From Bacteroidales bacterium (lineage in GTDB: Bacteria > Bacteroidota > Bacteroidia > Bacteroidales > UBA932): a stretch of 64,000 bases of DNA. A program made the translations under genes and the position numbers. Shown piece by piece: positions 1 through 64,000 of this stretch; position 1 is the first letter of the stretch; each line of letters begins with the position of its first letter. Under the pieces are notes generated by a model. The model worked only from the letters and a program-made list of their open reading frames with translations. It searched no databases and was not told the origin of the DNA. Location of the stretch: positions 1 to 64,000 of the forward strand of contig JAFYUS010000030.1 in the NCBI GenBank assembly GCA_017549505.1. Reading direction: 5' to 3'.

Positions 1-69
1 ACAGAGAAGTTAAGCTCACCATCGCCGATGGTACTGCCCCACCAGGTGGGAGAGTAGGTAGCTGCCACT
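1..69 (+). rRNA. rrf: 5S ribosomal RNA, 3' part
   Basis: The first ~69 bases match the 3' half of bacterial 5S rRNA: the AGAAGTTAAGC segment, the CGCCGATGGTACTGC segment and the terminal GGGAGAGTAGGT followed by GCTGCCA. The 5' half lies outside the window. The exact 3' end is uncertain by a few bases. A strong terminator follows, so this is probably the last gene of an rRNA operon. Confidence 0.93.
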
Positions 70-80
70 TTCTTATACGA

Positions 81-117
81 CACCCTTTCATCAGAAGATG
101 AAAGGGTGTTTTGTTTT
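81..117 (+). terminator. rho-independent terminator of the rRNA operon
   Basis: A perfect 12 bp stem (CACCCTTTCATC at 81-92 with its complement at 97-108) closes an AGAA loop and is followed by TTTTGTTTT. It lies 12 bases after the 5S end, as expected for the end of an rRNA operon. Confidence 0.92.
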
Positions 118-120
118 ATC

Positions 121-166
121 CCCCGTGGCCCCCAGGGGCATCCCCCCCCCGTAGCCTCCAGGGCAT
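121..166 (+). repeat. C-rich imperfect direct repeat with a nine-C run
   Basis: Two versions of a ~20 base C-rich unit (121-141 and about 147-166, both ending GGGCAT) sit side by side, joined by a run of nine C at 142-150. The first also contains the palindrome GCCCCAGGGGC in near-perfect form. There is no coding potential, and the tract is very unlike the surrounding A/T-rich spacer. Function unknown; a homopolymer of this length could vary between cells or be a sequencing problem. Confidence 0.5.
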
Positions 167-225
167 TTCTCTTTCATTGGCAGGGAGTTTGAAAAGGATG
201 ATTCAGACAAATTAATTGAACTGTT

Positions 226-657
226 ATGTTTTACAATTTTCTGTTTCCCCAGCATTTCAGAGGAAAGGGCGTATCCGCCTTTATCCTCATTCTCCGAATC
301 TTCTTCGGTGTCATGTTCTTTATTCATGGTCTTGGCAAGATGATGAATTTTTCGGAGCTGTCCCTTACATATCCGAGTGTTTTCGGTCTTGGCAGCTATA
401 TGACCTTGATGTTGGCTGTCTTTACTGAATTCTGTTGTTCGCTCTTTCTTATTGCCGGCCTTCTCTTCAGAATTATGCTTTTACCTATGATAGTTGCAAT
501 GGCAGTCGCATTCTTCGATATACACGATGGATTTTTGCCTGAAGGTGAATTGTCCCTGATATATCTGATTGTCTTTTGTCTATTATATTTCGTAGGTCCT
601 GGAAAGTTTTCAATTGACTATCTTATTGACAGAAGGCTGAGGAAAGAAGTCATCTAA
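226..657 (+). CDS. DoxX family membrane protein
   Basis: A 143-residue integral membrane protein with about four hydrophobic segments (roughly residues 17-36, 55-80, 82-97 and 108-124). It has the DoxX-type opening: a helix ending GVMFFIHGLGKM, then a short loop and further helices, and a basic tail (RRLRKE). DoxX relatives are small inner-membrane proteins; some act with thiosulfate:quinone oxidoreductases and others in redox homeostasis, so the substrate cannot be given. It follows the rRNA terminator by ~110 bp and precedes the ATP synthase promoter. The start at 226 is the first ATG in frame; no ribosome binding site is visible, as is normal in this phylum. Confidence 0.75.
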   Translation: MFYNFLFPQHFRGKGVSAFILILRIFFGVMFFIHGLGKMMNFSELSLTYPSVFGLGSYMTLMLAVFTEFCCSLFLIAGLLFRIMLLPMIVAMAVAFFDIHDGFLPEGELSLIYLIVFCLLYFVGPGKFSIDYLIDRRLRKEVI

Positions 658-673
658 GTTCTTTATTGCATAA

Positions 674-2272
<1,599 letters not shown>

Positions 2273-2291
2273 TATGGAAGGGACTGATACC

Positions 2292-2528
2292 ATGACCCTT
2301 ACGGTTCTTACACCGGAAAAGACTCTTTTGGAGTGCACAGTGAGCAGAGTTTCACTGCCTGCTTCCAAGGGTCCGTTCGTGGTACTCAGAAACCATGCTC
2401 CTGTGATTTCGTCGCTGGAAGAAGGTAATCTTGTCTATACCTCGCAGGGCAATGAAGGCAGGATTCATGTGCTGTCAGGCTTTGTGGAAGTAAATGAAAA
2501 CCGGATAACCGTATGTGCTGAAGTATGA
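2292..2528 (+). CDS. atpC: ATP synthase F1 subunit epsilon, short form
   Basis: A 78-residue protein (MTLTVLTPEKTLLE start) covering only the N-terminal beta-sandwich of epsilon; the family motif of the form GPFVVLRNHAPVISSL is clear. The C-terminal helical hairpin, which in E. coli and Bacillus restrains ATP hydrolysis, is absent. Short epsilons of this kind are usual in Bacteroidota. An ATG at 2274 would add six residues; I prefer 2292 because a GAAGGG lies a suitable distance upstream and the fold begins there. The stop overlaps the atpB start (ATGA), so translation is probably coupled. Confidence 0.9.
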   Translation: MTLTVLTPEKTLLECTVSRVSLPASKGPFVVLRNHAPVISSLEEGNLVYTSQGNEGRIHVLSGFVEVNENRITVCAEV

Positions 2529-3571
2529 GATGGCTTACATTCATATTGTTGTGGATGCTGACTTCTGTGGCTCATCCTGCTTTCGCATCCGATCCTTCGG
2601 ATGCGGATGTGGACGTCGCTCACATGCTTTTCGGCCACATAGGCGATTCATACGGATGGCATATAACCGATTGGAACGGACGTCATGTGACGATTCCGCT
2701 GCCGTGCATCGTATACAGCAGCACTGGATGGCACGTGTTCATGTCTTCGAAAATAGAGCATGGACATGAACATGAGGGGCTGTTCATCGCTGAAGAAGGC
2801 AGATATGCTGACAAGATAGTGGAAGCAGGACCGGACGGAAACCTTGTCAGACCATTTGACATATCCATAACGAAGAATGTCGCATCTCTTATGTTCGGCA
2901 GTGCACTGCTGGTTCTGCTTGTGCTTTCGTGTGCATCCTGGTACAGGAAACATGATGCTTCTGAAGAGACGCCGGGAGGTTTTACAGGGCTCATGGAGAT
3001 GATGATCATGATGGTTCATGACGACCTGATCAAGGATTCAGTGGGACCGGACTACAGAAGGTATGCTCCATATCTTCTGACTGCATTCTTCTTTATCTTC
3101 CTGAATAATCTTCTAGGACTTGTGCCGTTCTTTCCGGGAGGAGCGAATCTTACGGGAAACATCGCTGTGACTCTGGTACTTGCAATGTGCACTTTCTTTG
3201 CAATCAACCTGTTTGCAAACAGACATTATTGGAAGGAAATCCTATGGCCAGACGGTCCGATCTTTTTGAAGTTCCCTCTGCCGATAATGCAGACGATCGA
3301 GATATTTGGAATGTTTACAAAGCCTTTCTCATTGATGGTCAGGCTCTTTGCAAATATAATGGCAGGCCATGCCATGATCTTGGGACTTGTATCCGTGATT
3401 TTCGTCACGGCTAAACTTGGACCGGTGATAAACGGTTCGATGACAGTGGTGACGATGCTTTTCGGAGTGTTCATGAACTGTCTCGAGCTGCTTGTGGCCT
3501 TTATCCAGGCCTATGTGTTCACGATGCTCTCATCTGTGTTCATCGGTCTGTCAAGACAGGAATCACATTAG
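2525..3571 (+). CDS. atpB: ATP synthase Fo subunit a
   Basis: The 348-residue membrane stator subunit holding the two half-channels for ion passage. A signal peptide-like N-terminus (MRWLTFILL to AFAS) and a His-rich periplasmic segment (about 30-115) precede the usual helices, as in other long Bacteroidota a subunits. The essential arginine lies in the motif SLMVRLFANIMAGH, and the late ELLVAFIQAYVFTMLSSVFIG helix is conserved. It starts inside the stop codon of atpC (ATGA overlap) and is followed 27 bp later by atpE. Confidence 0.95.
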   Translation: MRWLTFILLWMLTSVAHPAFASDPSDADVDVAHMLFGHIGDSYGWHITDWNGRHVTIPLPCIVYSSTGWHVFMSSKIEHGHEHEGLFIAEEGRYADKIVEAGPDGNLVRPFDISITKNVASLMFGSALLVLLVLSCASWYRKHDASEETPGGFTGLMEMMIMMVHDDLIKDSVGPDYRRYAPYLLTAFFFIFLNNLLGLVPFFPGGANLTGNIAVTLVLAMCTFFAINLFANRHYWKEILWPDGPIFLKFPLPIMQTIEIFGMFTKPFSLMVRLFANIMAGHAMILGLVSVIFVTAKLGPVINGSMTVVTMLFGVFMNCLELLVAFIQAYVFTMLSSVFIGLSRQESH

Positions 3572-3598
3572 ACAATCAAACAATTAAACTATAAGAAT

Positions 3599-3856
3599 AT
3601 GTTACTTTCGACAATCTTGCTTCAGGCTGCAGGAGCAGCTATCTGGGGAAAAGTTGCAGGCGCGATAGGCGCCGCTATCGCTGCCATTGCAGCCGCATGG
3701 GGAATCGGTAAGATCGGTGCATCTGCGATGGAGGCTACAGCCCGTCAGCCGGAGTCAGCCGGTAATATCCGTACCACTATGCTTATCATCGGAGCCCTCG
3801 TGGAAGGAGCCTGCCTTTTTGCAATCATTGCCTGTCTGATGGCAATCGTAATGTAA
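3599..3856 (+). CDS. atpE: ATP synthase Fo subunit c (rotor ring)
   Basis: An 85-residue hairpin protein: helix 1 rich in Gly/Ala, the polar loop ARQPE (48-52), and helix 2 with the ion-binding carboxylate E69 in ALVEGACLF. Aligned through ARQPE to the sodium-binding Ilyobacter c subunit, the Na+ ligand positions are occupied here by I36, G70, A71 and F74 instead of Gln, Ser, Thr and Tyr. That argues for proton coupling. The alignment is by eye and the ion choice is inference. Confidence 0.95.
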   Translation: MLLSTILLQAAGAAIWGKVAGAIGAAIAAIAAAWGIGKIGASAMEATARQPESAGNIRTTMLIIGALVEGACLFAIIACLMAIVM

Positions 3857-3868
3857 TTATTACGGAAC

Positions 3869-4357
3869 ATGAACCTTTTGCTTCCTGATAGTGGTCTCCT
3901 TTTCTGGATGACCATCATTTTCGCCATTGTCTTTTTTCTTCTGGCAAAGTTCGGCTTTCCTGTGATTACAGGTATGGTCGAGAAGCGTACACGGAGGATT
4001 GACGATGCGATAGGCGCTGCAAGAGAGGCTGAATCGAGACTAAAGGGTCTTGCCGCTGAGCAGGAGCAGCTTATCAGTGATGCACGCGCTGAACATGACC
4101 GCATACTTAAGGAGGCGGCCCAGGAGCGTGAACGTATGATTGCTTCAGCCCAGGAGCAGGCTCGTGCAGAGGCTGGAAAGATCATGGATGAGACCAGGGA
4201 GAGGATCCGCCAGGAAAAGGAAGCCGCTTTGAGGGATATACGTAGAGAAGTGGCGACATTGTCGGTTGCGATAGCTGAGAAGGTGGTCCGTAAGGAACTT
4301 TCATCAGACGAGGGACAAAAGGAACTGGTGGACAGGATGTTTGAAGAATTGTCATGA
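3869..4357 (+). CDS. atpF: ATP synthase Fo subunit b
   Basis: A 162-residue peripheral stalk subunit: one membrane helix (about residues 9-27) followed by a long charged coiled coil rich in A, E, R and Q (about 35-150). Single b gene, so the stalk is probably a homodimer. It starts 12 bp after atpE, and its stop overlaps the atpH start in an ATGA. Confidence 0.93.
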   Translation: MNLLLPDSGLLFWMTIIFAIVFFLLAKFGFPVITGMVEKRTRRIDDAIGAAREAESRLKGLAAEQEQLISDARAEHDRILKEAAQERERMIASAQEQARAEAGKIMDETRERIRQEKEAALRDIRREVATLSVAIAEKVVRKELSSDEGQKELVDRMFEELS

Positions 4358-4908
4358 ATTCAGGAGTCATAGCTTCCAGATATGCCAAGGCTCTGCTGAT
4401 GTATGCGGATGAGTCGGGTGCCGGGGATAGGGTCTATTCCCAGGCTTGTGTCTTGGGATTGAGGCTGCTTGAGATACGTGAGCTGAAGGAATTGGTGGAG
4501 AACAACATCGGACTCCAGATCGGTGACAGATTGGGACTTCTGCAGTCTGCTTTGGGAGAAGAACTGGCTCCGGAACTTGTCACGTTCGTGAATCTTGTCG
4601 ATTCAAAAAGAAGAATGGAATTCTTCTGCAGGATTCTTTACTCCTTCATAGCTCTTTACCGCAGGAAACATAATATCAAGGTCGGTACTGTCGTGTGTGC
4701 GGCTCCTGTCGATGGTCTGAAGGAGAGGCTGGAATTCCTCTTTCATGAACGCACCGGCGCTGATATCCAGCTTGATGAGAAGATTGATCCTGATATTCTC
4801 GGAGGATTCATATTCGAGATGGACGGCTACAGGCTTGATGCCAGTGTGCAAACCCAGTTCCGTATGATCAGACGCCAACTTATAGAAAAGAATAACAGAA
4901 TAGTATAA
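4354..4908 (+). CDS. atpH: ATP synthase F1 subunit delta
   Basis: A 184-residue OSCP/delta family protein that joins the peripheral stalk to the top of F1. The N-terminal helical domain starts [13 protein letters not shown], and the C-terminal domain contains the family pattern [21 protein letters not shown]. It overlaps atpF by four bases and is followed four bases later by atpA. Confidence 0.93.
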
Positions 4909-4912
4909 GCTT

Positions 4913-6496
4913 ATGTCAGATACAATTAGACCAAGCGAAATATCGGATGTACTGCTTTCCCAGTTAAGATCCATCAGTACTGAACTGAAGTATGAGGAGG
5001 TTGGAAAGGTTCTCCAGGTCAGTGATGGAGTAGTCCGTATTTATGGTCTGCTCAACGCAGAGGCAGGTGAACTCCTGGAATTCGACAACGATGTGATGGC
5101 TGTTGTCATGAACCTTGAGGAGGATAATGTAGGTGCCGTGCTTCTGGGTCCTACTGATAAGATCAAGGAAGGAATGGCTGTCCGCAGGACAGGCAGGATC
5201 GCTTCCATAAATGTGGGAGAGGCTATGGTAGGACGAGTTGTAAATCCTTTGGGAGAACCTCTCGACGGCAACGGACCTGTAAGCGGAGATCTTGTCGAGA
5301 TGCCTCTTGAACGCAAGGCCCCTGGAGTAATCTTCCGTCAGCCTGTTACTGAGCCTCTTCAGACAGGTCTGAAAGCGATTGATGCGATGATTCCTATAGG
5401 CAGAGGACAGCGTGAACTTATAATCGGCGACCGTCAGACCGGCAAGACTGCGATTGCCATAGATACGATAATAAATCAGCGCGAAGCCTATCTTAAAGGC
5501 GAGCCGGTATATTGCATATATGTCGCCATAGGCCAGAAGGGATCGACCGTAGCTTCGATAGTCAATACCCTCAAGGAAAAAGGCGCAATGGATTATACCA
5601 TTGTCGTCGCCGCGACAGCGGCAGACACTGCCGCCCTCCGATATTATGCACCTTTTGCAGGTGCAGCTATCGGAGAGTATTTCCGTGATACGGGAAGACA
5701 TGCCCTTGTAGTGTATGATGACCTTTCCAAGCAGGCGGTGGCATATAGGGAAGTGTCTCTGATTCTGCGCCGTCCGTCAGGACGAGAAGCATACCCCGGA
5801 GACATCTTCTACCTCCATTCGAGACTTCTCGAGAGAGCTGCGAAGATCATTTCGCAGCAGGAAGTCGCTGAGAACATGAATGACCTTCCCCAGTCCATGA
5901 AGGGCAAGGTAAGAGCCGGAGGCTCACTTACCGCCCTTCCTATCATCGAGACCCAGGCCGGAGACGTGTCCGCATATATTCCTACGAATGTGATTTCGAT
6001 TACTGACGGTCAGATATTCCTTGAGACAGACCTTTTCAATCAAGGATTCCGTCCGGCTGTGAATGTGGGTATATCCGTGTCCCGTGTAGGAGGCAGCGCA
6101 CAGATAAAGAGCATGAAGAAGGTTGCGGGAACTCTCAAGATAGATCAGGCACAGTACCGCGAGCTGGAGTCTTTCTCAAAGTTCAGCAGTGACCTGGACC
6201 CTGTGACCGCGATGGCCCTTGACAAGGGACGCAAGAATAATGTGCTGCTCGTGCAGCCTCAGTATTCTCCTATGCCGGTGGGTGAACAGGTGGCTATACT
6301 CTACTGCGGTACGAAAGGACTTCTGAAGGATCTTCCTGTCTCCCTTGTGAATGATTTCCAGACAGCGTTCCTCAGCAAGATGAGGGCATTCCATGCCACT
6401 GATGTGCTGGAACCGTTGTCAGAAGGCAGGATAGATGATGTGATGACTGCGATTATTGAAAAGGAAGCCAGGTCAATTGTCAATGGTTTGAGATAA
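4913..6496 (+). CDS. atpA: ATP synthase F1 subunit alpha
   Basis: The 527-residue non-catalytic nucleotide-binding subunit. Walker A GDRQTGKT is at 172-179. Other alpha signatures present are [12 protein letters not shown] just before it, [20 protein letters not shown] and [20 protein letters not shown]. Length and motif order are typical. It shares one base with atpG (TAATG). Confidence 0.97.
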
Positions 6497-7437
6497 TGTC
6501 GTCGTTGAAGGAAATAAAAAGCAGGATTGCGTCTGTGAAGAATACGCTGAAGATCACTTCTGCAATGAAGATGGTTGCTTCTGCGAAACTTCACAAGGCT
6601 CAGTCTGCCATAGGAAACAAGCTGCCATATGAGCAGAAGCTTCATCATATCCTTTCGGGTCTTCTGCAGGATGACGATCTGCAGAGAGCCATGCATGATG
6701 AGTTAGGCTTCGGTAATCCTCATGGGCATTCTCCTGTCGTCCTTCAGGATATCGGTCTTGATCAGGTTCCGGAAAAGGATACTTATCCGCGGATTGCCAT
6801 AGTGGCGATATCTTCAAATTCATCCCTATGCGGAGCCTTCAATGCCAATGTCATCAAGAAGTACCACGAGACGATAGGAATACTGGAAAATCAGGGATAT
6901 GGTAAGGAAGATATAGATATTTATGTCGTAGGACGCAAGATGGCAGAAGCAGTAAGGAAGTCGGGGTATGACATATGTGAAGACCTTTCGGAACTTGCTG
7001 ATAAACCTACCTATGACGCAGCGGCAGATTTTGCTTCGTCATTGGTTGACAGCTTTACTTCTGGGGAGGTTTCACAGGTGGTTCTTGTCTACAGTCATTT
7101 CGCTTCTCATGGTTCTCAGCCGCCAGTCAGGGAGAACTACCTTCCGCTTCCGCTCCATGATTACGACGAAGGAGCTTCCGAACCGGTGGATTATATCCTT
7201 GAACCCGATCCTCTTACTTTGGTAAAGAGCCTCCTCCCTCAGGTGCTTCTTCTCAAGCTGTATACGGTCCTTCTTGATGCGAATGCAGCCGAGCATGCTG
7301 CCAGGACTCTGGCCATGCAGATTGCTTCCGATAATGCAAAGGACCTCATTTCTGAACTCACTCTGGCCTATAACAAAGGACGACAGCAGGAGATCACCGC
7401 CGAGATTCTCGATCTTGTCGGCGGCATGCAGAATTAG
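6496..7437 (+). CDS. atpG: ATP synthase F1 subunit gamma
   Basis: A 313-residue central stalk subunit. The N-terminal helix (SLKEIKSRIASVKNTLKITSAMKMV) and C-terminal helix (RQQEITAEILDLVGG) that make the rotor coiled coil are both recognisable, as is the central SSNSSLCGAFNANV motif. It is longer than E. coli gamma, partly because of an inserted loop near residues 60-95. Last gene of the operon; no intrinsic terminator follows before the lipocalin gene. Confidence 0.95.
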   Translation: MSSLKEIKSRIASVKNTLKITSAMKMVASAKLHKAQSAIGNKLPYEQKLHHILSGLLQDDDLQRAMHDELGFGNPHGHSPVVLQDIGLDQVPEKDTYPRIAIVAISSNSSLCGAFNANVIKKYHETIGILENQGYGKEDIDIYVVGRKMAEAVRKSGYDICEDLSELADKPTYDAAADFASSLVDSFTSGEVSQVVLVYSHFASHGSQPPVRENYLPLPLHDYDEGASEPVDYILEPDPLTLVKSLLPQVLLLKLYTVLLDANAAEHAARTLAMQIASDNAKDLISELTLAYNKGRQQEITAEILDLVGGMQN

Positions 7438-7461
7438 TTTTTGCACGGTTATTGTTTCGGG

Positions 7462-7500
7462 GACGTTTCGGTTAGTTAGTTCAAACTGATATGAAACGTC
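7462..7500 (+). promoter_or_regulatory. inverted repeat covering the lipocalin start codon
   Basis: GACGTTTC (7462-7469) is perfectly complementary to GAAACGTC (7493-7500), the second copy beginning inside the ATG at 7491. In mRNA an 8 bp stem with a 23-base loop would mask the start. It may be chance; the match is exact but short. Confidence 0.35.
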
Positions 7501-8039
7501 TTATTTCTTTTGCATTGGCGGCATTGTGCCTTCCGATGTTCTCTTATGCACAGAGTGTGCAGACCACGAATTTCAACAATTCACCTATTTCCGACTTCAA
7601 CTTGAACAGGTATCTCGGTACATGGTATGAGATCGCCCGTTTCGACCATACTTTCGAGCGTGGGATGGAGAATGTCACGGCAGAATATCTTCTTCGTGAC
7701 GATGGAAAGGTGGATGTGCTCAATTCCGGATGGAAGGATGGAAAATACAAGACTGCCGAGGGTAAGGCAAGACAGCCGGACCCTTCTGCGGATCCGGCTC
7801 ATCTTGAAGTATCTTTCTTTCTGTTCTTCTACAGCGATTATAACATCCTGATGCTGGATGACGATTATCAGGTAGCTTTGGTCGGAAGCAAGAGCCCTAA
7901 GTATCTGTGGATTCTGTCGCGCACACCTGAGGTCAGTGACAGCGTGCTCGACCAGGTTCTGGAGGAAGCTTCAGGCCGCGGGTATGATATCGATAAGCTT
8001 ATCTGGGTCGACCAGTCAGAAAATATCGGATATTTCTAG
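7491..8039 (+). CDS. lipocalin family protein (Blc-like), secreted
   Basis: A 182-residue protein with a type I signal peptide (cleavage near FSYA-QS). The first lipocalin signature is GTWYEIARFDH from residue 43. The later Blc-type features include the strand YNILMLDDDYQVALVGS and the pattern YLWILSRTPEVSD. Bacterial lipocalins of this group bind lipids or other hydrophobic ligands in the envelope; E. coli Blc is an outer-membrane lipoprotein, but no lipobox cysteine is present here, so the protein is probably periplasmic or secreted. The gene follows atpG by 53 bp. Its stop overlaps that of the convergent ROK gene (CTAG). Confidence 0.85.
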   Translation: MKRLISFALAALCLPMFSYAQSVQTTNFNNSPISDFNLNRYLGTWYEIARFDHTFERGMENVTAEYLLRDDGKVDVLNSGWKDGKYKTAEGKARQPDPSADPAHLEVSFFLFFYSDYNILMLDDDYQVALVGSKSPKYLWILSRTPEVSDSVLDQVLEEASGRGYDIDKLIWVDQSENIGYF

Positions 8040-9157
8040 AAACGGCTGATACCGTTCCTGCGGTCGAGCTGTTCCAGAGCGAAAGCGTAGGCTCCGATTG
8101 CGATGGCTTTTCCGGCACCGAGTTTCGAAACGGTTATTCCGATTCTCTTCTGAGGATCGAAGTCCACCTCGATTTCGCTTCCGTAGATCTTCATCTTCCT
8201 CTGCTCTCCCTTCAGGAATGCATCGAATTCCTCTTTATTGTCAAGGTCGTATACCTTCATTGGTATGCGGCCTAGTTCTTTTCCGTCAATGGTGCTGATC
8301 TTGGACCTCATGGTCTCAAGGATTGCCGGTTTTATGTATTTGGCTGCGCCGGTCATGCCGCCGCCGAGGACTACTATTCCGTCAGTCAGGTTGACTGCCG
8401 GAATGATGACTTCTCCCGTAGCGGTTCCCATCTCCTTGAATGCCTGTACCGCCGCTTCATGCGAACCTTCCATCCTGCCCTCGGCGATGTCGAAGATATC
8501 CTTCGGCTCAAGGTCACGGTCGTCGCCGGAGAATTCACGGTACATCCGTTTCATTCCTCTGATCGAAACGCCTTCCTCCACTATGATGTCCGGGCGTTTA
8601 CAATGTGGGAAGTAGCATGTCTCCACACATGAATTGTCGCCTCTGTTCATCATTCCGTTCACGATCATTCCTACTCCGAATCCGTCTCCGAATACATATC
8701 CTAACAGATTGCGGTATCTTTTTGAGCTTCCGGAAAGTTCAAGGCTTTCGTTGATTTCCGGTAAGGCTCCTCCGAGAGCTTCTCCGTATGCGAACAGGTC
8801 TCCGTCATTGTTTATGTAGACCGGGATTCCGAATTTCTTGCGCAGGTATGGTCCCAGGGCAACTCCGTCTCTGAAAGAAGGGAAATTGAGAAGATAGCCG
8901 TATATTATGCCGTTAGGGTAGTCAGCCGGACCCGGGAAGGCGAAACTGATGGCAGCAGGCTGTCTGTCAAGCTGTTCCCTTACCATTCTGAAACCTTTCA
9001 CCATCGTCTGAAGACATAGTTCCAGGTCGTGTGAGTTTGCATCCAATGTAATCGGCTCAACGATGAATTCTCCGCCCTTCATGGCTCCGAATACCATCAC
9101 GGCGCTGTTGACGTCAAGTGTCATGACGATTCTTGAGTCGGTTCTGAAGTTAGCCAT
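8036..9157 (-). CDS. ROK family protein, divergent (sugar kinase-like)
   Basis: About 373 residues from MANFRTDSRIV; an upstream ATG at 9202 would run through the predicted promoter box, so it was not used. The ROK/actin-like ATPase fold is visible: N-terminal phosphate loop region (MTLDVNSAVMVFGAM), FAFPGPADYPNG, the catalytic-Asp segment (YINNDGDLFAYGE) and the C-terminal VVLGGGMTGA. The usual ROK zinc motif CxCGxxGC and the preceding GH are not recognisable. In their place is CVETCYFPHCKRPD, with differently spaced cysteines. It may be a sugar kinase with altered metal binding or a non-kinase ROK protein; the substrate is unknown. Divergent from the epimerase gene, which suggests a shared sugar theme. 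Confidence 0.75.
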   Translation of the reverse strand: MANFRTDSRIVMTLDVNSAVMVFGAMKGGEFIVEPITLDANSHDLELCLQTMVKGFRMVREQLDRQPAAISFAFPGPADYPNGIIYGYLLNFPSFRDGVALGPYLRKKFGIPVYINNDGDLFAYGEALGGALPEINESLELSGSSKRYRNLLGYVFGDGFGVGMIVNGMMNRGDNSCVETCYFPHCKRPDIIVEEGVSIRGMKRMYREFSGDDRDLEPKDIFDIAEGRMEGSHEAAVQAFKEMGTATGEVIIPAVNLTDGIVVLGGGMTGAAKYIKPAILETMRSKISTIDGKELGRIPMKVYDLDNKEEFDAFLKGEQRKMKIYGSEIEVDFDPQKRIGITVSKLGAGKAIAIGAYAFALEQLDRRNGISRF

Positions 9158-9189
9158 TGTATGTTTTTGTGTTTTTATGAGGTCAAATG

Positions 9190-9197
9190 CAAATATA
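9190..9197 (-). promoter_or_regulatory. -7 box for the ROK gene
   Basis: TATATTTG on the minus strand fits TAnnTTTG. The transcript would start near 9184, about 27 bases before the chosen start at 9157. No good -33 element at the right spacing. Confidence 0.45.
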
Positions 9198-9229
9198 ATC
9201 ATTAAATTTACACAAAAATAGCAACCCGT

Positions 9230-10102
9230 ATGACAATTTTATCCAATGAGACGCTTCGCGTCGAAGTAAGTGCGCACGGCGCAGAACTTCAGAGTATAAG
9301 AAAAGGTGATGTCGAATACCTGTGGCAGGGAGACAGCAGATATTGGGGACGTCGTTCACCAGTGCTCTTCCCTATCGTGGGAAGCGTCTGGGAAGCAAGA
9401 TATAGAGTTGACGGAACTGAATATCAGCTCGGACAGCACGGATTTGCCCGTGACATGGACTTTACCCTTGTCTGTGCTACAGATACTGAGGTACGTTACA
9501 GACTTGAGTCTTCTGATGAGACTCTTGCCAAATATCCTTATCCGTTCGTCCTTGAGATCGCTTACCGTCTCCATGGTGCTTCAATCGATGTCATATGGGA
9601 AGTGAAGAATCCTTCGGATAAGGATATGTATTTCCAGATAGGTGCACATCCTGCATTCTTCTATCCTGATTATGATCCTGAAAAGTCGGGAAGAGGCTTC
9701 TTTACATTCGATCGTACTGAAGGTATCGAGTGCATCAGAATCAAGGAGAAAGGTTGCGTAGACGCAGTGACCAAATGGCCTTTGGAGATGCATGAGGGAG
9801 TTCTCAAGCTCGAAAAGGATACTTTCGACGCGATTGATACGATCATGGTACAGGACAGCCAGCTCAAGCGTGTAAACATGTTCAAGGAAGATGGTACAGC
9901 ATGGCTTTCGCTCTCCTTCGATGCTCCTGTAGTCGGTATCTGGTCGCCTCCTGGAAAGGTTGCTCCGTTCATCTGCATCGAGCCATGGTACGGACGTTGT
10001 GACCGTGTAGGATATGAGGGAGAATACAAGGACAAGGACTGGATGAACAGCCTTGCACCTGGCGAAGAATTCAAGAGTGTTTATACAATAGAGATTGCAT
10101 AG
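9230..10102 (+). CDS. aldose 1-epimerase family protein (LacX-like)
   Basis: A 290-residue cytoplasmic protein of the galactose mutarotase fold. Visible elements are SAHGAELQSIRKGDVEYLWQ, the RRSPVLFPIVGS strand, the GQHGFARDMDF segment with its conserved His, IGAHPAFFYP with a second His, and FICIEPWYG with the carboxylate. This order fits the LacX/YeaD-like branch of aldose epimerases, which interconvert anomers of sugars or sugar phosphates. Its precise substrate is unknown. Twelve bases separate it from feoAB; co-transcription is possible but functionally unexplained. Confidence 0.88.
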   Translation: MTILSNETLRVEVSAHGAELQSIRKGDVEYLWQGDSRYWGRRSPVLFPIVGSVWEARYRVDGTEYQLGQHGFARDMDFTLVCATDTEVRYRLESSDETLAKYPYPFVLEIAYRLHGASIDVIWEVKNPSDKDMYFQIGAHPAFFYPDYDPEKSGRGFFTFDRTEGIECIRIKEKGCVDAVTKWPLEMHEGVLKLEKDTFDAIDTIMVQDSQLKRVNMFKEDGTAWLSLSFDAPVVGIWSPPGKVAPFICIEPWYGRCDRVGYEGEYKDKDWMNSLAPGEEFKSVYTIEIA

Positions 10103-10114
10103 GAAAGATAATAG

Positions 10115-12550
10115 ATGAAGCTTTCGGAACTGAAGACTGGCGAGCGTGGCGTGATCGTAAAGGTAAACGGTCACGGGGGATTCCGTAAGAGGATAATCGA
10201 GATGGGTTTTGTCAGGGGCAACAAGGTAAAGGTTATCCTTAATGCACCTCTGCGTGATCCTATCGAGTATGAGATAATAGGATACAAGATCTCCCTCAGA
10301 CGTGAGGAAGCGGCCAAGATCGAAGTCATCAGTGAAAGCGAAGCAAAGGAGATGCTCTCCGAGCGCGAGTCGCTTCCTGCCCTTGAAACTGAAGAAGCAT
10401 GGATAGAGCGGGAGATGAGTACATTGGCCGAAGAACGTCGCAGGTTCATCAGAGTCGCTCTTGTAGGAAATCCGAATTGTGGAAAGACCTCCCTGTTCAA
10501 TGTCGCTTCCGGAAGCCATGAACATGTAGGAAACTATAGCGGAGTGACCGTTGATGCGAAGGAGGGAACCTTCGAACATGGCGGTTACACTTTCAAGATT
10601 GTAGACCTCCCCGGTACATATTCGCTTTCTGCATATAGTCCTGAAGAGCTATACGTGAGGAAGAATCTTATCGAAGAAGTTCCTGACGTAGTCATCAATG
10701 TCGTTGACGCCTCCAACCTTCAGAGGAATCTTTATCTTACCACCCAGCTCATAGACATGAACCTCAGGGTTGTGATGGCCCTGAATATGTATGATGAACT
10801 TAATGCTAAAGGCGACAGGTTGGACATCAAGCAGTTGGGATGGCTTCTCGGCATGCCTGTGGTGCCTACTGTAAGCCGTACAGGCGAAGGGATAGACGCT
10901 CTTTTCAATACTGTGATCCAGATATATGAGAAGGCCGATCCTAATCTGGCACGACATATCCATATCAATCACGGCGCGGAATTGGAGCGCAGCATCAACC
11001 GTGTCAAGGACCTTATCTCAAAGACGGAAGATATCCGTTCTAAATATTCTACACGTTACCTTTCAATAAAGTATCTTGAGAATGACAAGGAAATAGAGAC
11101 TGTAGTTGAGTCTCTTTCAAACCGTGACGAGATCATCGCGGCCCGTTTTGAGGAAAATACCAGAATCAGAGGATTGCTTGGATCAGGTCTGGAGTCCTCG
11201 ATGGTGGATGCCAAGTATGCCTTCGTGCAGGGTGCGTTGGCTGAGACTTATGTTCCTTCTTCCCGCAAGAGGAAATGGCATACGCTTACAGATAAGATAG
11301 ATGCTGTCGTTACTAACAAGTGGCTGGCATTCCCTATATTCTTCTTCCTGCTTTATATTGTATTCAACACCACTTTTGTCGTCGGAGAGTATCCGATGAG
11401 ATGGATCGAGTGGGTGGTTGAGGCTTTCGGAGCATTTGTTTCTTCCGTCATGGCAGACGGATGGCTGAAGGATCTTGTAGTGGATGGTATCATCGGCGGT
11501 GTCGGAAGCGTTCTTGTCTTCCTTCCTAACATACTCCTGCTTTATCTGTTCATATCGCTGCTGGAAGACTCCGGTTATATGGCACGAGCTGCCTTCATCA
11601 TGGACAGGCTCATGCATAAGATCGGTCTTCATGGAAAGTCGTTCATTCCTATGATCATGGGATTCGGATGCAACGTGCCGGCGGTAATGGCTACAAGGAC
11701 TATAGAAAGCCGTAAAAGCCGTCTGATCACGATGCTCATTATCCCGCTTATGTCCTGTGCCGGACGTATGCCGGTATATGTGTTGATAGCAGGAGCATTT
11801 TTCCCTCGTCATGCAGGACTTGTACTTTTAGGACTCTATGCATTGGGAATCATTCTGGCAGTACTCGCAGCAAAGGTCATGAGTTCGTTCTTCAAGGATG
11901 ATGACCTGCCTTTCGTAATGGAACTTCCACCATACCGCATCCCGACCGGCAAGTCCATCTTCCGACATACATGGGAGAAGGGCCGTCAGTATCTGCAGAA
12001 GATGAGCGGTATCATACTTATCTGCTCCATGGCAATATGGTTCCTGGGATATTTCCCTAACCATGATGCATACGACACAGTTCAGGCACAGCAGGAACAT
12101 TCGTTCATCGGTTATGTCGGCAAGGCTATGGAACCGGTCCTTGAACCTCTGGGATTTGACTGGAAGATGGGAGTGGGAATCGTTGCAGGAGTCGGAGCGA
12201 AGGAACTGGTCGTCAGTACTCTTGGTGTGATGTATGCTGACGAAGAACCTCTTGGGGCGGATGTCTCTGCAGGGTCTTCTGATGCGGCTCCTTCCGGATC
12301 TTCTGCTTCAGAAACAGCATCGGGTGCAGAAACCCGTCTCCAGAAAGCTTTGGTCCGATCAGTAACCCCTGCCGGAGCTTTGGCATACATGGTATTCATT
12401 CTTCTGTATTTCCCATGCATAGCTACCTTCGTTGCCATAAAGAATGAGAGCGGTGGTTGGAAATGGGCGATCATAACAGCAATCTATACCATCCTCCTCG
12501 CCTGGGTAGCCGCTTTCATAACTTTCCGCATCGCTTCGCTCTTCCTGTAG
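10115..12550 (+). CDS. feoB: ferrous iron transporter FeoAB fusion
   Basis: An 811-residue inner-membrane Fe2+ transporter with FeoA fused to its N-terminus. Residues 1-~75 are FeoA-like (KLSELKTGERGVIVKV, then FRKRIIEMGFVRG). The G domain begins near 112 with G1 GNPNCGKT (118-125), followed by G3 DLPGTYSL and G4 NMYDE in the place of NxxD. The membrane part has two gate regions; GFGCNVPAVMATRTIE and GVGAKELVVSTLGVMY are the Cys-containing Gate motifs. Near the C-terminus is a low-complexity insertion rich in S, A and G (about residues 713-735). The fusion arrangement is common in Bacteroidota. No Fur-like operator was recognised upstream. Confidence 0.96.
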   Translation: MKLSELKTGERGVIVKVNGHGGFRKRIIEMGFVRGNKVKVILNAPLRDPIEYEIIGYKISLRREEAAKIEVISESEAKEMLSERESLPALETEEAWIEREMSTLAEERRRFIRVALVGNPNCGKTSLFNVASGSHEHVGNYSGVTVDAKEGTFEHGGYTFKIVDLPGTYSLSAYSPEELYVRKNLIEEVPDVVINVVDASNLQRNLYLTTQLIDMNLRVVMALNMYDELNAKGDRLDIKQLGWLLGMPVVPTVSRTGEGIDALFNTVIQIYEKADPNLARHIHINHGAELERSINRVKDLISKTEDIRSKYSTRYLSIKYLENDKEIETVVESLSNRDEIIAARFEENTRIRGLLGSGLESSMVDAKYAFVQGALAETYVPSSRKRKWHTLTDKIDAVVTNKWLAFPIFFFLLYIVFNTTFVVGEYPMRWIEWVVEAFGAFVSSVMADGWLKDLVVDGIIGGVGSVLVFLPNILLLYLFISLLEDSGYMARAAFIMDRLMHKIGLHGKSFIPMIMGFGCNVPAVMATRTIESRKSRLITMLIIPLMSCAGRMPVYVLIAGAFFPRHAGLVLLGLYALGIILAVLAAKVMSSFFKDDDLPFVMELPPYRIPTGKSIFRHTWEKGRQYLQKMSGIILICSMAIWFLGYFPNHDAYDTVQAQQEHSFIGYVGKAMEPVLEPLGFDWKMGVGIVAGVGAKELVVSTLGVMYADEEPLGADVSAGSSDAAPSGSSASETASGAETRLQKALVRSVTPAGALAYMVFILLYFPCIATFVAIKNESGGWKWAIITAIYTILLAWVAAFITFRIASLFL

Positions 12551-12555
12551 TCAGA

Positions 12556-12677
12556 GGTCTTCCACGGAGTTCTTGGTAAGTAATTGTTTATTAAGGAGTT
12601 ATCTTATTTATTGTGGAAAACCCTTGCTTTAAAGAGGGGGTCTTCCACAATTAATTTTATAAGTGGTTGATTATTAA
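12556..12677 (+). repeat. REP-like doublet, left copy (units A and B)
   Basis: Unit B (12613-12677) is a 36-base imperfect palindrome, GTGGAAAACCC to GGGTCTTCCAC (12613-12648), then 18 bases, then TTGATTATTAA (12667-12677). Unit A (12556-12594) has only the right arm GGTCTTCCAC, again 18 bases, then TTGTTTATTAA. The CCAC ends of A and B lie 83 bases apart. The same doublet with the same spacings occurs on the other side of the transposase gene. No T-run follows the palindrome, so it is not a classical terminator, although it lies just after feoAB. Confidence 0.8.
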
Positions 12678-12705
12678 CTGCTAAGAATAGTGTGCGTGGC
12701 AAGCG

Positions 12706-13581
12706 TCAGATCAGTTCCTTGACGTATTGAGGATCAAGGTGTATGATGCGGGCTATTTGTTTTGCTGAACATCTGTAGGTTTTGCGTAATTCTTTACCTA
12801 ATAAGATTCTTTGTTGTGCATTCAGCTTGCGTAGATTGGTAGTATTGAACCTCTGGAGACAATGAGTTACTGCCTTTGCCCGGAGTTCCATATCAGGTAG
12901 AGCGATGCATTCGCTTATTCCGAGACTCCTGTTTATCTCATCCTCTTTACTCTGTCCCATAAAGAATGTGAAACTCTTAGGGGTGCGATAGAGTTTTTCC
13001 ACCATTTTGAAGTCGATATAGTTTCCTGGCCAGATGTATCCTTCAGGAGTTATCTTCCATTCAGCCGGAATATCAGCCTTAGTCTGAAATATACGTCTTA
13101 TGTCTCTGACCTTGATTTCTGAAATCTGTTTCCATCCCGATGTCATTTCAGTAATTCTCTCCGGCATACGGAAATATAGTCCTCCTGATGACCAGGGGTA
13201 ATCTTCCGCGCAATAGCAATACCCTGCGGCGATTCCGTTTCGTAAGGCATAGGCTATTGAGTTGAGAATGTATTTTTCATCCTCCATGAGTTTGATGTCA
13301 AAGTCCATCTTTTCCAATATTTTACCAGAATACCTGTTCGAATACCATATAGCATATTTGTGCATGAACCTATCGCGGAATGACATGCACTCATCAAGGG
13401 TACCATATAAGATAAAATGGACATGATTATCCATAAGGCAGAATGCCAGGATATCGATGTTACATTTGAGAAAACATAGGGCAACTATGTTCATTCCTGC
13501 TATAAATGCCTGCTTGTCTTCAAAAAGAACGTCTGTACGGAATCCGTCAGAGAACAGATGGTAGAATCCACGTTTTTCCAT
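12706..13581 (-). CDS. REP-associated tyrosine transposase (RAYT, Y1 family)
   Basis: A 291-residue single-strand DNA transposase-like protein related to TnpA of IS200/IS605. The HUH motif is H53-V-H55 in FCLMDNHVHFILYG. The catalytic tyrosine should lie in the helix around EKYILNSIAYALRNGIAAGYC. The N-terminus (MEKRGFYHLFSDGFRTDVLF) is the usual RAYT opening. The C-terminal ~45 residues (RKTYRCSAKQIARIIHLDPQYV) look like a helix-turn-helix. RAYTs are domesticated single-copy genes thought to act on the REP palindromes that flank them; here the flanking DNA carries two matching REP-like doublets. No frameshift or truncation is seen, so the protein may be active. Confidence 0.88.
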   Translation of the reverse strand: MEKRGFYHLFSDGFRTDVLFEDKQAFIAGMNIVALCFLKCNIDILAFCLMDNHVHFILYGTLDECMSFRDRFMHKYAIWYSNRYSGKILEKMDFDIKLMEDEKYILNSIAYALRNGIAAGYCYCAEDYPWSSGGLYFRMPERITEMTSGWKQISEIKVRDIRRIFQTKADIPAEWKITPEGYIWPGNYIDFKMVEKLYRTPKSFTFFMGQSKEDEINRSLGISECIALPDMELRAKAVTHCLQRFNTTNLRKLNAQQRILLGKELRKTYRCSAKQIARIIHLDPQYVKELI

Positions 13582-13690
13582 ATATATCAGTTTTAATAAT
13601 CATTCTCCACAATCTCCCTCTCTCTGATATGTATGAGAATCAGGAATTGACAATCACAAAGATTGATATAATATTTGAGAATAGCAATGT
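13582..13690. other. A/T-rich spacer upstream of the transposase gene
   Basis: Part of a 316-base gene-free interval between the transposase start (13581) and the oxidoreductase start (13898). This first third is A/T-rich and probably holds the transposase promoter, but no convincing TAnnTTTG box on the minus strand was found. The rest of the interval holds the right-hand repeat doublet (13691-13818) and ~80 bases of leader with no recognised signal. Confidence 0.4.
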
Positions 13691-13818
13691 TTAAAGGGAT
13701 TTGCCACAAGTAGATATATAAATATTTGATTATTAAATAATTATAAATCAGAGTGTGGAAAACCCCTCTTTTAAAACAAGGGTCTTCCACGGAATAATTT
13801 GTAATTTATTGATTGCTA
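13691..13818 (+). repeat. REP-like doublet, right copy (units D and C)
   Basis: Unit C (13755-13818) has the full 36-base palindrome GTGGAAAACCC to GGGTCTTCCAC (13755-13790), then 18 bases, then TTGATTGCTA (from 13809). Unit D (13691-13736) is a degenerate right half ending GCCAC at 13707, then 18 bases, then TTGATTATTAA (13726-13736). CCAC to CCAC distance is 83, exactly as in the left doublet. The loop of C resembles the reverse complement of the loop of B, so the core exists in both orientations, as REP cores often do. Confidence 0.8.
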
Positions 13819-13897
13819 GTTAGTTGTGTGGGTGATTGTGCCGGACTCTCTTGCTCTGGCGGGAGTTTTGCTAAGGATGGAAGCAAAACGGACAGAT

Positions 13898-14545
13898 ATG
13901 AAGACACTTATCGTATTCAATCATCCCTATGGAGGGAGTTATTGCAACGCCGTTCTGGCGTCTGCTGAAAAAGGGCTGAAGGACAGCGCTCAGCCATATC
14001 GTGTGATCAATCTTGACAGAGATGATTTTGATCCGGTCATGAGAGCCAAGGACCTGATTGCTTTCGCTGGTGCAGGACGTATCGGAGATGAGGCGCTGGA
14101 AACTGTCGATGAACAGGTGATGGAGTATAAGGAACATCTGGAGTGGGCGGAACATCTGGTGATGATATTTCCGATCTGGTGGATGACTGCGCCGGCGATG
14201 ACAAAGGGATTCATCGACAAGGTAATCTTTCCTGCAATAGCCTATGATATGGACAAGGGCAGGCTGGTTTCCAGACTGGCTATAAGGAAAGTCACGATCA
14301 TCACGACTATGAATACTCCTGCTGATATTTATAAGGACATGTTCAATAACAGCATTGAGGGGTCTCTCATAAAGGGAACCTTCCGTCAGATCGGTATTGA
14401 AGATGTCAGGTGGATCAGCCTTAACGGGGTCAAGCAGGCGACTCAGGATCAACGTACTGAGTGGCTGAAGGATATCTATGAGTATTTTCTAGGCAGGCGG
14501 AGCAATATGGCGCATAAGGCGAAGAAGCCCATGATGAACGGATAG
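13898..14545 (+). CDS. NAD(P)H oxidoreductase, flavodoxin-like fold
   Basis: A 215-residue protein of the Flavodoxin_2 (NAD(P)H:quinone reductase / KefF / MdaB) group. It opens MKTLIVFNHPYGGSYCNAVL, the FMN phosphate-binding loop form; the FPIWWMTAPAMTKGFIDKV segment is the typical FAD/FMN-binding strand and loop. These enzymes reduce quinones or nitro compounds with NAD(P)H. ATGs at 13826 and 13877 are in frame but would add a non-conserved extension. The last 70 bases overlap the 3' end of the convergent antiporter gene. Confidence 0.85.
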   Translation: MKTLIVFNHPYGGSYCNAVLASAEKGLKDSAQPYRVINLDRDDFDPVMRAKDLIAFAGAGRIGDEALETVDEQVMEYKEHLEWAEHLVMIFPIWWMTAPAMTKGFIDKVIFPAIAYDMDKGRLVSRLAIRKVTIITTMNTPADIYKDMFNNSIEGSLIKGTFRQIGIEDVRWISLNGVKQATQDQRTEWLKDIYEYFLGRRSNMAHKAKKPMMNG

Positions 14546-15852
14546 TACAGGTATCCGATGATCGATATCGATGAGGCGCCTGAAAGGCCCGCCGCCATCA
14601 GAAGCTGGGCTCCGTAAGGGATGATGCCCTGGATCAGACATGAGAATGTATCCAGGATGCTGGCGCTCTTGCGTGGGTCCAGTCCGAAGCGTCTTGTGAT
14701 GTCTTTCGCTATTCCTCCTGTAGTGATGATTGCAATCGTATTGTTTGCGGTACAGAGGTTGGCGAGAGAGACCAGTCCTGCAATGCTTAGTTCTGCTCCT
14801 CTCTTGCCGTTTATCTTGCGGGTCATTCCGTTCACTATGAAGTCCAGTCCGCCATTTACGCGGATAAGTTCCAGCATTCCTCCGGCAAGCATGGTCACGA
14901 TGATCAGGTCGCCCATTCCGCTGATGCCGCTTCCGACAGCTGTAAGGAATGAGGCCCATCCCAGACTTCCGTTGAAGAAACCTATCAATGCGTTGACAAA
15001 AAGTCCGATGGTAAGTACTGCCGTTACGTTGACTCCTGCAAGGGCCAGTACGATCACCAGGACGTATGGTATCAGGAGCACCAGATCTATGGCTCCGGCA
15101 TCAGGAGTTACCGATATAGATGATCCCAGTATGACATACAGTATGGTGACTACAAGAGCTGCTGGAGCTACAATGCGGAAGTTTGCCTTGAATTTATCAG
15201 CCATCGAGCAGCCTTGGGTTCTTGTCGCAGCGATGGTGGTGTCTGAAATGAAGGAAAGATTGTCTCCGAAGAAGGCGCCGCCTACGATGATTGCAGTGAT
15301 GAAAGGTGTGCTGACAAATGCTCCGGAAGCTCCAGTAAGAGCAAGTTCTTCCGCTATTCCAGCAGCAACAGGCACTAGAGCCACGATTGTTCCTACACTG
15401 GTTCCGATTGACATGGAGATGAAGCAGGCAGCAAGGAAAAGTCCTGCATAGAGCAGCTTGCCCGGCAGGATACGCAAAGCGAGGTTGACGGTTGCGTCGA
15501 TTGCTCCGATTTCCTTCGCTGTGGCTGCAAATGCTCCGGCAAGGACAAAGATCCAGATCATCAGCAGGACGTTCTTGTTTCCTGCTCCATCCGAAAAGAT
15601 GGCGATTCTTTCTTCAAGAGTCTTTCCCCTGCATATGATGATGGCATAGATCGAAGCTATCAGAAACGCTGCGGAGATAGGAATGGCATAAAAGTCTCCG
15701 ACAACTATGGATGATACCAGATAGACGCAGAGAAATATAAGAAGCGGACTTAATGCCAGCCAGCCGTTCATCGGTTTAGCTTCATATGAAGCCCATTTCT
15801 TCTTGACCCCTTTGAAAAGCTCGTTGATGTATCTGTTTGGAATGATGCCCAT
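14476..15852 (-). CDS. Na+/H+ antiporter, NhaC family
   Basis: A 458-residue membrane protein with about 10-12 hydrophobic helices and NhaC-family motifs, including ISMSIGTSVGTIVALVPVA, GGAFFGDNLSFISDTTIAATRTQGC and ICTANNTIAIITTGG-like sequence. NhaC-type carriers exchange Na+ (or organic cations/acids in MleN-like relatives) for protons. The start MGIIPNRYI is chosen because a TATCTTTG box lies just upstream and the longer reading (from 15948) would cross both divergent promoters. The 3' end overlaps the oxidoreductase gene by 70 bases in antiparallel. Confidence 0.88.
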   Translation of the reverse strand: MGIIPNRYINELFKGVKKKWASYEAKPMNGWLALSPLLIFLCVYLVSSIVVGDFYAIPISAAFLIASIYAIIICRGKTLEERIAIFSDGAGNKNVLLMIWIFVLAGAFAATAKEIGAIDATVNLALRILPGKLLYAGLFLAACFISMSIGTSVGTIVALVPVAAGIAEELALTGASGAFVSTPFITAIIVGGAFFGDNLSFISDTTIAATRTQGCSMADKFKANFRIVAPAALVVTILYVILGSSISVTPDAGAIDLVLLIPYVLVIVLALAGVNVTAVLTIGLFVNALIGFFNGSLGWASFLTAVGSGISGMGDLIIVTMLAGGMLELIRVNGGLDFIVNGMTRKINGKRGAELSIAGLVSLANLCTANNTIAIITTGGIAKDITRRFGLDPRKSASILDTFSCLIQGIIPYGAQLLMAAGLSGASSISIIGYLYYPFIMGFFALCAILLRLPRKYS

Positions 15853-15873
15853 TGGAATTTCGTTTAGCGGGTG

Positions 15874-15902
15874 CAAAGATACATAAAATTGGGTTATCTT
15901 TG
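15874..15902. promoter_or_regulatory. divergent -7 boxes for the antiporter and queH
   Basis: TATCTTTG occurs on both strands: minus strand at 15881-15874 toward the antiporter gene, plus strand at 15895-15902 toward queH. Both fit TAnnTTTG. Predicted leaders are very short (about 15 and 9 bases). The queH leader is therefore too short to hold a preQ1 riboswitch. Confidence 0.55.
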
Positions 15903-15917
15903 CGGAGATATATCGAA

Positions 15918-16589
15918 ATGAAGAAAGCGGAAAAGAATAATCATACAAGGCTTCAGGCGCCTATGGGAGAGACGACGGTTCTTCTCCATACCTGCTGTGC
16001 ACCATGTTCGAGCGCCATCATCGAAGCTATGATGAAGAACGGTATCACGCCTGTCATATATTACTGCAATCCGAATATCTATCCTCGCGAAGAATACGAA
16101 ATCCGAAAGAACGAGTGCACAAGGTATGCTGAATCGCTCGGACTGGAGATAGTGGACGCCGACTATGACCATGAGAACTGGCTGGAGGCGGTAAAAGGAT
16201 TGGAGGACCAGCCGGAAAGGGGAGGACGCTGCCTGAAATGCTTCAAGCTTCGCCTCTTGCGTACAGCTGAATATGCCAGTCAGAGAGGTATCAAGGTCAT
16301 TACGACCACCCTTGCTTCATCGCGTTGGAAGTCACTTGACCAGATCAACGAAGCTGGCCTCTGGGCCTGTAGAGCAATTTCGTCCGGAAATAATAGTGAA
16401 AATCCGGATGAAATGTCGAATTTAGACCCCTTGTCCGGAAATACCAGTGAAAATCAGGACAAAGTCATCTGGTGGGATCAGAACTGGAGAAAAGGCGGGC
16501 TCCAGGAGCGCCGCCTTCAGATAATAAAGGAATACGATTTCTATAACCAGCTTTATTGCGGTTGCGAATTCAGCATGAGGAAGGACTAA
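15918..16589 (+). CDS. queH: epoxyqueuosine reductase QueH
   Basis: A 223-residue cytoplasmic enzyme doing the last step of queuosine synthesis in tRNA, reducing epoxyqueuosine to queuosine; it replaces the cobalamin-dependent QueG. Family cysteines are all present: HTCCAPCS near the N-terminus, GGRCLKCFKLRL in the middle and LYCGCEFS at the end. The start MKKAEKNN follows a TATCTTTG box. Between LDQINEAGLWAC and WWDQNWRKGGLQERR, where relatives have only a few residues as I recall them, there are ~25 extra residues containing a 17-residue repeat (SGNxSENxD twice). The insertion lies between metal-binding segments and is hydrophilic, so activity may be kept. Confidence 0.9.
   Translation: MKKAEKNNHTRLQAPMGETTVLLHTCCAPCSSAIIEAMMKNGITPVIYYCNPNIYPREEYEIRKNECTRYAESLGLEIVDADYDHENWLEAVKGLEDQPERGGRCLKCFKLRLLRTAEYASQRGIKVITTTLASSRWKSLDQINEAGLWACRAISSGNNSENPDEMSNLDPLSGNTSENQDKVIWWDQNWRKGGLQERRLQIIKEYDFYNQLYCGCEFSMRKD
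16382..16466 (+). repeat. 51 bp tandem repeat inside queH
   Basis: GTCCGGAAATA begins at 16382 and again at 16433. Both are followed by a near-identical stretch (xxxGTGAAAATCxGGA). The 51-base period is 17 codons, so the frame is kept. It encodes the two SGNxSENxD segments of the QueH insertion. Confidence 0.75.
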
Positions 16590-17014
16590 AGTCCCGCCTC
16601 TGCTGACTTTACAACGACTTCACAGCCCTGTATTACTTCTCCAGGTATCGAACATGCTGAGTATTTCGTCACTTCTGCAGCATCATTCACTGACGTCAAT
16701 GTAAGAGAAGTTCCGTCGATGACCACATTATAGGCTGCTGCCCAGTCTTCACCATCGTTGTATTTTCCGCTGAGGATATCATTCTCGAGGTTCCAGGTAC
16801 CGCGGTAAAGACGGTATGCGCCCGAGCCTATCTTCTGGTACATTTCAAATCTCTTTGCAGCATCAAACTGCAGGTATACATCCCCGCTCACACTCAGAGA
16901 TGTGCTGTGCCACTGGCCCAGGATTTTCTCTTCGAGGGTTAGCTTGCTTTCCTTGTTCTTTCCACATCCCGCTACAACGAGCAGTGAAAGTAGTATATAA
17001 AGTATCTTTTTCAT
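16586..17014 (-). CDS. small lipoprotein, lipocalin-like beta protein
   Basis: A 142-residue protein with a lipoprotein signal (MKKILYILLSLLVVAGC, Cys 17). The mature part begins with a short charged linker, then LTLEEKILGQWHSTSLS, a pattern seen in the small lipocalin-like lipoproteins of Bacteroidota (GxW near the start, then alternating strands). No enzyme motif is seen. It is last in the galactan operon, 43 bases after the subtilase gene, and its stop overlaps queH by four bases. It could be a ligand-binding or structural partner; function unknown. Confidence 0.65.
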   Translation of the reverse strand: MKKILYILLSLLVVAGCGKNKESKLTLEEKILGQWHSTSLSVSGDVYLQFDAAKRFEMYQKIGSGAYRLYRGTWNLENDILSGKYNDGEDWAAAYNVVIDGTSLTLTSVNDAAEVTKYSACSIPGEVIQGCEVVVKSAEAGL

Positions 17015-17031
17015 ATCATGTTGGGTTTGGG

Positions 17032-17052
17032 ATTCCCGGCCAGGCCGGGAAT
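17032..17052. repeat. palindromic hairpin before the small lipoprotein gene
   Basis: ATTCCCGGC and GCCGGGAAT (9 bp perfect arms) enclose CAG. It lies in the 43-base gap between subtilase and lipoprotein genes. No T-run on either side, so read-through is possible. The sequence resembles short dispersed palindromes of the ATTCCCGGC type that I recall from many bacterial genomes; this is recognition from memory only. Confidence 0.55.
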
Positions 17053-17057
17053 GACGT

Positions 17058-19169
17058 TTAGAGCCATCCTCCGTTATTTGTCGCGAAAGGTCTTGAAGCT
17101 ATGGAGAGTTCGCGTGAGTATGACATTTCTCCGATACCGTTATCTTTTGCAGTGTCCTTGCCGACAGCTCCGCTCAAGGTGATCTTTCCTGAGCCGATTT
17201 TCGAACACTCGATTTCGAGTCTGCCGTTTCTGATTACAGGATCGGCAGAAAGTCCGAGAGCTGTTTTGGTTGCAGCGTCAACTGTAATCGTGTACTCGTC
17301 ATGAGGATTGCAGTAACGGCTGATGTCGATGCTCATCTTCTTTCCTGCCTGGGTCATGATGGTAGGTGTTCCTTCAATTGCCATGAGGAATTTCCAGGCG
17401 TCTACCGCACCAGTTCCCATCTTGCCTTGATATCGACTCAGGTCGAGCTTGGTCCATGAGTATGAACTCAGGTCATAATAGTCCTTGGTACCGGTGAAAT
17501 GACCGTCGAGTTCATTCACGGAAGTCAGCAGAAGTGACTGGAATTCGTCCCTGCTGAACTTCTTGCCGAGCTTCTTTGCATATGAGATACCGAGGGCCAC
17601 AACTCCCGAAACATGAGGACATGCCATCGAAGTACCCTGCATGTACACATAATTCCTGTCTCCTCCGATTCCTGGAGATGATTGGGCAGCATTGGATACT
17701 CCGGTAGAAAGAATCATCATGCCGTAGTTGTCAGCGTCGAAGTATTCTCCTCCCGGTGCAGCAATCTTGCAGCCCGGACCATAGTTGGTATATCCTCCCG
17801 GCAGATAGTCTGCGCCGAATGCGGTTACCGATATTACGTATGGGAGTGCTCCGGGATAGCTTGAATAAGGCTGGCTGTGATTGCCGGCTGCAAAGACTGC
17901 GATGTTTCCTTCGAGAGAAGGATGGTTGCTGTTGGCAGGATCGAGGAAATACCTCAAGGCGGCGTTCTCCAATGGCGATCCGTCTAGCTTCACGTCTTTT
18001 CCGTCAATCTTGAACTCACCGCCGTTTATGTACATGTCGTCTTCGGTGATTGCATATGAGTTTCCATATGAACACTGCGCGATACATGCGCCGTTGTCAG
18101 CTGCATAAATGTATGCGGCTGCATTCTGGGAATCCGATGCACTCATGCTGCCTTCGAAGATCTGGCATGTCATCAGGCGTACTCCGTCGTTGTTTCCTGT
18201 ACCTCCGGCAATCGAGCTTACTCCTTTATCATTATTGTTGACCGCTCCGATGATGCCGGCTACATGGGTGCCGTGACCGCTGCCCTTGGTCCAGTCTAGA
18301 AGATTTCCCTTTACTGCGTCCACTTCCTTGCCGCCAAGGAGGCCGTTTACGTAGTCCTTGGTTATCTTGCTGCAGTTCACGAAGTTGAAGCCGTATTTGT
18401 CGTCGATGAATCCGTTTCCGTCGTCGTCCTTGTTCAGCTCTCCATTTACCTCAGCCTCATTTACCCAAAGCGCATCCTTCAGGTCTTCATGCATGCTGTT
18501 GACGGCGCAGTCGAAGACAGCCACCACTACGCTAGGATCGCCTCCTGTGAGCCTCCATGCATCCTTTACTCCTACATCGGCACCTTCGACCGCGTTCCTG
18601 GCAATGCTTTTATCTCCTGTATTTACAAGGTTCCACTGATGTTTCAGGTATGGGTCATAGAACCCATACACGTCAGGTACAGGTTTAGGACTGGCCTTTG
18701 TTTCGGGAAGTGGCACGAATTCCACCACCTTATCGGATCTTACCTGTTCAAGGAATGAGTTGTACTGGACTGACACTACCGAAGGCAGCGAAGCTGCTTT
18801 GAGCGCGACCTCTGCAAGAGGAGCGCTCTCGTCGAAGCTCAACTGATACCATCTGTGGAGGCCATACTTTCTGGCAACCTCCTTGTTGCGTGGCTGGATA
18901 AGGAGTGCCGGACAGATATCCTCTGCTCCGGTTGCCGAAAGGATGCCTGTGGCCGCCCCGGCTTCGCCTGCGGCCAGGCTCGACGCAGTCGCCTCGTCAA
19001 GCTTGACCAGGAGCGATCCCTGCTGGAACTCTCCCTGGGTGTCACCCACAATTTTGGTTATGAGCATCTGCTGACCTTCCGAAACAGGCTCAGAGATTTC
19101 CTGAATCTCCTTTGTACACGAGACTCCAGCCAAAACTGCTGCCAGAGCCGCAATAAACCTTCTGTTCAT
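17058..19169 (-). CDS. surface subtilisin-like serine protease (S8), lipoprotein
   Basis: A 703-residue lipoprotein (lipobox LAGVSC, Cys 18) with a ~150-residue propeptide-like region (KIVGDTQGEFQQGSLLVKL onward) and an S8 domain from about 175 to 575. The catalytic triad is D220 (VFDCAV, a variant of the usual DTG/DSG), H299 (GHGTHVAG) and S514 (GTSMACPHVSG). AAGNHS carries the oxyanion Asn. The C-terminal ~110 residues form a beta-rich domain with CNPHDEYTI. Such proteases are envelope-bound and act on proteins outside the cell. Sitting three bases after a GH2 gene in a galactan operon is unusual; it might free galactan-rich glycoproteins or process surface partners, which is inference. Confidence 0.9.
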   Translation of the reverse strand: MNRRFIAALAAVLAGVSCTKEIQEISEPVSEGQQMLITKIVGDTQGEFQQGSLLVKLDEATASSLAAGEAGAATGILSATGAEDICPALLIQPRNKEVARKYGLHRWYQLSFDESAPLAEVALKAASLPSVVSVQYNSFLEQVRSDKVVEFVPLPETKASPKPVPDVYGFYDPYLKHQWNLVNTGDKSIARNAVEGADVGVKDAWRLTGGDPSVVVAVFDCAVNSMHEDLKDALWVNEAEVNGELNKDDDGNGFIDDKYGFNFVNCSKITKDYVNGLLGGKEVDAVKGNLLDWTKGSGHGTHVAGIIGAVNNNDKGVSSIAGGTGNNDGVRLMTCQIFEGSMSASDSQNAAAYIYAADNGACIAQCSYGNSYAITEDDMYINGGEFKIDGKDVKLDGSPLENAALRYFLDPANSNHPSLEGNIAVFAAGNHSQPYSSYPGALPYVISVTAFGADYLPGGYTNYGPGCKIAAPGGEYFDADNYGMMILSTGVSNAAQSSPGIGGDRNYVYMQGTSMACPHVSGVVALGISYAKKLGKKFSRDEFQSLLLTSVNELDGHFTGTKDYYDLSSYSWTKLDLSRYQGKMGTGAVDAWKFLMAIEGTPTIMTQAGKKMSIDISRYCNPHDEYTITVDAATKTALGLSADPVIRNGRLEIECSKIGSGKITLSGAVGKDTAKDNGIGEMSYSRELSIASRPFATNNGGWL

Positions 19170-19172
19170 ATT

Positions 19173-21701
19173 CTATTCTGTCTTTATTGTCAATGTTGCC
19201 TTCTTTACACCCTTTCCGCTTACCTCCACTGTAATGTCTCCAGGCTCTTCCGAACTCTGTACAAGTACGGTAAGCTGGCCGCTGAAAAGATGCATCTGCG
19301 GCTGCTGGAACGGTTCCAGACATGTCGGGTCTCCGTTGGCAATCGCTTTGAAGGAGCCGGCACCGCTTACCTTTACCTTGACAAGCCTGCTGTCTGCAGG
19401 AACAGGATTACCGTCCTTGTCGACAAGGCTCACGTTGAGGTAACAGAGATCTTCACCATCAGCCTTCAGAACGTCCCTGTCCGGAGTCAGCCGGATGGCT
19501 GAAGCCTTTCCGGCTGTACGTACCGTCTTTTCTGCAACAGCATTGCCTTCGGCATCGTAAGCCACCACCCTGATTTCTCCAGACTGGTAGGTCACTTCAT
19601 TCCACATAAGACGGAATCTCTTCATCGCCTTTTCTCCAAGGCAAGGGACAGATCCGTCAGATTCTGCAAATGTACGTATTCCCTGCGAAATTCCGTTGAC
19701 AAACAGCTCGGCGCAAGGATATGATGTGTAGACGAATACAGGAGTGACCTCTCCTTCACGTCCTTCCCAGTTCCAATGCGGAAGTACATGAAGAGTCTCT
19801 TCATCCTTGTTCCACTGGCTTCTATATAGATAATACCTGTCCTTAGGAATCGAAGCGAGGTCGATGATTCCGAATACGGAAGAATGGTTCGGCCATGCGT
19901 CGGTATCATAAGGTGACGGTTCTCCCAGATAGTCGAATCCGGTCCAGACGAACTGGCCCATGCACCAAGGGTAGTCTTCGTCTGCCGCGAAGTCGTTGTC
20001 CGGAATGTTGGACCACCAGCAGAATTCGGTATCATACGACGACGACTGATGGTCGTCGTGCATGATCGCTGATCCGATGGCGGCAGGGAAGTGGTACACT
20101 CCACGCGAACTTACGGTCGAAGCGGTCTCGCTTCCGAGGATGAGTCTTTGCGGCAGGAGTTCATATGCCGGAATGTAACGGTCAACCTTGTAATTGAAGC
20201 CGACTATATCCAGCTGCTCTGCGAATCCGTTGACAACCACTGCGTTATACTGGTCCATTCCGCAGGTTACAGGACGTGTCGGGTCTTCCTGGTGGCAGAG
20301 TCCCTGAAGCCATCCTGCAACCACGAGGCCTTCCGGTTTCCACTGTGAAGGTACCTCATTTCCGATGCTCCACATCACCACTGACGCATTGTTGCGGAAG
20401 TGGTGCAGCATGTTCATCATATCCCTTTCAGCCCATATCCTGCCGTCACCGCTGTCTTCGTTGAAGAATCTATGATATCCGTTTTCGCATTTCGCGATAT
20501 CCCATTCGTCGAAGTTCTCGCACATTACCATGAATCCCATCTCGTCGCAAAGCTCTACCAGCTCCTCGGCCGGCATGTTGTGGGATGTGCGGATTGCATC
20601 GCAGCCCATATCCTTGAGCATGGTTAGCTGGCGGCGTACGGCCGCCTTGTTTATGGCTGCGCCAAGAGGACCGAGGTCATGGTGGAGGCATACTCCGCGG
20701 AACTTGCGTACCTGTCCGTTGAGGAGGAATCCCTCGTCCGGACGGACCTCTATCGTCCTGAATCCGAACCTGGTGCTGACCTTGTCCTGGAGGTCTTCTC
20801 CGTGGCGGATGCTTATCTGAGGCCTTTCCATGTTCCAGTCGGTATCAACGGATCCTCCTGTATATACTTCTGTTTCAGCGAAATAAAGTACGGGGCTCTC
20901 TGGGGACCAAAGTGTGGGCCCCGATACCGTGATGTTCTGCTCCACCTCTCCGTTATGAATCTGCCTGGTATCAGTCTCTTCTGCGATGACCTTACCTTCT
21001 GTATCGACGATCCTGGTCTTGAGAGTCACGGCTGCTCCATCGGCCACGCCGTTCACCTTTGTCCTTACCCTGACGACTGCATGATCCTCTCCGATATATG
21101 GCGTGGTCACATATGTTCCCCATACGGGTACATGAACCTCGGGAAGCGTGATGTGGCGTACCTTGCGATACAGACCGGCACCAGGATACCATCTCGACGA
21201 CTGCGGCCTGTTTTCCAGCAGCACTGCCAGCTCATTGGCCCCTGTCTTCAGGTTGTCGGTCACATCGCACCAGAACGAGTTGTATCCGTATGGCCAGAAA
21301 CATACCTTTTCTCCGTTGACGAAGACCTGAGCTTCGCTCATGGCTCCGTCGAAATACAGGATATGTCTGCGTCCGTCGAGCGACTCTGCCGGTATTTCGA
21401 GGCTGCGTCGGTATGTACCTTTGCCCATGTACGGAAGTCCTCCGGTGCGACCGGTCTTTTCGGTCGCCACGTCCTCGCCGTTCTGCACAACGGCGACTGT
21501 CTGAAGGTCGTTCGCCTTGTCGAACGGACCGTAGATAGCCCAGTCATGAGGGACTGATACCTTCTCCCAGCCCTCTGTCGCTTCTGTTTCATGTCCTTTG
21601 CGGAACTCCCATTCCTTAAGGATCGTCTCGGTGCGCTGGTTCTGCGCAGCGGCACTGAAGAATGCCAGTGCCGATAATAGTATGGATGTTATCTTTTTCA
21701 T
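19173..21701 (-). CDS. GH2 beta-galactosidase, secreted
   Basis: An 842-residue protein with a type I signal peptide (LAFFSAAAQ). Order of domains: jelly-roll (about 25-190; PHDWAI and SRWYPGAGLYR signatures), Ig-like (195-300), TIM barrel (310-620) and C-terminal Ig-like domains including a DUF4982-like part. Catalytic residues by family pattern are E449 (acid/base, SIGNEVP) and E525 (nucleophile, GSETAST). GH2 members of this shape remove terminal beta-galactose, though beta-glucuronidase and others share the fold. Position next to a GH53 gene supports galacto-oligosaccharides as substrate. Confidence 0.9.
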   Translation of the reverse strand: MKKITSILLSALAFFSAAAQNQRTETILKEWEFRKGHETEATEGWEKVSVPHDWAIYGPFDKANDLQTVAVVQNGEDVATEKTGRTGGLPYMGKGTYRRSLEIPAESLDGRRHILYFDGAMSEAQVFVNGEKVCFWPYGYNSFWCDVTDNLKTGANELAVLLENRPQSSRWYPGAGLYRKVRHITLPEVHVPVWGTYVTTPYIGEDHAVVRVRTKVNGVADGAAVTLKTRIVDTEGKVIAEETDTRQIHNGEVEQNITVSGPTLWSPESPVLYFAETEVYTGGSVDTDWNMERPQISIRHGEDLQDKVSTRFGFRTIEVRPDEGFLLNGQVRKFRGVCLHHDLGPLGAAINKAAVRRQLTMLKDMGCDAIRTSHNMPAEELVELCDEMGFMVMCENFDEWDIAKCENGYHRFFNEDSGDGRIWAERDMMNMLHHFRNNASVVMWSIGNEVPSQWKPEGLVVAGWLQGLCHQEDPTRPVTCGMDQYNAVVVNGFAEQLDIVGFNYKVDRYIPAYELLPQRLILGSETASTVSSRGVYHFPAAIGSAIMHDDHQSSSYDTEFCWWSNIPDNDFAADEDYPWCMGQFVWTGFDYLGEPSPYDTDAWPNHSSVFGIIDLASIPKDRYYLYRSQWNKDEETLHVLPHWNWEGREGEVTPVFVYTSYPCAELFVNGISQGIRTFAESDGSVPCLGEKAMKRFRLMWNEVTYQSGEIRVVAYDAEGNAVAEKTVRTAGKASAIRLTPDRDVLKADGEDLCYLNVSLVDKDGNPVPADSRLVKVKVSGAGSFKAIANGDPTCLEPFQQPQMHLFSGQLTVLVQSSEEPGDITVEVSGKGVKKATLTIKTE

Positions 21702-21713
21702 ATATGCGCTTTA

Positions 21714-22805
21714 TCAGTTCTTGAACGGGTCGAGTGCCATGGTAGGCCTGCCGTCACGGAATGCTCCCATGTTGTAAGCATTCCAGCCCAGGTCAGTATA
21801 GTTGGATGGTTTCCATACCCCGTCGGTCTGTGGCTCCCAGTAGAATACTCCGAGACACTCTTCGATAGCTTCAGCCTGAGTCAGAATATATTCCATGGCG
21901 TTCTTAGCCATCTGAGGCTCGCTTACAGGCATGCCTGTTTCACATATCATCACCCTTTTCCTGAATTTGCCTGTCACGGCCTTGATGTTTGCCAGACACT
22001 TGTCGGCATTCTGCTTCCAATCGTTCCATCCTCCGTTTTCCCACCATGACGGATAAAGGGACATGCCTATGATGTCATATTTCGCACCGTTGTCCTTCAT
22101 CAGTGAGAAGAACCAGTCGAAGAGCCCTGTGTCGTATCCGTTGCTGATATGAAGGATGACCTTGGATTTAGGGTAGACCTTCTTGGCGGCATCATATCCG
22201 GCAGTAAGGAAATGCGTGAACATTCCCGTTGACTGACCGCTGACCTTTCCCAGAGGCCAGAGCATTCCCTGGTTCACTTCGTTGCCCACCTGGACCCACT
22301 CCACATCTATTCCTTCATCCTTCAATGCCTTGAGCACTTCATATGTATGGTCCTTGACGGCCTGTGACATCTGTACTGCATTGAAATCCTTCCAGCCGGC
22401 AGGGACATTCTGCTTGCCCGGATCTGCCCATGAATCGCTGTAATGGAAGTCGATCATGATACGCATTCCGAGGGCATGTGCCCTCCTGGCCTTTACAATG
22501 ACATCTTCCTTGCCGCACCATCCTCCTTCCGGATCAACCCATACGCGAAGGCGTATCGCGTCAAATCCGAGTTCCTTAAGCAGGGCAGTACATTCGGTTT
22601 CCTTTCCTTCTGCATTGTAGAATTTTTCTCCGTCCTTCTCCATCTCGGTGACCCAGCTGATGTCGGCTCCTTTTGCGAAGACAGGTTCATATGTATCGGG
22701 AGTTACCAAAGGGGTGTTGCCAAGCTCATCTTTGTGCTTGCTGCATGAAGAAAACGTCATAGCCATGATCATGGCCGCTCCTATAAGAAATCTGTTCAGG
22801 TCCAT
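21714..22805 (-). CDS. GH53 endo-beta-1,4-galactanase, lipoprotein
   Basis: A 363-residue lipoprotein (lipobox TFSSC, Cys 21). GH53 signatures are clear: FAKGADISWVTEME at the first strand, FDAIRLRVWVDP, and MIDFHYSDSWADPGKQ. Acid/base is E176 (VGNEVNQGMLWP) and nucleophile E289 (MICETGMP). It cuts the beta-1,4-galactan backbone of type I arabinogalactan, such as pectin side chains, probably at the cell surface. First gene of a four-gene minus-strand operon. No SusC/SusD pair adjoins it. Confidence 0.94.
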   Translation of the reverse strand: MDLNRFLIGAAMIMAMTFSSCSKHKDELGNTPLVTPDTYEPVFAKGADISWVTEMEKDGEKFYNAEGKETECTALLKELGFDAIRLRVWVDPEGGWCGKEDVIVKARRAHALGMRIMIDFHYSDSWADPGKQNVPAGWKDFNAVQMSQAVKDHTYEVLKALKDEGIDVEWVQVGNEVNQGMLWPLGKVSGQSTGMFTHFLTAGYDAAKKVYPKSKVILHISNGYDTGLFDWFFSLMKDNGAKYDIIGMSLYPSWWENGGWNDWKQNADKCLANIKAVTGKFRKRVMICETGMPVSEPQMAKNAMEYILTQAEAIEECLGVFYWEPQTDGVWKPSNYTDLGWNAYNMGAFRDGRPTMALDPFKN

Positions 22806-22832
22806 TCTGTATTAATGCATTATCAGTATTCA

Positions 22833-22861
22833 CAAAGATATGAATAATTTTGTTATTTTTG
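22833..22861. promoter_or_regulatory. divergent -7 boxes for the galactan operon and the CotH gene
   Basis: Minus strand TATCTTTG (22840-22833) precedes the GH53 gene by ~28 bases. Plus strand TATTTTTG (22854-22861) precedes the CotH gene start at 22889. Both fit TAnnTTTG. No clear -33 TTTG at the right distance. Confidence 0.5.
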
Positions 22862-22888
22862 TCTTTGAATAATAATGTGATAAACCAT

Positions 22889-24550
22889 ATGACAAAGTGT
22901 CCTTATCGATTTTATGCGGTTATTCTCGCTACATTCGTATCTTCTGTCTTTGCGCTTACAGGCTGTGATAAAGAACTCCCTTCAGATGATCAGCCGGAGG
23001 TAGTGAAGGCATATCCGAGTCTGATACAGGCGTATGAAAGCGGGAAAAGATTCCTGTCAGCTGACCAGAGACCTCTCAGTTGCGTAATTATCTTTGAGGA
23101 CGGTACTGAAGTAGTGGTCCCTAAAGAGGAATTCCTGATATATAACTGTCGCGATTCTTCTCCGTCTTCAGTGGCTGTGAACGGTGCATGGTGGTCGGTT
23201 GGAAATGTTACTTTGAAGATAAAGGTGGATACATCGGTGTCAGACAAGAATGCGATGCCGGTATATGTGTACTATGACAGGTATACCTTGCGTATGCATT
23301 TGAGCAACAAGTCTGTACTCGTCTTTCCAAGCGCTGCTTTGGAAGAGCATGAAAGGGCGGAAGAGGAGCTGAGAAGAAAACAGAATATTCCGGTTGTGAG
23401 GATTTTTACAGACGGTGGAGCCGGAATATATGACAAGAAAAACTACGTGAAAGGTTCGATAACCATCGAAGACCCGGAAAAGCATTACAGCGATGTGACT
23501 GAATTCACAGGACGTATGGGAATCAGGGGACGCGGCAATTCGACATGGGGCTGGCCTAAGAAGCCTTGGAAGATCAAGCTTGACGAAAAGGCATCACTTC
23601 TGGGCATGCCTGCGGATAAGGAGTGGGCACTTCTGGCCAACTATTCGGACAGGACCCTGGTAAGAAACATCGTAGCGATGAGACTTTCTGAAATATGCGG
23701 ATTCAGCTGGACTCCACGTATGCGCAGTGTCGAGGTCTATCTGAACGGAGGGTATCAGGGCGTGTACACTCTTTGCGAACACAAGAAGGTGTCTTCTGAC
23801 AGAGTCGATATCGATCTGGTAGGAGAAGCTGACAATGAGGGAGAGGCTGTTACTGGCGGATATTATTTCGAGATAGAAGAACAGCAGGATGAGACTACAT
23901 GCTGGTTGACTTCGATGGAGGTGCCGATGATGTTCAGCGACCCGGAAGAGCCTACTGCCAGGCAGCTGGAATATGTAAAGAATCTTTTCGAGTCCTTTGA
24001 GCAGACTCTTTTGGCAAAAGATTGGTCTGAGGAAACAGGATATCCTGCCTATATCGATGTGGACTCGTTTGTAGACTATTATATAGTTCAGGAACTTACC
24101 AAGAACATCGACGGCAATCTTCGCAAGAGTTCGTTCATAACCAAGGAAAGAGGAAAGAAACTGGAAATGTACCATCTTTGGGATTTCGACATCACTCTTG
24201 GCAACTGCGGATATTTCTGGGGTCAGACAGGTAATGGTCCGGAGGACTTCTGGATCAAGTATCATAAGTGGTACCAGTATCTGTTCAAGGATCCTTCATT
24301 CGTGAAGAAGGTTCAGGACAGGTGGAACCAGCTCTTGCCAGAGTTCAGACAGATTCCAGATTTCATAGATGAACTTGTATTGTCTTTGGACAAGGCGCAG
24401 AAGAGAAACTTCCAGAAATGGAGTATCCACGAGTCGGTGGACTGGATCTGTTTCCCGTCTCTAGGTACTTATGAAAGAGAGGTGGAGTACCTTAAGGAGT
24501 TCTATACTACCCGTCTTAACTGGCTTGACAGGGAATTAAGTAAGCTTTAA
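22889..24550 (+). CDS. CotH kinase family lipoprotein
   Basis: A 553-residue lipoprotein (MTKCPYRFYAV start, lipobox LTGC). The N-terminal ~160 residues form a beta domain of the type found before CotH domains in Bacteroidota. The CotH core has GRGNSTWGWPKKPWKIKL, LLANYSDRTLVRN, LNGGYQGVYTLCEH and the metal-site segment HLWDFDITLGNCGY. CotH proteins are atypical protein kinases, best known from spore coats, but in non-sporulating Bacteroidota they are surface lipoproteins of unclear substrate. The start was set downstream of the promoter box; ATG 22850 would lie upstream of it. Confidence 0.85.
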   Translation: MTKCPYRFYAVILATFVSSVFALTGCDKELPSDDQPEVVKAYPSLIQAYESGKRFLSADQRPLSCVIIFEDGTEVVVPKEEFLIYNCRDSSPSSVAVNGAWWSVGNVTLKIKVDTSVSDKNAMPVYVYYDRYTLRMHLSNKSVLVFPSAALEEHERAEEELRRKQNIPVVRIFTDGGAGIYDKKNYVKGSITIEDPEKHYSDVTEFTGRMGIRGRGNSTWGWPKKPWKIKLDEKASLLGMPADKEWALLANYSDRTLVRNIVAMRLSEICGFSWTPRMRSVEVYLNGGYQGVYTLCEHKKVSSDRVDIDLVGEADNEGEAVTGGYYFEIEEQQDETTCWLTSMEVPMMFSDPEEPTARQLEYVKNLFESFEQTLLAKDWSEETGYPAYIDVDSFVDYYIVQELTKNIDGNLRKSSFITKERGKKLEMYHLWDFDITLGNCGYFWGQTGNGPEDFWIKYHKWYQYLFKDPSFVKKVQDRWNQLLPEFRQIPDFIDELVLSLDKAQKRNFQKWSIHESVDWICFPSLGTYEREVEYLKEFYTTRLNWLDRELSKL

Positions 24551-25204
24551 TCAGGCGAACAATTCCCTCAGAACCTTGAGGGAGTTGACATTCAAGGCTG
24601 ATTCCGTATGGAATTCGATGTAGCGGAGGATTTCCTCCGCTATTTCGTTTCTTACGGCTCCGGACAAAGGGATAAGCATCGATTCTGCGAATGATGCTGT
24701 CATGAATCTTTCCACGATGGGGAAGTGTTCCCCCGCAAAAGGCATCAGGTCCTGAGTCTGTGGGCTGAATCCCAATGCAATTGCAAATTCAAGGAGGAAC
24801 CTGATATGGAAATTGCTGAAGTCACTTTCGATGGAGTCAAGAAGCAATATGTTCTTTTCGCACCACTGATAAAGTCCTTCCTCGTTTGCCCCGTCCTTGA
24901 CAGACCTGTAGAGTACTTCTGCCATGAACATGGTCATCGAGTTCTTGAACATGTTTCCCCTTATGCCTGAAAGATGGTGACGCAGTGAGATGTTCTTCGC
25001 TGTATAAAGATTGGATTTCGAAGATTCTGTTATATCCGCTTCCAGAATGGACAGCGGCTGGAACAGGGACATCGCGGATTTCTTTCCGACGGCCCGCACA
25101 AGAAAACCACGTCGTCCGTATTCCTTGCTCAAGGTGTGGACGACGAGTGAGTTTTCACCGAACTTGGTGGTGTGAAGTACTATGAATTCTGTGACTTTAA
25201 CCAT
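24551..25204 (-). CDS. recO: DNA repair protein RecO
   Basis: A 217-residue protein with an N-terminal OB-fold (VTEFIVLHTTKFGENSLVVHTLSKEYGRRGFLVRA) and a helical C-terminal domain. RecO helps load RecA on SSB-covered single strands with RecR. The zinc-finger cysteines of some RecO proteins are not seen. It overlaps the 3' end of rdgB by 25 bases, so the two are almost certainly co-transcribed. Its stop abuts that of the convergent CotH gene. Confidence 0.88.
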   Translation of the reverse strand: MVKVTEFIVLHTTKFGENSLVVHTLSKEYGRRGFLVRAVGKKSAMSLFQPLSILEADITESSKSNLYTAKNISLRHHLSGIRGNMFKNSMTMFMAEVLYRSVKDGANEEGLYQWCEKNILLLDSIESDFSNFHIRFLLEFAIALGFSPQTQDLMPFAGEHFPIVERFMTASFAESMLIPLSGAVRNEIAEEILRYIEFHTESALNVNSLKVLRELFA

Positions 25205-25812
25205 TCTGCCATGGCACGGAGAGCCTTGCCTCTGTGGGAGATTTCGTTCTTCTGCTCTTCGGTTATGTCTGCAAGGGTCAGACCCGGGTATTCGTCCGCA
25301 ATGAAGATAGGGTCGTATCCGAATCCTCCGTTACCGGATTTCTCTCTTGCTATCTCTCCTTCGAGAGTTCCCTCGAAAAGATGGATCTTTCCGTCGATCA
25401 TAAGGGTGATGACGCTCTTGAATCTAGCCCTTCTTGAAACTTTCCTTGTCTTGATACCGAGAGATGCAGCCATGCTTGCTTCCGCTTCCATTCTCTGGAG
25501 TTCATAAAGGACCTTGTCCATGTTCTTGTTGAAGTCCTTCTCCTCGCCTGCATATCTTGCGGTGTATACTCCCGGAGCTCCTCCCAAAGCGTCTACTTCG
25601 AGTCCTGTGTCGTCTGCGAAGCAGTCGCATCCGATCTTATTGTAAAGATACTGAGCCTTCTGGATCGAATTGGCTCTCAATGTTGTTCCTGTTTCTGGAA
25701 TGTCTTCTGTTATTCCCACGTCCGCGAGAGAAACGAGCTCAAAGCCCTCGCCAAGAATTTCAGATGCTTCACGCAGTTTGCCGCTGTTGCCCGTTGCAAA
25801 TGTCAATTTCAT
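25180..25812 (-). CDS. rdgB: dITP/XTP pyrophosphatase RdgB (Ham1)
   Basis: A 210-residue house-cleaning nucleotide pyrophosphatase that hydrolyses ITP, dITP and XTP to monophosphates. Motifs are TFATGNSGKLREA at the start, FADDTGLEVDALGGAPGVYTARYAG, and GGFGYDPIF near the end; S/H of ISHRGKAL is also present. There is a ~15-residue insertion around MEAEASMAASLGIKTR. First gene of a rdgB-recO pair. Confidence 0.95.
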   Translation of the reverse strand: MKLTFATGNSGKLREASEILGEGFELVSLADVGITEDIPETGTTLRANSIQKAQYLYNKIGCDCFADDTGLEVDALGGAPGVYTARYAGEEKDFNKNMDKVLYELQRMEAEASMAASLGIKTRKVSRRARFKSVITLMIDGKIHLFEGTLEGEIAREKSGNGGFGYDPIFIADEYPGLTLADITEEQKNEISHRGKALRAMAEWLKSQNS

Positions 25813-25845
25813 AAAACTGCTTTATTATACTATGTTAAACCGCTG

Positions 25846-25874
25846 CAAAGGTATAAAATTATTTCGTATTTTTG
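25846..25874. promoter_or_regulatory. divergent -7 boxes for rdgB-recO and the processing protease
   Basis: Minus strand TACCTTTG (25853-25846) lies ~34 bases before rdgB. Plus strand TATTTTTG (25867-25874) lies ~46 bases before the protease start. Both fit TAnnTTTG. Confidence 0.5.
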
Positions 25875-25919
25875 TGGCACATATTATGCGGGTACAGCTA
25901 CCTGCAAATTTCAATCCTT

Positions 25920-27542
25920 ATGAACAGAAGAAACATCATCGCCATCGCCATGGCATCCGCCATGTGCCTTTTTTCATCATATCTGTCGTCTGCGCAGTCC
26001 CAGAGCTTCAAGCTGGGACAATGGACCGAAATACATAATTCGATCATCAAGGAGCTGAACCGCTCCTATGTCGACACCCTTCCTGTCGACAGGATCATGA
26101 GAGCAGGCGTGGATGCCATGCTGGATGAGCTGGACCCATACACCATCTATATCCCCGAAGAGGAGAACGAGGACCTTCAGATGCTGATGTCGAAGACATA
26201 CGGAGGTATCGGAGCCATCATCCATAAGAAGAAGGAAGATAACGTCATAATCAATGAACCATATGCCGGCTCGCCGGCACAGAAGTATGGCCTTGTCTGC
26301 GGAGATGAGATCATTGCGATCGACGGAGTGCCTACCAAAGGCCTGGAGTCGAAGGAGAGCAGCGACAGGATGAAGGGAAAGCCCGGTACCAAGGTGGTGT
26401 TCAAGGTCAAGAAGGTAAGGACAGGCGATACTCTTGATATAGAGATAATAAGAGAAAGGATCCATTTTCCGGACGTAGAGTATGCCGGAATGTTGGATGA
26501 TACTACAGGCTATATCCTCCAGAGCGGCTTTACCGATAATGTCTCAGGAGAGATAAGAAGCAAGTTCCAGGATCTCAAGAAGCAGGGCATGAAGAGACTG
26601 GTCCTTGATCTTCGTGGAAACGGCGGCGGACTGATGAGCGAGGCTGTCAACATCCTGTCTCTCTTCGTTCCAAAGGGATCCCTTGTGGTGACTTCAAAAG
26701 GAAACAGACCTGAATCCCACAGGGAATACAGGACTTCCAACGAACCGGTCGATACGCAGATTCCTATTATCGTGATGATCGATTCCGGATCGGCATCCTC
26801 ATCGGAAATCGTCGCAGGAGCGCTTCAGGACCTTGACCGCGCGACAATCATGGGCAAGAGAAGCTACGGAAAGGGACTTGTACAGTCGATAGTACCTCTT
26901 GCATATAACGGCCAGATGAAGGTCACGACCGCGAAGTACTATACTCCAAGCGGACGTTGCGTACAGGCTATTGATTATTCGAACAGAAATGAAGACGGCA
27001 GCGTAGGTCATATCCCGGATTCGCTGACAAGGGAATTCAAGACAGCTTCCGGCAGAATCGTCCGCGACGGAGGCGGAATCACTCCCGACGTGGATATTCC
27101 TGTGCAGGATTACAGCAGGCTTGTCTATTCGCTCGTCCTTGGAGGTGTCCTTGATCAGTATGTCATCGACTATGCCCGCAGACATGATTCAATTCCTGCT
27201 GTGGATGACTTCCATTTCAGCGATGAGGATTTCGAAGACTTCATCAGGTTTGCAAAGACTCAGGAGTTTGATTACAGAAGCAGCGCAAAGACCCTTTATG
27301 ACCAGATGAAGAAGGAACTGGTGAAGGATGGTCTGGCCGATGCCATGAAGCCTGAACTTGAAGCGATGGAGAAGGCCCTGGAAATGGACAAGGAACGATT
27401 CATCCGTATAAAGAAGGATGAGATCATTCCGTTCATCGAAGAAGAGATAGCGGTACGTTACTGGTTTCAGGAAGCCGGTATAAAGGTCCGTCTCCGTTAT
27501 GACGAACAGCTGAAGAAGGCTCTAGAATCCCCTATGATATGA
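25920..27542 (+). CDS. C-terminal processing protease (S41, CtpA-like)
   Basis: A 540-residue periplasmic protease with an N-terminal signal (MNRRNIIAIAMASAM to SSAQS). A helical N-terminal part contains YVDTLPVDRIMRAGVDAMLDELDPYT. The PDZ domain (about 75-165) has GIGAIIHKK and AGSPAQKYGLVCGDEI. The catalytic core has LDLRGNGGGLMSEAV, the Ser segment MIDSGSASSSEIVAGAL and the Lys segment GKRSYGKGLVQS. S41 proteases trim or degrade envelope proteins from the C-terminus. The start at 25920 gives the signal peptide; ATG 25872 would overlap the promoter box. The stop shares an ATGA with the next gene. Confidence 0.93.
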   Translation: MNRRNIIAIAMASAMCLFSSYLSSAQSQSFKLGQWTEIHNSIIKELNRSYVDTLPVDRIMRAGVDAMLDELDPYTIYIPEEENEDLQMLMSKTYGGIGAIIHKKKEDNVIINEPYAGSPAQKYGLVCGDEIIAIDGVPTKGLESKESSDRMKGKPGTKVVFKVKKVRTGDTLDIEIIRERIHFPDVEYAGMLDDTTGYILQSGFTDNVSGEIRSKFQDLKKQGMKRLVLDLRGNGGGLMSEAVNILSLFVPKGSLVVTSKGNRPESHREYRTSNEPVDTQIPIIVMIDSGSASSSEIVAGALQDLDRATIMGKRSYGKGLVQSIVPLAYNGQMKVTTAKYYTPSGRCVQAIDYSNRNEDGSVGHIPDSLTREFKTASGRIVRDGGGITPDVDIPVQDYSRLVYSLVLGGVLDQYVIDYARRHDSIPAVDDFHFSDEDFEDFIRFAKTQEFDYRSSAKTLYDQMKKELVKDGLADAMKPELEAMEKALEMDKERFIRIKKDEIIPFIEEEIAVRYWFQEAGIKVRLRYDEQLKKALESPMI

Positions 27543-28156
27543 TAGCACTATTTGATTTTGACGGTGTCGTTATGGACACCGAACCTCAGTATACAGCCTT
27601 CTGGAACCAGAAAGGAATGGAATATTTCGGAGTCGAGAACTTCGCATACACGATAAAGGGACAGACTCTTGTCCAGATTTTCGAGAAGCATTTTCCCGGA
27701 AGGGAGGAAGAGCAGAGAAAACTGATCGCGATGGTCGACGATCTGGAGCGCAACATGATTTTCGAATATGTTCCGGGAGCATTCGAATTCATGTCATCCC
27801 TTAAGACCGCAGGAATCCCTATGGCAATCGTGACAAGTTCAGGTAAGGCTAAGATGGGACAGGTGCTTCAGGAGCATCCTGAGCTGGCTGCTCTTGTTGA
27901 TGTAGTTCTGACCGGTGAAGATTTCGAGAGGTCGAAACCCGATCCAGACTGCTTCCTGAAAGGCATGAAGCACTTCCGGGCAACCCCGGAAGAAACGCTT
28001 GTCTTTGAAGATTCATTCCACGGTCTGTCTGCAGGCCGCGCTTCCGGCGCCCGTGTCGTCGGCCTCGCCACGACAAACAGCCGCGAAGCCATCGCCCCCT
28101 ACTGCGACATCGTCATAGACGATTTCACCGGCTTTACCATCAACGACATCTTGTAA
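27539..28156 (+). CDS. HAD family phosphatase, beta-phosphoglucomutase-like
   Basis: A 205-residue HAD hydrolase. Motif I is DFDGVVMDT (D6 nucleophile, D8 acid), motif II is AIVTSSG, motif III includes the Lys of RSKPDPDCF, and motif IV is VFEDSFHGLSAGRASG. The cap helix bundle lies between residues 15 and 80. This subgroup includes beta-phosphoglucomutase and small sugar phosphatases; the exact substrate is unknown. Translationally coupled to the protease gene by an ATGA overlap. Confidence 0.85.
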   Translation: MIALFDFDGVVMDTEPQYTAFWNQKGMEYFGVENFAYTIKGQTLVQIFEKHFPGREEEQRKLIAMVDDLERNMIFEYVPGAFEFMSSLKTAGIPMAIVTSSGKAKMGQVLQEHPELAALVDVVLTGEDFERSKPDPDCFLKGMKHFRATPEETLVFEDSFHGLSAGRASGARVVGLATTNSREAIAPYCDIVIDDFTGFTINDIL

Positions 28157-28176
28157 TAGCTTGATTAGCAATGTTA

Positions 28177-28328
28177 TATGCAAACTGCGTGCTGCCAAAA
28201 GGGAGCACGCAGTTTGCATAACGTATTGTTAGTTAACGTGTTATGAAATACCCCGGACCCCGGATGTGCGCGAGCGGAGCATTTTCCTATGCTCCTGCGG
28301 AGCGAGCAACATCCGGGGTCCGGGGTAT
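28177..28328 (+). repeat. double hairpin element, copy 1 (A1 + B1)
   Basis: A1 (28177-28220) is a perfect 17 bp stem (TATGCAAACTGCGTGCT and complement) with a 10-base loop. B1 (28248-28328) is a perfect 20 bp outer stem (28248-28267 with 28309-28328) around a conserved core with GGAGCAT/ATGCTCC and two CGGAGC. A second copy at 33597-33746 matches through both hairpins and the linker (AGTTAACGTGTTA). No T-run follows either stem. It lies between converging genes, so it could end or protect both transcripts. Confidence 0.85.
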
Positions 28329-28345
28329 CATGTAAGACATCGGGA

Positions 28346-31300
28346 TCAGTGGGTTTCTGTACAGTCAGCGTATGTTACAAGTGTTGTGTAACCGCCTCCG
28401 ACCAGTGGAAGTCCGCTGCCGCTTGTGTCCTTCGAACATGAACATACGGCAGATTGTTCTCTCTGAACGGACTCGTTTATGTGTACATATCCAGCTATGC
28501 CGGCAGTATATGGATAGTGCTCTGTATTATTCAGCAGGGAGACAATACCTGAATTTTCGCAAGAATTAAGTATAAAAGAGCTGAATCTAAGGTAACCTGC
28601 TATTCCCGCTGTATACGAATATTGGCCTCCTTCGCTGGAAATGGCTCCGCTGTTATTGCAGGAATCAATGATGACTGTATCCCAGGCATATCCCAGAATA
28701 CCGGCTGTATAATTGTTAGAACGGCATTCACCTCCGGTAATATCTGCTTTATTATGGCTGTTCTGTATATACAGATAGGTAGAGAGTGTGCTACCTGCAA
28801 TGCCAGCAACGTACATGTCTGTTCCATCCTTTGAAGTCACGTTGACATTTCCTTCATTGATGCAGCCGATGATGGATGGGATGGGCTTATATTTGTTCTC
28901 CTCAGCGAAATATTTACTTTTACCCGAAGCATTTCCTGCTATTCCCGCCATCTCACAATAATGTGCAAATCCGCAATTGACTTCTCCTTTGTTGACACAA
29001 TCCGATAATATGATATTAGCTCCACCAGCGAGTCCGCCTACAGAAGCTTTCAGAAGTACTGGAGTGCCAGAATAAGTGAAATCAGAAATGTTCTGGTTAT
29101 AACATATATCAGCATTGTTTATACAGTTGGAGATGATGTCGCTGCTGTAGTTGCTGCTCACAACTCCTGCGAATCCTCCGGCTGATATCGTACCGCGCTT
29201 GAAGTCAAGGTGGACCTCGCCATCATTGGTACAATCAACTGCTGCTGCAGACAAGATGCCGAACAATCCTCCGACATATGCTTCCTCTATGACGTTATAT
29301 ACAGGAGTTGCAAGGATCTTACCGGTATTTGAAGCGTTCCTGACTTCAGTTACATAGCATGATCCGGCAAGTCCTCCAATGTGCATGTTGTTTATGCCCA
29401 GATGCTCACCGGTGAAGGTGGCACCTGTAATGTCTGCATAATTATTGACATCGGTCAGTTTTACATCATATTGCTCCGCCATCACGCCAGCTATACCTCC
29501 AATAAATGCCATAGGATCATCATAGTATTCAATGACATTTATCTCAGGTCCGTATATCGGTGAATAATTGTTCAGTTCCGAGGCACTGTCATTAAAATAG
29601 CACTCACCGAATATACCTCCAGTAAAGGAAGTGTCATATCCTGCTCCGTATACTTTACCTCTGTTGGTAAGTCCTTTGGCACTGATGTAATAGCCATGTC
29701 CGACAAGTCCTCCTATATATGCGTTAGCCGTCAACGGGGATATGTTGCCTCCCCTGATCTCGCCTTTGTTCTCACAGTCAGTTATCGATCCTGAAGTCAG
29801 GTATCCGACCATACCGCCCATACACAGATACAACAACTGATCTGCAGTCAAATCACCGCTTTGGACATTTCCTGTATTGGTGCATGAGGCAATTTCCACT
29901 CCCTCGCCATATCCGACCAGAGAGCCTATATAAATTCCATTTTTAGGGATAGGAGCCTTCTGCACATCAACAGAAACCGCCATGTTGAGATTCTTGACAG
30001 AAGGTGGCGGATAATTGTAGAACTCACGGCAGATACCGAACAGACCGAAATAAAGGTTGTATTTATTGTCAAGCTGTGAGACTGGTACCATCTTTCCGGT
30101 GATTGTATGGCCTCCACCGTCAAAATGACCTGCAAATGCCTTATATGCGTCAAAATGGTTTATAGGTCCCAGTCCCATTCCGATAGGAGTCCAGCCCTTG
30201 GCCTGAATGACATTTCCGGAACCGTCGACTACGTCATAGTCGCTGTCGATCTCTATGTCATGGGTAAGACGGTAATGTTTGCCCATGGTCTTGAATGTCT
30301 TTTCATCATCATAATCGTTCTGCTCATAAATATCTTCATCTCCGTAATTAGCCTGATCGATAAGCCACTGGAGGTCGTTTGCGGTGTGGATGATATATGG
30401 ATCGTTCTCGGTTCCGCTGCCAGGCACGAAGGTGGAAGCCTCGATGCCGTTGTACCATCTGTAACCGCCTGCGCCGCTCTGGTTGACTGTAACTGTGTCC
30501 TTATGTTCTGTTGTTTTTGACTTGAACACTATGTATCCGTTACGTCCCTGAACTTCGCTGTTGGCAGCGACAACAAATGAACGGGTACTTTCAGCAAGTG
30601 CCTTGGTGTCTGCGATGCTGATCCAGCTGTCCTTTATCTCTACGTCATAATCAACGGTGGATTTGACCTTGACTTCTATAGTTCCTCCGTCCTTTACGAC
30701 ATTGTACAGTTTTTCTTCGACATATAGGGTGTCCTTAGCCTGCTGGACAATACTGATCGCTTCATGATCATTGCTTCTTTCCAACCTTACATAAACCTCG
30801 CTCTTTCTTGGCTCGTAGCCACTGTTTTCCTCTATTGCAATAGTCAGTGCGTAATCTTCCAAAGCTTTGGTCTCGACAATGGAAATCCATTCCTTACCCT
30901 CTGCAGCCACCTCATACTGTACAGGAGAGCTTGCCTGCAGGGCTATTTCCAAGGTCTGCCTTTCAGAAGACAGATCGAATTCCTTCTCCGGTATTATGAT
31001 GCCGCTCATCGCTTCCTGGGTGATGAAGATGGTTTCAGCGTAGTCCGAATCCTTCTTGCCCACCTGTACCTCGCAATATCTTGGTTCATAACCGGTATTG
31101 GCGGCAATCTTCAGAACGACCTTCTTCTCTTCCAGAGCCTTGGTCTCCACATGTGACACCCAGTCCTTTGCCTCATCAGGAATAAGGATTTCAATGTCTA
31201 CATTGGTCTGCACCTCAAGTTCGATGTTCTGTTCTTCGCATGAGATAAAACATTCTGCAGGAGAGACAAGGATGGCATCTGCAGCGACCTGATTTACTGT

Positions 31301-31882
31301 AATTGTCATGGTCTCATCAGTGCTCTCATTGATGATGTCTATCAGACCTGTTCGTGAATCATAACCCTCATTGGACATGACATCAAACAGCAGAGTCTCT
31401 GTTTCCAGCGCCTTGCTTTCTGCCAGGGTGATCCAGTCGACATCTATCTCCACGGAATACTGTACGTTTGCCTGGACAGTAACCTCCAGCTGCTGTGCAT
31501 CGCTTGATATGTTATATTCGTTTTTCGGAAGAACGACTCCTGTGTCCGCCTCCTGTTTTACATTCAGTGTGGCTGTGAGGTCGCCGGACTTGAAGGTAAT
31601 GCTGCCGGAACGGCCATCATATGCGGCGTTTTCCTTTACGGTCACTGTGACCTGAACTTCCTTTTCATTTCCTTCACCTCCTGACGGACTTACAGTACAC
31701 CAGTCAGGGGCAGATACGGTCCATTTGTTATTGCAAAGCAACTTGATGGTGGTGCTGCTGCCTTCGGCAGGAGCATCGATTGAACTCTGTGAAACGGTAA
31801 GAACCGGTTCCACCTCTGTTTCCTTGTTGCAGGATGCAAAAAGGAAAGGGATCAGCAATGTCAATAAAACAAGTCTTTTCAT
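28346..31882 (-). CDS. multi-BACON, GLUG-like repeat surface lipoprotein
   Basis: A 1178-residue lipoprotein (MKRLVLLTLLIPFLFASC, Cys 18). After the lipobox come five BACON-type beta domains of ~90 residues, each closing with a VxQ-like strand (LNVKQEA, ITVNQVA, IFITQEA, ISIVQQA, VTVNQSG). Four of the five contain a WxxxxETKALE-like segment. Residues ~490 to the end are a GLUG-like repeat domain: GSGTENDPYIIHTANDLQWL opening, a YRLTHDIEID strand, then a dozen short units with GG(I/L)(A/V)G motifs and Cys-Asn steps, likely a beta-helix. No catalytic motif. Probably a surface adhesin or glycan-binding protein. It is divergent from a TPR-LuxR regulator gene. An ATG at 31906 is an alternative start. 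Confidence 0.85.
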   Translation of the reverse strand: MKRLVLLTLLIPFLFASCNKETEVEPVLTVSQSSIDAPAEGSSTTIKLLCNNKWTVSAPDWCTVSPSGGEGNEKEVQVTVTVKENAAYDGRSGSITFKSGDLTATLNVKQEADTGVVLPKNEYNISSDAQQLEVTVQANVQYSVEIDVDWITLAESKALETETLLFDVMSNEGYDSRTGLIDIINESTDETMTITVNQVAADAILVSPAECFISCEEQNIELEVQTNVDIEILIPDEAKDWVSHVETKALEEKKVVLKIAANTGYEPRYCEVQVGKKDSDYAETIFITQEAMSGIIIPEKEFDLSSERQTLEIALQASSPVQYEVAAEGKEWISIVETKALEDYALTIAIEENSGYEPRKSEVYVRLERSNDHEAISIVQQAKDTLYVEEKLYNVVKDGGTIEVKVKSTVDYDVEIKDSWISIADTKALAESTRSFVVAANSEVQGRNGYIVFKSKTTEHKDTVTVNQSGAGGYRWYNGIEASTFVPGSGTENDPYIIHTANDLQWLIDQANYGDEDIYEQNDYDDEKTFKTMGKHYRLTHDIEIDSDYDVVDGSGNVIQAKGWTPIGMGLGPINHFDAYKAFAGHFDGGGHTITGKMVPVSQLDNKYNLYFGLFGICREFYNYPPPSVKNLNMAVSVDVQKAPIPKNGIYIGSLVGYGEGVEIASCTNTGNVQSGDLTADQLLYLCMGGMVGYLTSGSITDCENKGEIRGGNISPLTANAYIGGLVGHGYYISAKGLTNRGKVYGAGYDTSFTGGIFGECYFNDSASELNNYSPIYGPEINVIEYYDDPMAFIGGIAGVMAEQYDVKLTDVNNYADITGATFTGEHLGINNMHIGGLAGSCYVTEVRNASNTGKILATPVYNVIEEAYVGGLFGILSAAAVDCTNDGEVHLDFKRGTISAGGFAGVVSSNYSSDIISNCINNADICYNQNISDFTYSGTPVLLKASVGGLAGGANIILSDCVNKGEVNCGFAHYCEMAGIAGNASGKSKYFAEENKYKPIPSIIGCINEGNVNVTSKDGTDMYVAGIAGSTLSTYLYIQNSHNKADITGGECRSNNYTAGILGYAWDTVIIDSCNNSGAISSEGGQYSYTAGIAGYLRFSSFILNSCENSGIVSLLNNTEHYPYTAGIAGYVHINESVQREQSAVCSCSKDTSGSGLPLVGGGYTTLVTYADCTETH

Positions 31883-32000
31883 AACCATTGAATTTAGTCG
31901 TATCAAATTATATATCAGTAGTTAAATATACATAAAACTGATGATTGCAGTAGGCTCGAAGTGTCAAACTAAGTATATTTACTTACATAAACCCGTTTAC

Positions 32001-32036
32001 ATCTGATCAGATTCGTCCATAGAATAATTAAATTTG
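32001..32036 (+). promoter_or_regulatory. palindrome and -7 box before the TPR-LuxR gene
   Basis: ATCTGATCAGAT (32001-32012) is a perfect 12-base palindrome. It lies 16 bases before TAAATTTG (32029-32036), a match to TAnnTTTG, and so occupies the place of a -33 element. An activator or autoregulatory site is plausible. Confidence 0.45.
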
Positions 32037-32058
32037 TATAATCATATGAATTTACGTC

Positions 32059-33552
32059 ATGTCTTTGTTGTTAACTATACTTCTGATCATTGCGGATATT
32101 CCGCAGGAACTCTATTCATCATATTGTGACAAGCATGTCATTGATTCCGTGTATAACGAATGCAGCCGGATTGCGGCAGAGGACTATCCGGTCGATGCAG
32201 ATGCCGGAGCAGACTACTGTCTGGCAGACTGGGCATATGGAGTAAGTCTGGTCGATCTTTCTGCATATTCTCTGGAAAAAGCTTTGGAAAAAGAACCCTC
32301 GGACATGATTCTGCGTGCAGACTGTCTTAGTCTGGCAAGTGCTGTCGCCCGATTGAAAGGGAATCTGTCCGCAGCCATAAAATATGCAGAAGATTGCCTT
32401 ATCATTGATCGCAGGAATGGTAATGATGAATACATCAGCTCGTCTCTGAACAACATAGCAGGACTGTATATGACCCATGGAGATGCAGTTACGGCGCGGA
32501 AGTATATTGATGAGGCAATCGGACTGGAAAGGAAACTGGGCCGGAGAGCTTATCTGGCCATCAGGTACGGCGTTGCCTCCGAGATCTATCTGAAACTGGG
32601 CGAAACCGCACATGCTCTTGAGTTTGCAGATGCTGCACTCCAGCTTGACAGCATTGACTGCAGGTGGGATAAGGTTGCCGTCAGACGAAGTCAGAAAGCA
32701 GGGGTACTTATGGAGTTGGGTCAGGATGATCAGGCTCGTAAGGAACTTGAAATGGCTGTTCCGATCTTCAGGGATGGCAATAATCTGAACTCGCTTGCAA
32801 TATCGCTTGCACAGCTCGGTGAGATTGCTTTCAATGCCGGTGATATTATGGCTGCTGAAAAAGCATACGAAGAATGCATTGAAGTGTGCATGAATACCGG
32901 CAACAAGTATATCGAGTCGAGGGCCAGGAAAGACCTGTGGCAGATGTATCGGGAAAATAATAAGGACAAGGGACTTCTGCATCTGGAACGATATGTCGAG
33001 CTTCAGAACCAGCTGACCGGCGACAAGACCTTGGAGCTCATGCAGGATTTCAATGTAAGGTATGATACATTGAAGAAGGAGCAGACCATCGCACTTCAGA
33101 AGAACAGGCTCATATACTTGTCCATCGTACTGCTTCTGTTCATTGCTCTTGCTGCATCCGGTGCATTTCTGGCTGTGTTCAAGAACAAGGCTGCGAAGGC
33201 GATGGAGGAAAAGAATGCCCTGCTGGTGAAGTCAAATCTGGATAAGGACCGTCTTCTTGCAATAGCGAAGGCCCAGATTCCGAAAGAGATAACTGATGAG
33301 ATACTTTCAATAGCATCATCTACGGAGGCCATACCTGCCATAAAGCTTACCAGGAGAGAAATGCAGATTGCTGAACTTTGTGCCAAGGGAATGATAAGCA
33401 AGGAGATTGCAGACAGACTTGGCATTTCCCAAAGGACGGTCGAGACTCACAAGAACCATATATATAAGAAACTCGGTATAAACAATACTGTAGAACTTAT
33501 GCAGTATATTCAGAAGGTATTTGCTGATCAGACACATCCAAATACCCAATGA
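32059..33552 (+). CDS. membrane-bound TPR-LuxR transcriptional regulator
   Basis: A 497-residue protein. A short N-terminal hydrophobic stretch (MSLLLTILLIIAD, probable signal) leads to ~300 residues of TPR helices (NNIAGLYMTHGDAVTARKYIDEA, LAQLGEIAFNAGDIMAAEKAYEE). One membrane helix follows at ~351-373, then a coiled coil, and a C-terminal LuxR-type helix-turn-helix at ~430-485 (LTRREMQIAELCAKGM, ISKEIADRLGISQRTVETHK). The topology suggests a periplasmic TPR sensor tied to a cytoplasmic DNA-binding domain, a form common in Bacteroidota. It is divergent from the multi-BACON lipoprotein, its likeliest target or partner. Confidence 0.88.
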   Translation: MSLLLTILLIIADIPQELYSSYCDKHVIDSVYNECSRIAAEDYPVDADAGADYCLADWAYGVSLVDLSAYSLEKALEKEPSDMILRADCLSLASAVARLKGNLSAAIKYAEDCLIIDRRNGNDEYISSSLNNIAGLYMTHGDAVTARKYIDEAIGLERKLGRRAYLAIRYGVASEIYLKLGETAHALEFADAALQLDSIDCRWDKVAVRRSQKAGVLMELGQDDQARKELEMAVPIFRDGNNLNSLAISLAQLGEIAFNAGDIMAAEKAYEECIEVCMNTGNKYIESRARKDLWQMYRENNKDKGLLHLERYVELQNQLTGDKTLELMQDFNVRYDTLKKEQTIALQKNRLIYLSIVLLLFIALAASGAFLAVFKNKAAKAMEEKNALLVKSNLDKDRLLAIAKAQIPKEITDEILSIASSTEAIPAIKLTRREMQIAELCAKGMISKEIADRLGISQRTVETHKNHIYKKLGINNTVELMQYIQKVFADQTHPNTQ

Positions 33553-33596
33553 TATTAGAGCGTAAAATATAACCCACTGTAAATCAATGAGAATAG

Positions 33597-33746
33597 CAAA
33601 CTGCGTGCTCCCCAAAGGGAGCACGCAGTTTGTATAACGTCTTGGTAGTTAACGTGTTACGAAACACCTCGGACCCCGGATGTGTGCGAGCGGAGCATTT
33701 TCCTATGCTCCTGCGGAGCGAGCCACATCCGGGGTCCGAGGTGTTT
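33597..33746 (+). repeat. double hairpin element, copy 2 (A2 + B2)
   Basis: A2 (33597-33632) is a perfect 16 bp stem (CAAACTGCGTGCTCCC) with loop CAAA. B2 has a perfect 23 bp outer stem (33662-33684 with 33724-33746). Order, spacing and orientation equal copy 1. In B two stem positions differ from copy 1 and in each case the partner base differs to match (T-A to C-G, C-G to T-A). It lies between the converging TPR-LuxR and U32 genes. Confidence 0.85.
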
Positions 33747-33769
33747 TGCAGCCAATCTGACAGCCGGGA

Positions 33770-35098
33770 TTATTCAGCTTTCCAGATATAGACCTTGTCG
33801 CTGCGACGCAGGCGGGTCTCCTCGATGGCCTTGCAGGCAACTTCGTTACAGCCGTCGCCGCAGAGGCTGAGAGCCTCTTCGCGGGCTCCGGGAACAACCT
33901 TGCTCCAGTCTATAGGAATCGAGCAATATGTACCCTTTGATGCTTCATCGACAGGCTTCAGGTCTACTCTGATCTCAGGAACTGTATATTCCACACATCC
34001 TGAGGTAGGTCCTATGATCAGTATCTTGTCTCCGACAGTCAGAGTGTTGGACTCTACGAGGATCTCTGCAACGCCAAGGCGGCCGAACCAGTTGGTTATC
34101 TTTCCGCAGTATACCTTCTTGCGGGTCGACGTGCTGCCGTATACGTCGCACCATTCTCCGAGGCGGGCACCCTGGTAGTATCCGTCCCAGAATCCTCTGT
34201 TGAATACCTCTTCAAGCTCCTTCTTGAACGATGCGCCGAGTTCCGCTGTATAGGTTCCGTCGCACACAGCGTCAGCTGCGCGACGGTAACATGATGCCAC
34301 TCTCTTTACATATTCCGCCGAACGGGCACGGCCTTCGATCTTGAATACTGTCACTCCCGCATCTATGATCTTGTCCATGAACTCGATGGTACACAGGTCT
34401 TTAGGCGACATGATGTACTTGTTGTCGATTTCGAGCTGCATGCCGGTTTCGCGGTCCTCGACCTTATAGGCACGGCGGCAGAGCTGGTAGCATGAGCCTC
34501 TGTTTGCGGATGCTCCGTATTCGTGGAGACTGAGGTAGCACTTTCCTGAAATCGCCATGCAGAGGGCTCCGTGTGCGAACATCTCGATCTCGACCAGACG
34601 GCCCGAAGGACCGCATATATGGTCGCGGTCGATGATGGCCTTGATTTCCTTTACCTGTCCGAGGTTCAGCTCTCGTGCGAGGACGATGACGTCCGCGAAC
34701 TGGGCGTAGAATCTCAACGCCTCGGCGTTCGAGATGCTGAGCTGTGTGGATATATGTACCTCCACACCGATCTGACGGGCGTATATGATTGCCGCCATGT
34801 CGGATGCGATGACGGCTGTGATGCCGGCCTCTTTGGCCGCATCGAGGGTACGCCTCATGTCTTCGAGATCTTCTCCGAAGAGTGCGATGTTGAGCGTCAG
34901 GTATGTCTTTACTCCATATTCAGAACAGATGCGTACGATCTCTGCGAGATCGGTCATCTTGAAGTTGTTCGCCGAGTGCGAACGCATGTTCAGTTTCTCG
35001 ACTCCGAAATATACTGAATCAGCTCCTCCTTGTATGGCTGCGTGCAGGCACTCGAAGTTGCCGGCAGGAGCCATGATTTCCAGTTTCCTATGTTCCAT
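33770..35098 (-). CDS. peptidase U32 family protein (TrhP-like)
   Basis: A 442-residue protein of the U32 collagenase-like family. The N-terminal barrel has ELxAPAG-like EIMAPAGNFECLHAAIQGGADSVYFG. The U32 signature region has EIEMFAHGALCMAISGKCYLS with clustered cysteines (GSCYQLCRRAY), fitting a metal cluster. The C-terminal ~80 residues are a small beta domain. Relatives TrhP/YegQ and RlhA make hydroxylated bases in tRNA or 23S rRNA, and this protein most resembles the TrhP group; protease activity is doubtful for this branch. It shares one base with the upstream polyprenyl synthase gene (TAATG). Confidence 0.85.
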   Translation of the reverse strand: MEHRKLEIMAPAGNFECLHAAIQGGADSVYFGVEKLNMRSHSANNFKMTDLAEIVRICSEYGVKTYLTLNIALFGEDLEDMRRTLDAAKEAGITAVIASDMAAIIYARQIGVEVHISTQLSISNAEALRFYAQFADVIVLARELNLGQVKEIKAIIDRDHICGPSGRLVEIEMFAHGALCMAISGKCYLSLHEYGASANRGSCYQLCRRAYKVEDRETGMQLEIDNKYIMSPKDLCTIEFMDKIIDAGVTVFKIEGRARSAEYVKRVASCYRRAADAVCDGTYTAELGASFKKELEEVFNRGFWDGYYQGARLGEWCDVYGSTSTRKKVYCGKITNWFGRLGVAEILVESNTLTVGDKILIIGPTSGCVEYTVPEIRVDLKPVDEASKGTYCSIPIDWSKVVPGAREEALSLCGDGCNEVACKAIEETRLRRSDKVYIWKAE

Positions 35099-36075
35099 TA
35101 TTTACGTCTTCCTAAAAGCATGTCTGCATAACGGTGCAGCATTTCTGATTTGATTAAGCCGAGGTTGAGCTCCTTTACATATCCCATAGCCTGATTATGG
35201 AAACGTATGATTTCCTCCTTCGCCTCCTGCTCGATATTGAGCTCTGCGTAAAGATTCTTCACTGCTGTAATCTTTGCCTCTTTTTCTGCATCAGTCGATA
35301 CAGGCATTGCGAGAGCTTCGGCAAATCGCTCCGTTCCTGCCTTTTCAAGGGCGCGTGTGAGCAGCCAGCTCTTCTTGTTGTTGAGGATGTCTCCTCCGAT
35401 TGCCTTTCCGAATACGGCAGGATCTCCGTATGTGTCAAGCAAGTCGTCAGCGATCTGGAATGCAAGTCCGAGGTCATATCCGAACTTGTAGAGCAGGTCG
35501 GCTTCCCGGGCCGATGCACCTGCAATCAGGGCTCCCATCTTGGCTGAGCATGCTATAAGCACAGCTGTCTTCAGTCCGACCATCTTCAGATAGTCTTCCA
35601 TCGGAACCTGAGGCAGGCCCTCGAAGTCCATGTCATATTGCTGACCCTCACATACCTGAGCCGCTGTGTCCGAGAACAGGGCAAGCACAGCCGGAAGTGC
35701 AGCTGCCGGTGCCTTTGCAATCATCCTGTAGCTTTCGATCGACATCACGTCTCCCGACAGGATGGCGGTGTTCTCATCCCACTTCTTGTAGACGGTCGGT
35801 ACGCCGCGACGGACGTCCGCCTTGTCCATGATGTCGTCATGGATGAGAGTGAAACTATGGAATACTTCGATTGCTGCAGCCGGAGAGAGGATCTCTTCGG
35901 AGAATGAATCCTTGTAGAGGGCATAGGTCGTGAGACAGAGTCTCGGACGGATCCTCTTGCCTCCGATTTCGATCATGTACCTTAAAGGGTCATACAGACC
36001 GGATGGCTCCTGAGTGAACTTCAGGTTGGCGAACATCTCCTTTAGAGTGGCCTCAATATGTTTTTCCTGTATCAT
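35098..36075 (-). CDS. short-chain polyprenyl diphosphate synthase
   Basis: A 325-residue trans-prenyltransferase. The first Asp-rich motif is DDIMD (80-84) and the second DDLLD (210-214); GGKRIRPRL binds IPP. An aromatic residue (F75) lies five before the first motif, which in this family usually limits products to C15-C20, so a farnesyl or geranylgeranyl diphosphate synthase is likelier than a long-chain enzyme. The product supplies quinone and undecaprenyl pathways. First of a two-gene operon with the U32 gene. Confidence 0.9.
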   Translation of the reverse strand: MIQEKHIEATLKEMFANLKFTQEPSGLYDPLRYMIEIGGKRIRPRLCLTTYALYKDSFSEEILSPAAAIEVFHSFTLIHDDIMDKADVRRGVPTVYKKWDENTAILSGDVMSIESYRMIAKAPAAALPAVLALFSDTAAQVCEGQQYDMDFEGLPQVPMEDYLKMVGLKTAVLIACSAKMGALIAGASAREADLLYKFGYDLGLAFQIADDLLDTYGDPAVFGKAIGGDILNNKKSWLLTRALEKAGTERFAEALAMPVSTDAEKEAKITAVKNLYAELNIEQEAKEEIIRFHNQAMGYVKELNLGLIKSEMLHRYADMLLGRRK

Positions 36076-36103
36076 AATACATCACGTGCTTTTATGTAAC
36101 CCA

Positions 36104-36131
36104 CAAAGGTAATGAAATTTCATTATCTTTG
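36104..36131. promoter_or_regulatory. divergent -7 boxes for polyprenyl synthase and rsgA
   Basis: Minus strand TACCTTTG (36111-36104) lies ~29 bases before the polyprenyl synthase. Plus strand TATCTTTG (36124-36131) ends only four bases before the rsgA ATG at 36136, implying a leaderless or nearly leaderless mRNA. Confidence 0.5.
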
Positions 36132-36135
36132 CACC

Positions 36136-37104
36136 ATGATTGTAAAAGGAGAAGCAACGGTAGTAAAGCATACGGGAAGCCATTATCTGCTGTCCCGCCT
36201 GCCTGAGTGGGAACTGTTTCCGGCAGTGCTCAGGGGTAAGATACGTCTTAAGGGATCCTCTGCAACTAATCCTGTGGCAGTAGGTGATGTGGTGACCTTT
36301 GAGGCCGAGATACCAGAAGGCGCTGATGTAGTGGCCGAAGTGACGCTTGAGAATCCTGCGGCGATAACCTCTGTAAAGCCGAGGAAGAACTATATCATCC
36401 GCAAGTCTACTAATCTCTCCCGTCAGTCTCATATAATCGCAGCCAATCTGGACAGGGCGTTCATAATCGCCACCATAGACTATCCGGAGATAAAACTGCC
36501 TTTCCTTGACCGTATCCTCGTGACATGCGAGGTCTACAATATCCCGGTGACCATAGTCCTGAACAAGGTCGATCTGTATCGCGAATCCCATAAGGAGATG
36601 CTCGAGGCCTTCCATGAAATCTACGAGGGGGCAGGCTATCCCATAATCGAAGTGTCTGCAAAGACAGGCGAGGGTGTCGAGGTACTTCAGGATGCATGCA
36701 AGGGACATGTCTCCCTGTTCTCCGGAGTCTCCGGAGTCGGCAAGTCGTCGCTCATCAAGGCGCTCGACCCGTCCTTGAATCCTAGGGTAGGAGAAATATC
36801 GGACGTCCACCTTCAGGGAAAGCACACCACGACATTCTACGAGATGTATAGCCTCGCTTCCGGAGGCTTCATCGTCGACACCCCGGGTCTCCGCGGCTTC
36901 GGTCTTGTGGACCTGAAGAAGGAGGAGATCGCCCTCTATTTCCCTGAGATGCTCAAGGTTTCCGAGGATTGCCGTTTTGCCCCATGTACCCATACCCACG
37001 AGCCGGGCTGTGCCGTCAAGGAGGCCGTAGAAGCCGGTGAAATCAGTTATGACAGATACTCGTCATACTTGGGCATGCTCGAAGAGGAAGGAAAATACAG
37101 GTAA
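36136..37104 (+). CDS. rsgA: ribosome small subunit GTPase RsgA
   Basis: A 322-residue circularly permuted GTPase that helps late 30S maturation. The N-terminal OB-fold (GEATVVKHTGSHYLL to DVVTFEAEIP) is followed by G4 LNKVDLY, G1 SGVSGVGKSSLI and G3 DTPGLRGFG, in the permuted order G4-G5-G1-G2-G3. The C-terminal zinc knuckle has CRFAPCTHTHEPGCAV. Start MIVKGEAT is used; an ATG at 36112 lies upstream of the -7 box. One-base overlap with the MATE gene. Confidence 0.95.
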   Translation: MIVKGEATVVKHTGSHYLLSRLPEWELFPAVLRGKIRLKGSSATNPVAVGDVVTFEAEIPEGADVVAEVTLENPAAITSVKPRKNYIIRKSTNLSRQSHIIAANLDRAFIIATIDYPEIKLPFLDRILVTCEVYNIPVTIVLNKVDLYRESHKEMLEAFHEIYEGAGYPIIEVSAKTGEGVEVLQDACKGHVSLFSGVSGVGKSSLIKALDPSLNPRVGEISDVHLQGKHTTTFYEMYSLASGGFIVDTPGLRGFGLVDLKKEEIALYFPEMLKVSEDCRFAPCTHTHEPGCAVKEAVEAGEISYDRYSSYLGMLEEEGKYR

Positions 37105-38462
37105 TGAAAGCAATCAACAAAGACATACTTAAGCTGGCCATTCCAAGTATTCTGGCCAACATCACCGTCCCGTTGGTGGGAATGGTGGACATAGCCGTGG
37201 CAGGCCATCTGGATACCAGCGCGGCAATGATGATCGGAGGAATAGCCATCGGTACGATGCTCTTCGACCTTCTTTACTGGAACTTCGGATTCCTGCGTGT
37301 AGGTACAGGCGGACTTACAGCCCAGGCATACGGAAGGGGAGACAGGAAGGAATGTGCAAAGATACTTACCCGTGCCTTGGGAATATCCATAGCATGTGCC
37401 TTGGTGCTGATAGCAATCCAGTGGATATTCGTAAAGACCGCTTTTCTGGTTGTCGAATGTTCTCCTGAAGTAAGGACACTCGCCACTCAGTATTTCTTCA
37501 TCCGCATCTGGGCTGCCCCCGCAACCCTGAGCCTGATGGCTCTCAAAGGCTGGTTCATCGGAATGCAGGACAGCGTAAGCGCGATGGTTGTCGATCTTGT
37601 GGTCAACGGAATGAACATCCTGATGAGTGTCGTCCTTGCCCTGGGATTCAATATCGGCGGATGGCATTATGAAGGAATGGGCTTCGCCGGAATCGCCGCC
37701 GGAACAGTGGCGGCCCAGTACTCCGGTTTTCTGACCGCTTTGGTCATCCTGGCCTTCAGATATATCAGGTCTACATTCGCCTATATGGACTCCGACGACC
37801 TGAAGTCCGTCTTCAGGGGCAGCGAGACGAAGCGTTTCTTCGTCATGAACGCCGACCTTTTCGTCCGTTCCCTCTGCTTCATCGCGATCTACATAGGCTT
37901 TACTGTGATCTCCGCCCGCTACGGCGACGTGCTTCTGGCAGTAAGCTCCATAATGATGAAGCTCCTGATGGTATTCTCATACTTCACCGACGGCTTCGCA
38001 TACGCCGGTGAGGCCCTGACGGGCAGGTACATCGGGGCCAAAGACGCCCCGATGGTACGCCAGACGGTCCGATGGACCTTTGTCTGGAGCATGGGCATCG
38101 CGGTGATATTCATGGGTATATATCATTTTGCGGGAGTACCTATGCTCAAGATGATGACCTCAGACATGACGGTCGTCACGGCTGCGCGTGACTTCCTTCC
38201 ATGGCTTCTGCTGATGCCCGTCATCGGCTGCGCTGCCTTCACATGGGACGGCATCTACATCGGTGCGACTGCATCCAAGGCCATACGTAATTCCATGCTA
38301 TGGGCTGTCGTTGCCTTTTTCGCCGTCTGGGCGGCAGGCCTTGCCTTCCCGGATTTGTCCGCGGAAGGCTCGATGCATATCCTCATGGGCGCATATTTCG
38401 CCCACCTGCTTGCCAGGACTGTGTACTTGACCGTGCGGTATAAAGCTTTGATACACATCTAG
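37104..38462 (+). CDS. MATE family efflux transporter
   Basis: A 452-residue protein with about 12 membrane helices in two similar halves. The N-terminus LKLAIPSILANITVPLVGMVD and GTGGLTAQAYGRGD are typical MATE/DinF-like features. These carriers export cationic drugs or metabolites in exchange for Na+ or H+. The substrate is unknown. It overlaps rsgA by one base (TAATG), so it is translationally coupled to a housekeeping gene. Confidence 0.9.
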   Translation: MKAINKDILKLAIPSILANITVPLVGMVDIAVAGHLDTSAAMMIGGIAIGTMLFDLLYWNFGFLRVGTGGLTAQAYGRGDRKECAKILTRALGISIACALVLIAIQWIFVKTAFLVVECSPEVRTLATQYFFIRIWAAPATLSLMALKGWFIGMQDSVSAMVVDLVVNGMNILMSVVLALGFNIGGWHYEGMGFAGIAAGTVAAQYSGFLTALVILAFRYIRSTFAYMDSDDLKSVFRGSETKRFFVMNADLFVRSLCFIAIYIGFTVISARYGDVLLAVSSIMMKLLMVFSYFTDGFAYAGEALTGRYIGAKDAPMVRQTVRWTFVWSMGIAVIFMGIYHFAGVPMLKMMTSDMTVVTAARDFLPWLLLMPVIGCAAFTWDGIYIGATASKAIRNSMLWAVVAFFAVWAAGLAFPDLSAEGSMHILMGAYFAHLLARTVYLTVRYKALIHI

Positions 38463-38521
38463 TTGTGTGTTTCGCCTGCTGTCCTCGCTATGCAGGCAAA
38501 ACGTGTAAGATATTGATACAT

Positions 38522-39886
38522 ATGAGTTTATATTCATTCTATAGAATAAGCAAGCCTTCGACGGAACAGGTCGCTCCGGAGCAGGTCGATAAGGAATACA
38601 GATCGCTCCGGAACAGGACGTTCTGGGGTGTGACTGTCGCATACAGCCTTTATTATGTGTGCAGGATGAGTCTCAGTGTCGTCAAGCAGCCTCTGATAGA
38701 CGAGGGAGTGCTCTCAGCAGGAGAATTGGGAGTCATCGGTTCTGCCCTTCTTTTCATATACGCCGTCGGAAAGTTCATGAACGGATTCATTGCTGACTAT
38801 TGCAACATCAAGAGGTTCATGGCGACAGGTCTGTTCTTCTCCGCGCTCATCAATCTCCTTTTGGGAGTGTTGGGAGTGTTCAATGACCTTGTACCTCTGA
38901 CCACTGCCGTAATATTCTTTTCATTTGCAATCCTTTGGGGCATAAACGGATGGATGCAGTCTATGGGTTCTCCTCCGGGAGTGATCTGCCTGTCCCGCTG
39001 GTTCCCTAAGTCCCAGCGCGGAACCTTCTACAGCATATTCAGTTCGACACCTTACATAGGCGAGTTCCTCTCGTTCATCATTACAGGTCTTGTCGTAGGC
39101 GCCCTTGGCTGGAAGGCCGGTTTCATAGTCGCCGCCGTTGCGGGTCTTGTCGGTTCGCTGATAATCCTGCTTCTTGTCTCCGATACGCCGGAGAGCAAGG
39201 GACTTCCTTCTGTCCAGCAGCTCACGGGCGAGGATGTCACAAGACATGATACGATGCCCACCAGGGATCTTCAGAAATATGTGCTGAGACATCCGGGTAT
39301 ATGGATCATCGCCATCTCAAGCGCCTTCATATACATAACCAAGTATGCAATAACCGGTTGGGGAGTGCTTTTCCTTCAGAAGGAGAAGGGATTTCCTATC
39401 GAAGAGGCAACTCAGATCATCGGCTTCTATGCTGCTTCCGGAATGGTCGGAACCGTGCTTGCAGGATGGCTTTCGGACAAGCTTTTCAAGAGTGACAGAG
39501 TCAAGCCTGCGGTTCTTGCAGGAGTGTTGAGCTTCATCTCATTGGCTCTGTTCCTGTTTACAGATGCCGGTTACATGATGCATGTCTTCTATGTCTCCCT
39601 CTTCAGCCTTGCCATCGGAGTCCTATACTGTATCGTAGCCGGTCTTATGGCTATAGATATAGTGCCTAGAAAGGCGACGGGTGCGGCCTTGGGAGTTGTC
39701 GGTATATCAAGTTATGTTGCGGCTGGACTTCAGGAGATCACAAGCGGTTACCTTATACAATTCAACACCACCCGTGTGGATGGTGTCGATGTTTATGATT
39801 TCGGACCGGTTTCATGGTTCTGGCTTGCTGCAGCACTCATATCGTTCATCCTGCCTGTCCTGAACTGGAAGAAGATGAAGAGGTAA
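38522..39886 (+). CDS. organophosphate:phosphate antiporter (GlpT/UhpT type MFS)
   Basis: A 454-residue MFS carrier of the OPA family: 12 helices, and in helix 1 the YSLYYVCRMSLSVVKQP segment with the conserved Arg used in phosphate binding. GINGWMQSMGSPPGV and LSRWFPKSQRGTFYS match the family loop. GlpT exchanges glycerol-3-phosphate and UhpT hexose-6-phosphate for inorganic phosphate; the sequence does not settle which. The chosen start gives MSLYSFYRIS; an upstream ATG at 38465 adds an unconserved Cys-rich tail. It ends directly against the convergent response regulator gene, with no terminator between them. Confidence 0.88.
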   Translation: MSLYSFYRISKPSTEQVAPEQVDKEYRSLRNRTFWGVTVAYSLYYVCRMSLSVVKQPLIDEGVLSAGELGVIGSALLFIYAVGKFMNGFIADYCNIKRFMATGLFFSALINLLLGVLGVFNDLVPLTTAVIFFSFAILWGINGWMQSMGSPPGVICLSRWFPKSQRGTFYSIFSSTPYIGEFLSFIITGLVVGALGWKAGFIVAAVAGLVGSLIILLLVSDTPESKGLPSVQQLTGEDVTRHDTMPTRDLQKYVLRHPGIWIIAISSAFIYITKYAITGWGVLFLQKEKGFPIEEATQIIGFYAASGMVGTVLAGWLSDKLFKSDRVKPAVLAGVLSFISLALFLFTDAGYMMHVFYVSLFSLAIGVLYCIVAGLMAIDIVPRKATGAALGVVGISSYVAAGLQEITSGYLIQFNTTRVDGVDVYDFGPVSWFWLAAALISFILPVLNWKKMKR

Positions 39887-40651
39887 CTATCTTTCAAGCC
39901 ATGAGAGGAAGTCGTCGACTCTCGAGCGGCTTACCGTCATCTCGAAAGGTGCATCAGGCTTTGATACTATCTTCAATCGGCTTCCTGCCTGTTTTATGAT
40001 GCTTGAAATGGCATTCATCGATATTATGCATCCTCGCGAGATCCTGAAGAACTTCTCCGGATCCAGTTCCTCTACCATCACGTCCAGAGACGTGTCGATG
40101 ATGTATTTGTCTCCCTTGAATGTAATCAGATAGTTGGTCTTCTCTTCAGAGTAGACATAAGCGATTTCTGCTGTAGGTACAGGGACGATTCTGTCATTGA
40201 ACCTGATTATAAACCTCTCCTTGTATTCCTTCTTCGGAGCAGCATTCCCTCCTATGGCTTTCATCAGGGCTTCCACATCCACTTGTCCTCCGCTCATGCG
40301 GCAACGTGCGACGGCCCTCTTGAGCGAGGATGCGTCTATCGGCTTGAGCAGGTAGTCGATGCTTCCTGCCTCGAATGCCTTTATCGCATAACTGTCATAT
40401 GCTGTGGTCATGATGACCTTGGCCTTCACTTCGATCTGGCGGAATATCTCGAAGCACTCGCCGTCCGCAAGCTCCACGTCCATGAATATGACGTCTGCAT
40501 GGTTTCCAGGGTCAGCGAGCCAGCTGACCGTGCTTTTTACGGAGCTTGACGTACCTACGACCTCCATGTCCGGGAAGTTCTGCGTAAGGGTTCTTATAAG
40601 GCTCTTCTGAGCCATTATCTCGTCTTCCACTATCAGGACTTTCATTGCCAT
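39887..40651 (-). CDS. LytTR family response regulator
   Basis: A 254-residue two-component regulator. The receiver domain (3-120) has the acidic pocket in IVEDE, the phosphorylated Asp D58 (FMDVELADG), TTAYDSY and the Lys of LLKPI. The C-terminal LytTR DNA-binding domain (about 150-252) has FIIRFNDRIVPVPTAEIAYVYSEEKTNYL-type strands and ends RSRVDDFLSWLER. LytTR domains bind pairs of short direct repeats about two helical turns apart; such repeats occur upstream of two glucan transcription units in this window. It is co-transcribed with the kinase gene (gap 3 bases). ATG 40645 (MKVLIVEDE) is an equally good start. Confidence 0.94.
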   Translation of the reverse strand: MAMKVLIVEDEIMAQKSLIRTLTQNFPDMEVVGTSSSVKSTVSWLADPGNHADVIFMDVELADGECFEIFRQIEVKAKVIMTTAYDSYAIKAFEAGSIDYLLKPIDASSLKRAVARCRMSGGQVDVEALMKAIGGNAAPKKEYKERFIIRFNDRIVPVPTAEIAYVYSEEKTNYLITFKGDKYIIDTSLDVMVEELDPEKFFRISRGCIISMNAISSIIKQAGSRLKIVSKPDAPFEMTVSRSRVDDFLSWLER

Positions 40652-40654
40652 ATG

Positions 40655-42004
40655 TTATAATAAAGGTAAGGTTACACAATAATCATTCTCTGTCTGTTCG
40701 ATAGTAATTGATTTGCCTGACAGGTCCATGTAAAGTTGTCTGATATACTTCTGTCCAAGACCTGTCGAGACGCTTTTGGTCACTTTCGGTACTATGTTGT
40801 TTCGCACATGTATATTGCCTTCATCTGCGGTAATCTCTATCCTCAACGGCTTTTCAGTGCTTACTGCATTGTGCTTTGTCGCGTTCTCTATAAGCAGCTG
40901 GATGGAGCAAGGAGGCACAAAGCGGGCCAGCTTATCCTCAGGGACATCGATCGTCACTTCGAATCCTTCAGGAAAACGGACCTGAAGGAGGTCTATATAC
41001 AGACGGACGAACACAAGTTCGTCGCGCAGCGGAACGATTTCCTCATCTTCGCTCTTGATCATGTACCTGTATATGCCGGCAAGCTTGTGGGTATAGATGC
41101 TGGCCTGCTCGTTCTTCTCTTCGCAGATGAGGCAGTCCAGGATGTTGAGGGAGTTGAAAAGGAAATGAGGATTGACCTGTCTCTTGAGCTTCAGGTAACG
41201 GTACTGAGCCATGTTTGCCTTTTCTCTTTCCGACTGCATCTCACTATGCGTCGTGAGTGCGTAGTTGATCATATATACGATGCAGTATACCGTTATCTGG
41301 AGTATCAGCGAGACGATGGCCACAAGCATGAAGTTCTCATCTTCCACACCGACAAGGAAAGTTTCCATAAGTGTGGCCAAGGCCATGAATCCTATGAACA
41401 GGATTATCGTACTGAGTCTGGATGCGGAGTCCCCGCGTGTTCCTACCGTTCTGATGAACAGGATGTTGACGCAGGTCAGGATGATAAGGGAGAAGGAGTT
41501 CGTCATCACCTTTCTTATCATCTCGAATATGGCGTCCTGTTCGAAAGGAGTCCTTGACAGGAATACGACGATAAGGATTCTCAGGATGAATATTCCAGAT
41601 GCTATGAGCAGAATCCACTTCATGTAAGGAGTCGACTTGATGTTCACGTTCTCGACTTCCTTCTGACCGAATATCTTGGTTATTCCTACGATGCTCCATC
41701 CGAGGATTTCAGTGGTGATGACGGTGGAAAAGCAATGTACCAGATACTCCGAAGCCATGAATGAGCCGAGCACGTTAGCTCCGAAGGTACCGATGACGAA
41801 ACCGAGGATGTTGACGATTATGACGACGATTGCGGTGAACTCGATCTTCAGGTCCATCTTCATGCTTATGACGAGGGCCATGGCCATCGTCAGCACTGTC
41901 AGGAGAATCTGGTCATCTGCTCCCGCCAGCCGGCATGCCAATGCCACGGCTGCATGGAGCAGGGCGAATATGTGTATGATCCAGGGTAAGCCTATAGATT
42001 TCAT
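40655..42004 (-). CDS. LytS-type sensor histidine kinase with eight membrane helices
   Basis: A 449-residue kinase (from MKSIGLPW). About eight membrane helices fill residues 5-245, with no large periplasmic domain. A short coiled linker leads to the His_kinase domain: H280 in QVNPHFLFNSLNILD, the N box QLLIENATKHN, and a reduced G box STGLGQKYIRQLY. The ligand is probably sensed within or close to the membrane; nothing shows what it is. It forms an operon with the LytTR regulator and is divergent from the glucan MFS-Sus operon. Confidence 0.93.
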   Translation of the reverse strand: MKSIGLPWIIHIFALLHAAVALACRLAGADDQILLTVLTMAMALVISMKMDLKIEFTAIVVIIVNILGFVIGTFGANVLGSFMASEYLVHCFSTVITTEILGWSIVGITKIFGQKEVENVNIKSTPYMKWILLIASGIFILRILIVVFLSRTPFEQDAIFEMIRKVMTNSFSLIILTCVNILFIRTVGTRGDSASRLSTIILFIGFMALATLMETFLVGVEDENFMLVAIVSLILQITVYCIVYMINYALTTHSEMQSEREKANMAQYRYLKLKRQVNPHFLFNSLNILDCLICEEKNEQASIYTHKLAGIYRYMIKSEDEEIVPLRDELVFVRLYIDLLQVRFPEGFEVTIDVPEDKLARFVPPCSIQLLIENATKHNAVSTEKPLRIEITADEGNIHVRNNIVPKVTKSVSTGLGQKYIRQLYMDLSGKSITIEQTENDYCVTLPLL

Positions 42005-42032
42005 ATTTGATACCTTCTGCACTAAATCGGAC

Positions 42033-42164
42033 CGAAGTTAGCAATTTTGCGCTGATATTCCAATTTTGCTGCTTTGTTCGTCTTGAAAAAACGACCGTTC
42101 GTCGATTTCTTCATGCAGTTCGTCATTATTATAATAAAGGTATAAATGTTAATGATTATTTTCG
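42033..42164. promoter_or_regulatory. LytTR-type triple direct repeat and divergent promoters
   Basis: GTTCGTC occurs at 42076, 42097 and 42118, exactly 21 bases apart. The second copy in context (ACCGTTCGT) fits the LytTR consensus [TA][AC][CA]GTTN[AG][TG] fully; the third (GCAGTTCGT) at eight of nine positions. An A/T-rich stretch follows, then TATTTTCG (42157-42164), a variant of TAnnTTTG, 46 bases before the MFS gene. On the minus strand TAACTTCG (42040-42033) faces the kinase gene. No -33 TTTG is seen at either, fitting an activator-dependent promoter. Confidence 0.7.
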
Positions 42165-42209
42165 CAAACTTATAAAAACGTAAAAAACAATAACCAAAAA
42201 CAGCATAAA

Positions 42210-43508
42210 ATGCAAAAAACGAAACTTACCTTCTGGCAGATGTGGAACATCAGCTTCGGATTCTTCGGAGTTCAGATAGCGTATTCCCTTCAAAGTGCCA
42301 ACATCAGCCGCATTTTCGCGACTCTGGGTGCGGATCCGCATGACCTCAGTTTCTTCTGGATCCTCCCTCCTCTGATGGGACTTATCGTGCAGCCGCTTGT
42401 AGGAAAGTACAGCGACAGGACATGGACCCGCCTTGGAAGACGTATTCCTTATCTCTTCCTCGGATCGATCATCGCAGTCCTTGTCATGTGCATGCTTCCT
42501 AATGCCGGAAACTTCGGTCTCGCTGTAAGCGGAGCAATGATCTTCGGACTTATCTCCCTGATGTTCCTCGATACATCGATCAACGTTGCCATGCAGCCGT
42601 TCAAGATGCTTGTAGGTGACATGGTGGGCGAGAATCAGAAGGCGCAGGCTTATTCTATCCAGAGTTTCCTCTGCAACGCAGGAAGCCTCGTGGGATATCT
42701 TTTCCCTATCATCTTCGCATGGATCGGAATCGCTAACGTAGCTCCTGAGGGACAGATCCCTGATACAGTGAAATATGCATTCTACATCGGTGCTGCCATC
42801 CTTATCCTCTGCGTTCTCTTCACTACCTTCAAGGTAAAGGAGATGCCTCCGAAGGAATACGCCGAGTTCCATGGTGTGGACCAGTCGAAGAAGGAAGAGA
42901 AGGCTCCCGGAATGTTCACCCTTCTGAAGAAGGCCCCTGCAACATTCTGGACAGTAGGTCTCGTACAGTTCTTCTGCTGGGCAGCCTTCCTTTATATGTG
43001 GACATATACAAACGGAGCTATCGCCGATACAGTATGGGGTACTACCGACGTAAAGTCTGAAGGCTATCAGGCTGCAGGCAACTGGGTAGGCGTCCTCTTC
43101 GCGGTGCAGGCTGTAGGATCCATGATCTGGGCTCTCCTTATCCCTAAGTTCAAGAACATCAAGACTGCGTATGTAGTCAGCCTCCTCGTGGGTGCAGCCG
43201 GCTTCGCATCTGTGTTCTTCATCCATGACCAGTATCTCCTCGTCGCTTCGTTCCTTCTTATCGGTGCGGCTTGGGCAGCTATGCTGGCTCTTCCTTTCAC
43301 ACTCCTTACCAACTCGCTTTCAGGCGAGCACATCGGAACATACCTCGGTCTGTTCAACGGTACCATCTGTCTTCCGCAGATCGCTGCCGCTGCCTGCGGA
43401 GGACTCGTTCTCAAGATGGTAGGAGGCGCACAGGTGAGCATGTTCCTCGTCGCAGGCGTGCTTCTCGTACTCGGTGCGGTTGCAGTACGCTTCGTGAAGG
43501 CTAAATAA
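42210..43508 (+). CDS. MFS sugar transporter, SLC45/maltose transporter-like
   Basis: A 432-residue inner-membrane carrier with 12 helices. FWQMWNISFGFFGVQIAYSLQSANISRIF, LPPLMGLIVQPLVGKYSDRTWTRLGRRIPYL and MLVGDMVGENQKAQAYS are the motifs of the glycoside-transporting MFS group that includes SLC45 sucrose carriers and Bacteroidota maltose carriers. It would bring maltose or malto-oligosaccharides from periplasm to cytoplasm, the step after SusC import. It is the first gene downstream of the putative LytTR sites and lies 67 bases before susC. Confidence 0.9.
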   Translation: MQKTKLTFWQMWNISFGFFGVQIAYSLQSANISRIFATLGADPHDLSFFWILPPLMGLIVQPLVGKYSDRTWTRLGRRIPYLFLGSIIAVLVMCMLPNAGNFGLAVSGAMIFGLISLMFLDTSINVAMQPFKMLVGDMVGENQKAQAYSIQSFLCNAGSLVGYLFPIIFAWIGIANVAPEGQIPDTVKYAFYIGAAILILCVLFTTFKVKEMPPKEYAEFHGVDQSKKEEKAPGMFTLLKKAPATFWTVGLVQFFCWAAFLYMWTYTNGAIADTVWGTTDVKSEGYQAAGNWVGVLFAVQAVGSMIWALLIPKFKNIKTAYVVSLLVGAAGFASVFFIHDQYLLVASFLLIGAAWAAMLALPFTLLTNSLSGEHIGTYLGLFNGTICLPQIAAAACGGLVLKMVGGAQVSMFLVAGVLLVLGAVAVRFVKAK

Positions 43509-43511
43509 TGA

Positions 43512-43527
43512 ATTCAGTCAACTGAAT
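43512..43527 (+). promoter_or_regulatory. small palindrome between the MFS and susC genes
   Basis: ATTCAG and CTGAAT enclose TCAA just after the MFS stop, in the 67-base gap before susC. It could be a weak mRNA hairpin. No -7 box was found in the gap, so susC probably relies on the upstream promoter. Confidence 0.3.
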
Positions 43528-43575
43528 ATTATATAGTTCAACAAATAAACAATCTACTAACCAAAAAAAGTTCTT

Positions 43576-46566
43576 ATGAATAGAATCAAGACACTATGCG
43601 CATCCTTCGTGCTCTCATGCATCATGGGTGTGTCTGTATTCGCCCAGGGCGGATACGAAGTGAAAGGAGTAGTTGTTGACGCAATCGGTCCTGTTATCGG
43701 TGCCACAGTCATCGAACAGGGTACCACAAACGGTACTTCGACCGGTCTCGACGGCGACTATATCCTTAAAGTTTCTAGCGCTGACGCAGTTGTAGAGATC
43801 AGCTGCATCGGTTATGCGTCACAGACTTTCAAGGCATCTGAACTGCCTGCAACTGTTACTCTCGGAGAGGATGCTCTCTTCCTCGATGACGTTGTCGTTA
43901 TCGGTTACGGTACAGTGAAGAAGGGTGACATGACAGGATCGGTAGCCACTGTAAAGGCTGACGAGATCAACAAGGGTATGATTTCATCTCCAGCTGACCT
44001 CCTCAAGGGTAAGTCTGCCGGTGTGGTTGTAACTCCTGGTTCAGGACAGCCTGGTTCAGGTTCTACAATCCGTATCCGTGGTGAGGCGTCAATGCATAAT
44101 TCAGACCCTCTCATCATCGTTGACGGCCTTCCTGTAAGTAACGATGGAATCAGCGGTATGGGTGATGTGCTTTCATCAATCAACCCTAACGATATCGAGT
44201 CATTCTCAGTACTCAAGGACGCTTCTGCAACTGCAATCTACGGTTCACGCGCATCTAACGGTGTCATCGTGATCACAACAAAGAAGGGTTCGAAGACTAT
44301 GAACGGTGTTCCTCAGGTGAACTTCGACTTCCAGACATCTGTCAGCCACGTTTCTGACTATGTTGACGTAATGGATGCCGCTACTTTCAAGGCATTCGTT
44401 CAGTCGCAGGTTGACGCAGGTATCGTTGCGGCAGATGCAATGAATGCGATGGGCAATGCAGACACAAACTGGCAGAAGGAGATTTATCAGGTTGCTCCTT
44501 CATATGAAGGTAACCTCAGCCTCGCAGGCCGCGTAGCTCTCGGTGATACTGGTGTGCTTCCTTGGCGTGTTTCAGGAGGTTTCCTTTCACAGGACGGTGT
44601 CCTCAAGACTGACCATATGAACAGAGGAACAGTTTCTGTAAACCTCTCACCAGTCCTCTTTGACAACCACCTTACAGTAAACCTTAACGGTAAGGGTGTA
44701 TTCTCTGCAAACAATTGGGCAAATCAGGGCGCTATCGGTGCTGCAAACCGTATGAACCCTACACTTCCTGTATACGATGAGAAGGGTATCCATGGATATT
44801 ATACATGGTATTCACCTAACGGTTCTGTGAACACAATGGCAATCCAGAACCCTGTTGCTCTCCTCATGGACAAGACAGACAAGAGCTCTGCAAACCGTTT
44901 CATCGGAAACGCTCAGTTCGATTACAAGTTCCATGGTTTCGAGGATCTTCGTTTCAACCTCAACCTCGGTCTCGATTACGCTTCTTCAGGCGGATTCAGC
45001 TCTGCAAAGGAAGGATCTGAGCAGTCATTCCATGACACAAAGCAGTCAGGTTCAGGATATCGTTCAGACTATTCATATACACGTCTTGACCAGACTCTCG
45101 AGGCTTACCTTGCTTATGCAAAGGATTTCGGCAAGAACCACTTCGATGCTATGGCAGGTTACTCTTGGCAGCACTTCTATAACGAGTCTACTTCAGAGTC
45201 AAAGAAGCTCTCTGATGGTTCAGTTCTCGACGAGTTCAAGAATCCGAAGAGCGAACTCTTCCTCGTTTCATTCTTCGGTCGTGTAAACTACAGCTATGAC
45301 AACCGTTACATGGTTACTGCAACTGTACGTCGCGACGGTTCGTCTAAGTTCCAGGGCAAGAACAGATGGGGTCTTTTCCCTTCAGTAGCTCTCGGTTGGA
45401 ACATCTCTAACGAGGAGTTCCTTAAGGACAACGAAACTCTTACTACATTAAAGCTCCGTCTCTCTTGGGGACAGACCGGTAACCAGGCAGTTGTAGGAAA
45501 CTACGATTCACAGGCTACATACTTCAAGAACTATCTCGGTTCATACTACTATTTCGGTGGAAACCTCGTTTATCCTTTGACAGCACTCGGATACAATGCT
45601 GACCTTAAGTGGGAGACTGCTACTACTTGGAATGCAGGTCTCGACTTCGGTTTCCTTGAAGACAGAATCACAATGGGCCTTGATGTGTACAAGCGTCAGA
45701 TCTCTGACCTCATCAACCATATTCCTGTACCTGCACTCGGTAACCTTACAAACTACCTCAATACAAACATCGGTACTCTCGAGAGCAAGGGATTCGAGTT
45801 CGAGGTAAATGCGATGGTAATCGATACCAAGGATTTCACATGGTCTGTAGGTGGCAACGTGGCTTACAACAATGCTAAGTTCACCAAGCTTACAGCTTCA
45901 CCTAACGACAAGACAGGTGTAGAGACAGGTGGTATCTCAGGTGGTGTAGGTAACAACATCCAGATGCATCAGGTAGGTTTCCCTCCACGTGCTTTCTTCG
46001 TATACGAGCAGGTTTATGATAAGGAAGGACGTCCTATCGAGGGCGAATATGTTGACCGTGACGGTAACGGTGTAGTAAACAACAATGACCGTTACTTCTA
46101 CCACAAGCCATCAGCTGATGTAACCCTCGGTTTCAATACAACAGTTACTTATAAGAACTGGACACTCGCAGCATCAGGACACGGCAGCGTAGGCAACTGG
46201 GTATACAACAACGTTGCTTCTGACGGTGAAATGATTGCTGACTGCTGGACAAACAACTTCAACAGCAACCGTCTCAACTCAGCGGCTTGGTCAAACTTCA
46301 AGCAGGCTTGCTACCTTTCTGACTACTATGTAAGGGATGCTTCATTCTTCAAGATTGACAACATCACCCTCGGCTATACATTCCCTAGCCTCTTCAAGTC
46401 AGCAAAGCTTGACCGTTCACTCGGACTGAATGTGTTTGCAACTATGCAGAACGTAGCTACATTCACTAAGTATGACGGTCTCGATCCTGAGGTTTACAGC
46501 GGTATCGACAACCAGCTTTACCCACGTCCAAGAACTTATGTGCTTGGTGTTAAGTTCAACTTCTAA
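43576..46566 (+). CDS. SusC-like TonB-dependent outer membrane transporter
   Basis: A 996-residue outer-membrane barrel. Signal peptide to about residue 24 (SVFAQ), then the carboxypeptidase-regulatory-like domain (GVVVDAIGPVIGATV to ISCIGYASQTF). The TonB-box-like DDVVVIGYGTVKKGDMTGSV precedes the plug with NPNDIESFSVLKDASATAIYGSRASNGVIVITTKKG-type signature, and the barrel ends with PRPRTYVLGVKFNF. Paired with the SusD gene two bases later, it imports glucan oligosaccharides across the outer membrane with TonB energy. Codons (many GGT, CGT, CTC) look strongly biased by eye, suggesting high expression. Confidence 0.96.
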   Translation: MNRIKTLCASFVLSCIMGVSVFAQGGYEVKGVVVDAIGPVIGATVIEQGTTNGTSTGLDGDYILKVSSADAVVEISCIGYASQTFKASELPATVTLGEDALFLDDVVVIGYGTVKKGDMTGSVATVKADEINKGMISSPADLLKGKSAGVVVTPGSGQPGSGSTIRIRGEASMHNSDPLIIVDGLPVSNDGISGMGDVLSSINPNDIESFSVLKDASATAIYGSRASNGVIVITTKKGSKTMNGVPQVNFDFQTSVSHVSDYVDVMDAATFKAFVQSQVDAGIVAADAMNAMGNADTNWQKEIYQVAPSYEGNLSLAGRVALGDTGVLPWRVSGGFLSQDGVLKTDHMNRGTVSVNLSPVLFDNHLTVNLNGKGVFSANNWANQGAIGAANRMNPTLPVYDEKGIHGYYTWYSPNGSVNTMAIQNPVALLMDKTDKSSANRFIGNAQFDYKFHGFEDLRFNLNLGLDYASSGGFSSAKEGSEQSFHDTKQSGSGYRSDYSYTRLDQTLEAYLAYAKDFGKNHFDAMAGYSWQHFYNESTSESKKLSDGSVLDEFKNPKSELFLVSFFGRVNYSYDNRYMVTATVRRDGSSKFQGKNRWGLFPSVALGWNISNEEFLKDNETLTTLKLRLSWGQTGNQAVVGNYDSQATYFKNYLGSYYYFGGNLVYPLTALGYNADLKWETATTWNAGLDFGFLEDRITMGLDVYKRQISDLINHIPVPALGNLTNYLNTNIGTLESKGFEFEVNAMVIDTKDFTWSVGGNVAYNNAKFTKLTASPNDKTGVETGGISGGVGNNIQMHQVGFPPRAFFVYEQVYDKEGRPIEGEYVDRDGNGVVNNNDRYFYHKPSADVTLGFNTTVTYKNWTLAASGHGSVGNWVYNNVASDGEMIADCWTNNFNSNRLNSAAWSNFKQACYLSDYYVRDASFFKIDNITLGYTFPSLFKSAKLDRSLGLNVFATMQNVATFTKYDGLDPEVYSGIDNQLYPRPRTYVLGVKFNF

Positions 46567-46583
46567 TAATGAGACAAGTAAAT

Positions 46584-48263
46584 ATGAAGACATTGAAATA
46601 TATAATTGGTGCTCTTGTACTTGCTGCAGGTCTCACTGCATGCGTGGGTGATCTCGATGTAAAGCCGATTGACCCATCAATGAATACAGCAGACAAGGCT
46701 CTTGTAACAGAAGAGGACTATTTCTCTCTTCTTGCTCAGTGCTACACCGGTTTCGCGACCTCAGGTTTCAAAGGTCCTAACGGTGACAACGCAATCTCTG
46801 GTATCGATGGCGGTTTCAGCCAGTACTTCCGTGGACGTTACCACCTCAACGGCCTTACAACAGACGAGGCTGTCTGTGGTTGGAATGACCAGACTCTCCA
46901 GGACCTCCATGGTATGGCATGGACCACTACAGACGTATTTGTAGCGGCGTTCTATTATAGAATATTCTACCTGATATCAGCATTCAACGAGTTCATCCGT
47001 CAGGCTGACAAGGCGACTATCGAACTCCCTGAGAAGGCTCTCTGGATTGCAGAGGCTCGTACTCTCCGCGCATTCTGCTGGCTTGATGCTATCGACAACT
47101 ATGGTAATGTACCGTTCGCTGACGAGACAGCTGTCGTAGGTGCTGATATCCCTAAGCAGATTTCACGCAAGGACCTCTTCAACTATATCGAGTCAGAGTG
47201 TCTTGAACTCCTCGAAGGATCAGATCTTTATGAGGTTGGACAGAGTCCGTACGGACGCGTGAACAAGGGTACTGTAATCATGATTCTTGCTAAGCTTTAC
47301 CTTAACGCTGAGGTATATACCGGTACAGCAAAGTATCAGGAGTGTGCTGATGTTCTTGCAAAGCTCGATGGAAAGTACTCTCTCCACAACAAGTATCAGG
47401 AGCTCTTCCTTGCTGACAACCACAAGTGCACAGACGAGATCATCTGGTCTGTAGAGCAGGATGGTGACAATGTACAGAGCTATGGCGTGACAAACTACCT
47501 CATCTTCGCATGTACAGGTGGTGACATGGATACCAAGGAAATCGGTATCTCATCAGGTTGGGGTGGTCTCCGCACTACTCCTGAGTTCTACAAGAACTTC
47601 TCAGACAATGACACCCGTAAGCTTTTCTTCACAGAGAAGGAGCAGGAAGTTGTTCTCAAGAGGAACTATGATACTTATGTAGCTGACACAAAGAAGGCTA
47701 ATGAGGAAGGAAAGAAGAATGATCCTAAGTTTGAGGAAGAGAAGATCAAGACATATGAGGATTGGCTCGGTGAAGACAAGAAGTGGCAGCAGGCTGACAT
47801 CGAACTTGTAAGTGAGTTCACTCATGGTTACGGTATCATGAAGTTCAAGAACATCAACAGCGACGGTACCAAGGGTAAGGCTGAAGGATTCGTTGATACA
47901 GACTTCCCTGTATTCCGTTATGCTGATGCACTTCTCATGAAGGCAGAGTGCGCTAAGCGCGGTGCAACAGGCGTTGACGGTCTTGCTGCTTTCAATGCTG
48001 TACGCAAGCGTGCCGGTCTTTCTGAAGTTCAGGAGTACTCTCTTGAAAACGTTCTTCAGGAGCGCGCATGTGAGCTTTACATGGAGGGATGGCGTCGTTC
48101 AGACCTCGTACGTTTCGGTAAGTTCACTTCTGCAAGCAAGCTCTGGCAGTGGAAGGGTGGTGTAAAGGCTGGAAAGGGTGTTTCTGCTCACCTGAACCTC
48201 TTCCCGATCCCTTCAAATGACCTTAACGCAAACAGCAACCTTGTTCAGAACTCAGGTTATTAA
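46584..48263 (+). CDS. SusD-like glycan-binding lipoprotein
   Basis: A 559-residue lipoprotein (MKTLKYIIG start, lipobox LTAC). SusD-family TPR-like architecture: KALWIAEARTLRAFCWLDAIDNYGNVPF is the hallmark first part. The C-terminal segment RYADALLMKAECAKRG, followed by ELYMEGWRRSDLVRFGKF and FPIPSNDLNANSNLVQNSGY, is the family ending. It caps the SusC barrel and binds glucan. An ATG at 46569 would add five residues. Confidence 0.95.
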   Translation: MKTLKYIIGALVLAAGLTACVGDLDVKPIDPSMNTADKALVTEEDYFSLLAQCYTGFATSGFKGPNGDNAISGIDGGFSQYFRGRYHLNGLTTDEAVCGWNDQTLQDLHGMAWTTTDVFVAAFYYRIFYLISAFNEFIRQADKATIELPEKALWIAEARTLRAFCWLDAIDNYGNVPFADETAVVGADIPKQISRKDLFNYIESECLELLEGSDLYEVGQSPYGRVNKGTVIMILAKLYLNAEVYTGTAKYQECADVLAKLDGKYSLHNKYQELFLADNHKCTDEIIWSVEQDGDNVQSYGVTNYLIFACTGGDMDTKEIGISSGWGGLRTTPEFYKNFSDNDTRKLFFTEKEQEVVLKRNYDTYVADTKKANEEGKKNDPKFEEEKIKTYEDWLGEDKKWQQADIELVSEFTHGYGIMKFKNINSDGTKGKAEGFVDTDFPVFRYADALLMKAECAKRGATGVDGLAAFNAVRKRAGLSEVQEYSLENVLQERACELYMEGWRRSDLVRFGKFTSASKLWQWKGGVKAGKGVSAHLNLFPIPSNDLNANSNLVQNSGY

Positions 48264-48283
48264 TAGTCTAGATAACGATAAAG

Positions 48284-49441
48284 ATGAGAAAACTTTATAT
48301 AATCGCAGCACTCTTCATTGGTGCCCTTGCGTTCTCTGCATGTGAGGATCAGGACATTACACCGGTTCTTCAGGACCCTACGACATTTGTTCTGAACACT
48401 CCTGCATATGTGAACGGTACATATGACCTTGCGAAGTCAACTTCGCTTGAGCTTACTTGTTCCCAGCCTGATTACGGCTTTACTGCCGCTACATCATACG
48501 CTGTCGAAGTGTCTTTGACAGGTAAATTTGATGGAGTTGAGTCAGCAAAACTCGGAACAACATATTCTACAGCAAGAATGAATGTAGACGCTGCTGAACT
48601 TGCAGCGGCTCTTACAGCTCTCGCTACAACAGCAGATCCTACTCTTACTGAAGAGGACTTCCCTATGGTTACAGAAGTACACGTACGTCTTGTAGCTAGC
48701 CTTACAAACAGCGGAAAGGGTGAGATCGCTTCAAATTCAATCGTCCTTCCTAACGTACGTCTCCACTTTGCTCTCCCTGCAGTGAACCTTCCTGAGAAAC
48801 TTTACCTCATCGGTCAGTGCAACGGTTGGGACTGGGGTGCTGCATACGACTTTGTCGATGCATATGACAACGCTACCAATACCGAGAAGAAGACATTCTG
48901 GAGACTTGCTTACCTCCCTGCAGAGGGCGGCCTTAAGCTTAACTTTGCAAAGGCATGGGACGGAAACGAAGTAGGATTCGCAGGTGTTAAATGTACTGAC
49001 AATGCTTCTGCAGGTGTAAAGGCTTCTGATGACGGCAACATCGTCGTGACTAACGGCGGATGGTACCTTGTTGTGGTAGACATTACTCTTGATGGAAGAA
49101 ATTTTGTATATAACGTACAGTTCAACGCTCCTAACGTTTACCTCATGGGTTCTAACGCACCTGTAAATGACTGGTCTGTTGCTGATGCTAACCTCTTTAC
49201 AGTTCCTGCAGACGCTGACGGTTCATTCGTATCTCCAGCATTCGCATACGATACTGACGGTGACGGTGGTGTACGTGCATGCGTAAGCATCGCAGGTCAT
49301 GACTGGTGGAAGACCGAGTTCATGGTATTCGACGGCGTACTCAAGTATCGTGCGACAGGCGGAGACCAGGAGCGTGTAAACGGTAAGAAGGGCCAGGTGC
49401 TCAAGATCAACTTCACTAAGGGTACAGGTTCAATCGAGTAA
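48284..49441 (+). CDS. SusE-like starch-binding lipoprotein
   Basis: A 385-residue lipoprotein (lipobox AFSAC). The N-terminal domain has the SusE/F form (DPTTFVLNTPAYVNGTYDL). Two carbohydrate-binding modules follow, marked by LYLIGQCNGWDWGAAYDF (about 165) and VYLMGSNAPVNDWSVADAN (about 283); their aromatic residues are the usual starch contacts. SusE holds glucan at the cell surface and affects the size of products taken up. Third in the SusCDEF-like row. Confidence 0.88.
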   Translation: MRKLYIIAALFIGALAFSACEDQDITPVLQDPTTFVLNTPAYVNGTYDLAKSTSLELTCSQPDYGFTAATSYAVEVSLTGKFDGVESAKLGTTYSTARMNVDAAELAAALTALATTADPTLTEEDFPMVTEVHVRLVASLTNSGKGEIASNSIVLPNVRLHFALPAVNLPEKLYLIGQCNGWDWGAAYDFVDAYDNATNTEKKTFWRLAYLPAEGGLKLNFAKAWDGNEVGFAGVKCTDNASAGVKASDDGNIVVTNGGWYLVVVDITLDGRNFVYNVQFNAPNVYLMGSNAPVNDWSVADANLFTVPADADGSFVSPAFAYDTDGDGGVRACVSIAGHDWWKTEFMVFDGVLKYRATGGDQERVNGKKGQVLKINFTKGTGSIE

Positions 49442-49462
49442 TTTTTAAAAATGATGACAATA

Positions 49463-50905
49463 ATGAAAAAGATAGCATTATTAAGCATTTTCGCAGGTCT
49501 TTTCTTCACTGCGTGCGTTGAGGGAGACTACGGCATCAAGCCTGTAGGTCCTCAGACAAACGGACAGGAGGATGCCGTGACATTCCCTACAGGACTGACA
49601 GCAGCAGCTGTCAGCCCTATCGACCTCGCTGCTGTTGAGGCTGATTCTGTTGCAATTGCTGCATATACTCCTGCAGAAGTTGCATTCGGTACAATCGACA
49701 ACTTCAGAATCGTAGTTGACGACACATATGTATTCAATGTAGCTGCAGACATGAAGGTTCCTGTAGAGGATCTTCAGAATATGGTAGTTGAGGCATTCAA
49801 TAAGCGTCCGACCGCAAGAACATTCGCAGCAGTCCTTGAGGCTGACGTGATGGTAGAGGGTCAGGCTTCTTATGTTGTTTCTCCTTCTTTTGACGTTGTA
49901 CTTACTCCAAAGGCTCCTTTCATCTCTTCAGGATATTATCTTATTGGTAATATGAATGATTGGAACACAGACAATGCTCTGAACTTCCCATTCAAGCACA
50001 GTGGCAAGGATGTTTATGAGGATCCTGTCTTCACAATCACATTCACTGCCGGTGCTGACTGCTACTGGAAGATCATCCCTCAGTCAAACTACGATGCAGG
50101 CAATGCATGGAACGAGGGAACTACAGGTGTCGTAGGTGTTGCAGTAGACGGTGATTCTGCTACTGAAGGAACTCTCGTTACAGAGAAGCCGCAGGCTGGT
50201 AAGATTCCTGCTGCAGGTACATATATGATGACCATCAACATGATGGATTATTCATACTCTATCAAGGCCCTTGCTGCTGAATACTACCTCGTTGGAGATG
50301 CTCCGTTCGCATGGAATGTGAATAACAAGACAAATCTGATGTATGCAGAGTCTGCAACAGTTCAGTCATATACAGGCCAGTTCAACGGAAACCTCAAGTT
50401 CATCAACGGCAACGATATGGGTTCAGACAATTGGAACGCATGTTATGGTACTCCTACTGATGGTGATACTTCTGTAAGCGGAAGCCTCCAGCAGAACGCA
50501 GGAGCCATCCACTCACCTGAAGCAGGTTATTTCACATTCAAGGTTGACCTTGATGCCATGACATATACATGGACAAAGCTTGAGAACCAGACTCCACAGG
50601 AGTATACTACAATCGGTCTTGTAGGCGCATTCAATGGTTGGAATCAGGCAGAGGATGCAAATCAGATGACACAGATTACTCCGCATAACTGGTTTAAGAC
50701 CATGACTCTTGCAGAAGGCGAACTCAAGTTCAATGCAAATAAGGAATGGACTATCAGCTGGGGTGGTGAGACTGACATTAATGTCGGCGACAACAACTAC
50801 GGTGTAACTACTACTGCAAACGGTAAGAACATATTTGTACCAGCAGGCACTTATGACATCTTCTTCAATGACATTACAGGACGCTTCGTATTTGTAAGCA
50901 AGTAA
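49463..50905 (+). CDS. SusF-like starch-binding lipoprotein
   Basis: A 480-residue lipoprotein (MKKIALLSIFAGLFFTAC). After an N-terminal Ig-like domain there are three binding modules, opening YYLIGNMNDWNTDNALNF, YYLVGDAPFAWNVNNKTNLM and TIGLVGAFNGWNQAEDANQM. Three modules match the SusF plan, two the SusE plan. Surface glucan retention is the likely role. A strong hairpin follows in the gap before the GH13 gene. Confidence 0.88.
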   Translation: MKKIALLSIFAGLFFTACVEGDYGIKPVGPQTNGQEDAVTFPTGLTAAAVSPIDLAAVEADSVAIAAYTPAEVAFGTIDNFRIVVDDTYVFNVAADMKVPVEDLQNMVVEAFNKRPTARTFAAVLEADVMVEGQASYVVSPSFDVVLTPKAPFISSGYYLIGNMNDWNTDNALNFPFKHSGKDVYEDPVFTITFTAGADCYWKIIPQSNYDAGNAWNEGTTGVVGVAVDGDSATEGTLVTEKPQAGKIPAAGTYMMTINMMDYSYSIKALAAEYYLVGDAPFAWNVNNKTNLMYAESATVQSYTGQFNGNLKFINGNDMGSDNWNACYGTPTDGDTSVSGSLQQNAGAIHSPEAGYFTFKVDLDAMTYTWTKLENQTPQEYTTIGLVGAFNGWNQAEDANQMTQITPHNWFKTMTLAEGELKFNANKEWTISWGGETDINVGDNNYGVTTTANGKNIFVPAGTYDIFFNDITGRFVFVSK

Positions 50906-50913
50906 TATCTTTT

Positions 50914-50945
50914 AGGACGGAAGGCCCTGACCGGCCTTCCGTCTT
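50914..50945 (+). promoter_or_regulatory. intercistronic hairpin between SusF-like and GH13 genes
   Basis: GACGGAAGGCC (50916-50926) pairs perfectly with 50933-50943 around the loop CTGACC; A-T and G-T pairs extend it by two. No T-run follows (TTCCAATAAG), so partial termination or protection of the upstream mRNA 3' end is likelier than a full stop. Confidence 0.6.
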
Positions 50946-50967
50946 CCAATAAGACAATCGATATAAA

Positions 50968-53496
50968 ATGAAAAAGTATTATCATCTCATTCTTGCAGTA
51001 CTATGTTCTGCACTCTTGTTCTCCTGCAAGGAACCGGGTCCTGTAGACGAGCCGGTTAAGGAAGCAACGCTCAAGGTGGAGCCTACCCTTGTCAAATTTA
51101 CATCTGCTGCCGGTTCAAATACTATAAAGGTCACGACTGAGGCGTCTGCATGGAACGCTTCCGTAAAGGATGCTGCATGGCTCAAGATTTCTCCGGAAAC
51201 AGGCAACGCCAGTGCAGACGTCACTCTGACTGTAGAAAAGAACGAAGGAGCACGTCGTAGTGCGGTCGTCACTTTCAGTGCAGAGAATACCAAGGATGTG
51301 CAGATTACTGTGATCCAGGAGAAGGGAGAAGCTCCTGTTGAGAAGACAGGATTCTATTCCGATCCTGAAAAGCCGGATGCAGACCAGCCATGTACGCTCT
51401 ACTATAAGGCTGACAGGAACTCTCCGTTCTTTGACAAGAGCGGTGACCTTTATGCGCATATAGGAATCAACGAATGGTCCAATGTCCAGGCTGATTGGGG
51501 ACAGAATATCGATAAATGCAAGTTTCAGAAGACTGATACTCCTAATCTCTGGAAGTTGGAAATCACCCCATCTGTACGCTCATGGTTCGGTGCAGAGGAT
51601 GACGAAGTGTTCCGTATCTGCGTTGTTGTCAGGAATGCAGACGGTTCTGCCCAGACAGCGGATCTGTTTCTTGCCGTGGAAGACAGCAAGAATGCCTTTA
51701 CGCCTGATGCCGTGGTAGAGGAAACCCTTCCTTCGGGTGCTCAGCATGGTATCAACTATAATGCAGACGGTTCTGTAACATTCGTATTCTATGAGAAGGA
51801 CAAGAAGGGCAACAGATACGATTGGTGCTACCTTATCGGTGAGTTCAACGGCTGGGAGCGCAAGAGCGAGTATGCTATGAAACGTGACGAGGCGGCAGGA
51901 TGCTGGTGGATCACATGCAACGGCTTTGAGAGCGGAAAGGAATATATGTTCCAGTACATGACAGGAAATGATGATGTACGTCTTCGTCTCAGTGACCCAT
52001 ATTCTGAAATCACATATTCCGGAGATGACCATTGGATATCTACATCAACATATCCCGATATGAGGACATACCCTGCGCAGACAAGCGGTTATGTGTCTGC
52101 ATTTGAGATAGGCAGGTCTTCATATTCGTGGACAGACTTCGAGATTGAGGACAAGGATGACCTTATCATCTATGAACTTCTCCTTCGTGACTTTACGGAG
52201 AACGGAGGTAAGGAAGGCAATCTCAAGAACGCGATGGAGAAGCTCGATTATCTTGAGACTCTCGGTGTCAACGCTATCGAACTTATGCCTGTTCAGGAAT
52301 TTGACGGTAACGACAGCTGGGGCTACAACCCTAACCACTATTTCGCGATGGACAAGGCGTACGGTACACGTGAGATGTACAAGCAGTTTATCGACGAGTG
52401 TCACAAGAGGGGCATAGCCGTATTTATCGACGTCGTTTATAACCACCTTACAGGAAACAATGCATTCGACAAGATGTATTCTCTGAACATCAATCCGTTC
52501 TTCAATGAGGTGGCTCCGCATCCGTACAGTGTGTTCGAGGATATCAACCACGAGAACGAGGTGATTGTAAACCATATAAAGAGAAGTCTGGGATATCTCC
52601 TTACAGAATATAATGTCGACGGTTTCCGTTTCGACCTTACCAAGGGCTTTACAAATAACCAGTCGAACGAGTCTACCGCTTCCAATTATGATGCAGACCG
52701 TATAGCGATTCTCAAGGGATACAACGATTATATCAGAAGTATTGACCCTAAGGCTGTAGTGATTCTTGAACACTTCTGCTCAGATAGCGAGGAAAAGGAA
52801 CTTGCTGAAGCAGGAATGAAGGTCTGGAGAAATATAAACCATGCGTATGGTCAGGCTGCTCAGGGTACTAAAAGCAACAGCGGTTTCGGAGGATTGTGGA
52901 CAGGAAACAGCATTAAGTTTGGTGCATATGTAGGATTTATGGAAAGTCATGATGAAGAAAGGAACGCATACAGACAGAAGACTTATGGCGAGGCCGGGGT
53001 CAAGGGCAATCTCGAAATGATGATGAGACGTCAGGAACTCAATGCTGCATTCTTCCTCACTGTACCTGGTCCGAAGATGATCTGGCAGTTCGGTGAGCTG
53101 GGCTATGACATATCAATTGAAGAGGGTGGACGTACAGGTAGAAAGGCACCTAAGTGGGAGTACCTTGATGTACCGGAAAGAAAGGCGCTGTATGATACAT
53201 ACTGCAATCTTATCAAGTTCAGAAGGGATAATCCTGAGTTCTTCGATCAGACTGCATCATTCTCATGGAAGGTGGGATCGAACGACTGGGAGAACGGCCG
53301 TTTCATCACATGTACTGCAGGAAACAAGTCATTTGTTGTTGTCGGAAACTTCACTACCCAGGAGAAGACATTCACTGTTGAAATGCCAACCGATGGTTCA
53401 TGGGCAAACCAGTTCGATAAATCAGAGGTTTACACTGGTAAAAGTTTGAACATTACTCTTCCAGCAGGTGATTTCCGACTCCTTACGAATTTCTAA
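50968..53496 (+). CDS. BACON-GH13 alpha-amylase, surface lipoprotein (SusG-like role)
   Basis: An 842-residue lipoprotein (lipobox LLFSC, Cys 20). A BACON domain (about 34-115, ending QITVIQEKG) is followed by two beta domains; the second, YLIGEFNGWERKSEYAMKR, is like CBM48/E-set modules. The GH13 barrel starts near 395 (IIYELLLRDFTENGG). Catalytic residues: D556 (GFRFDLTKG), E601 (VILEHF), D662 (MESHDEER). The last motif departs from the NHD of classical amylases but is common in Bacteroidota members. It probably cuts surface-bound starch for SusC. A BACON domain may space the enzyme from the membrane or bind glycan. Confidence 0.92.
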   Translation: MKKYYHLILAVLCSALLFSCKEPGPVDEPVKEATLKVEPTLVKFTSAAGSNTIKVTTEASAWNASVKDAAWLKISPETGNASADVTLTVEKNEGARRSAVVTFSAENTKDVQITVIQEKGEAPVEKTGFYSDPEKPDADQPCTLYYKADRNSPFFDKSGDLYAHIGINEWSNVQADWGQNIDKCKFQKTDTPNLWKLEITPSVRSWFGAEDDEVFRICVVVRNADGSAQTADLFLAVEDSKNAFTPDAVVEETLPSGAQHGINYNADGSVTFVFYEKDKKGNRYDWCYLIGEFNGWERKSEYAMKRDEAAGCWWITCNGFESGKEYMFQYMTGNDDVRLRLSDPYSEITYSGDDHWISTSTYPDMRTYPAQTSGYVSAFEIGRSSYSWTDFEIEDKDDLIIYELLLRDFTENGGKEGNLKNAMEKLDYLETLGVNAIELMPVQEFDGNDSWGYNPNHYFAMDKAYGTREMYKQFIDECHKRGIAVFIDVVYNHLTGNNAFDKMYSLNINPFFNEVAPHPYSVFEDINHENEVIVNHIKRSLGYLLTEYNVDGFRFDLTKGFTNNQSNESTASNYDADRIAILKGYNDYIRSIDPKAVVILEHFCSDSEEKELAEAGMKVWRNINHAYGQAAQGTKSNSGFGGLWTGNSIKFGAYVGFMESHDEERNAYRQKTYGEAGVKGNLEMMMRRQELNAAFFLTVPGPKMIWQFGELGYDISIEEGGRTGRKAPKWEYLDVPERKALYDTYCNLIKFRRDNPEFFDQTASFSWKVGSNDWENGRFITCTAGNKSFVVVGNFTTQEKTFTVEMPTDGSWANQFDKSEVYTGKSLNITLPAGDFRLLTNF

Positions 53497-53503
53497 AAAC
53501 CAT

Positions 53504-53511
53504 TATATTTG
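53504..53511 (+). promoter_or_regulatory. -7 box before malQ
   Basis: TATATTTG fits TAnnTTTG, 24 bases before the malQ ATG and after the GH13 stop. It may give malQ its own transcript besides read-through. No good -33 element. Confidence 0.45.
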
Positions 53512-53535
53512 TAAAAGAAATACAAATAACACTAT

Positions 53536-55935
53536 ATGAAACTGAATTTAAGCATCGAATACAGGACAAGCTGGGGCGAAGAGATCGTCCTCTGTCTTGG
53601 TGGAAAGCGTTACCCTCTCGCATATGTAGCTGAGGGTATATGGCAGGGCGAGGTCGCTCGTTTCAATCCTGCCAAGGCTTCCGAGTATACATACGAAGTC
53701 GTGCGCGACGGTGTAACCGTCCGCACGGAATGGAAGAAGCACCTTCTTGTGCTTCCGGAGGGTACAAAGGCCAAGGTTGTGAACATCTATGACAAATGGA
53801 ATGACCGTCCGGCTGATTCTCCATTCTATTCATCCGCATTTACAGATGCGATCTTCGGCAGAAAGGCAGCCAAGGCTGCTTCTGCCGAAGGAGCGAACGT
53901 CGTTCTTCAGGTGGCTGCGCCATCCCTTCGTCCGAACGAAGTTCTCGCCCTTGCCGGCAGCGGCAAGGCGCTTAAGGAATGGACCAAGGTCATTCCTTTC
54001 GATGAGACCAATTTCCCTGTATGGACTCTCGCCCTTAATGTTACCGAGCCGTTCTCATACAAGATCCTTGTAGCTGACAAGAAGACTCTTGCTCCGGTTG
54101 CATGGGAGGATGGTGAGAACAGGTGGTTCCTCAATGTCCCTGAAAAGGATGAAGTTACAGTAGAGGCGGACGCTCAGGTACGTTTCAGCGGACGTGACTG
54201 GAAGGGAGCGGGTACAGCGATACCAGTATTCTCTCTCCGCACCGAGGACGATTTCGGAGTAGGTGAGTTCTACGATCTCAAGAAGATGGTGGACTGGGCT
54301 GCCGCTACAGGCCAGAGCATTCTCCAGCTCCTTCCTATCAACGATACTACAATGCTCCATACATGGGAGGATTCGTATCCATACAACCCTAACTCGACAT
54401 TCGCACTTCATCCTCAGTTCCTGCATCTTCCTGCAGTGGGCGTGAAGGTCGATGAGGAATACAAGGCTCTCCAGGCAGAACTCAATGCTCTCGAGCAGAT
54501 TGATTATGAGCGCGTAAACAATCTTAAGACAGAGCTTCTGCGCAAGGCTTATGAAAAGACTTTCAAGAAGCTTTCGGCGACTGAGAAATATCAGCAGTTC
54601 GTAGAGAAGAACGGTTTCTGGCTTCTTCCTTACGCTGCTTTCTGCGTACTTCGTGACCAGAACAGCACACCTGACTTCACACAGTGGAAGGGATATGCAA
54701 AATACAGCAAGAAGAAAGTTGCAGCGTTCTGCGAGGAAAACAGGAAAGACATTGACTTCTGGTGCTTCGTTCAGTACCACCTCGACCTCCAGCTTTCGGA
54801 AGTATGCGCATATGCACACTCGAAGGGTGTGATCTTCAAGGGAGACCTTCCTATCGGAATCAGCCGTACCAGCGTCGATGCATGGCTCTACCCTGAACTC
54901 TTCCATATGGATTCACAGGCGGGTGCACCACCTGATGCATTCTCTGCTGACGGTCAGAACTGGGGATTCCCGACATACAACTGGGAAAAGATGGCAGAGG
55001 ATGACTTTGCATGGTGGAAGGCTCGTCTTGCAAAGATGTCCGAGTACTTCGATGCATTCCGTATCGACCACATCCTCGGATTCTTCCGTATCTGGGAGAT
55101 CCCTATGTGGACAAAGAGCGGTCTCAACGGTTACTTCAACCCTGCACTTCCATTCCCTGCACATGAACTCCAGAGTCAGGGCTTCGATGTAAACGACTTC
55201 GACCTCTTCCTCATGGACCCACGTCAGGAGGGATACTACCATCCGAAGATCGGTGCACGCGATACCCATTCATACCGTTGTCTCGACGCATATCGTCGCG
55301 CTGCGTTCGACCGTCTCTATGACGACTTCTTCTATCGTCGCAACAACGAGTTCTGGAAGGACAAGGCTATGATGAAGCTCCCTGCTCTTCTCGATTCGAC
55401 AGGAATGCTTGCCTGCGGAGAGGACCTCGGAATGATTCCGGCAACAGTACCTCAGGTGATGTCTGACCTCAGAATCCTTTCTCTCGAGATCCAGCGCATG
55501 CCTAAGTCTGTTCATGACAACTTCGCTAACCCTGCATGGTATCCTTACCTTTCAGTTTGTACCACTTCGACCCACGACATGAACCCTATCCGTGCATGGT
55601 GGGAAGAGGATCGTCAGGTTACAGAGCAGTTCTGGCATGAGATGCTCGGCGGTCAGGGTGATGCTCCATACTATTGCGAGCCATGGATCTGCCGTCAGAT
55701 CCTCGACCAGCACCTCTGGTCACCGGCTATGCTGACAGTACTCCCTCTTCAGGACTGGCTCTCGATGGACCCTGCACTCCGTCGCCAGAACCCTAACGAA
55801 GAGAGAATCAATGTCCCTGCAAACTCACGCCACTACTGGCGTTACCGTATGCACCTTACAGTAGAGAAACTTGCCGCAGCAAAGGACTTCAACGAAACCC
55901 TCACCGGCATGATCTCCGCTTCCGGCAGAAAGTAA
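53536..55935 (+). CDS. malQ: 4-alpha-glucanotransferase (GH77) with N-terminal starch-binding domains
   Basis: A 799-residue cytoplasmic protein (no signal peptide). Two CBM20-like domains occupy about 1-235, as in plant DPE2 and Bacteroidota amylomaltases. The GH77 domain starts near FSLRTEDDFGVGEFYDL. Catalytic residues: D511 (DAFRIDHILGFF), E629 (CGEDLGMIP), D681 (STHDMNPIRAWW). It transfers glucan segments between maltodextrins and releases glucose, processing sugar brought in by the MFS carrier. It may have its own promoter; a type A hairpin follows it. Confidence 0.95.
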   Translation: MKLNLSIEYRTSWGEEIVLCLGGKRYPLAYVAEGIWQGEVARFNPAKASEYTYEVVRDGVTVRTEWKKHLLVLPEGTKAKVVNIYDKWNDRPADSPFYSSAFTDAIFGRKAAKAASAEGANVVLQVAAPSLRPNEVLALAGSGKALKEWTKVIPFDETNFPVWTLALNVTEPFSYKILVADKKTLAPVAWEDGENRWFLNVPEKDEVTVEADAQVRFSGRDWKGAGTAIPVFSLRTEDDFGVGEFYDLKKMVDWAAATGQSILQLLPINDTTMLHTWEDSYPYNPNSTFALHPQFLHLPAVGVKVDEEYKALQAELNALEQIDYERVNNLKTELLRKAYEKTFKKLSATEKYQQFVEKNGFWLLPYAAFCVLRDQNSTPDFTQWKGYAKYSKKKVAAFCEENRKDIDFWCFVQYHLDLQLSEVCAYAHSKGVIFKGDLPIGISRTSVDAWLYPELFHMDSQAGAPPDAFSADGQNWGFPTYNWEKMAEDDFAWWKARLAKMSEYFDAFRIDHILGFFRIWEIPMWTKSGLNGYFNPALPFPAHELQSQGFDVNDFDLFLMDPRQEGYYHPKIGARDTHSYRCLDAYRRAAFDRLYDDFFYRRNNEFWKDKAMMKLPALLDSTGMLACGEDLGMIPATVPQVMSDLRILSLEIQRMPKSVHDNFANPAWYPYLSVCTTSTHDMNPIRAWWEEDRQVTEQFWHEMLGGQGDAPYYCEPWICRQILDQHLWSPAMLTVLPLQDWLSMDPALRRQNPNEERINVPANSRHYWRYRMHLTVEKLAAAKDFNETLTGMISASGRK

Positions 55936-55971
55936 TCAAAATACAAAACGTTGATTTTCAGCGTTATCAGT

Positions 55972-56005
55972 AAAGTGCGTGCTCCCTTTAGGGAGCACGC
56001 ACTTT
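55972..56005 (+). repeat. type A hairpin, copy 3
   Basis: A perfect 15 bp stem (AAAGTGCGTGCTCCC and complement) with loop TTTA, 36 bases after the malQ stop. Compared with the other copies one stem base pair is swapped (C-G becomes G-C), both sides changing. No T-run follows. Confidence 0.8.
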
Positions 56006-56120
56006 GTGTAAGTTGCTGTGTTGCAGGGTTTTGTGATTTGCGCTGTTGATTCTCTAGGTTTGGTCCGAGGATTGCCATAGGTCCGTGTGATAATTTTAGA
56101 ATAATTATAAACGGACTTAT

Positions 56121-59100
56121 ATGGATGATTTTATCAAGATGTGCATCGCCTTGGCACTGTCGTGTGCCGGGGGCGATTTTGCTTCCGCTCAGGAAGGATA
56201 TATTGTCAGCGGAATGGTGGAGGATGGATCCGGACCGGTTGCCGGGGCGGCGGTAGTGGAACTGGGTACGTCAAACGGCACTTCGACGGATCTGGACGGC
56301 ATGTTCAGCCTGAGGGTCGCAGGCCCGCAGGCTGAAGTCGAGATAAGCTGCATCGGATATGCTTCCCGGACATTCGTCGCTTCCCAGATTCCGAAGGTCA
56401 TCACTCTCATGGAGGACTCTGAGTTTCTTGATGAGATAGTTGTTATCGGTTACGGTACAGTGAAGAAGGATGACCTGACAGGATCAGTATCGGCAATAAA
56501 GGCAGAAGATATCAACAGAGGTGCCGTCACCAATACCCAGGATATGCTCAAGGGAAAGATTGCCGGCGTTCTGATTACTCCCGGTGACGGAGGACCGGGT
56601 TCCGGATCCAGGATCCGCATCAGAGGATCTGCATCGCTGAATGCTTCTAATGATCCTCTGATTGTCATAGACGGTGTCCCTGTCGCGCAGGGTGCCGGAG
56701 GTGCCATGTCGAATCCCCTCGACCTTCTGAACCCGAACGATATTGAATCGTTCACGGTTCTGAAGGATGCCTCATCTTCAGCAATCTATGGCTCCAGAGC
56801 TTCTAACGGAGTCATCATAATCACGACAAAGAAAGGTATCGGTAGTCGACCCCAGGTCAGCTACACTGGATCCTTCAGTCTTCAGAATGTACATAAGAAG
56901 GTTCCTGTGATGTCTCCGGGTGAACTGATGGACTTCTATGCAAGGACATATCCGGAAGGAACTCCGACAGGAGACCGAATCAAGGAGATCCAAGGCACGT
57001 CGCAGACTGACTGGCAGGACCTTATCTTCCGGACAGCGTTCTCGACAGAACATAATGTCAGCATGAGAGGAAACTACAGCTCCATGATGCCTTACCGTGC
57101 TTCAATCTCATACAGCGGACAGCAGGGAACCCTCCACGAGTCCCGTTATGACCGTGGAACCATCGAACTCAGTGCATCGCCGGAATTCCTTGACAAGCAT
57201 CTGACATTGAACGCCAATGTTAAAGGAGTGTATTCATATTCAGATTATTCTGATGGTGGCACTGTAGGTAAGGCTGCCTTCTTCAATCCGACGGCCAACC
57301 CATATTGGCTGACCGCAGACAATACGATCGATTACACTACGACCAACGGTTTCTGGAACTACGGAAACGGAAGAGGCGATGCCTTCAGTCCGAATACTCT
57401 GGTCGGTCCCAGCCCGCTTTCAATGCTTTACGACAGCCAGAGCGATGCAAAGTCATCCAGATTCATAGGAAGTCTGACTGCCACATACAAGGTTCATGGA
57501 TTAGAAGCCCTGAGTCTCAATGTGAGCGCAGGTCTTGACTTTACCGAGACAAGATCATACAGCGGCGTAAGACCGGGATCGTTCCAGGCGTACACCGATA
57601 CAGAGAACCTCGGTGTCGGCCAATATACGAGAGGCAAGGTCGTAAGCCGAAGCCAGGTCTTCGAGGCTTATGCGGCCTACAAGGAGATATGGGGAATCCA
57701 TTCCCTTGATGCCATGGCCGGATATTCATGGCAGAACAACTGGTCCGGCAACAGATACATAAACTATTTCAACATCACCGATAAGCCTAATCTCCTCCCC
57801 GGACAGACTGTCGATTCAAGATATACATGGTCAAACACCGAGAATTATCTGGTGTCATTCTACGGCCGTGTCAATTATTCGATAGATTCGAAATATGTAT
57901 TCACATTCACAGCCCGTGGTGACGGATCAAGCAAGTTCGCCAAGGATTACAGATGGGGCTTCTTCCCATCCGGCGCATTCGCATGGAACATGAAGAATGA
58001 GCCTTTCCTCAAGGATGTGAAAGAGGTCTCAGCCTTGAAGCTGAGACTTTCTGCCGGCCTTACAGGCCAGCAGGATGGAATCGGAAACTATGCCCACCTT
58101 GCCCGCTACAACATCTATATAGACTCGTACCATAAGTACGACATGGGAGCAGGTAACTATATGGGCATGCTCGGTCCTCAGGCATATGATCCTACGATCA
58201 GGTGGGAGACGACCATGACATGGAACATGGGAGTCGACTACGGATTCTTCGACAACCGGCTCAGCGGAAGCATCGACGCCTATGTCAGGAATACGCGCAA
58301 CCTGCTGAACTCGGTTCAGATACCGATGGGCTCCAACTTCGGCAACAAGCTCATGACCAATGTAGGTTCTATCCGCAACCAAGGACTCGAATTCTCAATC
58401 AACGGAATACCTGTCCAGACCTCGGATCTCAGCGTGCACATAGGCTTCAACGGCACATTCCAGAGTACTGAATTCACGAAACTGAATCCGACCGAAGACA
58501 ATAATTACTATATAGAGACAGGCACGATTTCCAAAGGAACAGGTGGCTACCTGTGCCGTCAGATGGTAGGGTATGCCCCATATACCTACTTCCTCTACAA
58601 GCAGAAATACGACTCTGACGGAAGACCTCTCCAAAATGAGTTCGTGGATCTTGATGGCGACGGAACCATCACACAGGCAGACAGATACATGACAGGCAAG
58701 AGCGTCTCTCCGAAGTTCTATTACGGTCTGAATCTGAAGGTTACATACAAGGACTGGGACTTCGGGCTAAATGGACACGGCTCGGCAGGCACATGGGTGT
58801 TCAACGATTTCGCCTCTGCTAATTCGACATCTTCCCTCGACCTGAACTCAGGAGCTCTCCCGAATCAGGCGAGACTGGTACGAAAGACAGGATTCACTGC
58901 GCCGAACAGCGGAGAGCAGTGGTATTCCGATTATTTCCTGGAGAATGCATCATTCTTCCGTCTTGACGACTTGAACGCAGGTTACACATTCAGAGGCATA
59001 GGCCCATGGGAAAGCGACATCCGCATAGGGGCATCCGTCCAGAATGTCTTCGTCCTGACCGGTTACACCGGAATGGACCCTGAGACCGTCTCCGAAAACG

Positions 59101-59165
59101 GAATAGACAACACTATGTGGCCTCGTCCACGCACATGGTCACTTCGCATAAACGTAAACTTCTGA
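56121..59165 (+). CDS. second SusC-like TonB-dependent transporter
   Basis: A 1014-residue paralogue of the SusC at 43576. Signal peptide to about residue 23 (FASAQ), regulatory-like domain with the shared EISCIGYASRTF, then DEIVVIGYGTVKKDDLTGSVSAIKA and NPNDIESFTVLKDASSSAIYGS; the end is WPRPRTWSLRINVNF. Close similarity of both ends suggests a duplication followed by divergence of the barrel loops, so the glucan taken up may differ (for example branched dextrins). Codons are visibly less biased than in the first copy. TAATTTTA (56091-56098) is a weak -7 candidate. SusD follows after four bases. Confidence 0.94.
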   Translation: MDDFIKMCIALALSCAGGDFASAQEGYIVSGMVEDGSGPVAGAAVVELGTSNGTSTDLDGMFSLRVAGPQAEVEISCIGYASRTFVASQIPKVITLMEDSEFLDEIVVIGYGTVKKDDLTGSVSAIKAEDINRGAVTNTQDMLKGKIAGVLITPGDGGPGSGSRIRIRGSASLNASNDPLIVIDGVPVAQGAGGAMSNPLDLLNPNDIESFTVLKDASSSAIYGSRASNGVIIITTKKGIGSRPQVSYTGSFSLQNVHKKVPVMSPGELMDFYARTYPEGTPTGDRIKEIQGTSQTDWQDLIFRTAFSTEHNVSMRGNYSSMMPYRASISYSGQQGTLHESRYDRGTIELSASPEFLDKHLTLNANVKGVYSYSDYSDGGTVGKAAFFNPTANPYWLTADNTIDYTTTNGFWNYGNGRGDAFSPNTLVGPSPLSMLYDSQSDAKSSRFIGSLTATYKVHGLEALSLNVSAGLDFTETRSYSGVRPGSFQAYTDTENLGVGQYTRGKVVSRSQVFEAYAAYKEIWGIHSLDAMAGYSWQNNWSGNRYINYFNITDKPNLLPGQTVDSRYTWSNTENYLVSFYGRVNYSIDSKYVFTFTARGDGSSKFAKDYRWGFFPSGAFAWNMKNEPFLKDVKEVSALKLRLSAGLTGQQDGIGNYAHLARYNIYIDSYHKYDMGAGNYMGMLGPQAYDPTIRWETTMTWNMGVDYGFFDNRLSGSIDAYVRNTRNLLNSVQIPMGSNFGNKLMTNVGSIRNQGLEFSINGIPVQTSDLSVHIGFNGTFQSTEFTKLNPTEDNNYYIETGTISKGTGGYLCRQMVGYAPYTYFLYKQKYDSDGRPLQNEFVDLDGDGTITQADRYMTGKSVSPKFYYGLNLKVTYKDWDFGLNGHGSAGTWVFNDFASANSTSSLDLNSGALPNQARLVRKTGFTAPNSGEQWYSDYFLENASFFRLDDLNAGYTFRGIGPWESDIRIGASVQNVFVLTGYTGMDPETVSENGIDNTMWPRPRTWSLRINVNF

Positions 59166-59169
59166 TATC

Positions 59170-60798
59170 ATGAAACGGACAATATACACAATAATGGCCG
59201 CCGCCGCGATGACCGCGTGCGTCGGCGACCTCGACACCCTCCCGCTCAACAGTACCGAGCCGGTGGCCGAATATGTCTACGGCAATTCCGAGGAGGCATA
59301 TCTTCAGGGACTGACCCGACTTTACTTCCAGTTCGTGACCAATGACCTTACAGACCTCCAGCAGATGGATGGTGGTGCGTCGGAGATCATCCGTGCCTTC
59401 TGGTCGGTCCAGGAGACCACGGCTGATGCTGCCAAATGCGCATGGGAAAACGACGCATGGGTACGTGCGCTGAACACCAATACATGGAACGAGACACAGA
59501 ATGACGCTGTCTATGCCGTCTATGTGAGGACCATGCAGGGAATAGCTCTGGCCAACGAGTATCTGCGTCAGACGACTCCTGCCAGACTCAGCGCTCGCGG
59601 AGTCTCCAAGGAACTGGCTGCAAAGATAGACGTCTTCAGGGCAGAAGCACGCTTCATAAGGGCATACCTCTACTGGATGGCTCTCGACTGTTTCGGCAGC
59701 GTACCTTTCACGACCGAAAATTCTCCTTTCGGAGGTACATACTTCCCGAGTCAGGCACCACGTGCCGACATATACGGGTTCTGTGTGGCCGAACTGGAGT
59801 ACCTCCGTTCGGCTGACAGTCCGATGCCGGAAGCCCGCGCTCTCTATCCACGAGCCGACAAAGGCTCGGTGTCCGGCCTGCTCGCCCGTATGTATCTGAA
59901 TTCAAAGGTGTACACGGGAGTGGAGAGATGGGCGGAAGCCAAGTCAGTATGTGAGGACATATTCACCATGGGATACTCGCTCTCGCCTGACTATGCCGCC
60001 CTTTTCAGAGGCGACAACGGCGAGAACCCGCAGGTGCGCGGAGAGATTCTATGGTCCGTTTCATACAGTGCAGAAAAGACTCAGTCCTACGGAGGTACAT
60101 CCTACATCCTGAGCGCCTCCCTTGCTTCGACCGACATCACTGACCAGTCGCGTCCGAACGGCCAGCGAAACGGCTGGGCCGGCCTTCGCGTACCGTATGA
60201 ATATGTGTCCCGCTACTTTGATGTAAAGGATCCGGATTATGCTGCCGGCTCATACGATGTCGCTGACAAGAGGGGAGAAGTCTTCTACATCAAGGGACGT
60301 TCCGAGTCCATGGAGGGTGCTCTGTATTCCTTCATGAACGGATGGTCATGCTTGAAATTCAATAACATACCTTCCGGACAGACTGATCAGTCCTTCCTTC
60401 CGGTTTCGGCTGTCAAGGCCTTCTCCGACATTGACTTTCCGATGATACGTCTTGCGGAGATCTACCTTATCTACGCCGAGGCCTGTATGAACCTTGGCGA
60501 GCCTCAGACCGCATTACCTTACCTGGCGTTGCTCTCCAGCAGAGCCGGGGTCGCTCCTCCTTCGGAGATCGCTCCCGCCTTCCTCGAAGCCGAAAGAGCC
60601 CGCGAACTCATGTGGGAGGCCCATCGCCGCACCGACCTGATCAGATTCGGCCTCTACAATACCTCCGACTACCTCTGGCCGTACAAGGGCGGCGATTCCT
60701 TTGAAGGTCAGGCCTTTCCTGCCTACAAGTGCATCTTCCCGATCCCTCCTACAGAGCTAGCCGCTAACGACCTCCTTGTCCAGAATCCGGGCTACTAG
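59170..60798 (+). CDS. second SusD-like lipoprotein
   Basis: A 542-residue lipoprotein (MKRTIYTIMAAAAMTAC, Cys 17). The mature N-terminus CVGDLDTLPLNSTEP parallels CVGDLDVKPIDPS of the first SusD. IDVFRAEARFIRAYLYWMALDCFGSVPF and the ending ERARELMWEAHRRTDLIRFGLY, FPIPPTELAANDLLVQNPGY are family marks. It pairs with the second SusC. No SusE/F-like genes follow; the operon seems to end at a type A hairpin. Confidence 0.93.
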   Translation: MKRTIYTIMAAAAMTACVGDLDTLPLNSTEPVAEYVYGNSEEAYLQGLTRLYFQFVTNDLTDLQQMDGGASEIIRAFWSVQETTADAAKCAWENDAWVRALNTNTWNETQNDAVYAVYVRTMQGIALANEYLRQTTPARLSARGVSKELAAKIDVFRAEARFIRAYLYWMALDCFGSVPFTTENSPFGGTYFPSQAPRADIYGFCVAELEYLRSADSPMPEARALYPRADKGSVSGLLARMYLNSKVYTGVERWAEAKSVCEDIFTMGYSLSPDYAALFRGDNGENPQVRGEILWSVSYSAEKTQSYGGTSYILSASLASTDITDQSRPNGQRNGWAGLRVPYEYVSRYFDVKDPDYAAGSYDVADKRGEVFYIKGRSESMEGALYSFMNGWSCLKFNNIPSGQTDQSFLPVSAVKAFSDIDFPMIRLAEIYLIYAEACMNLGEPQTALPYLALLSSRAGVAPPSEIAPAFLEAERARELMWEAHRRTDLIRFGLYNTSDYLWPYKGGDSFEGQAFPAYKCIFPIPPTELAANDLLVQNPGY

Positions 60799-60835
60799 GT
60801 GTGTTCTACAAGATGTTGATTATTAGAGTGTTATA

Positions 60836-60871
60836 CAAACTGCGTGCTCCCCAAAGGGAGCACGCAGTTTG
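60836..60871 (+). repeat. type A hairpin, copy 4
   Basis: A perfect 16 bp stem (CAAACTGCGTGCTCCC) with loop CAAA, identical to A2 at 33597-33632. It lies 37 bases after the second SusD stop. No T-run follows. Confidence 0.85.
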
Positions 60872-60942
60872 CGTAATGTGCTGATAGATAGTTTTTTATG
60901 AGATGCGAAAAAGTCGCTATGTTTCATCCCGAAAATCCGGCC

Positions 60943-61010
60943 GTTCGTCGAGTTCATTCCGGCAGTTCGTCGATTATATTATAATATATAATATAAAATC
61001 CGTATATTCG
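60943..61010 (+). promoter_or_regulatory. LytTR-type direct repeat and promoter of the pullulanase gene
   Basis: GTTCGTCG at 60943 and 60965 (22 bases apart), in contexts CCGTTCGTCG and CAGTTCGTCG that match the second and third repeats at 42097 and 42118. A very A/T-rich tract follows, then TATATTCG (61003-61010), 38 bases after the last repeat start, against 39 in the first promoter. The pullulanase ATG is 39 bases further on. A weaker GTTTCATC lies one more repeat length upstream (60921). Confidence 0.7.
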
Positions 61011-61049
61011 TAGGATTTGTAAGCGAATAAGAAAATACTAGATAAAATT

Positions 61050-63002
61050 ATGAAGATATTTAAACTTTTTTTGATGGGTACATTAGCCGCAGCCGCTATG
61101 GTGTCATGCACATGCGGAAAGGGTCTTCCGGTGCCGCAGGAGCAGCTGGAAGAGTGTGTGTATCTTGGCGACAAGACTGAGTTTGCCGTCTGGGCTCCTG
61201 ATGCTCAGGCTGCACAGCTGAGACTTTACAGGTCTGCTTCAGACGAAGCTGCATTCAAGACAGTGGACATGAAGCTCGGAAAGGGCGGACTTTGGAAAGC
61301 GACAGTCAAGGAAGATGTAAAGGGCGCTTTCTACACATTCCAGGTGCAGAAGGACGGAAAGTGGCTTGATGAGACAGCAGGTATCGCAGCCAAGGCTGTC
61401 GGAGTCAACGGAACACGTGGTGCCGTGATCGACTGGACCGAGACAGATCCTGAAGGATGGGCTGAGGACAAGAGTCCTGAGATCAAGCCTTCTGACATCA
61501 TCGTCTATGAGATGCACCACAGGGACTTCTCTATCCACGAGACTTCAGGTGTATCCAACAAGGGTAAATACCTTGCCCTTACAGAGGAAGGAACAAAGAA
61601 CCCAGATGGTCTCGCCACAGGTATCGACCACCTCAAGGAACTGGGAGTGACATATGTCCAGCTTCTTCCATCTACAGACTTCATAACAGTTGATGAGGCG
61701 CATCTCGAGAACAACCAGTACAACTGGGGATATGACCCATACAACTACAACGCAGTAGAGGGCTCATACTCTACCGATCCGTTCAATCCTGTGACCCGTA
61801 TCAAGGAGTTCAAGCAGATGATCCAGGCTCTCCATAAGGCTGGCTTCCGTGTGATCCTTGATGTTGTGTACAACCATACCACAGATGCATCGAAGACAGG
61901 TTTCCAGCGCACAATGCCGGGATATTTCTACCGTATGCGTGAGGATGGCACATTCTTCGACGGTTCGGGATGCGGCAACGAGACAGCTTCGGAGCAGGAG
62001 ATGTTCCGCAAGTACATGATCGAGTCGCTCGAGTGGTGGATGAAGGAATATCATATCGACGGCTACCGTTTCGACCTCATGGCCATCCATGACATCGAGA
62101 CCATGAACATCATCAGCGAGCGTCTCCACGCAATCGACCCGGATGTCGTGATCTACGGCGAGGGTTGGGCAGCCCAGGCTCCTGCATATCCGGCTGAGGA
62201 GATCGCCCTCAAGGCGAATACATACATGCTCGACAGGATCGGCGCATTCAGCGACAACATCCGCGACGCAGTACGCGGACCTCTCGGCTGTGAGAATGCC
62301 GGTTTCATGGACGGAGTAGCAGGCAACAAGGAGAACATCGAGTTCGGTATCGCAGGTGGTGTCGAGCATCCGCAGGTTACTGTGGAGCGCTGGACAAACA
62401 GCCCTCTTCAGCATGTAAGCTACGTGAGCTGCCACGATGACCACTGTCTCCGTGACCGTCTCGAGGAGGCTACAAAGGCTACCGAGCAGGAGCGTCTCAG
62501 GATGGTCAAGCTCGCTCAGACTGCAGTCTACACATCTCAGGGTATTCCGTTCATTTTCGCGGGTGAGGAACTCTATCGTCACAAGCAGGGTGTCAAGAAC
62601 AGCTACAACCAGCCTGACTCCATCAACGCAATCGACTGGACATACAAGACAAAGTACAACGACCTTGTGAAATATTATGCCGAGCTTGCTGCCATCCGTC
62701 ATGCCCACCCGGGCTTCTGCCTCGGAGATGCAGACCTCGTACGCGAGAAGCTCCAGTTCATCGAGGTTGACGATCCATGCGTAGTGGCATTCCGCATCAG
62801 CGGTCTCGAGGGCATCGACTCTGCAAAGTCCCTCACAGTGGTTCTCAACGGATCGAAGAAGAACGTGAAGGTCGAGATCCCTCAGGGCAACTACGTGGTG
62901 CTCGCCCAGAACGCATATGCTGATGCAGACGGTTTCGGCGCATATTCAGGAAACTACTGCGCTGCAGCTGCAACATCCGCTACCATCCTTGCTGAAATGT
63001 AG
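61050..63002 (+). CDS. pullulanase-type GH13 lipoprotein
   Basis: A 650-residue lipoprotein (AAAAMVSC, Cys 20). A CBM48-like N-terminal domain (TEFAVWAPDAQAAQLRLY) precedes the GH13 barrel. The type I pullulanase motif YNWGYDP is at 224-230. Catalytic residues: D342 (GYRFDLMA), E371 (IYGEGWA), D463 (YVSCHDDHCL). The Asn after the last Asp, usual in pullulanases (HDN), is Asp here. It should cut alpha-1,6 branches of pullulan, amylopectin or dextrins at the surface or in the periplasm. Preceded by its own LytTR-type sites. Confidence 0.93.
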   Translation: MKIFKLFLMGTLAAAAMVSCTCGKGLPVPQEQLEECVYLGDKTEFAVWAPDAQAAQLRLYRSASDEAAFKTVDMKLGKGGLWKATVKEDVKGAFYTFQVQKDGKWLDETAGIAAKAVGVNGTRGAVIDWTETDPEGWAEDKSPEIKPSDIIVYEMHHRDFSIHETSGVSNKGKYLALTEEGTKNPDGLATGIDHLKELGVTYVQLLPSTDFITVDEAHLENNQYNWGYDPYNYNAVEGSYSTDPFNPVTRIKEFKQMIQALHKAGFRVILDVVYNHTTDASKTGFQRTMPGYFYRMREDGTFFDGSGCGNETASEQEMFRKYMIESLEWWMKEYHIDGYRFDLMAIHDIETMNIISERLHAIDPDVVIYGEGWAAQAPAYPAEEIALKANTYMLDRIGAFSDNIRDAVRGPLGCENAGFMDGVAGNKENIEFGIAGGVEHPQVTVERWTNSPLQHVSYVSCHDDHCLRDRLEEATKATEQERLRMVKLAQTAVYTSQGIPFIFAGEELYRHKQGVKNSYNQPDSINAIDWTYKTKYNDLVKYYAELAAIRHAHPGFCLGDADLVREKLQFIEVDDPCVVAFRISGLEGIDSAKSLTVVLNGSKKNVKVEIPQGNYVVLAQNAYADADGFGAYSGNYCAAAATSATILAEM

Positions 63003-63009
63003 TACCTGA

Positions 63010-63082
63010 GACAGAACCATAGGCCCGCGGAGCGGAGCATATCCCTATGCTCCTGCGGAGCGAGCGGGCCTATGGCTCTGTC
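63010..63082 (+). repeat. type B hairpin, copy 3
   Basis: Outer arms CCATAGGCCCGC (63017-63028) and 63064-63075 pair perfectly, and six more pairs extend outward after one mismatch (63010-63015 with 63077-63082). The outer arms are unrelated to those of B1 and B2, but the ~37-base core (GGAGCGGAGCAT, then ATGCTCCTGCGGAGCGAGC) is nearly identical. It lies 8 bases after the pullulanase stop. Confidence 0.8.
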
Positions 63083-63110
63083 AGAAACAAGACAATAAAT
63101 AAAATCATAT

Positions 63111-64000
63111 ATGAAGAAGATACTTTTAGCTATTGCAGCTGCAATGATGGCTCTGTCATGTACACAGACAGAGGCTCCGAAGCAGCAGCCTCTTGAGAAC
63201 TCAGTGGTGTACGAGATGAATGTACGCCAATATACTCCTGCCGGTACATTCGCTGCCGCACAGGAGGAACTCCCGCGTCTTGCTGAAATGGGCGTGGACA
63301 TCGTATGGCTCATGCCGATCTATCCGATCGGTGTCGAGGGCCGCAAGGGAACCCTCGGTTCATACTATGCAGTGAAGAACTACTGCGAGATCAATCCTGA
63401 ATTCGGAACCCTCGAGGATTTCGACAATTTCGTGGCAGAGGCTCACAGACTCGGCCTCCGTGTCATCGTCGACTGGGTTGCCAACCATACTTCCCCTGAT
63501 GCGGTATGGGTTACAGGTAAGCCTGCAGACTGGTATGAGCGTGATGCTGAAGGCAACACTACCTTTACTGCAGATTGGTCTGACACAGCCAACCTCAACT
63601 ACGAGAACAAGGACGTATGGAAAGGAATGCAGGATGCACTCCGCTTCTGGATGGAGCGCGGCATCGACGGTTTCCGCTGCGACATGGCATGCGAGGTTCC
63701 TCTCGAATTCTGGCAGGAGACAATCGCCGGACTTCGTGCAGATTATCCGCACATGTACTGGCTTGCAGAAGGTGAAGAGCCTCTTCTCCATTCCCTTTCT
63801 GACTTCAACGCTTCATATTCATGGGAACTCCACCACATGATGAACGCAATCGCACGTGGCGAGCAGGGCATCCCTGAACTTCTCGCATACCTCGAGAAGG
63901 ACGCTCAGAGACAGCCTGAAGATGCATTCCGTCTCATGTTCACCTCAAACCACGACGAGAACTCATGGGCAGGTACCGAGTTCGAGAGAATGGGCGATGC
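63111..64000 (+). CDS. GH13 alpha-amylase-like lipoprotein, 3' end outside window
   Basis: An open frame runs from ATG 63111 to the window end (296 codons plus two bases). Lipoprotein signal MKKILLAIAAAMMALSC (Cys 17). The barrel begins at once (VVYEMNVRQYTPAGTF). Catalytic residues: D191 (GFRCDMAC), E220 (LAEGEEP), D282 (TSNHDENSW). VDWVANHTS is region I. The group resembles short Bacteroidota alpha-amylases acting on maltodextrins. It probably shares the pullulanase transcript, with the type B hairpin in between. Confidence 0.9.
   Translation, partial: MKKILLAIAAAMMALSCTQTEAPKQQPLENSVVYEMNVRQYTPAGTFAAAQEELPRLAEMGVDIVWLMPIYPIGVEGRKGTLGSYYAVKNYCEINPEFGTLEDFDNFVAEAHRLGLRVIVDWVANHTSPDAVWVTGKPADWYERDAEGNTTFTADWSDTANLNYENKDVWKGMQDALRFWMERGIDGFRCDMACEVPLEFWQETIAGLRADYPHMYWLAEGEEPLLHSLSDFNASYSWELHHMMNAIARGEQGIPELLAYLEKDAQRQPEDAFRLMFTSNHDENSWAGTEFERMGD

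Follow-up and report, generated by a model that had tools for sequence, protein, structure and literature searches.

Starch use by Bacteroidales is the textbook case of a PUL, and in Bacteroides its known control is exerted via SusR or via hybrid two-component systems. The locus described here raises the question of which regulator governs such a cluster when its first gene is faced by a divergent LytS/LytTR pair and short direct repeats lie in between. We looked for the answer in the window (the whole stretch of 64,000 nucleotides that was analysed) and in genomes of its relatives.

An earlier, sequence-only reading had reported three copies of GTTCGTC in this intergenic region, and they are indeed present on the forward strand at 42076-42082, 42097-42103 and 42118-42124, in an exact 21-bp period. 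The conserved unit is longer than that 7-mer, however. It spans 9 bp (CNRTTCRTC), so that the three units of array 1, which are predicted LytTR binding sites, occupy 42074-42082, 42095-42103 and 42116-42124; the first of them deviates by carrying T instead of C. Copy 2 together with its flank, ACCGTTCGT, fits [TA][AC][CA]GTTN[AG][TG], which we take to be the LytTR consensus. The -7 promoter consensus of Bacteroidetes is of the type TAnnTTTG, and a -7-like element, TATTTTCG (42157..42164, forward strand), follows copy 3 at 39 bp, counted from start to start. The proximity of repeats and element had been recognised before; 32 bases separate copy 3 from TATTTTCG.

Might the repeats have arisen by chance, or be the neutral trace that a tandem duplication left behind? 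With just three exact copies of 7 bp, and no report of a complete 21-bp tandem repeat at this place, the question is legitimate. Yet GTTCGTC-N14-GTTCGTC matches twice in the 64-kb window and never in 100 dinucleotide-preserving shuffles, and the whole assembly (2.13 Mb, 77.8% complete) yields only the same two exact matches, both in array 1. A pair of CNRTTCRTC units with at most one mismatch is found at two places only in the entire window, array 1 and a second array at a second promoter. The possibility that the array is a general repeat of the genome was also rejected: its 28-mer, allowing up to three mismatches, occurs at 281 places of the assembly, and the reversed control at more, 483.

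The gene pair next to array 1 is encoded on the reverse strand. It consists of a LytTR response regulator with a receiver and a LytTR DNA-binding domain (39887..40651; Pfam PF00072 and PF04397, above cut-offs) and a LytS-type membrane histidine kinase (40655..42022; Pfam PF06580, 78 bits; start GTG at 42022 or ATG at 42004). The kinase His, the receiver Asp and the LytTR domain, which characterise the proteins of a LytS/LytTR two-component system, are all there. The receiver Asp, D58, is invariant in 22 sequences of relatives, and the phospho-accepting H280 of the kinase motif PHFLFN in 14 sequences. Because both residues are kept, a phosphorelay from kinase to regulator is likely. The window holds the two-gene form and not a CoxC-like fusion of membrane sensor and LytTR domain. 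The regulator does not qualify as an equivalog of E. coli BtsR (it scores 89 bits with NF008677, whose cut-off is 246), and the genome holds four further LytTR genes.

As for the sensory side, the kinase has seven hydrophobic segments; neither Pfam nor NCBIfam gave a sensor domain, and Pfam matched nothing in the membrane part. In an AlphaFold model built from 14 sequences (mean pLDDT 72, pTM 0.43) the membrane part is weak. Compared with solved structures, the model gave kinase-domain matches, the best being GanS (6swk), and a fold search with the weakly modelled membrane part gave no usable match. A profile of the LytTR domain found one weak match in the PDB, 3d6w, which is too distant for mapping base contacts.

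The geometry of array 1 (9-nt unit, 12-nt spacer, 21-bp period) agrees with LytTR sites, for which repeats of 9-11 nt with spacers of 11-13 nt are described (PMC4847170). To this extent the repeats look as the sequence-only reading had supposed, but direct repeats with a 21-bp period are no hallmark of LytTR: the motifs predicted for hybrid two-component systems of Bacteroides are direct repeats too, and their distance averages 21 bp (PMC3878776). For this reason the case must rest on co-occurrence of array and regulator, not on geometry.

Downstream of array 1 lies, judging by gene content, what is likely a starch-utilization (Sus) cluster, all on the forward strand. Unit 1 opens with an MFS sugar transporter (42210..43508; Pfam MFS_1/MFS_2, NCBIfam GPH_sucrose below cut-off). 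It continues with a SusC-type TonB-dependent transporter (43576..46566; TIGR04056 above cut-off), a SusD-type lipoprotein (46569..48263; Pfam SusD_RagB, NF033071 SusD below cut-off), a SusE/SusF-type outer-membrane protein (48284..49441; Pfam SusF_SusE and SusE), a gene in SusF position (49451..50905), a GH13 enzyme with a BACON domain (50968..53496) and a GH77 4-alpha-glucanotransferase with CBM20 (53536..55935). Pfam bears out the neighbours as first named (LytTR, LytS, MFS, SusC, SusD, SusE-type and GH13), but the gene in SusF position is without a Pfam match; the GH77 gene had not been listed. A strong hairpin at 55968..56008 (forward strand, -29.5 kcal/mol, z -8.6) likely ends unit 1. Then follow a second SusC-type gene (56121..59165) and a second SusD-type gene (59170..60798), and no array was found before this pair. 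Another strong hairpin (60836..60871, forward strand, -31.4 kcal/mol, z -8.7) probably terminates the second SusCD unit. Both hairpins come from folding, and a T-tail terminator scan flagged neither.

Array 2, the other one in the window, lies about 19 kb from array 1 and is absent from the sequence-only reading. Its units on the forward strand are 60920-60928 (TGTTTCATC, weak), 60941-60949 and 60963-60971, with spacings of 21 and 22 bp; the corresponding 7-mers are TTTCATC at 60922 and GTTCGTC at 60943 and 60965. A -7-like element, TATATTCG (61003..61010, forward strand), begins 38 bp from the start of the last unit, against 39 bp from last unit to TAnnTTCG element in array 1. Array 2 precedes unit 2, whose first gene encodes a type I pullulanase of family GH13 (61050..63002, forward strand; TIGR02104, 744 bits, cut-off 504.5). 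The next GH13 gene (63111..64000, forward strand) runs off the window. Beyond it, on the same contig and strand, come a neopullulanase/cyclomaltodextrinase-type GH13 gene and a GH97 gene. A long imperfect hairpin (63010-63075, -50 kcal/mol, z -7.5) separates the pullulanase gene from the next GH13 gene and is possibly an attenuator or processing site.

With SusC/SusD, GH13, GH77, pullulanase, neopullulanase type and GH97, the region has the composition of a Sus-type PUL. Given GH13, GH77, pullulanase and GH97, starch or maltodextrin is the putative inducer. Hybrid two-component PULs are recognised by an AraC-type regulator gene in the locus, and none was found on the window's contig. Elsewhere in the window, the reverse strand at 28346-31906 encodes a protein of 1186 aa that contains a weak GLUG motif besides several BACON domains.

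Conservation of array 1 was assessed at loci picked without using the motif, by kinase homology in the genus and by LytTR homology in named genomes. The genus part comprises 18 of the best 20 kinase loci (L019 and L020 are out, having no recognised MFS start), the named part 15 of 80 loci, those with MFS upstream of the kinase (L082, whose MFS gene lies on the opposite side, is out). A [GA]TTC[GA]TC pair at 20-22 bp precedes 28 of these 33 loci with at most one mismatch and 32 with at most two. The misses at the stricter threshold are L018, L081, L085, L087 and L090; the upstream region of L087 falls inside a gene and was scored as a miss. On the opposite strand the numbers are 0/33 and 1/33, respectively, and dinucleotide shuffles give means of 0.14 (largest 2) and 1.48 (largest 6). 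Exactly matching pairs are 21 bp apart in 21 cases, 22 bp in one, 42 bp in four and 56 bp in one.

The best LytTR protein matches among named records are Bacteroidales MAGs, including Candidatus Cryptobacteroides caccocaballi and several labelled Alistipes sp., so that the window probably stems from a member of the Bacteroidales of this sort. MFS and SusC matches are within reach in 16 of the 18 named loci L074-L091 (LytTR identity at least 45%), and no MFS gene lies beside the 62 other named LytTR loci. At E <= 1e-68 the LytTR protein occurs in at least three of 393 genomes of the order, two of the genus, including the window's, and one of another family; in the latter, the surrounding 9 kb contain no MFS or Sus matches.

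When 66 arrays were aligned on their last unit, C was found at -2 in 64 and at -23 in 61 of them, although these positions played no part in selecting the arrays. The spacers are not conserved, with the exception of an A/T-rich patch. Three units are present in 40/64 arrays. TAnnTT[TC]G peaks at 39 bp (20/66 arrays; 28/66 at 38-40 bp), against 13 matches over all other offsets scanned; it is missing at 35-42 bp in 38/66. Array 2 is conserved as well: before 14 pullulanase orthologues of at least 71% identity with readable upstream regions it appears in 7 at up to one mismatch and in 12 at up to two, and 10 of the 14 have the -7-like element at a distance of 38-39 bp. Array 2 is missing at two close orthologues, G031 and G082, and no array precedes four pullulanase homologues of at most 55% identity. 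Position, strand and phase are kept in diverged genomes while spacers are not. Together with the shuffles and the second array, the conservation across the 33 loci, and across the 96 described below, led us to reject chance or simple tandem duplication, an origin that is now barely conceivable.

A wider scan of 61 genus genomes for CNRTTCRTC-N12-14-CNRTTCRTC gave 42 matches in 27 genomes, and the reversed pattern gave 5. Of the 42, 22 stand upstream of an MFS homologue and 4 upstream of a pullulanase orthologue; among the others are matches inside genes and a few intergenic ones. In G025 (L276, 1957-1987) an intergenic array with 22-bp spacing precedes an MFS-GH130-GH92 run, which suggests that in this relative the motif may also govern a mannoside cluster. 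G079 carries two three-unit arrays with identical spacer sequence (L269, 2041-2091, and L268, 1986-2036), one of them before a TauE/SafE-type gene; these are possible further regulon members. In G071 (L277, 2084-2114) an intergenic array lies before a gene for a predicted lipoprotein of 362 aa.

The co-occurrence of array and LytTR gene was then followed at MFS genes. MFS homologues exist in 99 of 151 genus genomes, and the upstream region was analysed for 97 of them, all but G114 and G065, whose matches lie at the end of a contig; 9 of the 97 homologues have 42-45% identity only. The region in G079, cut at 283 bp by the contig end, is uninformative and was set aside, which leaves 96 loci. The array, at no more than one mismatch, is present before 64/79 MFS loci with LytTR alongside versus 1/17 without it (Fisher p 6e-9), and on the opposite strand before 0/97. 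The 71 loci with a complete two-component set (receiver, LytTR, kinase) divide into 56 with the array at up to one mismatch, 12 with two mismatches and three without it (G109, G160 and G098). As a control, 4/742 stretches of 350 bp from the same DNA pass at up to one mismatch. Since 75/742 pass at up to two, the two-mismatch class weighs little alone. Lack of conservation among orthologous loci had been set beforehand as the outcome that would speak against a regulatory site; with 28/33 loci and with 64/79 versus 1/17, the proposal withstood it.

No LytTR match was present in the stretch read at 18 loci: the cut G079, 16 loci without an array, and G158 with one. G158 has four LytTR matches elsewhere, two of them on the same contig, where another array also precedes a SusC-like gene. 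On that contig (L263), some 24 kb away from the MFS promoter with its array, a tandem of two LytTR genes and kinase genes adjoins GH77; the locus is rearranged, and its regulators are possibly duplicated. The 16 array-less loci comprise 11 from genomes without a LytTR match at E <= 1e-20, four with weak matches only, and G071. The last has a LytTR orthologue of 61% identity on another contig and no array at its MFS gene, which speaks against a perfect rule. On a tree of MFS proteins (79 of the 96 loci), the no-LytTR state needs nine changes, at least five on well-supported branches. In the only five independent contrasts that the tree allows, a number too small for significance, the array follows the regulator in 4.5 of 5 on average, for which the sign test gives p of at least 0.0625. 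Loci without LytTR also occupy other gene neighbourhoods, so array and regulator may have been lost jointly with the intergenic region.

These data also bear on whether the arrays belong to some other regulator, which might be a hybrid two-component system of the AraC type or one of the genome's remaining LytTR proteins. The 21-bp average of hybrid system motifs mentioned above fits such a view, and there are candidates enough, since besides the further LytTR genes the assembly encodes 10 AraC-type (PF12833) domains, three of them in frames of more than 1300 aa. But no AraC-type domain was found on the window's contig, the array tracks the adjacent LytTR gene, and it persists where the neighbour has shrunk to a LytTR domain, either alone or fused to a membrane part. 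We consider control by another regulator very improbable.

We propose that the adjacent LytTR regulator probably binds the arrays and activates both units of the Sus cluster. The seven-segment membrane kinase would sense a glucan-derived signal and phosphorylate the receiver of the regulator at the conserved D58. LytTR domains would then occupy the CNRTTCRTC units, which follow each other at two helical turns and lie on the same face of the DNA. Bound to array 1, the regulator would activate unit 1, from MFS through SusC, SusD, SusE, the gene in SusF position and GH13 to GH77, and array 2 would bring unit 2 (pullulanase, GH13, neopullulanase type, GH97) under the same control. What the analysis establishes is the sequence, the gene content, the conservation, the co-occurrence with LytTR and the existence of natural one-component versions; binding, activation, phosphorelay, signal and substrate are inferred. 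The array had already been taken as a LytTR site controlling the MFS-Sus operon. Co-occurrence upholds this as a prediction, but the putative regulon is wider, with a second unit that has its own array.

The direction of control deserves separate attention. In the general layout of Bacteroidetes promoters, the last unit would be located just upstream of the expected -33 element, which suits an activator. The same sites could, however, serve a regulator that represses or switches both ways, the signal relieving repression. CoxC, a membrane LytTR protein, is described to repress via three direct repeats that overlap the -35 box (PMC11347149), and only 54 bp separate array 1 from the first possible start of the divergent kinase gene, so autoregulation is possible. 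In both arrays, though, about 32 bp lie between the end of the last unit and the -7-like element, which places the unit upstream of the core promoter and not over it. No good match to a -33 element was seen by eye at the window promoter, which again suits an activated promoter, and most LytTR regulators are described as binding upstream of -35 and activating (PMC11347149). Repression is unlikely, and activation by the adjacent LytTR regulator is the reading we retain.

In some relatives the regulator has a simpler form. In G077, G074, G080, G068, G108, G144 and G117 the gene facing MFS encodes a membrane sensor fused to LytTR: proteins of 233-374 aa with 3-6 hydrophobic segments followed by LytTR and no receiver or kinase match. 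Neither MHYT nor another Pfam domain was found in the six of seven fusions that were scanned, LytTR being their sole match. In G112 the gene facing MFS encodes a bare LytTR domain of 116 aa. The array is kept in 7/7 fusion loci and in the single bare LytTR locus. The fused layout, at 52% identity or more, is represented by about 19 clusters in a large protein collection, one of them named LytTR family transcriptional regulator.

On a tree of LytTR domains (79 rows and 116 columns, which is few for so many rows), the fusion label needs four changes, at least three on well-supported branches. A single origin of all eight one-component forms was rejected (AU p 0.016). A single origin of the six longer fusions gave p 0.022, for a group chosen after the tree was seen. 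We infer that the two-gene form is ancestral because the majority of loci have it. On balance, we favour a history in which one line of Bacteroidales placed its starch system under a LytTR switch that acts through a 21-bp array of fixed layout, followed by at least two collapses into a membrane one-protein regulator, the array and Sus genes being kept. The array would then be read by the LytTR domain, and the phosphorelay would be dispensable.

There are two important aspects of these suggestions. Firstly, a LytTR array at two Sus promoters would be a new and easily recognised control route, and CNRTTCRTC every 21 bp a motif for finding regulons in mostly uncultured gut bacteria. Secondly, relatives that lack kinase and receiver but have the array pose the question of whether a two-component system can become a one-component one with its DNA code unchanged. 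If true, they form a natural series which shows that the LytTR domain reads the array and that the phosphorelay is dispensable.

The sequence-only reading knew of no described LytTR-controlled Sus locus, and a literature search likewise gave no LytTR-controlled SusC/SusD locus among the matches listed, subscription papers being mostly outside its scope. Features of known systems are compared here as given in the excerpted text of the respective papers. YpdA/YpdB and BtsS/BtsR of E. coli have in common with the window pair a membrane kinase, a LytTR regulator and repeats about two turns apart (PMC4847170). The gene that YpdB targets, yhjX, codes for an MFS transporter (PMC4847170), like the first gene of unit 1, and BtsS is a 7-transmembrane receptor (PMC10653868), which parallels the seven hydrophobic segments of the window kinase. 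In contrast to YpdB and BtsR, the predicted targets here are whole SusC/SusD glucan units, the repeats are three instead of two, and the site sequence is another.

Three direct repeats at about two turns, as in the window, are known from RcoM1, as a TTCNNGCA triplet at 12-13 bp, and from CoxC, at 18-21 bp intervals (PMC11347149). CoxC is, moreover, a membrane sensor-LytTR fusion like the seven relatives. CoxC and RcoM differ from the present systems in sensor domains and targets; CoxC represses, and the fusions described here are without MHYT. LytTR regulators annotated beside polysaccharide genes occur in Roseburia (Ros-7) and Butyrivibrio (PUL7, 21 and 33) (PMC5320581; PMC2914790). These loci belong to Firmicutes, Ros-7 has ABC and GPH transporters, and the excerpted text describes no binding sites. 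The SusR and hybrid two-component PULs of Bacteroides are also SusC/SusD-centred glucan clusters with direct-repeat sites, but their regulator family differs, and the distance between SusR motifs is 67 or 77 bp (PMC3878776). The excerpted text of that survey of SusR-like and hybrid regulons makes no mention of LytTR or LytR. Taken together, a known regulator type and a known locus type meet here in a new pairing, to which a repeated simplification of the regulator is added.
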